Below, piece by piece: positions 1 to 37,461 of a stretch of DNA of 37,461 nucleotides (position 1 is its first letter; every line of letters starts with the position of its first letter). This DNA comes from Myxococcales bacterium. Its GTDB lineage: Bacteria; Myxococcota_A; UBA9042; JABWCM01. The stretch is taken from positions 1 to 37,461 of the forward strand of contig JABWCM010000023.1 of assembly GCA_013360285.1 (NCBI GenBank). The letters run 5' to 3'. Both the position numbers and the translations under genes were made by a program. The notes under the pieces were generated by a model, which did not search any database, had not been told where the DNA came from, and saw nothing but the letters and a program-made list of their open reading frames with translations.

Positions 1-1732
1 AGAGGGTCAGCGGAAATATGTCCATGTTTATATTGACTTGATCTTGTTTGTGTGGTAGAGTGGGCCATGAACACTGAATCGTTGTCCACAGTCCCATCTT
101 CTATCGAGCTCGTCGCGGGTACGGGTGGGCATAAGCGTCGAACGGGTAAGCGCCCTCCTTGTTTTCTACCGGATCAGTCGAAGCAACTCGACCCATTCCA
201 TGGTTGCCCGGATTTTCAGGTGCCTCAGAATCATCTTGCACGGTCCGTACTGAAGTGGGTCACAGAATTGGACACGCGTTCGTTGGTGGAGAAGGGATCC
301 GCGTTGGGTCGTCGCGGCTATGATCCCTGTGGCAAATTGGCGGTTTGGTTGTACGCGAGTCTGATAGGGGTGCACCACGCTAGTAAGTTAGCGGAGCGTA
401 TGAAGACCGATGCGGCGTTTTTGCTGTTATCGGGAGGCTACCGCTACTCCGCCACCACGTTACGCGAGTTTCGTCGCGACCATGGCGATTTTTTTGAGGC
501 TGCGGTTTTGCAAACCGTGAGTTTGGCTCACGAGCGAGGTCTTGTGGACCCTTGCCAGGGCGCCGTGGACAGCATGAGGCTCCGTGCTCATGCTTCGACC
601 GCGAGCATCCGAACACGCGAACGTTCGGAAAAAAGGTTGCAACACCTTCAAGCGGCGGACTTGTCGAAGATGTCTGAGGACGAACGGAAAGTTCACGCAG
701 CCAAGGTTGCCAAGCATTCCCACGCTGTAAAGCACTGCACGAAGGAACAAAGAAGTAACTTTAGCACCACCAACGAACTTGCGGGATTGTTGAAGTTCCC
801 GCATGGGGGAGCGCTGCCGGGCCATCGCATTTCGGTGACGGCGGTGGGAGTGCAATTGCGACTCATCGTCGTGGTGCTTGTCACTTCTGCCGGACATGAC
901 TATGGGCACCTCGAACAGTTAGCGCGCAAAGCCCGCGAACAGTTTCTGTCTCTAGGTCTGCCGGAGACGATGGTTCTTCAGATCGCAGCCGATGCGGGGT
1001 ATCTTTGCTCGGAAGATCTTCAGTTTGCGCTCAACAATCGAAATTGGGTCGATGTGTTGATCCATGAATCGTCCAAAATGAAAGCCTCTTCGGAATCGAA
1101 ATACTACGGTCGCGAGCAATTCGTGATTCACGAAGACGGTCGAGCATTTTGCCCTGCTGGAACCGAAATGAAAGGTCCAAAACCCATCGCCGAGGGGCGG
1201 AGACAGTGGACTGGTGTAGGCTGCGGCGATTGTGAACTAAAGAGCCACTGTACCGAGGGACAACTCCGTAGGCTAACTCAGGACCCGGAGTTGGACAAAG
1301 CCCGCGATGCCATGCGCAAGCGAATGGAAGAACCTGGAGCCAAAGAACGCTACAACAAGAGAATTGCGACAGTGGAGCCGGTATTTTCAGGTTTAGAGGA
1401 AATGATGGGCTATCGCCGCGCCAGCTCACGATTCGCCAAGACCGTTCGCGCAGAAATCCTCTTGAAGGTACTCGCGTACAACTTGAGCCGCATCGCGGCA
1501 GCGCGCACCGGCTATTTTTCTTTACTCATGACCTATTACACCGTTCTACTGGAAGGCGACCAACTGCGCATTCTGAACGCCTGGGCGCCATTTGACGAAA
1601 ATACCACATCGGCCCCTCATGACGAAAAAGGTGCCTCCCATGGGCAAATACACTTCATAGGAGCGATGATTCCACAGGATCTCCGCACTTTATTCGCTTT
1701 GGAATGATTCCTTATTTCCGCTGACCCTCTAG
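1..1732 (+). mobile_element. IS1182-family insertion sequence, apparently complete
   Basis: Seen: inverted termini AGGGTCAGCGGAAATA (3-18) and its exact reverse complement (1713-1728) bracket a single transposase gene. The right end is followed by CTAG (1729-1732). The window opens with AG directly before the left terminus, as expected if the left copy of a CTAG target duplication is cut by the window edge. Inference: the element is intact and about 1.73 kb long. It abuts a small palindromic repeat element that starts at about 1731. Family assignment rests on the transposase architecture. Confidence 0.85.
67..1707 (+). CDS. IS1182-family transposase (DDE)
   Basis: A full-length transposase of about 546 residues that would cut and rejoin the ends of the surrounding insertion sequence. 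An N-terminal DUF772-type region (about residues 60-140, with RSLVEKG, GYDPCGKLAVWLYA and TTLREFRRDH) precedes the DDE nuclease fold. Likely catalytic acidic residues are Asp in AVDSMRLRAHAS (about residue 168), Asp in IAADAGYLCSED (about 310), and Glu near VEPVFSGLEEMMGYRR. A cysteine cluster (CGDCELKSHC) lies between the second and third positions, as is common in this family. No frameshift or stop interrupts it, so it may be active. I prefer ATG 67; an in-frame GTG at 52 is also possible, and neither has a strong ribosome-binding site. The stop lies 20 bp inside the right end of the element. Confidence 0.88.
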   Translation: MNTESLSTVPSSIELVAGTGGHKRRTGKRPPCFLPDQSKQLDPFHGCPDFQVPQNHLARSVLKWVTELDTRSLVEKGSALGRRGYDPCGKLAVWLYASLIGVHHASKLAERMKTDAAFLLLSGGYRYSATTLREFRRDHGDFFEAAVLQTVSLAHERGLVDPCQGAVDSMRLRAHASTASIRTRERSEKRLQHLQAADLSKMSEDERKVHAAKVAKHSHAVKHCTKEQRSNFSTTNELAGLLKFPHGGALPGHRISVTAVGVQLRLIVVVLVTSAGHDYGHLEQLARKAREQFLSLGLPETMVLQIAADAGYLCSEDLQFALNNRNWVDVLIHESSKMKASSESKYYGREQFVIHEDGRAFCPAGTEMKGPKPIAEGRRQWTGVGCGDCELKSHCTEGQLRRLTQDPELDKARDAMRKRMEEPGAKERYNKRIATVEPVFSGLEEMMGYRRASSRFAKTVRAEILLKVLAYNLSRIAAARTGYFSLLMTYYTVLLEGDQLRILNAWAPFDENTTSAPHDEKGASHGQIHFIGAMIPQDLRTLFALE

Positions 1733-1908
1733 GGTGTTTTGGAAAAAAATAACGGCGAGCGAGACAGTGGCCGTAGCGAGGCGGTCCTGTCTTAGTCGGC
1801 CCATCCTCGACGTGCCTTTGGGCACGCCTCCGGTGGGCTTCGGTCGTCAAGACCCACTTGTTACGGCTATTGTCTCGCTCAACGGCAATTTTTACCAAAA
1901 CACCATCT
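1729..1908. repeat. Family A palindromic element, copy 1 (~180 bp)
   Basis: A long imperfect inverted repeat. The left arm starts GGTGTTTTGG and continues with an A-run, AACGGCGAGCGAGACAGTGG and CCGTAGCGAG. The right arm read in reverse has the same order (GGTGTTTTGG, TAAAAATTGCCG, TTGAGCGAGAC). The centre contains GCCTTTGGGCACGCCTCCGG. A second copy lies at 14383-14563 in the opposite orientation. No open frame is convincing, so this is most likely a non-autonomous MITE-like element. The IS1182-family element abuts its left end. Confidence 0.75.
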
Positions 1909-1957
1909 AAAAAACACCACACATCTCGCCCGCAAGCTCATGAGAAATCTGGGCTAG
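1909..1957 (-). repeat. Nested remnants: family C end, then family B end
   Basis: Read on the minus strand, 1957-1909 first gives a family B terminus (CTAGCCCAGATTTCTCATG, then AGCTTGCGGGCG). This is followed by the family C terminus AGATGTGTGGTGTTTTTTA, and then by family A. Both termini match the element ends at 10489-10509 and 17548-17567. The arrangement suggests that C inserted into B and A inserted into C. The other halves would lie left of the window. Confidence 0.6.
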
Positions 1958-2120
1958 TCGCTTGCCAATTCTGCGATTGGCGCGTTATCGTCTTGTTGCG
2001 CTAATTTAGCAAGAAAGATAGTAACTATACAACTTGTTAAGTTTCTCTGCAGATTGCGTTTGTGAGTGCCTTGACGCGTCAGCCACTCCGTGCTAGCACC
2101 ACACTCACGTGGAGGACGGT
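1958..2120 (+). other. Upstream region of folD
   Basis: Non-coding stretch between the repeat stack and folD. It contains a short hairpin (GCCAAT at 1964-1969, ATTGGC at 1976-1981) and an AT-rich stretch around 1995-2045 that could hold the operon promoter. I could not fix a convincing -35/-10 pair. A strong GGAGG at 2111-2115 belongs to folD. Confidence 0.4.
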
Positions 2121-3005
2121 ATGGCGACGCACCTAGATGGTAAACGTGTGGCAGAACAGGTAAAAGCCTCCGTTGCGGACCGTGTATCGCAGCTCAAAAC
2201 GGTTGGTGTAACGCCGGGTTTGGCTGTGATTCAAGTCGGAGCCGATCCCGCGTCGTCGGTTTATGTGCGCAACAAACGTAGAACGTGTGAGCTTCTTGGG
2301 TTTCAATCCATCGCGCATGACCTGCCCGAAGCCACATCGGAAACAAAGCTTCTGCAGTTGATTCAGCATCTGAACGACGATTCACAGGTTCACGGTATAT
2401 TGGTTCAACTGCCGTTGCCGTCCGGAATTTCGCCCGACAAAGTAATGGAAAGTATCAACCCTACAAAGGATGTGGATGGATTTCATCCATACAATGTCGG
2501 GAGATTGGCGCTCGGGAAGCCAACTTTGGTTCCGTGTACTCCGTTGGGAATTATGCGCATGCTTGAATACTATCACATAGTTCCCGCAGGAAAACACGCG
2601 GTTGTCATTGGGCGAAGCAACACGGTTGGGAGGCCGATGGCACAATTGTTGTTGGCGGCGGACGCGACCGTTACTGTCGTTCACTCAAAAACACCTGATG
2701 CGCAGAGTATTTCCAGAGAAGCGGACATTCTGGTCGTTGCGATGGGTCGTCGGCAGGTGGTGAATCGTGACTGGGTCAAGTCGGGTTCCGTGGTTGTAGA
2801 CGTTGGGATACATCGCCTGGATACCGGAGGGCTCGTGGGTGACTGCGATTTTGCGTCGGTTCGGGATGTGGCGTCCTATCTTACCCCGGTGCCCGGTGGT
2901 GTCGGTCCGATGACCATTGCAATGTTGATGGAAAACACCGTGCGTGCAACGGAAACGATTGTGAATAGACTCGATGTCTCGGGTTCGCCAGAAAACCAAC
3001 GCTGA
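2121..3005 (+). CDS. folD: Bifunctional methylenetetrahydrofolate dehydrogenase / methenyltetrahydrofolate cyclohydrolase
   Basis: Cytosolic enzyme interconverting 5,10-methylene-THF, 5,10-methenyl-THF and 10-formyl-THF, normally NADP-dependent. About 294 residues, the usual length. Seen in order: YVRNK (catalytic Tyr and Lys region), GILVQLPLPSGI, KDVDGFHPYNVG, PCTPLGIMRML, the dinucleotide-binding GRSNTVGRPMAQLLL, and the C-terminal PVPGGVGPMTIAMLMENT. Start chosen at ATG 2121 because GGAGG lies five bases upstream; a GTG at 2109 lies upstream of that site. It is the first gene of a run with gcvT, gcvH and gcvPA. This fits metabolically, because the glycine cleavage system produces the methylene-THF that FolD uses. 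The gap to gcvT is 19 bp, so co-transcription is likely. Confidence 0.96.
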   Translation: MATHLDGKRVAEQVKASVADRVSQLKTVGVTPGLAVIQVGADPASSVYVRNKRRTCELLGFQSIAHDLPEATSETKLLQLIQHLNDDSQVHGILVQLPLPSGISPDKVMESINPTKDVDGFHPYNVGRLALGKPTLVPCTPLGIMRMLEYYHIVPAGKHAVVIGRSNTVGRPMAQLLLAADATVTVVHSKTPDAQSISREADILVVAMGRRQVVNRDWVKSGSVVVDVGIHRLDTGGLVGDCDFASVRDVASYLTPVPGGVGPMTIAMLMENTVRATETIVNRLDVSGSPENQR

Positions 3006-3024
3006 TAACCGTGGGAGTCAAAAA

Positions 3025-4140
3025 ATGACGGAATATAAACACACTCCATTGCATGCTAGTCATGTGCGACTAGGAGCTCGATTTGTGCCGTTTGCTGGCT
3101 ATTCGATGCCGGTTCAATATTCCGGTCTTTTAGAGGAACATGAGGCAGTTCGGTCCCGTGTAGGTTTGTTTGACGTCAGTCATATGGGTGAAATCGTTGT
3201 TTCCGGTGCCGACGCTTTGTCTGCATTAAATCATATCATTACGAATGATCTAAAAAAAATCAAAGACGGAAAAGCGATGTATACCGCTATGTGTTTCGAC
3301 GACGGGGGTATTGTCGACGACCTTATTGTATATCGGAAAAGTGAAACCGAGTTTTTTTTGTGTGTGAACGCTTCCAACGTGGAAAAGGACTACAATTGGA
3401 TCGTCAGTCACTTAACGGGAAATGTCGTAGCAGAAAATCAAAGCGACTTGTGGGCGCAGATTGCGGTCCAGGGACCTCAGGCCAGGAGGCTGGTCGCAGA
3501 TGTGCTGGGTGGCGCCGTCGATTGGATGCGGTTACCAAATTTTTCGTTTATGGACACGGTTTGGAACGGCGCCCTCATCAGAGCGGCTACGACCGGTTAT
3601 ACAGGAGCCGGTGGGTATGAGTTATACACGGGCGCTGACATTGCGGTCGACCTGTGGGACGCGTTAATGCAACAGGGGCAACCTCTTGGGGTTGTGCCTG
3701 TTGGCCTTGGTGCACGCGACACATTGCGCTTGGAGATGGGGTATTGTTTGTACGGTAACGACATTGACGCAACGACCAATCCTTTGGAAGCTGGACTCGG
3801 GTGGGTGACACGGCTCGACAAGAATAACTTTGTGGGACTTTCTGCCCTGAAGGCGATTCAGAAAGTGGGTGTTTCGCGGCAGCTTGTAGGTTTCGAAGTA
3901 CTGGACAAGGGCATTGCGCGGCATGGCTATCCTATTGTTATTGATGGCAAAACCAACGGAATTGTAACAAGCGGAACACGGTCACCTACGCTAAAAGTGC
4001 CGATTGGCATGGGTTACGTACCCACGACACACACTGCCGACGGAAGCAGAATATCAATTGACATCCGCGGAAAACTAGTGGCTGCACGCGTATGCAAAAT
4101 GCCGTTTTTAATGTATTTGCAGAAATCTGACACAAATTAG
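3025..4140 (+). CDS. gcvT: Glycine cleavage system T protein (aminomethyltransferase)
   Basis: Transfers the methylene carbon from the aminomethyl-lipoyl arm of GcvH to tetrahydrofolate, releasing ammonia. About 371 residues, typical for the family. Diagnostic stretches include TPLHASHVRLGARFVPFAGY, MPVQYSG, GLFDVSHMGEI, DDGGIVDDLIVY, the folate-domain ARDTLRLEMGYCLYGNDID, and the C-terminal GTRSPTLKVPIGMGYV. Start at ATG 3025 gives the canonical N terminus and has GGGAG (3013-3017) upstream. The longer frame beginning at 2974 would overlap folD and adds non-homologous residues. It sits 19 bp after folD, and a 202-bp gap separates it from gcvH. Confidence 0.96.
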   Translation: MTEYKHTPLHASHVRLGARFVPFAGYSMPVQYSGLLEEHEAVRSRVGLFDVSHMGEIVVSGADALSALNHIITNDLKKIKDGKAMYTAMCFDDGGIVDDLIVYRKSETEFFLCVNASNVEKDYNWIVSHLTGNVVAENQSDLWAQIAVQGPQARRLVADVLGGAVDWMRLPNFSFMDTVWNGALIRAATTGYTGAGGYELYTGADIAVDLWDALMQQGQPLGVVPVGLGARDTLRLEMGYCLYGNDIDATTNPLEAGLGWVTRLDKNNFVGLSALKAIQKVGVSRQLVGFEVLDKGIARHGYPIVIDGKTNGIVTSGTRSPTLKVPIGMGYVPTTHTADGSRISIDIRGKLVAARVCKMPFLMYLQKSDTN

Positions 4141-4342
4141 AGCTATTTGGGTTAGGTCCAACTTGGCTTACAGTTGGTGTTGTGGCGGATCGTTCGCCTC
4201 ATGCCTGTAATGGTGTTGTTAAATTACTAAACAAGTGAGTCTGTTTTTTTTGATTCACTCAATAGCGGTGGGTGGCAAATCAGTCAAATCACCGATTACC
4301 GGGCTGTTGCAGAAAATTTTGCGAACCCGGCAAGGAGTTGTC

Positions 4343-4735
4343 ATGACGTATCCGAAAGAATATCGATACACGCGTGAGCACGAGTGGGCTCGGGTAGACG
4401 AAGACGGTACAGTCGTCGTTGGAATTACCGATTATGCTCAAGACGCGTTGGGGGAAATAGTGCATTTGGAATTACCTAGTGAGGGGGATTTTGTGAAAAA
4501 GGGGGATACCTTCGGTGTGATTGAGTCCACTAAAAGTGTCGCTGATTTGTTTGCTCCGGTTAGTGGGCGTGTAGTGGAAGTAAACGACGTGTTGGTGGAC
4601 AGCCTTGAGGTGTTGGGCGAGGACCCATACGAAGAAGGGTGGATGGTGCGTATTCGGCCGACGGACTCCGACGAACTCGACGAGTTGATGGATGCGTCCG
4701 AATATGAAGAACTTGTAGGCGAACTAGAGGAGTAA
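4343..4735 (+). CDS. gcvH: Glycine cleavage system H protein (lipoyl carrier)
   Basis: Small acidic shuttle protein (130 residues) that carries the aminomethyl group on a lipoyl-lysine between the P, T and L proteins. The lipoylation site is Lys64 in VIESTKSVADLFAPVSG. The N terminus YRYTREHEWARVDEDG and the end PYEEGWMVRI are typical. Start at ATG 4343 has AAGGAG (4332-4337) upstream. An in-frame TTG/GTG extension from 4235 lacks support. The C-terminal tail is strongly acidic. Its stop lies 7 bp before gcvPA, so the two are probably co-translated. Confidence 0.96.
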   Translation: MTYPKEYRYTREHEWARVDEDGTVVVGITDYAQDALGEIVHLELPSEGDFVKKGDTFGVIESTKSVADLFAPVSGRVVEVNDVLVDSLEVLGEDPYEEGWMVRIRPTDSDELDELMDASEYEELVGELEE

Positions 4736-4742
4736 GCGTTCA

Positions 4743-6098
4743 ATGCGCTATATCGCCCATACTCAAGAAGATATTCGGGAAATGTTAATTCGCATAGGTG
4801 TTGCGGATGTTGACGCGCTGTTTGAGCAGATTCCAGACAATTCGCGACTCAGCCGACCATTGTGTTTACCTGCGGCGTTGTCTGAACCCGAACTTTTGTC
4901 ACATATGGCGGATTTGGCACAACGAAACCAACCTCACAGCCGACCGTTGTCGTTTTTGGGTGCGGGGATTTACCGTCATTATTCACCTGCCGTCATCGAC
5001 CAATTGCTTCTCAGGGGTGAGTTCTTGACGGCTTACACGCCTTACCAGCCAGAACTCAGCCAGGGAACGCTGCAAGCGATATTCGAGTTCCAGACAATGA
5101 TCGCGGAACTCCTCGGTACGGATGTTGCAAACGCATCATTATACGACGGTTCTACGGCAACTGCGGAGGCGGTGCTGATGGCGCGTCGAATCACGCGTCG
5201 ATCACGTTGTTTGGTTTCGAGTGGAGTCCATCCCGAGTATCAACAGGTTGCTGCGGCGTATAATGAGGGAAACCATGGGCAATTAGAAGTTATTTCGCTA
5301 GATGGGAACGGTACCACAGATATAAATAACGTCCAAAAACAGTTAGATAAAGACGTTGCGTGTGTTGTGTTGGCCCAACCTAATTTTCTTGGTGTTCTTG
5401 AAGATGTTGCAGTCTGGCATCAGCTAGCTCAATCTCATGGCGCTATGTTGGTCGTAGTGGTCACCGAACCGTCGGCGTTCGCTGTTTTTGAAGCACCAGG
5501 ACAATGTGGGGCAGATATTGTGGCGGGGGAGGGGCAAGCCCTTGGGTTAGCCCCGAATTTGGGTGGACCACACTGTGGCATTTTCGGTACTCGCTCGGCG
5601 CATGTACGTCAAATGCCGGGTAGGCTGTGCGGGCGAACTGTGGACAAGGATGGGCGACCGGGGTTTGTGTTGACGTTGTCCACAAGGGAGCAACATATTC
5701 GTCGCGAAAAAGCAACATCCAATATCTGCACCAACCAGGGATTGATGGCGCTCGCCGTAGGGATGTACCTCACATGGGTCGGGCCGACCGGATTGGAACG
5801 AGTCGCGCGTATTAATCTAGCACGAACCGAGTCTCTGAAGCAGAAAGTGGTTGAAATTCCGGGATTTTCTCTGAAATATCCAAATGCTACCACCTACAAT
5901 GAATTTGTGTTGAAAACGCCAATGAACGCAGACTCATTGGCGGGTCGGCTGCACGACGTAGGGATTGCTCCAGGTCTGCCGCTGGGGCGTTTTTTCCCGG
6001 AATTAGCAGACTGTTTGCTGGTTAACGTGACGGAAGTACATAGCGAATCTGATTTAGATCGACTCTGTAATGCACTGGCCATGGTCGTACCAACGTAA
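4743..6098 (+). CDS. gcvPA: Glycine dehydrogenase (decarboxylating) subunit 1
   Basis: N-terminal half of the split P protein, which decarboxylates glycine and loads the aminomethyl group onto GcvH. Length (451 residues) and motifs match subunit 1: FLGAGIYRHYSPAVIDQL, TAYTPYQPELSQGTLQAIFE, SLYDGSTATAEAVLMA, NLGGPHCGIFGT, MPGRLCGRTVDKDG, and REQHIRREKATSNICTNQGL. Subunit 1 does not carry the pyridoxal-phosphate lysine. That residue is in GcvPB, and gcvPB is not downstream here: the next gene is an unrelated lipoprotein. A full P protein would be about 950 residues. Either gcvPB is encoded elsewhere, or the locus was rearranged. Confidence 0.94.
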   Translation: MRYIAHTQEDIREMLIRIGVADVDALFEQIPDNSRLSRPLCLPAALSEPELLSHMADLAQRNQPHSRPLSFLGAGIYRHYSPAVIDQLLLRGEFLTAYTPYQPELSQGTLQAIFEFQTMIAELLGTDVANASLYDGSTATAEAVLMARRITRRSRCLVSSGVHPEYQQVAAAYNEGNHGQLEVISLDGNGTTDINNVQKQLDKDVACVVLAQPNFLGVLEDVAVWHQLAQSHGAMLVVVVTEPSAFAVFEAPGQCGADIVAGEGQALGLAPNLGGPHCGIFGTRSAHVRQMPGRLCGRTVDKDGRPGFVLTLSTREQHIRREKATSNICTNQGLMALAVGMYLTWVGPTGLERVARINLARTESLKQKVVEIPGFSLKYPNATTYNEFVLKTPMNADSLAGRLHDVGIAPGLPLGRFFPELADCLLVNVTEVHSESDLDRLCNALAMVVPT

Positions 6099-6443
6099 TC
6101 GGTCGATATTTGGGGTGATGCTAGCCGTTGGGAGCTTGACGCCTACGCTATTCCGAAAAATAACGGTGGTGCAAATTGCGTAACGTCAACACGGGTTGGC
6201 GCTTTCGTGTGTTCGAGCAATAGCCGGTGTCCGGCTTTATACCGACTTCCCGTTTCTCTCGAGTATCAAAGTTCTACGACATGTCGGATTTGTGACCGCC
6301 GTCCTGCCCAAATTCATTCAAAAAGCGTGAATCAAATTGATTGTAATCCGACAAACGGGGTTGAACCTCGTAATGCGGATCGGTACATTGCGCCCCGGAG
6401 CCCGAACTGGCCCGCCGCCGTCCCACCAAACCCGGAGTCACCC
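6099..6443 (+). other. Non-coding region upstream of the giant repeat lipoprotein
   Basis: 345 bp without a credible gene. The lipoprotein frame stays open back to a GTG at 6207, but the upstream residues carry no signal peptide and no family resemblance. A possible weak sigma-70-like promoter is TTGAAC (6361-6366), a 17-bp spacer, then TACATT (6384-6389), about 55 bp before the chosen start. No terminator hairpin with a T-run was seen after gcvPA. Confidence 0.35.
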
Positions 6444-9400
6444 GTGAAAATGAGCTTATATAATCCCCACTTCTGGATCTGCTTGGTCCTGTTCTGCGCC
6501 GGTGCCTTTTTGAGTGCTGCGTGCGAAACCAATTGCGAAAAATGCGCTATTCAAAATCCGTCAAACGGTGGCCAGACAAACGTCGAAAATTCCGAATCCT
6601 TGTGTGCCGATGGTATCGATAATGACAATGACGGTGCCGTGGATTGTATCGACCTGGATTGTGAAAAAATGATTGTTTGTGGCGGCGGGGGCGGGGGCGC
6701 GGGCGAATCCAGCGTTCAGGCTTGCTCCGATTCCCTGGACAATGACAGTGACGGTTTCGTTGATTGCGACGATTTTGACTGCACAGCGAGTGGCGCGTGC
6801 GGCGGCGAATCTGGCCCAGAAAACACCGAAAACGCATGTTCGGATAAATTTGACAACGATGGTGACGGATTCGTGGACTGTAATGACTTCGATTGCGATG
6901 ATACCGAAGCATGTAAGAACAAACCCATCGAACAGACTGCTGGGGAATGTAGCGATGGTAAAGATAATGACGCAGACGGTTTCACAGACTGCGACGATTT
7001 CGGCTGTAAGTGGATGTCTGAGTGCGGAGGAAACGGAATACCGGAAAACGATGCTGCCGCCTGCTCCGACGGATTAGATAACGATGCCGACGGCCAGACC
7101 GATTGCAAAGATTTCGATTGTAAGAATTTGCCAGTCTGCACGGGAGGGGGTGAAAAGACACCGGAAAATACTGAGGAAGCTTGCTCTGACACCGTTGATA
7201 ACGATCAGGACTCGTATATCGACTGTAACGACTTTGATTGCTCCAGAACGATATATTGCCTATCAAAACCGGTCGAAACGCTGGAACCAGATTGTCAAGA
7301 CGGGAAAGACAACGACGGGGATGGCTTTTCGGATTGCGATGACTTTGGTTGTAAGTGGCTCACTGAGTGTGGTGGAAATGGGGTTCCGGAGAACAGCGCC
7401 GACGCGTGTACTGATGGCCTTGATAACGATGACGATGGGTTTACCGACTGCAAGGACTTCGATTGTAAGAACCTCCCGGTATGCACAGGCGGTACGAGTA
7501 CACCGGAAAACACCGATGCCGCATGTAGTGATGGAAAAGACAATGATCAGGATAGCTACGTTGATTGTGATGACTTCGATTGCGACGATACGTCGTCATG
7601 TCAATCAGGGCTAGTTGAAACCACGGCGCAAGACTGTAGTGACGGTGTCGACAACGATGAGGACAGCTATGTCGATTGCGACGACTTCGGATGTAAGTGG
7701 GTGCAAGCCTGTGGCGGCACAGGCGTGCCAGAAAACACTCCTCAGGCTTGTACGGATGGCAACGACAACGATGGCGACACCTTCATCGATTGCAAAGATT
7801 TTGATTGTAAGTCGTTGCCCGTGTGCAAATCCGCCGCGGAAGATACGGACGTAACCTGTTCGGACGGTGTCGACAATGACGCCGATGGATTTACCGATTG
7901 TGCGGACAACGGTTGTAAGTCCTTGCCTATATGCCAAGGTGGGAGCGCGGAAAACACGGTAGCGGCATGTTCCGATGGTCAAGACAACGATAAGGATGGA
8001 TTCATCGACTGCAACGACTTCGACTGCGACGACACAGCCGCGTGTGCCACTTCTGAAACAGAAACCTCGGTGCAGGACTGCGACGACGGTGAGGACAACG
8101 ATTCCGATGGCTACGTGGACTGCGATGATTTTGGGTGCAAGTGGACCAAGAAATGTGGCGGCACAGGTAACCCTGAGAATACGGATACTTTATGCGGCGA
8201 CGGAAAGGATAACGACGGGGATTCGTTCGTCGATTGCAAAGACTTCGATTGTAAGTCGCTGCCGACGTGTCAGGGAGGCGTCGAAAATACAGACGCGAGT
8301 TGTTCTGACGGTGCAGATAACGACTTGGATGGATTTACGGATTGTGCCGACAACGGCTGCAAGAATCTGCCGGTGTGTAAGTCTGGTACTCCGGAAAACA
8401 CCGACGCTGCCTGCGACGATGGTCAGGATAACGATAAAGACGGCTATATTGATTGCGATGACTTCGATTGCGGAAAAACCACGCCGTGCACATCCAGTAG
8501 CGGAAGCGAAACCAGCGCCGGTGAATGTTCCGACGGCGTAGACAACGACGGCGACAGCTACGTCGATTGTGACGACTTCGGATGTAAGTGGACCGTTGCG
8601 TGTGGCGGAACCGGGGTTTCGGAAAGTGGGGACACTGCGTGCAGCGATGGGCAGGATAACGATGGCGATTCCTTTGTCGATTGTGCTGACTTCGACTGCA
8701 AGTCGGCAACCGTGTGTGCCGCGGGGTCGGAAAATAGTGAAGTTACGTGTGGTGATGGGAAAGATAACGATCAAGATGGGTTTACCGACTGCGCAGATAA
8801 CGGATGTAAGACACTCCCCGTTTGTCAAAACGGTGAACCGGAAAATACCGATCAGAATTGCCAGGACGGTGTGGATAACGATAAAGACGGATTTTTGGAC
8901 TGTGACGACTTTGATTGCGACGAAACAACTCCCTGTGGTTCCGCTTCTGTAGCGGAAAACACGCAGTCTGCTTGTACCGACGGCAGCGATAATGACGGTG
9001 ACAGTTACATCGATTGTATGGACTTCGATTGTAAATGGATTCAGCAATGCGGAGGCACCGGAGTTGCCGAAAACACTGATAATGCATGTGCGGATGGTCA
9101 AGATAACGATGGCGATTCGTTTGCGGATTGTAAGGATTTTGACTGTAAACCGCTCCCTGTATGCCAAGGCGGAACTTCCGAGGATAGCGAAGATAAGTGC
9201 TCAGACGGATTAGATAACGATCAGGACGGATTTGTCGACTGCGACGATAACAATTGCAAGACTACCGTGGTCTGCTCTGGCACGCCGGTTCCAACGGAGA
9301 CTTCTGCGGAGCACTGCCAGGATGGCAAAGACAACGACAATGACTCGTTTATCGATTGCAACGACTTCGGATGTAAGTGGGTTGTTGCATGCGGTGGAAC

Positions 9401-10418
9401 CGGAGTGCAGGAAAACAACGATGCGGCTTGCTCCGACGGCCAAGACAATGACGGAGACTCGTTTGTCGACTGTAAGGACTTCGATTGTAAACCACTCAAT
9501 GTTTGCCAGGGTGGTACGCCGGAAAATACCGACGCGGCATGTTCTGATGGTAAGGACAACGATGGCGATGGCTGGGTCGATTGTATGGATTTTGATTGTG
9601 ACGAAACCCCTTCCTGCGGCGGTAACGGAGAAGTCGAAAACTCAGATTCGTTGTGTTCCGACGGTGCAGATAATGACGCTGACGGATTTACCGATTGCGA
9701 AGATCTCGACTGCTCCCAGACAGATTTGTGCGCGGTTGGGTTTACTGAAGGGTCCGAAGCCGAATGTACTGATAACAAGGATAACGACCAGGACTCGTTC
9801 ATCGACTGCGACGATTTTGGATGTGGGTGGCTGGTACAATGTGGCGGCACTGGTGTGAAAGAAAACAATGACCTGAGCTGTGCTGACGGTCAGGACAACG
9901 ATGGAGACGGTTTTACCGACTGCAAAGATTTCGATTGTGGGGACACGATACCGTGTACGACCGCCGATGAGCCGGAAAATACGGACAGCGCCTGTGACGA
10001 TGGTAAAGATAACGACGGAGACGGAGTGGTCGATTGTGATGACGATGACTGTCTTGACACCGCGCCGTGCACCGGTGCGGTTGGTCAGGAGAACACGGAA
10101 GCTGCGTGTTCTGACGGGTTTGACAATGATGGCGATGGGTTTGTCGACTGCAACGATTTTAACTGCAATGCAACGAATGTGTGCAAGGCGAACAACGAAG
10201 CGGAATCAACCCAACAACAGTGCGTCGATGGGATCGACAACGACAATGATGGCTTTTTGGATTGTAAGGATTTTGGGTGCAAGTGGTTGGTGGCGTGTGG
10301 CGGAACCGGTATCGCGGAAAACACCGACGCGTTATGTTCGGACGGAGTTTCGAACGATGGCGACAAATTCATCGATTGTGACGATTTTGACTGTTCAGGC
10401 ACAAATGTGTGCCCGTAG
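6444..10418 (+). CDS. Giant secreted lipoprotein with 34 four-cysteine DNDxDG repeats
   Basis: About 1324 residues. Start at GTG 6444 is supported by GGAG at 6434-6437. It yields a signal peptide (WICLVLFCAGAFLSAAC) with a lipobox-like SAAC. The rest is 34 tandem units of about 38 residues, consensus C-x-DG-x-DND-x-DG-x-x-DC-x-DFDC-x5-C, usually joined by a linker like PENTDAA. Each unit has four cysteines and a DxDxDGxxD loop that resembles EF-hand/dockerin-type calcium loops. Units with FGCKW recur at positions 4, 7, 10, 14, 18, 25, 29 and 33, and a close variant at 22 has FDCKW. DNGCK/DNNCK units occur at 12, 16, 20 and 24. Known: similar repeats occur in MopE-like metal-binding surface proteins. 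Inference: an elongated disulfide- and calcium-stabilised surface or matrix protein. No enzymatic domain is seen. Confidence 0.85.
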   Translation: MKMSLYNPHFWICLVLFCAGAFLSAACETNCEKCAIQNPSNGGQTNVENSESLCADGIDNDNDGAVDCIDLDCEKMIVCGGGGGGAGESSVQACSDSLDNDSDGFVDCDDFDCTASGACGGESGPENTENACSDKFDNDGDGFVDCNDFDCDDTEACKNKPIEQTAGECSDGKDNDADGFTDCDDFGCKWMSECGGNGIPENDAAACSDGLDNDADGQTDCKDFDCKNLPVCTGGGEKTPENTEEACSDTVDNDQDSYIDCNDFDCSRTIYCLSKPVETLEPDCQDGKDNDGDGFSDCDDFGCKWLTECGGNGVPENSADACTDGLDNDDDGFTDCKDFDCKNLPVCTGGTSTPENTDAACSDGKDNDQDSYVDCDDFDCDDTSSCQSGLVETTAQDCSDGVDNDEDSYVDCDDFGCKWVQACGGTGVPENTPQACTDGNDNDGDTFIDCKDFDCKSLPVCKSAAEDTDVTCSDGVDNDADGFTDCADNGCKSLPICQGGSAENTVAACSDGQDNDKDGFIDCNDFDCDDTAACATSETETSVQDCDDGEDNDSDGYVDCDDFGCKWTKKCGGTGNPENTDTLCGDGKDNDGDSFVDCKDFDCKSLPTCQGGVENTDASCSDGADNDLDGFTDCADNGCKNLPVCKSGTPENTDAACDDGQDNDKDGYIDCDDFDCGKTTPCTSSSGSETSAGECSDGVDNDGDSYVDCDDFGCKWTVACGGTGVSESGDTACSDGQDNDGDSFVDCADFDCKSATVCAAGSENSEVTCGDGKDNDQDGFTDCADNGCKTLPVCQNGEPENTDQNCQDGVDNDKDGFLDCDDFDCDETTPCGSASVAENTQSACTDGSDNDGDSYIDCMDFDCKWIQQCGGTGVAENTDNACADGQDNDGDSFADCKDFDCKPLPVCQGGTSEDSEDKCSDGLDNDQDGFVDCDDNNCKTTVVCSGTPVPTETSAEHCQDGKDNDNDSFIDCNDFGCKWVVACGGTGVQENNDAACSDGQDNDGDSFVDCKDFDCKPLNVCQGGTPENTDAACSDGKDNDGDGWVDCMDFDCDETPSCGGNGEVENSDSLCSDGADNDADGFTDCEDLDCSQTDLCAVGFTEGSEAECTDNKDNDQDSFIDCDDFGCGWLVQCGGTGVKENNDLSCADGQDNDGDGFTDCKDFDCGDTIPCTTADEPENTDSACDDGKDNDGDGVVDCDDDDCLDTAPCTGAVGQENTEAACSDGFDNDGDGFVDCNDFNCNATNVCKANNEAESTQQQCVDGIDNDNDGFLDCKDFGCKWLVACGGTGIAENTDALCSDGVSNDGDKFIDCDDFDCSGTNVCP
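6600..10415 (+). repeat. 34-unit tandem coding repeat (~114 bp per unit) with 3/4-unit super-repeat
   Basis: The repeats occupy nearly the whole mature protein. Units are conserved at protein level but diverged at synonymous positions, which points to old duplication under selection. From unit 10 to unit 25 the order [FGCKW or FDCKW]-[FDCK]-[DNGCK or DNNCK]-[FDCDxT, FDCGKT or similar] repeats four times, giving a super-repeat of about 450 bp. Before unit 10 the period is three units. Confidence 0.85.
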
Positions 10419-10488
10419 CGGACAATAGCCCGCCAATTACCTCCTTCTCTTTCTTCAAATATCTTGTACGCGCACCCCACAATATTAA

Positions 10489-10660
10489 CCCGGATTTTTC
10501 ACGAGCTTGCGGGCGAGAGCGTCGAGGCGCCCGCAAATTCGGGGTGGTGGGTCGTTTTTGTCCGGAAGCATGCCAGGCATGTTGAGGACAAAGCGGTCTA
10601 CCATACCCGAAAATGCTTGCGGATCGGCGCTCGTAGTCTCAAGCTTGTGAGAAATACGGG
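10489..10660 (+). repeat. Family B element (~172 bp) with terminal inverted repeats
   Basis: The 21-bp left end (10489-10509; begins CCCGGATTTTTCACGAG) matches the reverse complement of the right end (10640-10660; GAGAAATACGGG) at 18 of 21 positions. CTAG follows on the right at 10661-10664. The interior has short inverted repeats (GCATGCCAGGCATG near 10568) and no convincing gene. Related ends occur at 1933-1953 and at 14062-14082. Confidence 0.65.
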
Positions 10661-10927
10661 CTAGGTGTGTGGTGTTTTTTAGGGGAATTTTTGGCCAGCG
10701 GAATTTGAGCCGGATCGTCCGGAAAAATCCTGAGAGTTTGTGAAAAAATATGGGGACGGACTTGGACGCGGGGATTTTGGCCCCGATGCCCGGAAGAAAA
10801 CTGAGTCATACAGCTATTTTTTCACCGACTCTAAGTCATATCCGGGTAGTGGCGCAGGGATTTTTGCGGGCGAGGCGGCCAAAGGCGGCCCGGGTGTGGA
10901 ATTCATCTAGAAACACCGCACACCTAG
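10661..10927 (+). repeat. Family C element, long copy (~267 bp)
   Basis: The ends are CTAGGTGTGTGGTGTTTTTT (10661-10680) and an inverted copy ending AACACCGCACACCTAG (10912-10927). The body GGCCAGCGGAATTTGAGCC, GGATCGTCCGGAAAAATCCTG is near-identical to the shorter copy at 17549-17710, in the same orientation. This copy carries about 98 extra bases (family D). Confidence 0.7.
10734..10831 (+). repeat. Family D element nested inside family C (~98 bp)
   Basis: The extra segment starts GAGTTTGTGAAAAAATA and ends TATTTTTTCACCGACTC, which are inverted repeats of each other with two mismatches. The short family C copy at 17549 reads straight through this point (CCTGAGTCATAT), so it shows the empty site. 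The interior has a perfect stem GGGGATTTTGGCCCC-like region near 10770-10784. No coding capacity. Confidence 0.6.
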
Positions 10928-11043
10928 CGGCGGTGTGGCAATGTCCGCACACCCGGAATTCGTAAACATGTCGGCGGCTTTGCTGCGGATTCTGATAAGA
11001 AATTCACGCTAAGTTACTGGTTTGGAGGGTTTGAACGGCTAAG

Positions 11044-12000
11044 TTATCGATTCAGCGGATTGGATTCGAATCGTGACTGAAGTTTGTCCAGTGCATTTTT
11101 TGTGGTGACCGTGGCGTTTACGCGGGCCGCGGTGATCCACGACAAAGTCGACGGATGATTGACCAGCAATATACTCTTCAGTGCTGCTTTCTGGCTCGGA
11201 CCCGTAAGTCGAGTGTACGCGTTTACCAAATGTTTGGCCGAAAGTGCCCGCACTTCCTGTTCCTCAGCGGGTACATCTCCGGGTGCCGGTGTTTCCCATG
11301 CCCAAACATTTCCCACGTCGCCCAGTGCTTCAATGATCGCTAAGTTAAGGGTCTCGTTTGTTGGCTCGGTAGAATCCAATAACGGTCCTAGTGTTTGGAC
11401 AATGGGCAATCGCCGACAGGAGCCCATCCCAAAAATGACTGCTAGCTGCTTTGAGCCAGGAGTCGTTGCCATTTGAGTCAGCGTGTTCACGGCGTGGTCT
11501 GTGCTTAGTTTGCCGAGCGCCTCGGCCGCTGCACGGTTAACATAAAACTCCTGTTCTGGCGACATCAGGATCGCTTTGTAAACACTTTCACCACGTGGAT
11601 CTCGGGTCGCGCCTGCGGCTTCTATCAGCCCTGCACGCCAGGCTATCCACGCTGATTCCGTCCATTGGCGGCGGCCGATGTCCGAGAACACCAACGCATC
11701 CAAAACTGGCAAGATCACCTCCGGGCCAATGTTCTTCAACGACATTGCGACCGGTGCAAAACGGCCTCTTTTGGTGGCGTCCATCGTTGCAACTTTTGAG
11801 CGCACATCTGCAACGCGGTCGAACGCAGATGGTAGAGTTTTTCGGGCTGCAGAGATGTCTTGCGCCAACAAAGTACGTACATCGATTGGTAAGGATTCCG
11901 GAGACAGCACGGCGCCGGTTTGTGCAACGACATCGTTTATCGATGTGACGGTGCAGAGTCCGAGTACGAGGGCAAAAGTCATAAATTGAAGTCGTTTCAT
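11044..12000 (-). CDS. Secreted HEAT-repeat-like protein of unknown function
   Basis: About 318 residues. Start at ATG 12000 gives a classical signal peptide (MKRLQFMTFALVLGLCTV, Ala cleavage region near VVAQ), so the product is exported. The mature part is alpha-helical and resembles HEAT/PBS-type repeats: GPEVILPVLDALVFSDIG, YVNRAAAEALGKLSTDHAV, LNLAIIEALGDVGN. No catalytic motif is visible. The start overlaps the stop of the upstream arginine deiminase gene in an ATGA arrangement (11997-12000), so the two are almost certainly translationally coupled. Inference: a partner, scaffold or substrate-recognition protein for the deiminase. It could equally be an independent periplasmic protein. 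Confidence 0.8.
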   Translation of the reverse strand: MKRLQFMTFALVLGLCTVTSINDVVAQTGAVLSPESLPIDVRTLLAQDISAARKTLPSAFDRVADVRSKVATMDATKRGRFAPVAMSLKNIGPEVILPVLDALVFSDIGRRQWTESAWIAWRAGLIEAAGATRDPRGESVYKAILMSPEQEFYVNRAAAEALGKLSTDHAVNTLTQMATTPGSKQLAVIFGMGSCRRLPIVQTLGPLLDSTEPTNETLNLAIIEALGDVGNVWAWETPAPGDVPAEEQEVRALSAKHLVNAYTRLTGPSQKAALKSILLVNHPSTLSWITAARVNATVTTKNALDKLQSRFESNPLNR

Positions 12001-13946
12001 CGTCCTGTCTCCCACCATTTTACGGTCGGTATTTCCCGCGTTGTGTTGGTTCCACAATGAACTTCGCCCAGCAAGGCGTGATAGAGGTTCCAGTTTTCCA
12101 CGTAGTGGACCGTCATACCAATTTTGGCCAACTCCTCTGTCATCTGTTCTTCAAAAATGTCCACACCGTCAATATTTGGGCCGTGGGGTTTCGGGGATGC
12201 GTAGTGGGTTCCATCAATAACCAATCCGTTTACCGTTCCCGGTTGATATGCGACGGAATAACCCTGAATTGTGTAATGCAGGAACGGGATTTTTAGGATT
12301 TCTTCGTCCGTAATCCCGGTTTCTTCTTTGAGAATTTCGATCTGATCGTCGACTTCGACGATGGCTTCCGCAGAGTCGGCCATCACGTCTTTGTCAGCAA
12401 GTACGCCATTGATTGTGATTTCCGCTGGATCATTTTGGTCCCAATATTTGCCGACAAACATTGGCGTGTCGCCGTGCCCGCTCGCGACCGCGTCTTCAAG
12501 CATCTGTTTAGCCAATGCGGCATCGTTCGCCGCAATTACCCAGCCCCTGGGAGAGTCTGCCCGAAGAAAAGTAATGGTTTCATCTACATGACCTACCAAC
12601 AACCAGGACGTATCCACGTAAATTGGCGGTTGAATCAACTGAGACTCCAACATTTTCGAAAATTTGGGATCAGGGAAAAAATTCGGCACGCTGCCACGAA
12701 ATACTCGACCCAATGGATACTCGACACCGTCCTTTGTGTAGGGTGGGACCGTTTCGGTGTTTCCAAAAGAGTTAAGTGAGTCCATGTATCCGTTATGTTG
12801 CAAGTCATAATGCTGAACACCGGCACTGTCTTTGCCCCGAAGCATCGAAAAAACCACCTGACCAGCGGGGCGAAGCGGGTTCGTTTTGTTCGACGCATTG
12901 TAGACGTTTGCTGAGCGGTAATTCACGCGCATAACGTGCTGAATGCCACCAGGGCCGGGCATTGACGCGTAGCCGGTTTCAAAGAAGTCCTGTGTCCACT
13001 GGTCGCCCACAAACATAGGCACCACATCGTCCGACTTTGACGCTGCGTCCATGGCAGTTTGAAGGTCCGTTCGGAAGTCCACCGAATCCTTGTCGTTAAA
13101 ACTCGTCACGTACATTTTTTCCGCCGGAAGAAGATGATGATAAAGCATGACCGGGGAAACACGAACTACCGCAGAATCACTGCTGATTTCTTGTGCGTCG
13201 GTATTCAGCAGTGCGAATTTAACACTAATATAGCCGTTCCAAACATCGATATCGCGAACGATGTCCTTTGCTTCGAGTCGTAATTCAATTCCCGATTTTA
13301 GTTCTTCGGTAGTGAACGTTTGGTTGGCAAAATCAAATAATTCCAACCCATTGGCGGACGGCTTGAAAAAACGAACCATCGAGCTACTTGGTTCATCTAC
13401 GGAAATACGTCCAGTGTATCCGTCAGGTAACGATGGCAGGGCAACGATGTGTACTGGAGCCATATCCTTGACGTCGTCTTCACCATTGATGACCTCATCC
13501 GCGGCGTCATTGCAGGCTGCCAGCGCAACATCTGTGCCGAATTTTTTGCAGGTTTCCTGATCGTCGTCGATGTTTGCCAGCACAATTGCGCCGTTGGTTT
13601 CTCCCCAGTCTTCCTCGCCGTTGTCTTCGGTGGGATCGTCAAGGTCGATCTGTCCATTTCGGTTGTTGTCGGTCAACAAATTGGCCTCCAAGTTCCCGGA
13701 CGGCTCGGTGTCCGCTGAGTCGGCACCGTTGATTGATCCGTCTCCGGATTGGATATCTCCACTTTCGGTCGTGTCATTTGATGTGCTTACATCGTTTTCC
13801 GTGATATCCCCTGCTGTATTTCCGCCGGTACCGCCGTTATTTTTGGTGTCGCTACACCCTGTCAACGCTAGACTAGTCACGGCAAGGCCCCATGCTGCTA
13901 ATTTTATCGCCTCAATGAGTCGATATGTGAAAGTTCGTCGCCGCAT
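11997..13946 (-). CDS. Lipoprotein protein-arginine deiminase (vertebrate PAD type)
   Basis: A 649-residue enzyme predicted to convert peptidyl-arginine to citrulline outside the cytoplasm. The N terminus is a lipoprotein signal (SLALTGC, acylated Cys31) followed by a Gly/Ser/Asp linker. A PAD middle-domain-like region (about 86-265) has the calcium-loop-like LTDNNRNGQIDLDD, then ETNGAIVLANIDDD and VINGEDDVKDM. The catalytic domain has all expected residues: Asp320 in DQWTQDFFETGY, His453 and Asp455 in LVGHVDETITF, Cys631 in GEVHCGTNTTREIP. SFGNTETVPP and EYPLGRVFRG also match PAD enzymes. I see no PAD N-terminal domain. It is distinct from the Porphyromonas PPAD, which belongs to the agmatine-deiminase-like branch. 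ATG 13946 has AGGAG upstream. It is coupled to the HEAT-like gene. Confidence 0.9.
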   Translation of the reverse strand: MRRRTFTYRLIEAIKLAAWGLAVTSLALTGCSDTKNNGGTGGNTAGDITENDVSTSNDTTESGDIQSGDGSINGADSADTEPSGNLEANLLTDNNRNGQIDLDDPTEDNGEEDWGETNGAIVLANIDDDQETCKKFGTDVALAACNDAADEVINGEDDVKDMAPVHIVALPSLPDGYTGRISVDEPSSSMVRFFKPSANGLELFDFANQTFTTEELKSGIELRLEAKDIVRDIDVWNGYISVKFALLNTDAQEISSDSAVVRVSPVMLYHHLLPAEKMYVTSFNDKDSVDFRTDLQTAMDAASKSDDVVPMFVGDQWTQDFFETGYASMPGPGGIQHVMRVNYRSANVYNASNKTNPLRPAGQVVFSMLRGKDSAGVQHYDLQHNGYMDSLNSFGNTETVPPYTKDGVEYPLGRVFRGSVPNFFPDPKFSKMLESQLIQPPIYVDTSWLLVGHVDETITFLRADSPRGWVIAANDAALAKQMLEDAVASGHGDTPMFVGKYWDQNDPAEITINGVLADKDVMADSAEAIVEVDDQIEILKEETGITDEEILKIPFLHYTIQGYSVAYQPGTVNGLVIDGTHYASPKPHGPNIDGVDIFEEQMTEELAKIGMTVHYVENWNLYHALLGEVHCGTNTTREIPTVKWWETGR

Positions 13947-14382
13947 CCTCGCTCCTTCAAACGTCTATCCAATGATTTACCCCCAGATCATGATTGTACA
14001 TGAGCGTGAAAGGCATCGCCACATACAATCATTCCTCAAAAAGGGCACGAATTAGACTTTACCTGGATTTTTCACGAGGTTGGGACTGCGGGCGCCGATC
14101 CGCCGAACCGTCAAGCGGAACAAACGGTTTTCGCCGTGTACGGGCGCGGCCATGTTGGCCGGTGAAAATCAACCGTTCCATCTGAGACTCATCAGTTTAT
14201 CATTTCTATCAACCAGAATATCGAAATTTTCCATGCTTTACTTGCATTTGTCGCAACTATTTGCTTTTTTTCCTTCATAAATATGTATCCTTTCTGGTCG
14301 TACGTCAGTATCCGTGTTTTACTAACAAGAAGCCAGACTCCGCGCGGCAACAGTCGATGTGGCCAGAATTCGTGTGCATCTT
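13947..14382. other. PAD upstream region and repeat remnants
   Basis: Non-coding. The part next to the deiminase (13947-14045) holds an operator-like inverted repeat. From 14062 a family B-like end begins (CCTGGATTTTTCACGAGG; 19 of 21 positions match the B terminus). It is followed by an imperfect palindrome around a CGGCC-ATGTT-GGCCG hairpin (14147-14161). The stretch 14190-14382 is AT-rich, and I see nothing definite in it. Confidence 0.5.
13991..14031. promoter_or_regulatory. Operator-like inverted repeat upstream of PAD gene
   Basis: TGATTGTA (13991-13998) and its exact complement TACAATCA (14024-14031) form an inverted repeat. Allowing two mismatches it extends to 12 bases per arm, with a 17-bp spacer. 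It sits 45-85 bp upstream of the PAD start. On the minus strand one arm contains TACAAT, a reasonable -10 element. It may be a regulator-binding site or a leader hairpin; no regulator is visible nearby. Confidence 0.4.
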
Positions 14383-14563
14383 TAAGAGGGTGTTTGGGAA
14401 AAAATTGCCGGTGAGCGAAACAGTGGCCGTAACGAGTCGGCCGGGCCGACCGAGGCCCACCGGAGGCGTACCCAACGGTACGCTCAGGATGGGCCGACCG
14501 AGGCACGGCCGACGGAGTAGGCCAATGTTTCGAGTAACGTAATTTTTTACCCAAACACCCTCT
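14383..14563. repeat. Family A palindromic element, copy 2 (181 bp)
   Basis: The ends AGAGGGTGTTTGGG (14383-14396) and CCCAAACACCCTCT (14550-14563) are perfect inverted repeats. The arms continue inward with ATTGCCGGTGAGCGAAACAG and CCGTAACGAG. The reverse complement of the centre (GTACGCCTCCGGTGGGCC) aligns with copy 1 at 1729-1908, so the two copies lie in opposite orientations. No gene is inside. Confidence 0.75.
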
Positions 14564-14665
14564 AAGGCCTCGTTGCGAATCCTGGTGAGAACTCTCGGCC
14601 AACGGTTCAACACGCGCGTCGGTTGAAGAATTGTTTGCCTCAATTTTCGGTGGGAAGTGTGGATC
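14564..14665. other. Short spacer downstream of Hsp70-DUF3731 gene
   Basis: About 100 bp between the family A element and the stop of the minus-strand Hsp70-like gene. No clear T-tailed hairpin was seen. The strong palindrome of the adjacent element could form a transcript-end structure. Confidence 0.3.
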
Positions 14666-17503
14666 TCAAGTTGAATCTGAAGGTTCTCGCAGTACTAGGC
14701 CGTGCGGAATGCTGTCGCCCAGCAGATGTTGTTGCTCTTTTCGTTCCAACGGTACGACGTCTTTGATCATCGTTGTCAGTCGTTCCGAATCTGGTAATTT
14801 AGAAAGCTCGGCAAATAATTTTGAAAGAAGATCTGGTTTTAGATCCCGGGAGCGGTCCCCCGTTTTTCTGGCAATTTGCACAATGTCAAGCGCACAGTTG
14901 GCGGCTTCTTTCCAGCGGGTGATCAGCAGATCTTCCAACCACCTTCCCGCCACATGCGCCGGTAGTGCGGTATTGATTCCGGCATAAAGCGGAACCCGTG
15001 CTCCTATACGCCCCAACGCCCAATAACCAAACAACGTAAGGTCTTTGGACGATAACTGTTTTAGAATGAAATCACCCAGACGAGTTCTAGTTGTCGGCTC
15101 AATGCGTTCGAAACTGGCAGCAGCCATCCAGAGTTCCTGAATTTCGGCCTTGTCTGGCGCCGGGCGGCCCAGTTTGAACGTATCGATTTTTTTTGAGGTA
15201 ATCAGCGGATTGATATCACCAATGAGCTGGATCTGCTGCCCGGTTGTTAATCCTGCGGCGGTTCGGCGCCACATGACCCACCATTCGCGCCACACCTGAG
15301 AATCTCGTCGATGGTTTGGGCCTTCGGCGTACACCTTGTTCCAGAGTTCTCGAACACGGAGTTCGTCACCAGGCAGGCCTGTCCCGGGACGGAGACAAAA
15401 TCCAGCGAGATTGTACCAGCGTGATTCGTGCAGCGCCGATTGGCCACGTTTCGACGCACAATCACGGATCTTCGGCCACAAAGAACGCAACGCACCGAGT
15501 GGCCACTCGTCGCGGCGGAGTTCCATCGCCGTTTCCAATTCCCGCATGATCGATTTGGGCTCGATGATTTTCTCAACATAGCATTGCGAAATTACCCGTT
15601 GCGCTTGTTCAAGACGGGACTCGTCCAATGTTTCTGTTTCGATTGCCCCTGACGGCTGGGTGTCCGACGCCCAACCGGAACGCAGATCAAATTCCAGTTT
15701 CCAACGATGGGGTGAAATCGTTGACGCACAACCGACTGCCAATGTGCCAATCTCGGTCACTTTTGCTACCAGTTCAACCGGCAAAACGGCCTGGGAGCCC
15801 TTTTTTCCGTACTGTAGAACGGTGCGAATTGGCGGCAGGGCATTCAAGGTATCCGCGGTGAGCGACACCAGTTGCCCGGGTTCGTCACCAATTCGTGTGC
15901 TGGAAGACCACAAGGGAAAACTGACCGGCCGATTGGTAACGATCTGGAAATCCTGGTTGGACACATGAACCTCGCGTCCTTCTTCCAACCCGTGCGGGAT
16001 CAGACAAACCACGGTATTTGAGACTGTTTTGGCAGATTCGTCGTAGTCCGGGGTTCCTACTCCAACGTAATAGGCTCGGGCTGAGCCTCCCGCAATACGA
16101 ATTCCAAAACCACGTCGAACAGCGCCGTAATAGGCGGCGCCCAAAGCCACAGCAAGATCGGGTTTCTGATTAGACAGCACTTTTGGTTGGTAAGTTTCCG
16201 TGCCAAACCAGTTCTTTAACGAATCGACTATCCGTTGTTGAACGCGGGTTGGCTCGGTGGCTCCGCCATTGAAAAGTACCGCATCTGGTCGAACAAGATC
16301 GCCATCACGAGATTGGCTGCGAACGTTGGGCGCCTGTGATCGCAAAAAAGACAAAATATGTCTAGGAATTGCCGGATCGGTTTCATAGGGCAACCCCAGT
16401 TCAAATATACCTCCGCGTTTTCTTCCGATGATTTTTTCGGAACGTTCGCATAACGGAAAAAAGCCGTCCAGCAAAAGTTGTTCCGCTTCTCGGTGCAAGA
16501 GGGGGTGGGACACGGTACCGCCTATCACCCGGCTGCCGCTTCCTGGTATAGCAACTTTGGCCATTTCTGGCGCATTGTCAGAAAGCAACGTCTCCTTGGC
16601 CTCCCGACAACGGTATGTCAGTTGCGACCACTGGCGGGCATCAAGGGCCTTTCCAGGCGGAATCGCGTGTTCGATGTGCCTCGCGAGTGCGATATCCATA
16701 TTGTCACCTCCCAAAAGAAGGTGGGCGCCGACGGCGATACGTTCAAACGACGGTGCTTTTCCGTTTTGCATGCTCACGTCGATTAGGCTCAGGTCCGTTG
16801 TTCCTCCGCCGATGTCGCATACCAACGCGACTCCTCCGCCGGGAAACGCTTGTTCCCATCGCTGGTCGTGGCTTTCGATCCAATGGTAAAACGCCGCTTG
16901 AGGTTCTTCGACCAAAGTCAGTTTACGCAGACCGGCACGTTCTGCCGCGACACATACCAACTCACGCGCTACTTCGTCGAAGCTCGCGGGTACCGTGAGT
17001 ACGACTTCCTGATCTTCAAACGTGGCTTGGGAATTTTCCCGACAGAATGTGTAATTCCAGGCTTCCTTGATGTGGGAAAGGACAAGTACGGCAGCATCGA
17101 CCGGAGACATTTTGGGTACGTCGTCGGCCCCGGACCAGGGCAACATGGGTGCAGTTCGGTCGACGAGGTCATTACATAGCCAGCTTTTTGACGAAGATAC
17201 CAATCGACCCGGAACCAGGGCGCCCCAGTCACGGGCCATTTCGCCGACCACGAAGCTACGACTTTTGTCCCATGGTACGGCGGTTGAACCGGGAGGAAGG
17301 TCATGGCCACCCGGGAGGTAAACAAACGATGGCAACAACGGACGCGCCTCGACAAAAGACGGTCGCACCAACTGAGGAACTGGAAAGACTTTTACGTCGG
17401 GAGAACCAGTCCACTCGTGGCGCATGTCGATGTACGCAACGGCGCTGTTGGTAGTACCCAAGTCAATGCCGATCACAAAAGGCGAACCAATAGTCGACAT
17501 CAT
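14666..17503 (-). CDS. Hsp70-family protein with long C-terminal (DUF3731-type) extension
   Basis: 945 residues, larger than DnaK (about 640). The ATPase domain is well preserved: phosphate-1 motif IGIDLGTTNSAVAYID near the N terminus, phosphate-2 motif VCDIGGGTTDLSLIDV, and adenosine motif VLFNGGATEPTRVQQ. The usual DnaK substrate-lid sequence is replaced by a long helical C-terminal region (about 650-945; MELRRDEWPLGALRSLWPKI, WYNLAGFCLRPGTGLPG, FGYWALGRIGARVPLY), as in Hsp70-like proteins annotated with DUF3731. The role of this family is unknown. The upstream paralogue and the DUF2760 gene form the usual set. ATG 17503 has GAGG upstream; an ATG three bases later is an alternative. A MITE-like element separates it from the paralogue. 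Confidence 0.88.
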   Translation of the reverse strand: MMSTIGSPFVIGIDLGTTNSAVAYIDMRHEWTGSPDVKVFPVPQLVRPSFVEARPLLPSFVYLPGGHDLPPGSTAVPWDKSRSFVVGEMARDWGALVPGRLVSSSKSWLCNDLVDRTAPMLPWSGADDVPKMSPVDAAVLVLSHIKEAWNYTFCRENSQATFEDQEVVLTVPASFDEVARELVCVAAERAGLRKLTLVEEPQAAFYHWIESHDQRWEQAFPGGGVALVCDIGGGTTDLSLIDVSMQNGKAPSFERIAVGAHLLLGGDNMDIALARHIEHAIPPGKALDARQWSQLTYRCREAKETLLSDNAPEMAKVAIPGSGSRVIGGTVSHPLLHREAEQLLLDGFFPLCERSEKIIGRKRGGIFELGLPYETDPAIPRHILSFLRSQAPNVRSQSRDGDLVRPDAVLFNGGATEPTRVQQRIVDSLKNWFGTETYQPKVLSNQKPDLAVALGAAYYGAVRRGFGIRIAGGSARAYYVGVGTPDYDESAKTVSNTVVCLIPHGLEEGREVHVSNQDFQIVTNRPVSFPLWSSSTRIGDEPGQLVSLTADTLNALPPIRTVLQYGKKGSQAVLPVELVAKVTEIGTLAVGCASTISPHRWKLEFDLRSGWASDTQPSGAIETETLDESRLEQAQRVISQCYVEKIIEPKSIMRELETAMELRRDEWPLGALRSLWPKIRDCASKRGQSALHESRWYNLAGFCLRPGTGLPGDELRVRELWNKVYAEGPNHRRDSQVWREWWVMWRRTAAGLTTGQQIQLIGDINPLITSKKIDTFKLGRPAPDKAEIQELWMAAASFERIEPTTRTRLGDFILKQLSSKDLTLFGYWALGRIGARVPLYAGINTALPAHVAGRWLEDLLITRWKEAANCALDIVQIARKTGDRSRDLKPDLLSKLFAELSKLPDSERLTTMIKDVVPLERKEQQHLLGDSIPHGLVLREPSDST

Positions 17504-17800
17504 TTATTTTCCTCGGTCGTTTCGCAATAGAACGGATACAGGGTCCAGATGTGTGGTGTTTTTTAGCGGAATGTTGGGCCAGCGGAATTTGAGCCGGATC
17601 GTCCGGAAAAATCCTGAGTCATATCGGGAATATGGCGCAGGATTTTTTACGGGCGAGACGGCCAAAGGCCGCCAGGACAGAAATTTCATCAAAAAACACC
17701 AGCCACCTAGACGGCAGTTACCGGGTTGCTCACCTTGCGTGAAGGTAAAAATGCGGATTTTTTTTGTTTTGGAGCCAAATGGCTCGCAATCTTATAGACG
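17504..17800 (-). other. Interrupted spacer between the two Hsp70-like genes
   Basis: A 297-bp gap inside what should be an operon. More than half of it is the short family C element (17549-17710). The rest has no gene. The downstream Hsp70-DUF3731 gene may now depend on read-through or on a promoter within this gap. Confidence 0.5.
17549..17710 (+). repeat. Family C element, short copy (~162 bp)
   Basis: The ends are GATGTGTGGTGTTTTTTAG and an inverted copy ending AAAACACCAGCCACCTAG. The body shares GGCCAGCGGAATTTGAGCC, GGATCGTCCGGAAAAATCCTGA and GACGGCCAAAGGC with the copy at 10661-10927, but lacks the nested family D segment. It lies between two genes of one likely operon. Confidence 0.7.
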
Positions 17801-19636
17801 TTATCCTGCATCTTCCCGGATGTTAAACTCCAGCTTCCATTTTCGTTCACCATCACGGGCGACACACCAAATTTCCAGTGTTCCGATTTCGGTAACATGT
17901 GTGCGGATGTGTACCGGAACCACCATGCCTGTATCGTCGCCCGAACCCGACAAGGTCGTTTCGAGCGGTGCCAGATCCCGGATTTCGTCGTCGTTGTAAA
18001 CGTCGATCATCGCGCCGATAGGGTCGTCACGACGGATGGTTGAGCTGAGCAGTCTGAACGTTGCCGGTTCACCGACGACCAACCCAAACTCGCGACTTGC
18101 GACATCTTGAGATGTTCCTTCCTCGGTACCAAAAGGAGCTACGCACAACGCTTTGATTGGCGGAGCCATACCCGGGACAGTCGGTAGGGAAGATTCGATG
18201 CCCACATAATAACTTCTGGCTGTTCCACCACGAATTCTGAGCCCGTGCCCCAAACGAACCAGTCCGTAATATGCAGCACCCCGTGCGACCGCTAGATCCA
18301 GACTTTGGTGGCGCAGAATGCGGATGGGCTCTGCGCCATCGGCGGTGAGCCATTGGTTCACGATGCTGCTAAGTTTGTCTCGAAGGAGAGTAGCTTCAAA
18401 GATACCCCCGTTAAATAACAAAGCTGACGGGCGAATGAACGATCCCGAATTTTGCCCGGCAGAATGGGCGTTTCGCGTCAGAAACTCCGCGAGGTGCCGA
18501 GTAACTCCGGCGTCTGCTGCGAAAGGTAAGCCGATTTCTCGTAGCCCGGTCGTTCGTCGTTGTTGCGGTCGGTCGGTTATCGAACACTCTGGAAAGAATC
18601 CACGCAACAAGACATCGATGTCTGCTCGGACGAGATCGGTTCGAATCGTTCCGCCGATTAATCGCGAACCCCGACCCAGCACCGAAACGGGAAATGATTG
18701 CAAACCGGGATCCGAAAGCAACGCCTCTTTTGCAACTCTGCATGCGTGCCAAAGTTCGCGGGACTGCCAAGCGTCAAGTTGGGTTCCTTGCTGGGCGAGC
18801 CGCTGTTGGGCAAGGTGCGCCAATGCAACGTCCATATTGTCGCCGCCCAACAAAATATGGTCGCCAACTGCCAGTCGCTCCAAGACCAGATCACCCTGAT
18901 GGTCCTTGACCTGGATCACGCTGAAGTCGGTGGTACCGCCACCGACGTCGCAGACCAGAATCACGTCGTTTGCATGAACTTCCTTACGCCATGCGTCCCC
19001 CGTAGAGGCCAACCAGGCGTATAATGCCGCCTGGGGTTCTTCGAGGAGTGTAACATGAGGCAAACCGGCCAAGCGCGTTGCTTCAATCGTCAAATCCCGG
19101 GCAATCGGGTCAAATGACGCTGGAACCGTAACGAGGATCTGCTGACGCGCAAACTGAAGTGACGGATCCTGCTGCGCAATAACGTGATCCCATGCGTCGC
19201 GGATGTGAACGAGATAACTCGTCGCGGCTTCCACTGGCGAGACGCGGCGCATCTCGGTGTCACCAAGCGGTAAAAAGGCTGCCCGCCGGTCTACTTCGCC
19301 GTGGGACATCCAGCTTTTTGCCGATGACACTAACCGTCTCGGAACTTTGGCGCCGTGGTCACGGGCGAGGGTCCCTACAGCGAACGACAAGTCTTTTTTC
19401 CACGGAAGCGACAATGAGCCGGGAGGCAACTCACCTTCCGCGGCAAGGTACAAAAACGATGGCAGGGTTTTTTTTGCCTCTACGTGGCCCAATCGCGTCA
19501 ACTGAGGAATATCGAATCCATGAATATCAGGAAGTAGGTTGCTATTAGGCTCAGTTTTCGTCAAATCTACATAGGCAACTGCGCAGTTTGTAGTGCCCAG
19601 GTCAATTCCGATCACAAAACGCGACATTTCGGACAT
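17801..19636 (-). CDS. Hsp70-family (DnaK-like) protein
   Basis: About 611 residues. Start at ATG 19636 places IGIDLGTTNCAVAYVDL near the N terminus and has GAGG upstream, inside the end of the preceding gene. The longer frame from 19723 would overlap the DUF2760 gene. Phosphate-2 motif VCDVGGGTTDFSVIQV and adenosine-binding LLFNGGIFEATLLRD are present. It aligns along its whole length with the first two thirds of the neighbouring 945-residue protein and ends at the equivalent of WKLEFDLR (here WKLEFNIRE). It therefore lacks the DUF3731-type region by family design rather than truncation. It is probably an ATP-dependent chaperone-like protein, but clients are unknown. There are two bases between the DUF2760 stop and this start. 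Confidence 0.88.
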   Translation of the reverse strand: MSEMSRFVIGIDLGTTNCAVAYVDLTKTEPNSNLLPDIHGFDIPQLTRLGHVEAKKTLPSFLYLAAEGELPPGSLSLPWKKDLSFAVGTLARDHGAKVPRRLVSSAKSWMSHGEVDRRAAFLPLGDTEMRRVSPVEAATSYLVHIRDAWDHVIAQQDPSLQFARQQILVTVPASFDPIARDLTIEATRLAGLPHVTLLEEPQAALYAWLASTGDAWRKEVHANDVILVCDVGGGTTDFSVIQVKDHQGDLVLERLAVGDHILLGGDNMDVALAHLAQQRLAQQGTQLDAWQSRELWHACRVAKEALLSDPGLQSFPVSVLGRGSRLIGGTIRTDLVRADIDVLLRGFFPECSITDRPQQRRTTGLREIGLPFAADAGVTRHLAEFLTRNAHSAGQNSGSFIRPSALLFNGGIFEATLLRDKLSSIVNQWLTADGAEPIRILRHQSLDLAVARGAAYYGLVRLGHGLRIRGGTARSYYVGIESSLPTVPGMAPPIKALCVAPFGTEEGTSQDVASREFGLVVGEPATFRLLSSTIRRDDPIGAMIDVYNDDEIRDLAPLETTLSGSGDDTGMVVPVHIRTHVTEIGTLEIWCVARDGERKWKLEFNIREDAG

Positions 19637-19638
19637 AA

Positions 19639-20247
19639 TTAGACCTCTACTTCGGCCGGTGCAATGACCGCCAAATCTTGGCCTGGTGGCGTCGACGGTA
19701 GCTTTAATTTGACCACGCGCCATCCGTGATGTCGCAATATGCCCGAAAAGGGCGGATTTCCCACGACATTGCCCACTACGCGAATACGATGAGGATCAAA
19801 TCCAGACGGAACCTGGTAGGGACCACCTTCTTCGCCTTGTAAGACCGCCTCGACCGTTGCGTACTCAACGATGGCTTTGCGGCACCCCGAGTGAATTGTC
19901 CGAACTGCACCGCCCACTTGTTCATCGGTGTAGCTGGAAATGTCCTCTTGGAGAAAATCAATAAAACGCCCTTCTTGCTGTAAGATAGCGAGTAATTTAA
20001 GCGCGGACGAATCGGTTCCCTCTTTTTTTTCCGGCGGTTTTTCCGGTGGCGCTACAGTCAGTGCCGGGTCCGGCGTACGCGGTTTCACCGCCGCGTCGGA
20101 GGTTGCTTGGTGACTGATTTGAAGGGATTTAGATTCAGGTTCGGCGAATTGTGGCGTTCTACCTGCCTCTAACTGTTGAATTTGTGAGTAACCGGGACCA
20201 AAAAGTATTCGAAAAAACCATTTGAACGCCAGTATGATTCGTCCCAT
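19639..20247 (-). CDS. DUF2760 domain-containing protein
   Basis: 202 residues. An N-terminal hydrophobic/aromatic helix (ILAFKWFFRILFG) may anchor it to the membrane. A Pro/Lys-rich linker (about 55-80) leads to a conserved C-terminal domain (about 80-200) with SALKLLAILQQEGRFIDFLQ, EDISSYTDEQVGGAVR and GCRKAIVEY. This ends with ILRHHGWRVVKLKLP, typical of DUF2760. Function unknown. In many proteobacteria this family sits directly upstream of the two Hsp70-like genes found here, so a shared process is likely. ATG 20247 has GGAGG four to five bases upstream. Confidence 0.88.
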   Translation of the reverse strand: MGRIILAFKWFFRILFGPGYSQIQQLEAGRTPQFAEPESKSLQISHQATSDAAVKPRTPDPALTVAPPEKPPEKKEGTDSSALKLLAILQQEGRFIDFLQEDISSYTDEQVGGAVRTIHSGCRKAIVEYATVEAVLQGEEGGPYQVPSGFDPHRIRVVGNVVGNPPFSGILRHHGWRVVKLKLPSTPPGQDLAVIAPAEVEV

Positions 20248-20711
20248 AGGACCTCCGACCCTGTTTTCGATGCGGTGCTTGTCGTGTATAGCGGTTGTGC
20301 TCAGTTCTTCGCTTTAGAGCGCCGACCGCGCTTGCCGTCGTATCGTTCGGTCACGTTTCGAGTAGGTGTTTTGGGCGTGACGCCCACTCGGGTTCGTGGT
20401 GCATAGTGCAACGGACCCACTCCGGTCAAGTACCGCAATCCACAACTATGCACCTTGGTGTAAGCGGGGTCGTGTCCGAGTTGCTTTTGAATTTACCGAG
20501 CGGGCAATTTTTGCCGTCGGTGTGCCAAGTCCAAAAAAACCGCGATAAAGTCGGGGTGGGTTTACCGATGTGTGTTGATTTTAGACCTGTCTTGACGATA
20601 CGCTCTGCGCACCCTGCTGGGGTGGCTTTTGCATAGCCCACACCCGAGTTCGGAGTCATGTCGGTCATGCGATTGAACAGATACCAACCCCGCCGCGAAG
20701 AAGAGGATTTT
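20248..20711. other. Divergent intergenic region
   Basis: 464 bp between the minus-strand DUF2760 operon and the plus-strand IgGFc-binding-like gene, so promoters for both should lie here. A hairpin GGGCG-TGA-CGCCC (20373-20385) with a flanking CGAGT/ACTCG pair is visible. An open frame at 20295-20636 has no family resemblance, and I do not call it a gene. No confident promoter hexamers. Confidence 0.35.
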
Positions 20712-22745
20712 GTGAACAGGCAGCGGTTTTTTGTTACGGTGTGCGCCGTTCTCATTTGGACGGGTGCAGCATGTAGTGAGGACAAGAAAGAGGAGGACAA
20801 TTCCGGCTTCGGTGCGTCGGGTAATTCCGATACCGGAATTTTGGGTGAGTCTGACGGTTCGGGCGGGTTCGGGGGTACTGGTGAATCGGATACTGCCGGT
20901 GCCCAGAACGGAGATTCATCGTCGGTCGCTCAAGATGCTGACTCGGCGGAAACCTTCGGTTGCATCCCCGGTTCCAACGGTGGCTGTTTTGACTCTGCGT
21001 CGCGGAAAATTTGCAATGTTGACGGGACCGACTTTGTTGCCGAGGCGTGCCCTGATGGTACCGCATGTACGGCTGGTCAGTGTCTGAACCCCACTTGTAC
21101 TCCCGGGGAGCCCAAAAACGAGTGTGCGTCCACAACGGCCTATCTGGTGTGCAACGCCGCAGGGACGTTATACGAATCCGTTTCCTGTCCAAATGGCCTT
21201 AAATGTAATCAAGGTAAGTGCGAAGACCTGTTCTGTGTGCCTGACACCTCGGTTTGCTTCAGCCCAACATCAATCAAGAAATGCCTTTCCGATGGTTCTG
21301 CATACGGTCAACCGGAACTGTGTCCACAGGGGCAGCAGTGCAACGGAGAGTTGGGTCAGTGCGTGGATGCCTGTGACGCCAACACAAAGGCAGGCATTTA
21401 TGTTGGCTGTAACTATTTCGCTTTGGATTTGGATAATGTCGAAGGTGGAGCGACCGCGGAGGTTGCGGTAGTGGTGTCAGTGCCTGCCACGGAAGACAAA
21501 GACGCCACGATCACCGTGCGTGACATGTCAAATGGACTGGAATTGACTGCGGAGCAAATGGCTGTTGACTCACTTAAGATAGCTCCCGGCGGGTTAAAGG
21601 TTTTTCTGATGCCGGCCGATGGTACCCAAGGCGCAAATCCGCTGGATGGTTCAATAAAAACCAAAGCAAGTTACGAAATCAAGAGTACTGCGCCGGTTAC
21701 CGTTCACCAGTTTAACCCACTTAACGGCGAAGGTGTATTCACCAACGACGCATCGTTGTTGTTGCCGTCAAACCTGGGAGGAACAGAGTATTTGGTTATG
21801 GGCTGGCCCCATCGAATTTTTCAGGACGACGACCAAACCATTCCTTTCCGAGGGTTTGTAACTATCGTGGCGACCGAGGTTGGGACTACTCAGGTCGTGG
21901 TGACCGCTCGCGGTCAGGTTGCCGGTGGAAAAGGGGTTCCCAGTATCAAGAAAAATCAAACCCATATGTTTACGCTGGAACAAGGGGAAGTGCTTAACTT
22001 GGAGACCGACGGCGACGAGGGTGAAGATTTAACTGGTTCGTGGATCAAAACCGACAAAAAAGTGAACGTGTTGGCCGGGAGTGAGTGCGCCAATATTCCC
22101 GTCGGGGTGGATTATTGCGATCACATTGAGCAACAGCTCATTCCCGTCAATACGTGGGGCAGTTCGTATGTCGCTGACGCATTTATTGCGCGTAACGAAC
22201 ATCAATTTGACATTTGGCGTGTAATGGGGGGGCGCGACAACACAACCGTGACTACCAACCCACCGATCAAAGGATTCGAAGTGTTCACCCTGCATAAAGG
22301 GACCTTTGTAGAATTTATCGCCAAAGGAACGTTTGCAATCAACGCTGATGGTCCCATTTTGGTAGGGCACTACATGGTAGGGTCAAATTATCCCGGATAT
22401 CAGCCGAAATGTGAGTCAGGAAGTGGTATCGGCGACCCAGCGTTTACTCTCGCAGTACCGGTCGAACAACAGTTGTTGTCCTATGTGGTTTTGACGCCAC
22501 CAGGATATGCAGAAAACTATATTAATGTCGTGTCCGAAACGGGTGTCGACGTTTCTATTGATGACGTTCCGATCACGAATTTCAGTCCCATCGGAACCAC
22601 GGGGTTTCAAATTGCTCATGTGCCGGTGCAGACGGGAGTGCACTCTATTGTCGGTGCTCAGAAGTTCGGGGTGACGGCTTACGGATATGATTGTGATGTA
22701 AGTTACGCTTATCCGGGTGGGCTGAAATTGACGACGGTAAAATGA
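20712..22745 (+). CDS. Secreted lipoprotein with IgGFc-binding-like domain
   Basis: About 677 residues. GTG 20712 has AGAGGA five bases upstream and gives a lipoprotein signal (VLIWTGAAC; acylated Cys). A Gly/Ser/Asp-rich linker leads to cysteine-rich repeats of about 45 residues (FGCIPGSNGGCFDSASRKIC, CTPGEPKNECASTTAYLVC, FCVPDTSVCFSPTSIKKC). A large beta-rich domain (about 230-660) then resembles the IgGFc_binding family: GIYVGCNYFALDLDNVEGG, VTVHQFNPLNGEGVFTNDAS, LLLPSNLGGTEYLVMGWPH, VLAGSECANIPVG. Known: that family is widespread in secreted proteins of myxobacteria-like genomes, where its ligand is not established. Inference: an adhesin-like outer-membrane surface protein. An 80-100 bp gap separates it from the next lipoprotein gene. 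Confidence 0.82.
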   Translation: MNRQRFFVTVCAVLIWTGAACSEDKKEEDNSGFGASGNSDTGILGESDGSGGFGGTGESDTAGAQNGDSSSVAQDADSAETFGCIPGSNGGCFDSASRKICNVDGTDFVAEACPDGTACTAGQCLNPTCTPGEPKNECASTTAYLVCNAAGTLYESVSCPNGLKCNQGKCEDLFCVPDTSVCFSPTSIKKCLSDGSAYGQPELCPQGQQCNGELGQCVDACDANTKAGIYVGCNYFALDLDNVEGGATAEVAVVVSVPATEDKDATITVRDMSNGLELTAEQMAVDSLKIAPGGLKVFLMPADGTQGANPLDGSIKTKASYEIKSTAPVTVHQFNPLNGEGVFTNDASLLLPSNLGGTEYLVMGWPHRIFQDDDQTIPFRGFVTIVATEVGTTQVVVTARGQVAGGKGVPSIKKNQTHMFTLEQGEVLNLETDGDEGEDLTGSWIKTDKKVNVLAGSECANIPVGVDYCDHIEQQLIPVNTWGSSYVADAFIARNEHQFDIWRVMGGRDNTTVTTNPPIKGFEVFTLHKGTFVEFIAKGTFAINADGPILVGHYMVGSNYPGYQPKCESGSGIGDPAFTLAVPVEQQLLSYVVLTPPGYAENYINVVSETGVDVSIDDVPITNFSPIGTTGFQIAHVPVQTGVHSIVGAQKFGVTAYGYDCDVSYAYPGGLKLTTVK

Positions 22746-22845
22746 GTGGCAGTATCCTCAAAATGAGCGTTGGAATAAGTTGTTGCCCGACTCTAAATAA
22801 TTTGGTTTTGCAAGCATTCTCGATTTGTTAAGTTACGGAGGCACA

Positions 22846-24648
22846 GTGAAAAGCCGCACGATTAGTTCTCCACAAGTGCTTGTGCTGTTAGTCTTGGGGG
22901 CAATGAGCGTCGTTGCCTGCGGTGCGAGTCCACGTGGTGGTACAGGGGGGAATTTTGGTACTGCCACGGACACCGCCGGTGGTGGTAATGGTGGCGGCGG
23001 AGGATTTGGCGGTGGGGGGGATTCCGATTCGTCAGGGGGACAAGTTTTCCAGGACGGCAATGGTTTCGCCGATACGTTGTCTGGAAACACCCCGGGTGAT
23101 GGGATCGGTACCGGTGGTGGTTCTGTCGACACAGGCAACACCGAGCCTGATCCGGGTGAACTCGATCCGAATGGGGATGACGACGGCGACGAAATCAACA
23201 ACGAAAATGACAATTGCCCCACCAAACCTAATCCAGGTCAGGAAGACTATGATCTGGACGACATCGGGGACGCTTGCGATACCGATATTGATGGCGACAA
23301 AGCGCCAAACACCGTCGATTGCGAACCAAGTAACCCAAAGGTACATCCGGATGCCGTCGAGGTTTGCAACACGAAAGATGATAACTGCAACGGCACCATC
23401 GACGAGAATACCGATAATTGCACAGATTATTTTATCGACAATGATGGTGACGGGGCCGGTAAGCCGGGCACTGGGGTCTGTTTGTGTGGTCCCAATACAA
23501 CGTATACCACTCCTTTTGGTGGTGACTGCGATGATTCTGATGCGACCGTCAATGCGTTTGTGGAAGAAGTCTGCGACAACAAAGACAACAATTGTAACAA
23601 CCTCAATGACGAGGGTTGTGACGACGACGGCGATTTTTATTGCGACGCTGACATGGTCATGGTTGGACAGCCATCCGTGTGCCCATTTGGCGGCGGGGAT
23701 TGCGCCGATTATTCGGCGCTGATAGCTCCGAATGCTGCCGAAATTTCCGGAGACGGCCTCGACAACAATTGTGATGGCACGATGACCGGCGAAAATGATG
23801 GCGGTATCTACCAGGGAAATTGTCCGGCTGACTGCTTGGGGCTTGGTAAAACGGTCGAAGGTTATCTTTGTGGTATGGAAATGTGTTTTCCAGAGTTGAT
23901 TTCTTCTGCTCAGTTCCACAGCCCCACTGGGGATAACCTCACCACTGCGTGGGCTATTGTAAGTCGATTTGGTTCGGTATCCAACGATTTGTCACCGTGG
24001 GCCGGCAATTCTTATAGTTTATTGGCCACTGGACCAGCGACAGGTACGTCACATTCCACCGATTTGCCCGGCGGCAGCTCCAAAACCGATCCCTTTGATA
24101 AAACGACCACCTATGATAACGTCGAATTCCAAGTGAAGGTCAAAGCGCCCAAAAATGCGATCGGATTCCAAATCGATTACATTTTCTTCAGCGAAGAATA
24201 TGAGGAATACATCGGGACTCAGTTCAATGATAAGTTTTATATTTTGTTGAAAGCGCCTCAAACCACCTCTGGTCAACAAAAGATCATTAACTTTACTGCA
24301 TGCAGTTCTTCGTCCTACAAAGACTTCATCGACCCGGAAACGAACAAACCGGCGTGCTACATAGCCATCAACACCGCATTTAGCGAAAAGTGCCCATCGG
24401 TCAAAACAAACATCTCCGGTACCGGATTTGAGTGTGCGCCGTCGATCTTTTTGGACTCGTCGGCAACCGGAAGCAGTACTGGGTGGTTGACGACGAGTTG
24501 GCCTATCGCCCCGAACGAAGACTTTGAGTTGATTTTCCATATCCACGACACCGGTGATGGTGTATATGACTCCGAAGTAATTTTGGACAACTTCCGATTT
24601 GTTACCGAAGGTTCCGAGATCAAAAAGGGCACGACGACCGCCCAGTGA
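22846..24648 (+). CDS. Secreted lipoprotein: TSP3/MopE-type repeats plus choice-of-anchor L domain
   Basis: About 600 residues. GTG 22846 is preceded by GGAGG (22837-22841) and gives a lipobox SVVAC. After a long Gly-rich linker comes a thrombospondin type 3-like stretch (DDDGDEINNENDNCPTKPNP; DDIGDACDTDIDGD). MopE-type metal-binding repeats follow (DCEPSNPKVHPDAVEVCNTK, DDNCNGTIDE, NKDNNCNNLNDEGC, GLDNNCDG). The C-terminal domain (about 360-590) matches choice-of-anchor L: AWAIVSRFGSVSNDLSPWAG, FQIDYIFFSEEYEEYIGTQF and NDKFYILL. The repeats probably bind calcium. Function unknown; a surface or matrix protein is likely. It may share a transcript with the preceding lipoprotein. Confidence 0.84.
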   Translation: MKSRTISSPQVLVLLVLGAMSVVACGASPRGGTGGNFGTATDTAGGGNGGGGGFGGGGDSDSSGGQVFQDGNGFADTLSGNTPGDGIGTGGGSVDTGNTEPDPGELDPNGDDDGDEINNENDNCPTKPNPGQEDYDLDDIGDACDTDIDGDKAPNTVDCEPSNPKVHPDAVEVCNTKDDNCNGTIDENTDNCTDYFIDNDGDGAGKPGTGVCLCGPNTTYTTPFGGDCDDSDATVNAFVEEVCDNKDNNCNNLNDEGCDDDGDFYCDADMVMVGQPSVCPFGGGDCADYSALIAPNAAEISGDGLDNNCDGTMTGENDGGIYQGNCPADCLGLGKTVEGYLCGMEMCFPELISSAQFHSPTGDNLTTAWAIVSRFGSVSNDLSPWAGNSYSLLATGPATGTSHSTDLPGGSSKTDPFDKTTTYDNVEFQVKVKAPKNAIGFQIDYIFFSEEYEEYIGTQFNDKFYILLKAPQTTSGQQKIINFTACSSSSYKDFIDPETNKPACYIAINTAFSEKCPSVKTNISGTGFECAPSIFLDSSATGSSTGWLTTSWPIAPNEDFELIFHIHDTGDGVYDSEVILDNFRFVTEGSEIKKGTTTAQ

Positions 24649-24678
24649 TGTTTTTTCGCCGAACCTGCGGTCTTCACG

Positions 24679-25806
24679 ATGTCCACACCCTGTTCCCCGT
24701 CGTTGTATCAAGTGTTTGCTGTGGCTGCAGTTGGTCTCGAAACACTGGTCGCCAATGAAATCAGGTCGATTGCGGGAGTCCCTACCACGGTGATACCTGG
24801 CGGAGTTGCCTTCGAAGTCTCTTTGGCAACTTTGTTTCAGCTCAATCGCACGTCGCGTCTTGCAACACGGTTTCTGGTGCGTGTTGGCAGCTTTCGTGCT
24901 CGTGCATTGGGTGAACTGAAGCGTAAAGTTGTGTCGCTTGACTGGCGGCCGTTTTTGGAGCCAAACCGAAGTATCTCGGTGGTTGCGGCTTGCCATAAGT
25001 CACGTATCTATCACAGCGGAGCGGCCCAGCAGCGGGTTGCTGAGGCTCTTGCTGAACTTGGCAACACCGGTCCGGTGGGTACGGAATCTGCAGAGCCTCA
25101 AAAAATATATCTGCGTATCTTTCACGATGAATGCACAATGAGTGTCGACTCTACGGGCGACCGACTCCATTTGCGAGGGTATCGACAGAACGGAGGAACA
25201 GCGCCTATCCGCGAGACTCTTGCTGCCGCGGTGTTGTCATTAAGTGACTGGGACAAATCACAAATTTTACTTGACCCAATGTGTGGTTCCGGCACTTTCG
25301 TCATTGAAGCAGCATCGGTGATTGCAAATCGTGACTCCGGCGAATTGCGGGACTTTGCCATGATGCGGTGGCCTGCTTGGACGGGAATTCACATCGTTAC
25401 GGATAGATGCGAACAGCCGATACTCTATCCGGAAAGGCCGCAGTGTTTTGGTTATGACGCAGACGCTGCCATGATTACAAAATCGGTGAAAAATGCGGAA
25501 AATGCGGCCGTTTCTGGATGGTGTCAGTTTTCTGTTGGTAATATTCGCGATTTATATCCGCCGGACGGCAGCGGTCTCATCGTTTGTAATCCACCTTATG
25601 GTTGGCGGTTGGGCTCTGCGGCCGATGCCGCCCATACATACACGACACTTGGTTGTACGTTGGCGCAACGATTCGGGGGATGGTCGTACGCAATTTTGGC
25701 ACCGAACGCCGAACTTTTCCGGCTAACCCGTCTGCGTTCGTCCCAAATAATCCAGCTACATAATGGCGGGCGGCGTATCATTTTGGCTAAGGGACGGATC
25801 GGGTAA
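24679..25806 (+). CDS. THUMP-domain class I SAM-dependent RNA methyltransferase
   Basis: 375 residues. The N-terminal region (about 10-165) is ferredoxin-like/THUMP, with FAVAAVGLETLVANEIRS and LHLRGYRQNGGTAPIRETLA at its end. The Rossmann methyltransferase domain has DPMCGSGTFVIEAA (about 199-212) for S-adenosylmethionine and the catalytic NPPYG (304-308). This layout matches the RlmL/YpsC group, which methylates guanine N2 in 23S rRNA. The RlmK half found in E. coli RlmKL is absent, as in most non-enteric homologues. The site specificity is inferred only from family membership. The start at ATG 24679 lacks a strong ribosome-binding site. It converges on the YqgE gene with a 50-bp gap. Confidence 0.88.
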   Translation: MSTPCSPSLYQVFAVAAVGLETLVANEIRSIAGVPTTVIPGGVAFEVSLATLFQLNRTSRLATRFLVRVGSFRARALGELKRKVVSLDWRPFLEPNRSISVVAACHKSRIYHSGAAQQRVAEALAELGNTGPVGTESAEPQKIYLRIFHDECTMSVDSTGDRLHLRGYRQNGGTAPIRETLAAAVLSLSDWDKSQILLDPMCGSGTFVIEAASVIANRDSGELRDFAMMRWPAWTGIHIVTDRCEQPILYPERPQCFGYDADAAMITKSVKNAENAAVSGWCQFSVGNIRDLYPPDGSGLIVCNPPYGWRLGSAADAAHTYTTLGCTLAQRFGGWSYAILAPNAELFRLTRLRSSQIIQLHNGGRRIILAKGRIG

Positions 25807-25856
25807 AATTCAGATTCTGCGTTCCAGTCGCAACGATGACTCGATGGATAGCAGGA

Positions 25857-26402
25857 TTATTGAAGTTCACCACTTCCCGGAACCAGTGTGGTCGGGTCGA
25901 TTCCCACCTGTCTTAACGCCAGGTCCCAGATCTGGTCGGCCGCCGGTGAGAACACCAATTGGGGATCCGCTTCGCTTACAATCCATGCTCCTTGTCGAAT
26001 TTCGGCCTCCACTTGCCCGGCACCCCAACCGGAATATCCACCGTAAATTCGTCGCTGGACCGTTTCCATGTTGGCTAGGGTATCTAATGCTTCTCGCGAG
26101 ATCGTGAATTGGCAACCGGGACCTGCCTCCGTGGTTCCAGGAACATCCAAACCGCCATTGTGGACGATCCACACCGAGGTTGGGCGAACCGGTCCGCCGA
26201 TATAAATGGGAGCAAAACGATCTCCTTTCCATTCAATATGTTGATTTTCACATAGATCGGACACGGTTAGCGGACCAGGGCGATTGATCACAACCCCAAA
26301 ACAACCTTCTTCGTCATGCTCCAATATCAAAACCACTGTCTGGCGAAAATTCGGGTCGGCCAAGTGTGGCATTGCGATTAAAAACCTTCCTGTCAGCTTC
26401 AA
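25857..26402 (-). CDS. YqgE/AlgH family protein
   Basis: 181 residues, the usual size for the UPF0301/AlgH fold. Key stretches: LTGRFLIAMPHLADPNFRQT at the N terminus, VVLILEHDEEGCFGVVINRP, IYIGGPVRPTSVWIVHN and GYSGWGAGQVEAEIRQGAW. The biochemical role of the family is unclear, although AlgH was named as an alginate regulator in Pseudomonas, so its position beside a polysaccharide locus may be chance. The start is the rare TTG at 26402. It is preceded by GGAGGTGA, a near-perfect Shine-Dalgarno, six bases away, and gives the family N terminus. Confidence 0.9.
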   Translation of the reverse strand: MKLTGRFLIAMPHLADPNFRQTVVLILEHDEEGCFGVVINRPGPLTVSDLCENQHIEWKGDRFAPIYIGGPVRPTSVWIVHNGGLDVPGTTEAGPGCQFTISREALDTLANMETVQRRIYGGYSGWGAGQVEAEIRQGAWIVSEADPQLVFSPAADQIWDLALRQVGIDPTTLVPGSGELQ

Positions 26403-26918
26403 CCCTCACCTCCACAAAATAACACCCTTCCAAGAATGCCACTCGTGAAAAAAAAAGTCACTCGAAGCCGGACCGCTCGTTGCCGTCCTGATCGCGTCTG
26501 GATGGGTTGTGGACATAGAATTGAGGTTCGTAACCGTTTTAACCATTTTCTAATAAGTCGTGCATTTTCCACTAGTCAACATGAAATGGGCTGTTATAAT
26601 GACCCGGTAATTGAATGATGCCGTCTTGTTCACTCCAGGTGGCAGTGGATGTGTAACCGGGACCGGCTGAAAAAACGTGTGGGCGTTTGGTGGTTTGGTG
26701 TAAGACGCGGCTCAACCGCGTCGATATACGCCGATCATCTAATCGAGCGTTTTGAGCCGCTTGTTGGCGTGTTGTGCAAACGTCATGTTTGCACGAACGA
26801 CAAGGCAGGATGTCCCACGAATGGGTTGTCTGTGGGACACAGCTCGAGACATCCCAAACGAACTGGTCATTCGATTCTGTCGTGGGGAAAGACTGAGTTA
26901 TCCCCAAGTGAGTGTTTT
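26403..26918 (+). other. Long leader with three hairpins before the sugar transferase gene
   Basis: About 500 bp between divergent genes. The sugar transferase frame is open back to 26649, but the extra N terminus has no family match. Three perfect inverted repeats follow each other: GACGCGG-CTCAA-CCGCGTC (26704-26722), GTGCAAAC-GTCAT-GTTTGCAC (26774-26794) and TGTCCCAC/GTGGGACA (26811-26839). They may be an RNA leader, operator sites or both. No confident promoter is called. Confidence 0.45.
26774..26794. promoter_or_regulatory. Perfect 8-bp dyad, candidate operator or leader hairpin
   Basis: GTGCAAAC and GTTTGCAC flank a five-base spacer about 125 bp upstream of the sugar transferase start. 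The half-site size suits a helix-turn-helix dimer. It is the central one of three dyads in this leader. No regulator gene lies beside it, so its role is unproven. Confidence 0.35.
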
Positions 26919-27677
26919 ATGCACCGGAGTAGACCACAAGTTAATTTAGAAGCGATTCACGATGGTATGCTGCGCCTCTCGGTGGTGGATGGCGGACAAC
27001 AGGCGGATATTCAGACGATCACCGTCCGGATTGAGCCGCATGTTCACAACAGTGGAGATGATCGTGCGTTGTCGGCCTATTTAGCGATCAAACGTGCTGT
27101 TGATATTGTTGGTGCGTCCGTGTTGCTCGTTGTTTTGTCACCGCTATTTGCATTGGTGGCGCTGGCGATTTTTTTTGAAGATGGCGCTCCCGTTTTGTTC
27201 ACGCAAGATCGCGCCGGCAAAGGGGGGCGGCCGTTTCGTTTGTTTAAGTTTCGCACGATGCGTCGCGACGCCGAGCAGCGTAAAGCGGCCTTGCTGGCTC
27301 AAAACGAGTCGGCCGACGGGGTGATCTTCAAAATGCGCGATGATCCGCGTGTGCTTCGCATTGGCCGGTTTTTGCGTCGGATGAGTATCGACGAGCTTCC
27401 GCAGTTACTTAACGTGTTGAATGGAACGATGTCCTTAGTCGGCCCGAGGCCGCACCCCGTAAATGAGGCGGCAGCATATAATGAAGAGGCCCGTTTTCGG
27501 TTGACGGTGACACCCGGAATTACCTGTTTGTGGCAAGTGATGGGTCGCAGTGCGATTCCATTTGGTGAGCAGGTCAAAATGGATCGATTTTATATTGAAC
27601 ATCGATCATTGTGGCTTGATGTGAAAATATTATATCGGACCGTTTGGGCGGTGTTATCGGGTCGCGGTGCCTATTAA
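26919..27677 (+). CDS. Sugar-phosphate (undecaprenyl-phosphate glycosyl-1-phosphate) transferase
   Basis: About 252 residues from ATG 26919. It initiates polysaccharide repeat synthesis by moving a sugar-1-phosphate onto undecaprenyl phosphate at the inner membrane. A single hydrophobic hairpin (AVDIVGASVLLVVLSPLFAL) precedes the bacterial sugar transferase domain: GAPVLFTQDRAGKGGRPFRL, FKFRTMRRDAE, LRRMSIDELPQL with the catalytic Asp-Glu pair, NVLNGTMSLVGPRP, TPGITCLWQVMGRS and KMDRFYIE. The N-terminal multi-helix CoA-binding-like domain of WbaP-type enzymes is missing, so this is the small monotopic form. The true start is uncertain: 26967 is another candidate, and neither has a strong ribosome-binding site. 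Its end is one base from the end of the converging glycosyltransferase gene. Confidence 0.9.
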   Translation: MHRSRPQVNLEAIHDGMLRLSVVDGGQQADIQTITVRIEPHVHNSGDDRALSAYLAIKRAVDIVGASVLLVVLSPLFALVALAIFFEDGAPVLFTQDRAGKGGRPFRLFKFRTMRRDAEQRKAALLAQNESADGVIFKMRDDPRVLRIGRFLRRMSIDELPQLLNVLNGTMSLVGPRPHPVNEAAAYNEEARFRLTVTPGITCLWQVMGRSAIPFGEQVKMDRFYIEHRSLWLDVKILYRTVWAVLSGRGAY

Positions 27678-27678
27678 A

Positions 27679-28929
27679 TTAACGTCGATATTGATCGCAT
27701 ACTTCTTCGTAAACCTTCACGATTCCATCGGTAATTTTTGACCAATCGTATTTTTGTGTGACCTCGCTAAACGCCTGCTGCGCCAACGATTCCCTTAGTT
27801 GTTGGTCCGTTAAGATTCGTCTTAGGTGTGCTGCCAGCATTACGCTGTCCCCGTCCGGCACCAACAGCCCCGTTTTTCCGTTCGTCACAAACGATGGAAT
27901 CCCACCGACCCGAGATGCAACCACTGGAACCTTCGCCGCCCAAGCTTCCAAAATCGCGACGCCAAAGGGTTCGTGTCGGCTGGCAAGTGCGACGACATCG
28001 GAAGCTGCATACGCACGCTCCAATTGAGAACCCTGAAATGGGAAGGCTCCAAGCCAATGGACATGGTTTTCCAAACCATTATTGTAAACCTTAGCCCTAA
28101 GACTGGCAGCATATTCCGCGTCGGTAACCGGACCGGCAAAAGCAAGATGTGTATCGGTCAATCCAGCGCCCAAAAGCATTGCTATTGCATCAATAAGCCG
28201 ATCCTGACCCTTTTGCGGATCAATTCGGGCGACACACAAAATAAGCCGTGCATTCTGTAGAATACCGTATTCCTGGCGAAATTGGGAGCGTTCATGTGGA
28301 TTGATGTTGGCAAATCGAGCAACATCGACTCCATTGGGAACCAAGCGGACCATTACATTCGGATTTTCCTGTTGCGCTTTCTCAAATTCGTCGGCTGCAA
28401 GACAGAAAATCGCGCCCGCGTCCGCCAAGTAACGGCGTTGGCCAAGCAGCGGGTCAAGCCATTTCCCGCCGTCAATGGTATGACCACTTTGTGCTCTGAG
28501 TCGCCGTTTTTCATCCGGTGGAACCGCATAGTATCCACCGTGTAACGTAACGACATAAGGAACTTTTCGTAACAAACATGCGGTACGAACTTGCGCGCCC
28601 AAACGCCCCATCGTGTGGCAACTTACAATGTCGAGAGCTGGTTCGTTCAGAATACGTCGAAAAAGCCCCGGACAAACCGGATTTCCACCTTTCTGATCCA
28701 AGGCGGCAACTACTGCGGCCTGTGGCGGTACCCTTAAGTAACTATATCGGTATCTATGAATCGAAACGTTACCAATACGTTCCGGGCCAGGAGCATCCAG
28801 TGCGCTTGTACACAGGACCGGAGAAACCATTCCGCGTTTTTCCATCGCCGTGGCCAGAGATAAGACCACCGTCTCAATTCCGCCCCACGTTTGTAAGTTA
28901 AAACGCCGGAGTACTTGAAAGACTTTCAT
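27679..28929 (-). CDS. Glycosyltransferase family 4 (GT-B)
   Basis: 416 residues, retaining GT4 fold. The N-terminal acceptor domain starts VFQVLRRFNLQTWGGIETVV. The C-terminal donor domain carries LILCVARIDPQKGQDRLIDA, the EX7E motif in SRHEPFGVAILEAWAAKVPV, and VGGIPSFVTNGKTGLLVPDG. It probably adds one sugar of the polysaccharide repeat in the cytoplasm; donor and acceptor cannot be read from sequence. Last gene of the minus-strand operon, nine bases after the WecG-like gene. The ribosome-binding site is weak, suggesting translational coupling. Confidence 0.9.
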   Translation of the reverse strand: MKVFQVLRRFNLQTWGGIETVVLSLATAMEKRGMVSPVLCTSALDAPGPERIGNVSIHRYRYSYLRVPPQAAVVAALDQKGGNPVCPGLFRRILNEPALDIVSCHTMGRLGAQVRTACLLRKVPYVVTLHGGYYAVPPDEKRRLRAQSGHTIDGGKWLDPLLGQRRYLADAGAIFCLAADEFEKAQQENPNVMVRLVPNGVDVARFANINPHERSQFRQEYGILQNARLILCVARIDPQKGQDRLIDAIAMLLGAGLTDTHLAFAGPVTDAEYAASLRAKVYNNGLENHVHWLGAFPFQGSQLERAYAASDVVALASRHEPFGVAILEAWAAKVPVVASRVGGIPSFVTNGKTGLLVPDGDSVMLAAHLRRILTDQQLRESLAQQAFSEVTQKYDWSKITDGIVKVYEEVCDQYRR

Positions 28930-28938
28930 CGGCTGCCG

Positions 28939-29709
28939 CTAATCCATGGGGTCTGTGGGAGGGGTCGCCATACCCCCAAACCATCGTTCTCGAAGCAATC
29001 TCATCGCAAATACCGGGTTTCCAATGATGTATCGTCTGAACAATCGTCGTGGTTCCAGGCCGAATCGAAAAGCCCATTCCAAACCATAACTTCTCATCCA
29101 CTCCGGCGCTCGTGGAACGGTTCCGGCGACATATGTCGACATCGCACCAACTGGCCAAAACACGGGTACATCCGGCAACTGGAATCGGTAACGTTCAATC
29201 CACCGTTCCTGGACAGGCGTGCCAAATCCAACACAAAGCACGTCGGGTTTTTTGGCTCGAATATCGGCGATTGCCTCCTGGTCTTCTTGCTGATTCAGGT
29301 GTCCGCGGAATGTCCCGACTACGCGAAACCCAGGATAACGTATTTTGAGTGCCTGGGCTGCAGCTTCGGATAACCCCGGTGGGCCTCCAAGCAGATAGAT
29401 ACTATGCCGACCATCACTCCACGCCAACGCGAGGTCAAAAATCAAATCTGCGGCAGTTAACCGTTGCGGAATCTTGTGCCCCATTACACGGACCCCAAAT
29501 GTAATGCCCGCACCGTCGGCGTACACAACATCAGCCCCGCGGATCCAATCAAATAACCAACGATCTCGAGCTGTTTGGTTGAGTGTATCCACATTGAGAG
29601 GCTGAATTACCCTTCCAGGGCCACGCTGGATTTCGCGCTCCATGATGGATACAAAATCTTCGTAACGTATCGGATCAATGGGCAACCCCATCAACGTGAC
29701 CCGCTTCAT
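28939..29709 (-). CDS. WecG/TagA/CpsF family glycosyltransferase (GT26)
   Basis: 256 residues. Family motifs: GLPIDPIRYEDFVSIMEREI, LNVDTLNQTARD, VVYADGAGITFGVRVMG, YLLGGPPGLSEAAAQAL, KPDVLCVGFGTPVQERWI, and the C-terminal APEWMRSYGLEWAFRFGLEP. The family transfers UDP-activated sugars to an undecaprenyl-diphosphate-linked first sugar, so it may add the second residue after the initiating transferase. The usual GG in GVGGAFD is changed (here PVGAMSTYVAG). The start overlaps the preceding gene stop by four bases (ATGA at 29706-29709). Confidence 0.92.
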   Translation of the reverse strand: MKRVTLMGLPIDPIRYEDFVSIMEREIQRGPGRVIQPLNVDTLNQTARDRWLFDWIRGADVVYADGAGITFGVRVMGHKIPQRLTAADLIFDLALAWSDGRHSIYLLGGPPGLSEAAAQALKIRYPGFRVVGTFRGHLNQQEDQEAIADIRAKKPDVLCVGFGTPVQERWIERYRFQLPDVPVFWPVGAMSTYVAGTVPRAPEWMRSYGLEWAFRFGLEPRRLFRRYIIGNPVFAMRLLRERWFGGMATPPTDPMD

Positions 29710-30863
29710 GGAGCCCCCGCAGCCCGTCCGAGACCGGCCTGAGCCCGCATTAAGTCATTTAGATGATTGATTCTGTTGACATCGACGGGAGGGTGATGGG
29801 ACGACAACAAAACTCCGTCTGAATCCGGGTCGTCTTCCGAATATCCATGCATCCCGGCTATCGTTCCCAATCCCATGTCGCTTGGTACAATCAACACGCC
29901 GGGATCACAAAGAAAAATCGCCTCCCCATATTTATTGCCGACAAAGTGTAGGCCCATAGAAACAAGCTCATCGTGTGTAAGATAACGTCCGCAATCGGCC
30001 GCTTTCAGCGTATCTTCGATGATGCTGCGTGCATTGTCGGTAAGATACCATAGCCGCACCATTGTGGAGTCATATATCGCGGCATAGTCTTTGCCCCAGA
30101 TCAACCCCAATGATTCCACAAGCCCCATCAAGTCGACCTGACGTGTTACATTGGCCATGCCATGATCGCTGAACACCCAGATGCGTACTTCGTCGTGAAC
30201 TTCCTGTGCTGCAGCAGCGATGCTCCGCACTGCATCGGCATATTTTGCTAAATGTGGAATACTGCCTTCCTTTCCGTATCGATGTAATATGGCGTCGAAT
30301 CCAGGCAGATAAATGAAAGATGTTCGTAACATCGGATTACGAACCGCCTGTCGCGCTAAAACGATGTTTTTTTCTTCCGCGAGCCGCCAGTCCGAGACAA
30401 AAAAGGGGATGTTTGCTTGTCTCCACGCATCAAAAATAGTGGGGCAACCGTTGATTCCCCCCGGCGCAAAGAGGTCTTTCTTTTCACAGTAATTTAAGCG
30501 CGGGAGGCGCTTAAATGACGCAGCGTACAAGTTAAAATAACCTGTATATCCTTCGATGCGCCTTACCAGGTCGCTGATGGGTCTTCGGAGCCGATGATGC
30601 GCGGCCAAACGATGCGGCAAAAAACCCAAAACCCCAAGATATCGGAATGGCGATTGGTCCGGGTCCCAATAAAAAAACGACCACTGCCCATGAACATCCG
30701 GCAACACACCTGTCAATATCGTGGGCACTGCACCCGACGAATATCCGAGCACTGTGCGTACGGGTTGCCGCGTCGCATGAAGCTCCGGTAAAAAGGCATT
30801 GGGTTCGGAAACAGTCCATCCCAGCGCGTCCACAAAAATATTCAAATCGAGCCGCTGAGACAC
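29706..30863 (-). CDS. Alkaline phosphatase superfamily / nucleotide pyrophosphatase-like enzyme
   Basis: About 385 residues. GTG 30863 is chosen for its GGGAG upstream and the one-base gap from the exporter stop. The N terminus has a metal-ligand-like LNIFVDALGW. It is followed by a nucleophile-type region YSSGAVPTILTGVLPDVHGQ and the hallmark VFSDHGMANVTRQVD. A C-terminal HGYSEDDPDSDGVLLSSHHP supplies further metal ligands. This layout is that of type I phosphodiesterase/nucleotide pyrophosphatases. No signal peptide is seen, so it may act in the cytoplasm, for example on a nucleotide- or lipid-linked sugar; this is inference. Its position inside the export/glycosyltransfer operon ties it to polysaccharide production. 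An alternative is a phosphoglycerol or phosphate-tailoring enzyme. Confidence 0.82.
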   Translation of the reverse strand: MSQRLDLNIFVDALGWTVSEPNAFLPELHATRQPVRTVLGYSSGAVPTILTGVLPDVHGQWSFFYWDPDQSPFRYLGVLGFLPHRLAAHHRLRRPISDLVRRIEGYTGYFNLYAASFKRLPRLNYCEKKDLFAPGGINGCPTIFDAWRQANIPFFVSDWRLAEEKNIVLARQAVRNPMLRTSFIYLPGFDAILHRYGKEGSIPHLAKYADAVRSIAAAAQEVHDEVRIWVFSDHGMANVTRQVDLMGLVESLGLIWGKDYAAIYDSTMVRLWYLTDNARSIIEDTLKAADCGRYLTHDELVSMGLHFVGNKYGEAIFLCDPGVLIVPSDMGLGTIAGMHGYSEDDPDSDGVLLSSHHPPVDVNRINHLNDLMRAQAGLGRAAGAP

Positions 30864-30864
30864 A

Positions 30865-31905
30865 TTATTCTCCCTGGAAAATAATCCCGTCGGCCGCGCC
30901 AATCAAATAACGTGCGGAAACCGCTGCTTGCAGAGTAGGGAGCAATTGTCCCAACACATCATTCCAGTCCTGCAGTTCAGTCGTCGTGACGAAAACGATG
31001 TCTCCCGGTCGTATGGCTACATCATTCCGTCTTCCGGCGGCGATATCCTCGGCGTCGATCAAATAAACATGTGGAGCCGCCAACGCGCCGCGGATAACCC
31101 GGACCGCTGTTTCTTTGGCCGCCACCCTGTTTACCCAACCGGCCGCCGCCAAGGCGCGCATTACCGACATGTTCGGGACAAACTCGAATACACCCGGGTT
31201 TTGTACTTCACCCAACACAAACACTTCACCGGCATGACGTGCGGGGATGTACAACATATCACCGGGGCGGATATAGACATTGTGTTGATAATCTCCGCCA
31301 ATAAGCCTATCGAAGTTTAATGGGACCACGGATTTTCCCCGGACCAAATAAGCCCGTGACAGGTCGGCCAATGCACGACCCGTTTCTCCGACCAGTGCTA
31401 CTCCCCCGGCGAGGCCAAGGGCTTCGAGCACGGTGATTGGGCCGGACAACGGAAATATTCCCGGGTTTTGAACAGCCCCCAATACCAAAAATCGTTGACT
31501 GCGTGCCTCGTCCAAGGAAACGATGACCTGTGCTTTGGGCAGAGTTGGTAAAAGCCTCGTTTCGATTTCCCGCGCAGCACGTTCTGGGCTCAAACCCGCC
31601 ACCACCGTGTCTTGGAGCAACGGCAAAGTGATTTTCCCGTCTGGTCGCACAAGCAATCCACGTCGCGACAGCTCATTGACTCCTGCCACTTCCACCGAAA
31701 TTCGGTCACCAGGGCCGATAACATAATCGGGTACCAATGGATCGAGGTAAGGCGACATATCAGCAGGCAAATTCCGTTGCGGATGGGCTTCGATATACGC
31801 GGCATTGGCCTCTTCAAGTGTTTCTGTAGCTTCAATCACACTTGGCGTACATGCCGCCGTGGCTCCAACGAGTACCAATAACACCATAATCCAGGGTGAA
31901 TTCAT
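30865..31905 (-). CDS. Polysaccharide export outer-membrane lipoprotein (Wza-like)
   Basis: 346 residues. Lipoprotein signal VLVGATAAC. The Poly_export domain is near YVIGPGDRISVEVAGVNELS and VRPDGKITLPLLQDTVVAGL. Two SLBB domains follow, each with a LGxVQNPGxF core (FLVLGAVQNPGIFPLSG and VFVLGEVQNPGVFEF). The C-terminal part has VAIRPGDIVFVTTTEL and a helical tail. Forms the outer-membrane channel through which the polymer leaves. The strong GAGGTGA upstream of ATG 31905 and the four-base overlap with the co-polymerase gene indicate tight co-expression. Confidence 0.92.
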   Translation of the reverse strand: MNSPWIMVLLVLVGATAACTPSVIEATETLEEANAAYIEAHPQRNLPADMSPYLDPLVPDYVIGPGDRISVEVAGVNELSRRGLLVRPDGKITLPLLQDTVVAGLSPERAAREIETRLLPTLPKAQVIVSLDEARSQRFLVLGAVQNPGIFPLSGPITVLEALGLAGGVALVGETGRALADLSRAYLVRGKSVVPLNFDRLIGGDYQHNVYIRPGDMLYIPARHAGEVFVLGEVQNPGVFEFVPNMSVMRALAAAGWVNRVAAKETAVRVIRGALAAPHVYLIDAEDIAAGRRNDVAIRPGDIVFVTTTELQDWNDVLGQLLPTLQAAVSARYLIGAADGIIFQGE

Positions 31906-33890
31906 GTTGTTGTCACCTCACGTTTTCCTTTTTGGGGCACATCCAGCAAAATCGCTCCGAGGATAGGTTTACCAATGTTTTGAAGCTGTTTTCTGGCAGC
32001 GACGACGTCGGTGGACCGAGTAAAATAAGAACGAATCACCAAAACCGCATAATCAGCCTGTTCGGTCAACATTTGTGCGTCGACCGACGGAAGTAACGCA
32101 GGCGCGTCCACCAGCACGTGACGGAAATCCGTTCGAGCTATATCAAACAATTGTCGCAGCCGTCCCGCTGCCAGCAAATTCGCCGTTTGTTCACCGGCAC
32201 CTGCCGACGTCATCGCCAACACACCGCTAGGCATTCTGACCAGCTCCATTTTAGCGGTATCTCCGCTAAGATACCGTTCGAGATAAGGCACATGTGTGGA
32301 ACGTTCCCTCAAATTGGCGTCAATCCGCAGCACGGCTTCCCCCCACTCCGCCAGCACGTCGGCGGTTGCTCTAACGGTTTGTGTTTTGCCGTCACCGGGA
32401 TTGGGACTGGTAAAGACCAGGCAACGTGTTTCACGCCCGTCAGGAAGTCGCCTTAAGAGCAGGGCGAGTTGTTTGATGGCTTCTTCGTAGTCGGCACGGT
32501 CTGCATTAGCCCGATTGGGAATATTGGCGATCACCGGCACACCAAATCGTTCTACTTCCCGCGCGTCGTGGATAGTCGTGTCTCGCAGTTCCAACAAAAA
32601 CGCGGTGGCGACCGACAACAAACCAGCGAACATCGCCATTCCGATCAAGATTAGGCTCGTTTTGGATCGTTTGGCTTTCTTAGGTGGCGGTGGGCTCAAT
32701 ACCGTTTCGTAAACCGGATTCGGAATATTTCTCACACTTTCCGTCGTCGCCAACGCAGCCAATGCCGTGCTTAATTGTTCGGCGGCAAAATCCCGCTCGA
32801 CGGTCAGCCGCTCCAGTTTTCGCCGTAAATCCGACAAGCGGCCATGTTTCTGGCCCACGGCCGCAAGCCTTTCGGTGGCATCTTCCAACTCCACTTTGAG
32901 CGAAACGATCAACTGTTCCTGCTGTAATCGTGCCAGAAACAAAGTTTGGTGAACAGGATTCGGTGCTTTGCTTATATTACCGGATTTTTGCCGCTGCGCT
33001 TGCTGTTGCGACTGCGGAACCCACGCCAGCAATGCTTCGCTCGCCTCCGGACTCAGTTCCATAAGCGGTGTTCGGAATAACTTTGCCGACCCGGAAACCG
33101 TTGTCGTTCCCGTGGCCGACTGACGTTTGAGCGTCAACACTGGATCTTCGGCGCCCAATTGCTCTTCGAGTGTTTTTAGCTGTGCTTCGGCGGCTTTGAT
33201 CTGCAACGCCAAACCATCTTTTAACTTACTAAGCTCGGCAACGTGTGCCACTACCTGCATCAGGTCCTGGTCATCTTCGAACCCGTGGTATCGCGCAAAC
33301 TCAACCATCGCCTCCTGAGCGGTGTTGAGCCGTGTTTGTGCTCGCTCCACCTCGCCATTTTGTACCAGAAGTGATTCGTCGAACTGCCGGTTCAATTGTT
33401 CGGCGTGCTGTTCCATCAACACCCGCAAGATGGTTTCGGTGATACGTAATGCATGTTTGGGATCAGCATCGTCGGTACGCACAAATACCATTCTGGCCCG
33501 TTCCTCGGCACCAATAATCACCGCATCTTTGAGTGTTTCCCCATCGGGAAATCCCAACTGCCGCGCGGCCTCGTCTAAAACCGCCGGCATTTGCAGCAAT
33601 TCCACGGTAGTATCGATCGACGCGTTGGCCAAAACGCTAGATGCCAAAGGTGTACCGGCAAAAATATTCCGCGAATCCCTCACCAACAGCCAGGACTCCG
33701 CTTCATAAGCGGGTTTACGCAACAACAAAAACGGAGTCGCAAACAATGCTGTTACCACGATGGTCTGTAAAACAATAAGCCATCGACGTTTAAATATCCC
33801 CTTCGCAATCCGGATGATATCCAGTTCAGAGTCGGCGGGGTTGTCCGTGATATTGGATAGATCTCGTTCGGGGTCACGCACAGTGATCAT
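31902..33890 (-). CDS. Wzc-like polysaccharide co-polymerase with BY-kinase-type ATPase domain
   Basis: About 662 residues from ATG 33890, which overlaps the preceding stop as ATGA. An N-terminal Wzz domain has TM1 (about 37-57; WLIVLQTIVVTALFATPFLL). A periplasmic part with long coiled-coil segments (about 165-245 and 325-385) and TM2 (about 412-433) follow. The cytosolic ATPase has a Walker A in SPNPGDGKTQT (about 494-504) and LVDAPALLP as Walker B. The Walker A' motif reads RIDANLRE, with Asn where BY-kinases normally have the second Asp. The C terminus ends QKGKREVTTT with no tyrosine cluster. It should control chain length and connect to the Wza-like channel. Tyrosine autophosphorylation in its usual form is doubtful. 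Confidence 0.9.
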   Translation of the reverse strand: MITVRDPERDLSNITDNPADSELDIIRIAKGIFKRRWLIVLQTIVVTALFATPFLLLRKPAYEAESWLLVRDSRNIFAGTPLASSVLANASIDTTVELLQMPAVLDEAARQLGFPDGETLKDAVIIGAEERARMVFVRTDDADPKHALRITETILRVLMEQHAEQLNRQFDESLLVQNGEVERAQTRLNTAQEAMVEFARYHGFEDDQDLMQVVAHVAELSKLKDGLALQIKAAEAQLKTLEEQLGAEDPVLTLKRQSATGTTTVSGSAKLFRTPLMELSPEASEALLAWVPQSQQQAQRQKSGNISKAPNPVHQTLFLARLQQEQLIVSLKVELEDATERLAAVGQKHGRLSDLRRKLERLTVERDFAAEQLSTALAALATTESVRNIPNPVYETVLSPPPPKKAKRSKTSLILIGMAMFAGLLSVATAFLLELRDTTIHDAREVERFGVPVIANIPNRANADRADYEEAIKQLALLLRRLPDGRETRCLVFTSPNPGDGKTQTVRATADVLAEWGEAVLRIDANLRERSTHVPYLERYLSGDTAKMELVRMPSGVLAMTSAGAGEQTANLLAAGRLRQLFDIARTDFRHVLVDAPALLPSVDAQMLTEQADYAVLVIRSYFTRSTDVVAARKQLQNIGKPILGAILLDVPQKGKREVTTT

Positions 33891-35056
33891 TGGGGTTTCC
33901 ACCCTTTTTTTGATGTTTTGGCGGCGTGAAAACATCGCAGTGTCTGTTCCGCCGTACTCTCCCACGTGAAACCGGCTGCATGTGAAAGGCCTCGCTGTGT
34001 AATGGTTGCGGCCCAATCGGGATTCGACAGAATCGTGAACAACTGATTTTCCATTTCCTGAACATTCGTCGGATCAAATACCACCGCTGCGTCCCCGGCA
34101 ATTTCCTGAAGCGCTCCACCAGTCGATGTGACTACCGGGGTGCCGCAGGCCATTGCCTCCAACAATGGCAATCCGAACCCCTCGTAAAGTGAAGGAAATA
34201 CCATACATTCCGCCGCTGCGTACAGTGCCGGAAGCCAGTTTTGCGAAACATGTCCAAGATAGATAACCGCTGGTGTGTAATTTTCGATCGCTGACAGAAT
34301 CGGTTCAGCTCCCGGCCACAAGGCACCGCTTAACACCAGGCGATGACGATTGCCGAGCCGTTTTCGCACAGTCATAAACGCTTCAAACAACCGCAAATGG
34401 TTTTTAGTAGGATGTTCAAGCCGTGAGGGGAAAAAAACAAAGGGATCAGTCAGTGAAAACTCTTGAGCGACCTGCGCTCGGGCCTGTTCCTTATCGCCGG
34501 GAAAAAAACGCCGATGATCGATTCCCTGATAAATGATCGAATGTTTACGAGTCGACAGCCGGGTAACGTCGCTCAGATCCGCGGCAGTTTTTTTGCTGAT
34601 AAAAATGGTTTGATTCAACAGCGCAAACATTGGCACGACTACCCGCCGTAAATAAAGGTTTCGCAGCACGCCATAACCACGTAAACCACGTAATTCTGCA
34701 AGATCGTGGACCGTGCCAACTGTCGGTATCCCTGGTATATAAGCAATTCGTCGATTGGCGACCGGGAAATGAACGACGTCGGGTTTGTATTTACGGGCCA
34801 ACTGGAGTGCCCAACTGGTCTGGTGCCATATGACGTTGGCGCTGCGCGTTGTCATGTTGGATGGCGTCGGTACAAAGACGACTTGTGCATGGCCCTTTGT
34901 CAGTCCACCAAGCCACGATGTCATGTCGTGGGGTCCAAAAACGGTCACCCGAGAGATATCTGGGTGCCGAACCAATACTTGGTAAAGCTCACGGATATAG
35001 GTGCTTAGCCCAGACATTCCGCTATCGGCACCCTCTACCGTCACTGCGATATGCAT
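33887..35056 (-). CDS. Glycosyltransferase family 4 (GT-B)
   Basis: 389 residues. N terminus MHIAVTVEGADSGMSGLSTY, with the glycine loop of GT4 enzymes. The donor domain has FFPSRLEHPTKNHLRLFEAF, YLGHVSQNWLPALYAAAECM, and the EX7E motif in PSLYEGFGLPLLEAMACGTP followed by VVTSTGGALQEIAGDAA. Resembles mannosyl- or rhamnosyltransferases of polysaccharide clusters, but the donor cannot be assigned. Start ATG 35056 has AGAGG upstream and overlaps the previous gene by 16 bases; the stop overlaps the Wzc-like start by four. Confidence 0.92.
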   Translation of the reverse strand: MHIAVTVEGADSGMSGLSTYIRELYQVLVRHPDISRVTVFGPHDMTSWLGGLTKGHAQVVFVPTPSNMTTRSANVIWHQTSWALQLARKYKPDVVHFPVANRRIAYIPGIPTVGTVHDLAELRGLRGYGVLRNLYLRRVVVPMFALLNQTIFISKKTAADLSDVTRLSTRKHSIIYQGIDHRRFFPGDKEQARAQVAQEFSLTDPFVFFPSRLEHPTKNHLRLFEAFMTVRKRLGNRHRLVLSGALWPGAEPILSAIENYTPAVIYLGHVSQNWLPALYAAAECMVFPSLYEGFGLPLLEAMACGTPVVTSTGGALQEIAGDAAVVFDPTNVQEMENQLFTILSNPDWAATITQRGLSHAAGFTWESTAEQTLRCFHAAKTSKKGWKPQ

Positions 35057-36231
35057 GTGTGCCTCTTGGGGTGGCTGGTTGTTTTCTTGATGGCTTCCTC
35101 CAACCGTTCCAGAAACCGTTCCATTGTAAAATAACGAATGAATCGGCTTCGTGCAGCTTGACCCATCGTTTCTCGTCGTTCGGTTTGTGTTAAAAGAATT
35201 CTCAAGGCGCGCCCCAGACCAGGTACATCAAGAGGTTTCGTCAACAATCCGGTTATTCCCGGGTCGAGCCAGGTTCGCACCCCTCCGGCGTCCGTTGTGA
35301 TCACCGGTCGACCTGCCCGCATGGCTTCCAGCCCTACCAAGCCAAATGGTTCCGGCCATCGGTGTGGCATCACGACAACTGCGGCGCCGGCGATGATTCG
35401 TGCAACATCATTGGGTGTCTGTTTGCCATGCCAAACGGTTTTTGTATCAACCCCCAGGCTGGTTGCGAGAGCTTCGAATTCGTTACGCTGGTTGCCGTCG
35501 CCGACAATATCCAGTCGTTGTATGGAGGGTTCTTGCGCAACGGCCCGAAGGAGCAAATCGAGTCCTTTGGTTCGTATAACCTGGCCTATATAAGCGATGG
35601 AACCCATTGCCGCCTTAGTGTAGGTCTCCGGTAAATCCGGAATCCCGAGCGGGATCGTTGTGATGTGGTTTGAATCGATTCCATGGCGGCTCAATTCGCG
35701 TTTCATATAATCGCTGGCCACCCAGACACCCGAGACAGCATGTAACGTACGTGCATCCCGGATCCTGTGCCAAACCGGGCGATAACGAATTCCCAAAGTG
35801 GTTCCACGTTTCCGTTCCACGGCCAAACCACAAGAAAAACAAGCGGAAATCGACGCCTGTCGTTCACAAATTTTCCCCGTAATAGGAAGATAACGATGTC
35901 TTCGAATGCAGATCCAATCGTGATCGTGGATCATCACCACGACCGGCGGGACAACGGATTCCAGTTCAAGTTCAAACAAACGTTCCGCTTTATGAACAAT
36001 GACCAGATCCGGTTGAAATTCGTTGATGGCCTGTTTTAGTACGGCAGGAGAAAATGGTCGGCCTACAAAAGTGGTCGAAAACGGCCGGGCCAGTGCCGTC
36101 TCAAGGTGAGGGTCACCCGAAAGAAGGCCCAACGTGTAACCGCGCTGGCTCAGCCCGGTCGCGCAATCACGAATGTGGGCCTCAATTCCACCGACCGTTG
36201 ACCCAACCTGATTGACGTATAAGATGCGCAC
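35041..36231 (-). CDS. Glycosyltransferase family 4 (GT-B)
   Basis: About 396 residues. The start is taken at GTG 36231 (VRILYVNQVGSTVGGIEAHI), where family similarity begins; TTG 36237 is an alternative, and no strong ribosome-binding site is seen. The open frame upstream to 36486 overlaps the divergent GT2 gene and is unlikely to be coding. The donor domain carries YIGQVIRTKGLDLLLRAVAQ, the EX7E motif in HRWPEPFGLVGLEAMRAGRP and DAGGVRTWLDPGITGLLTKP. A four-cysteine region (ICERQASISACFSCG) after the HDHDWICIRRHRYLP stretch is typical of a GT4 subgroup. It is the first gene of the minus-strand operon, so the operon promoter should lie in the short gap to the GT2 gene. Confidence 0.87.
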   Translation of the reverse strand: MRILYVNQVGSTVGGIEAHIRDCATGLSQRGYTLGLLSGDPHLETALARPFSTTFVGRPFSPAVLKQAINEFQPDLVIVHKAERLFELELESVVPPVVVMIHDHDWICIRRHRYLPITGKICERQASISACFSCGLAVERKRGTTLGIRYRPVWHRIRDARTLHAVSGVWVASDYMKRELSRHGIDSNHITTIPLGIPDLPETYTKAAMGSIAYIGQVIRTKGLDLLLRAVAQEPSIQRLDIVGDGNQRNEFEALATSLGVDTKTVWHGKQTPNDVARIIAGAAVVVMPHRWPEPFGLVGLEAMRAGRPVITTDAGGVRTWLDPGITGLLTKPLDVPGLGRALRILLTQTERRETMGQAARSRFIRYFTMERFLERLEEAIKKTTSHPKRHTCISQ

Positions 36232-36307
36232 GGTCAAATTTGTACCATGATGGGGGGATTCTGCCAATTCAGAGATCAAGATCGATTTCTTTGTATTGAG
36301 TGCTGTT
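36232..36307. promoter_or_regulatory. Divergent promoter region of the polysaccharide operon and GT2 gene
   Basis: 76 bp separate the predicted starts of two divergent glycosyltransferase genes, so both promoters must lie here or inside the coding ends. The stretch is moderately AT-rich. I could not assign -35/-10 hexamers with confidence. Confidence 0.4.
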
Positions 36308-37174
36308 ATGAAGTTTTGCCAGTCGCCGTCTGTGACCGTTGTGATGCGCGCCAGAAATGATATCGGAATCATTTCGCGGACTTTAGCTGCCGTCGTACAC
36401 CAAGTTCCGAATGATTTTGAACTATTGGCATTTGACAACGGTTCGACCGACGGAACACGAGAACATCTTGTTGCCGCCGGGGCCATTGTTGTCGATGTTC
36501 CAGCGGGTCAATACAATCCCGGACGAGTCCTCAACAAAGGTGTTGCGTTGGCACGGGCACCGATTGTGGTCTTCCTCAATAGCGATACAGTTCCCGAAAC
36601 ACCTGACTTTTTCCATCGGCTGACCGCTCCGATTCGCGAAGGGTCGGCAGAGGTTTCTTATGCTCGGCAGACTCCGCGGCCGGATGCAACGCCATTGGTA
36701 CGGCGGGATTATGCTTGGGCGTTTGGCGACAAGCCGCCTCCGTCGGGCATTTTTTTTTCGTTGGCCGCCAGTGCGTTTTTGAAAACCGAGTTAATTCGGC
36801 AGCCATTTTCCGAAGAAATTCAATATAGCGAAGACTTGGCGTGGTTTGTCTTAGCAAAAAAACGGGGAGTGCGTGTTGTTTATGCCGCTGATGCTCGGGC
36901 CGAACATTCCCATAACTATACGCTGAAAGAAACGTGGAAACGATTTTTTGAAGAAGGGCGCGCTGACTCAGTGATTTTTCAGGATGGTTCAAAGCCTGTG
37001 CGCCCAATTCGTGCGGCAATGGGCATCGTAGCCGACGTATTACGGGACATTCCCGCATGCGTCGAAGCGCAAAATTATGCCGCGTTGGCCGAGGCGCCAT
37101 GGATACGGTTGGCACAGCGTCTGGGGTATGTGTCTGGTCGCCTGGTGGGTCCTAGACGTCATTTGAATGCCTGA
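36308..37174 (+). CDS. Glycosyltransferase family 2 (GT-A)
   Basis: About 288 residues from ATG 36308; a TTG at 36296 is possible. The GT-A fold starts SVTVVMRARNDIGIISRTLA, followed by ELLAFDNGSTDGTREHLVAA. The DXD-like NSD in IVVFLNSDTVPETPDFFHRL should bind the nucleotide sugar and metal. An acceptor-side acidic pair lies in YSEDLAWFVLAKKRGVRVVY. Resembles rhamnosyltransferase-like GT2 enzymes of cell-surface polysaccharides. Inference: it adds a sugar to the same polymer as the operon opposite. It is the first gene of the divergent side, which probably continues off the window. Confidence 0.9.
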   Translation: MKFCQSPSVTVVMRARNDIGIISRTLAAVVHQVPNDFELLAFDNGSTDGTREHLVAAGAIVVDVPAGQYNPGRVLNKGVALARAPIVVFLNSDTVPETPDFFHRLTAPIREGSAEVSYARQTPRPDATPLVRRDYAWAFGDKPPPSGIFFSLAASAFLKTELIRQPFSEEIQYSEDLAWFVLAKKRGVRVVYAADARAEHSHNYTLKETWKRFFEEGRADSVIFQDGSKPVRPIRAAMGIVADVLRDIPACVEAQNYAALAEAPWIRLAQRLGYVSGRLVGPRRHLNA

Positions 37175-37317
37175 ACTGGGGTTCGAAAATGATGGGACAA
37201 TTGAATCGATTCTCTCGTGTCGTTGAAGCAAATCATCTCCGAATCTAAAATATGCCATCTATTGTTTAATCTTCATCCTGTCGCATTCAATTATTCGCTG
37301 CTTAACGTCAATCATGT
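37175..37317 (+). other. Spacer downstream of GT2
   Basis: 143 bp without a recognisable gene. It is AT-rich and carries no T-tailed hairpin that I can see. It leads into the 21-bp tandem repeat at the window edge. Confidence 0.35.
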
Positions 37318-37461
37318 TTGATTCAGGTTAAATCATATTGCTCCGAATTGGAGCATCTATCATCCGAATTGGTTGACCTTCGCTCCGAATTGGTTGACCT
37401 TCGCTCCGAATTGGTTGACCTTCGCTCCGAATTGGTTGACCTTCGCTCCGAATTGGTTGAC
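37318..37461 (+). other. Possible start of a heptad-repeat protein, cut by the window edge
   Basis: Frame +1 is open from after a TAA at 37303 to the end. From a possible TTG at 37318 it reads IQVKSYC, SELEHLS, then SELVDLR repeated four times, then SELVD. Leucines at the third and sixth positions of each seven-residue unit suit a coiled coil. The first, imperfect unit keeps both leucines, one with a different codon. No good ribosome-binding site is seen and the end is missing, so coding status is open. Confidence 0.3.
37363..37461 (+). repeat. 21-bp tandem repeat, at least four full copies, running off the edge
   Basis: The core CCGAATTGGTTGACC recurs at 37364, 37385, 37406, 37427 and 37448, exactly 21 bp apart. 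The full copies are essentially identical. A diverged unit (TCCGAATTGGAGCATCTATC) lies just upstream at 37342. The identity suggests recent slippage or a minisatellite. The period is a multiple of three, so frames are kept. Confidence 0.9.

Follow-up and report, generated by a model that had tools for sequence, protein, structure and literature searches.

A predicted two-domain protein-arginine deiminase lipoprotein encoded together with an exported HEAT-repeat protein in Myxococcota

The citrullination of proteins has medical importance in animals, and animal protein-arginine deiminases (PADs) are thought to derive from bacteria; to our knowledge, the role of PADs in bacteria is almost unknown. 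The locus described here, in a window of 37,461 nucleotides (the whole stretch of DNA analyzed) from a Myxococcales bacterium, contains the sole PAD gene of a 7.15 Mb assembly, overlapping a gene for an exported HEAT-repeat protein. It raises the question of what type of PAD this is and what the neighboring protein does for it. The features of the locus are as follows:

13952..13957, (-) strand: Shine-Dalgarno-like AAGGAG ahead of the PAD ATG (sequence)
13946..11997, (-) strand: PAD gene, two-domain protein-arginine deiminase lipoprotein, 649 aa (PF03068, phmmer, AF2 model)
13854..13865, (-) strand: lipobox LTGC, with lipidated Cys31 and Ser at +2 (sequence)
13635-13670, (-) strand: calcium-loop segment DNNRNGQIDLDD, PAD residues 93-104 (sequence)
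13356..13682, (-) strand: PAD_M-like middle domain (PF08527, sub-threshold; retained calcium ligands)
12009..13187, (-) strand: PAD_C catalytic domain (PF03068 positions 2-395 of 395)
12987..12989, (-) strand: catalytic Asp320, equivalent to PAD2 D351 (alignment to PAD2; 90/90 HEAT-associated PADs)
12582..12590, (-) strand: catalytic His453 and Asp455, equivalent to PAD2 H471 and D473 (alignment to PAD2; 90/90)
12054..12056, (-) strand: catalytic Cys631, equivalent to PAD2 C647 (alignment to PAD2; 90/90)
11997..12000, (-) strand: ATGA stop/start overlap, translational coupling (sequence; NTGA in 71/91 loci)
12000..11044, (-) strand: HEAT-repeat partner gene, 318 aa (PF13646; AF2 model; alphaRep folds)
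11923..12000, (-) strand: type I Sec signal peptide at the N terminus of the HEAT product, some 26 aa long, with cleavage close to the junction of VVA and Q (sequence)
11767..11769, (-) strand: near-invariant Arg78 (mature Arg52) in the KRGRF loop of the HEAT protein (79/85 homologues)

Judged by its domains, modeled fold, and catalytic residues, the window enzyme is a genuine protein-arginine deiminase with predicted activity. It matches PF03068 with 310 bits (E 3e-92; curated Pfam cut-off 25), and its top PDB sequence match is human PAD2 (phmmer, E 3e-46, residues 86-646), with both PAD_M and PAD_C covered. The AlphaFold (AF2) model, for which 65 homologues served as input, has a pLDDT of 96, and its comparison with human PAD4 structures confirmed the PAD fold (Foldseek, TM 0.82 by query length, E 1e-51). 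The first-pass annotation had read Asp320, His453/Asp455, and Cys631 from the motifs QDFFETGY, GHVDE, and EVHCGTN, and these residues lie exactly where it placed them; the tetrad Asp, His, Asp, Cys is present in the window PAD and in all 90 HEAT-associated PADs. Likewise, the calcium-loop-like segment that it had recognized within a PAD middle-domain pattern is found at residues 93-104, in a region scoring 22.2 bits against PAD_M (PF08527), slightly below the Pfam cut-off of 24.8. The N terminus (MRRRTFTYRLIEAIKLAAWGLAVTSLALTGC) is a lipoprotein signal and the region upstream of residue 86 is linker only; in agreement with the earlier description of a lipobox and linker with no PAD N-terminal domain, PAD_N gave no match at E<0.01 among 65 type-A PAD homologues. 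A lipobox is present in 116 of 149 PAD ORFs from related loci. Aspartate after the lipobox cysteine acts as an inner-membrane retention signal in E. coli; it is rare in the PAD homologues, most of which have Gly or Ser there. In three of the 65 type-A PADs in the alignment there is also a Somatomedin_B domain, which is best known as a module of extracellular proteins in animals.

The PAD relatives of the window assembly are all from Myxococcota. Within this phylum, PF03068 matches were found in 94 of 379 genomes, spread over many families and mostly present in one or two copies per genome. In a tree of 137 PADs, the window PAD and others linked to the same HEAT family (type A) are separate from a second group (type B), which retains calcium site 2 and the substrate-contact residue R373 and groups with human PAD2. 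In a 65-row mixture-model tree, a branch with SH-aLRT 99 had type B and human PAD2 together on one side. The same tree put three Streptomycetaceae PADs within type A, beside one of the Myxococcota loci; the alternative with type A as a single clade was not formally rejected (AU p 0.056). The wider placement of the clades is provisional, the trees being built without cyanobacterial and fungal PADs. One draft assembly contains both PAD types, possibly owing to contamination; no species with both types was reported in PMC8826395. A phage or viral origin was rejected, no PAD relatives being present in 50,697 phage records or in viral contigs, and PAD relatives on plasmids were limited to four Streptomycetaceae records.

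To place the enzyme among known PADs, we aligned it and the 90 HEAT-associated (type-A) PADs to human PAD2, assigning residues to calcium sites and substrate contact according to PMC8826395 and general knowledge of PAD structures. The PAD_M calcium ligands (PAD2 N154, D156, E/D158, D166, D177, D180, and E253) are retained in 88-89 of the 90 homologues. Calcium site 1 (Q350, E354, and E412) is retained in the window PAD, with some E-to-Q and E-to-D exchanges among the homologues (Q350 is Gln in 82/90; E412 is Glu or Asp in 90/90), and the enzyme is probably calcium dependent. Calcium site 2, on the other hand, is lost (E352 to F, D370 to R), R373 is replaced by Asn, and the 300-302 linker motif is the His-rich YHH; together with the position in the tree beside Streptomyces PADs, these changes overturn the initial designation of the enzyme as a vertebrate-type PAD. 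Loss of site 2 is typical of the "two-domain" PADs of actinobacteria and fungi, for which a different calcium regulation has been proposed (PMC8826395). The window PAD shares with this class the actinobacterial grouping, the site 2 loss, and the His-rich linker, in a comparison from which fungal sequences are absent. The linker motif alone does not discriminate between PAD types, because HH is also common in type B. The position of the calcium switch, D389, is Asp in the window PAD and in 74 of 90 members of the type-A clade, unlike in the actinobacterial set of PMC8826395.

The second gene encodes a protein starting with MKRLQFMTFALVLGLCTVTSINDVVA followed by QTG, a Sec signal, and a hydrophobic N terminus is found in 88 of 91 HEAT homologues. 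An alternative start at TTG 12057 was rejected in favor of ATG 12000 on account of the signal peptide and of the overlap recurring in 71 of 91 loci. The protein passes the curated cut-off of HEAT_2 (PF13646; 33.6 bits versus 27.7), 79 of 85 type-A homologues match this family at E<0.01, and its AF2 model (pLDDT 96) is an all-helical solenoid whose top PDB folds are alphaRep HEAT proteins, a fold used for protein binding. The near-invariant Arg52 (mature numbering) sits in an inter-helix loop; further conserved residues beyond the usual repeat motif are C169-R170-R171, W207-A-W209, and R225. The PAD stop codon (11999-11997) and the HEAT ATG (12000-11998) overlap in different frames, bearing out the translational coupling to an exported helical-repeat protein that had been read from the sequence.

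The question then is whether this arrangement extends beyond the window. The annotation had staked its reading on a HEAT-like neighbor recurring in the same order, and this proved to be the rule: the same HEAT family adjoins PAD in 91 nonredundant Myxococcota type-A loci, 71 of which have the exact 4-bp NTGA overlap (with start codons picked automatically), so that overlap and gene order are beyond chance. In most of the other 16 loci counted, the HEAT gene starts a short way downstream of PAD. In four loci, which form one clade in the PAD tree, it lies upstream, indicating that the order changed and the adjacency was kept. A profile search of the 379 genomes with the type-A HEAT family yielded 66 strong matches, 64 of them adjacent to PAD and the remaining two partial and on other contigs of PAD genomes; PAD-negative genomes among the 379 gave no strong match. 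Paralogous pairs stay paired, with four in a single genome. The HEAT protein diverges faster than PAD (mean identity 31% versus 40%), and the pairwise distances of the two correlate (r 0.81, shared ancestry not controlled).

The remaining surroundings are less regular. Candidates for a third conserved operon member were unconvincing, the neighbor clusters being mostly antisense artefacts, with the exception of the gene downstream of type-B PADs, and promoter and terminator scans of window positions 10420-14700 returned nothing usable. Convergent to the HEAT gene, positions 6207-10418 (+) encode a protein of about 1,400 aa with many tandem Cys-rich CSDGxDNDxDGxxDCxDFDC repeats containing calcium-loop-like Asp patterns, for which Pfam gives only a weak EF-hand match. 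Upstream of PAD, positions 14666-20247 (-) encode in a row a DUF2760 protein and a pair of Hsp70-like proteins, of which one has DUF3731 ("DnaK-related"). Positions 20658-24648 (+) encode a protein with an IgGFc-binding domain (PF17517, E 1e-72) and, after it, a protein with MopE/thrombospondin-3 repeats.

A related arrangement is found outside type A. In 37 of 41 non-type-A PAD loci, an exported protein of one family is encoded directly downstream; all 36 aligned members match HEAT_2, and all 36 contain an invariant Arg in the motif TRAGxxRF. The two partner families align by hhalign with 96% probability (E 1e-9, 228 columns); since HEAT_2 repeats are common, their homology could be at the level of the repeat only. 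The profile alignment of the two loop arginines is ambiguous, and their equivalence is uncertain. The four partnerless loci comprise L139 and L143, PAD-fold lipoproteins which are the only PADs with lost catalytic residues; L145, a fragment; and L142, which is long and atypical, retains D-H-D-C without having a partner, and so counts against obligate pairing. Strong type-B HEAT matches also occur in ten PAD-free genomes of one genus and, as extra copies away from PAD, in three other genomes, indicating that this family can have a PAD-independent role; the PAD-free proteins, which retain an arginine in that loop, may be relics after PAD loss or have a separate function. Thus, the type-A HEAT family is tied exclusively to PAD in the 379 genomes, and the type-B family is not strictly tied.

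What, then, does the partner do? Established at these loci are the gene order, the overlap, the export signals, the catalytic and calcium residues, the predicted folds, and the exclusive co-occurrence of the type-A HEAT family with PAD. On balance, PAD is probably a peptidyl-arginine deiminase of the outer membrane that depends on calcium, and HEAT its dedicated binding or regulatory subunit, with binding, activity, and substrate deduced from these features. The two genes would make up a bicistron serving citrullination in the cell envelope. PAD would be exported and lipid-anchored outside the inner membrane, most likely in the outer membrane. There, calcium supplied by the medium would fill the PAD_M sites and calcium site 1, and the loaded enzyme would convert peptidyl-arginine to citrulline, an activity to be expected by analogy with a Streptomyces PAD. 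The HEAT protein, translated from the shared transcript in amounts coupled to those of PAD and exported through Sec, would be a dedicated subunit that binds PAD and regulates it or sets its specificity, by holding, inhibiting, or aiming the enzyme either at the surface or in the periplasm. The near-invariant arginine loop may provide a contact by inserting into the PAD active site as a pseudo-substrate. The simplest reading of that residue is an arginine offered to an arginine-modifying enzyme, as pseudo-substrate or substrate, and we treat it as a lead. Co-inheritance of PAD and HEAT alone is no proof of binding. A more sweeping proposal is doubtful: that bacterial PADs are two-component enzymes whose active site is occupied by the HEAT arginine loop, either as a pseudo-substrate or as a substrate, in a pairing older than the split between vertebrate-like and actinobacterial-like PADs and later dispensed with in the actinobacterial and animal lineages.

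The HEAT protein could instead be the main substrate, switched between two states by citrullination of its near-invariant arginine. A near-invariant loop arginine in both partner families, the 1:1 coupling with exclusive co-occurrence of the type-A family, and the lack of partners beside the catalytically dead PADs all agree with this; however, the arginine may be conserved for structure, the hhalign alignment of the two arginines is ambiguous, and PAD-free orphan type-B proteins keep an arginine in that loop, so that we regard a principal-substrate role as unlikely. Rather less credit is due to the HEAT gene as an unrelated passenger held beside PAD by shared regulation. HEAT proteins are indeed frequent in these Myxococcota genomes, and Streptomyces PADs, one of which acts on a peptide in vivo (PMC9266682), do without such a neighbor, but exclusive co-occurrence in 66 of 66 cases across 379 genomes, adjacency kept through a swap of gene order, and a related HEAT protein alongside a second PAD clade speak against a passenger. 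Least probable of all is a toxin-immunity pair like SitA/SitI, in which the lipoprotein PAD would be passed to neighbors by outer-membrane exchange and HEAT would protect the producer. In its favor, the lipoprotein gene of these Myxococcota runs into a small gene that overlaps it, SitA toxins are lipoproteins of the outer membrane whose immunity gene lies downstream (PMC5562445), and the HEAT protein evolves faster than PAD (31% versus 40% mean identity). Against it, the domains of SitA toxins have the cytoplasm as their site of action (PMC5562445), whereas the HEAT protein carries a Sec signal; PAD shows no polymorphism, and its only extra part is a linker, with no delivery domain; one conserved PAD domain takes the place of a variable C-terminal toxin domain throughout; PAD occurs across many families of the phylum at mostly one or two copies per genome; and the orphan type-A HEAT genes expected of spare immunity genes are missing.

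Returning to the favored reading of HEAT as a dedicated subunit, the near-constant co-encoding of the two proteins across the phylum suggests that bacterial citrullination operates as a two-protein system. About 128 of the 132 assessable PADs of the phylum (91 of type A and 37 of 41 others) have a conserved, exported, and often co-translated partner, which provides a concrete handle on bacterial PAD function; the single most useful fact is the exclusivity of the type-A family. The partner can be co-expressed with PAD, so that one can measure how it alters calcium dependence, activity, and the choice of substrate; should it inhibit or aim the enzyme, it could also offer a natural template for controlling PADs.

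Neither the enzyme family nor the two-domain form of bacterial PAD is new; the conserved pair of lipoprotein PAD and exported HEAT protein, in two versions, seems to be undescribed. As the annotation had supposed, we found no description of it in open-licence PMC papers. Among known systems, actinobacterial PADs resemble the window PAD as exported PF03068 two-domain enzymes. The Streptomyces citrulassin PAD is given as WP_064069847.1 (Harris 2020, as cited in PMC9266682 and PMC12971885), and pad expression in Streptomyces turns des-citrulassin, a lasso peptide, into citrulassin in vivo (PMC9266682). Our comparison rests on Streptomyces and Embleya homologues, WP_064069847.1 itself lying outside the alignment; these group inside the HEAT-associated clade and likewise are without calcium site 2 and R373. 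They differ from the window PAD in their secreted N terminus with no lipobox, and none has a HEAT neighbor where annotation exists. Nested in the clade as they are, they indicate that the PAD fold does not need HEAT, and partnerless PADs in the Gram-positive Streptomycetaceae would fit a HEAT function specific to the Gram-negative envelope, such as restraining PAD while it is in the periplasm or displaying it on the cell surface.

The three-domain PADs of animals and late cyanobacteria (clade Ai, PMC8826395) have in common with the window PAD the PAD_M and PAD_C folds, the catalytic tetrad, calcium site 1, and several PAD_M calcium ligands, but they possess PAD_N, calcium site 2, and R373, all of which the window PAD lacks, and no HEAT partner has been described for them. 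Porphyromonas gingivalis PPAD offers a parallel as a secreted bacterial enzyme of protein citrullination and belongs to a separate pentein lineage outside the PAD clade (PMC8826395). The closest parallel in organization is provided by the type-B PADs of Myxococcota, which are also lipoproteins with an exported HEAT gene directly downstream, whereas they differ from the window PAD in keeping site 2 and R373, in grouping with human PAD2, and in having a distantly related partner with PAD-free orphans.
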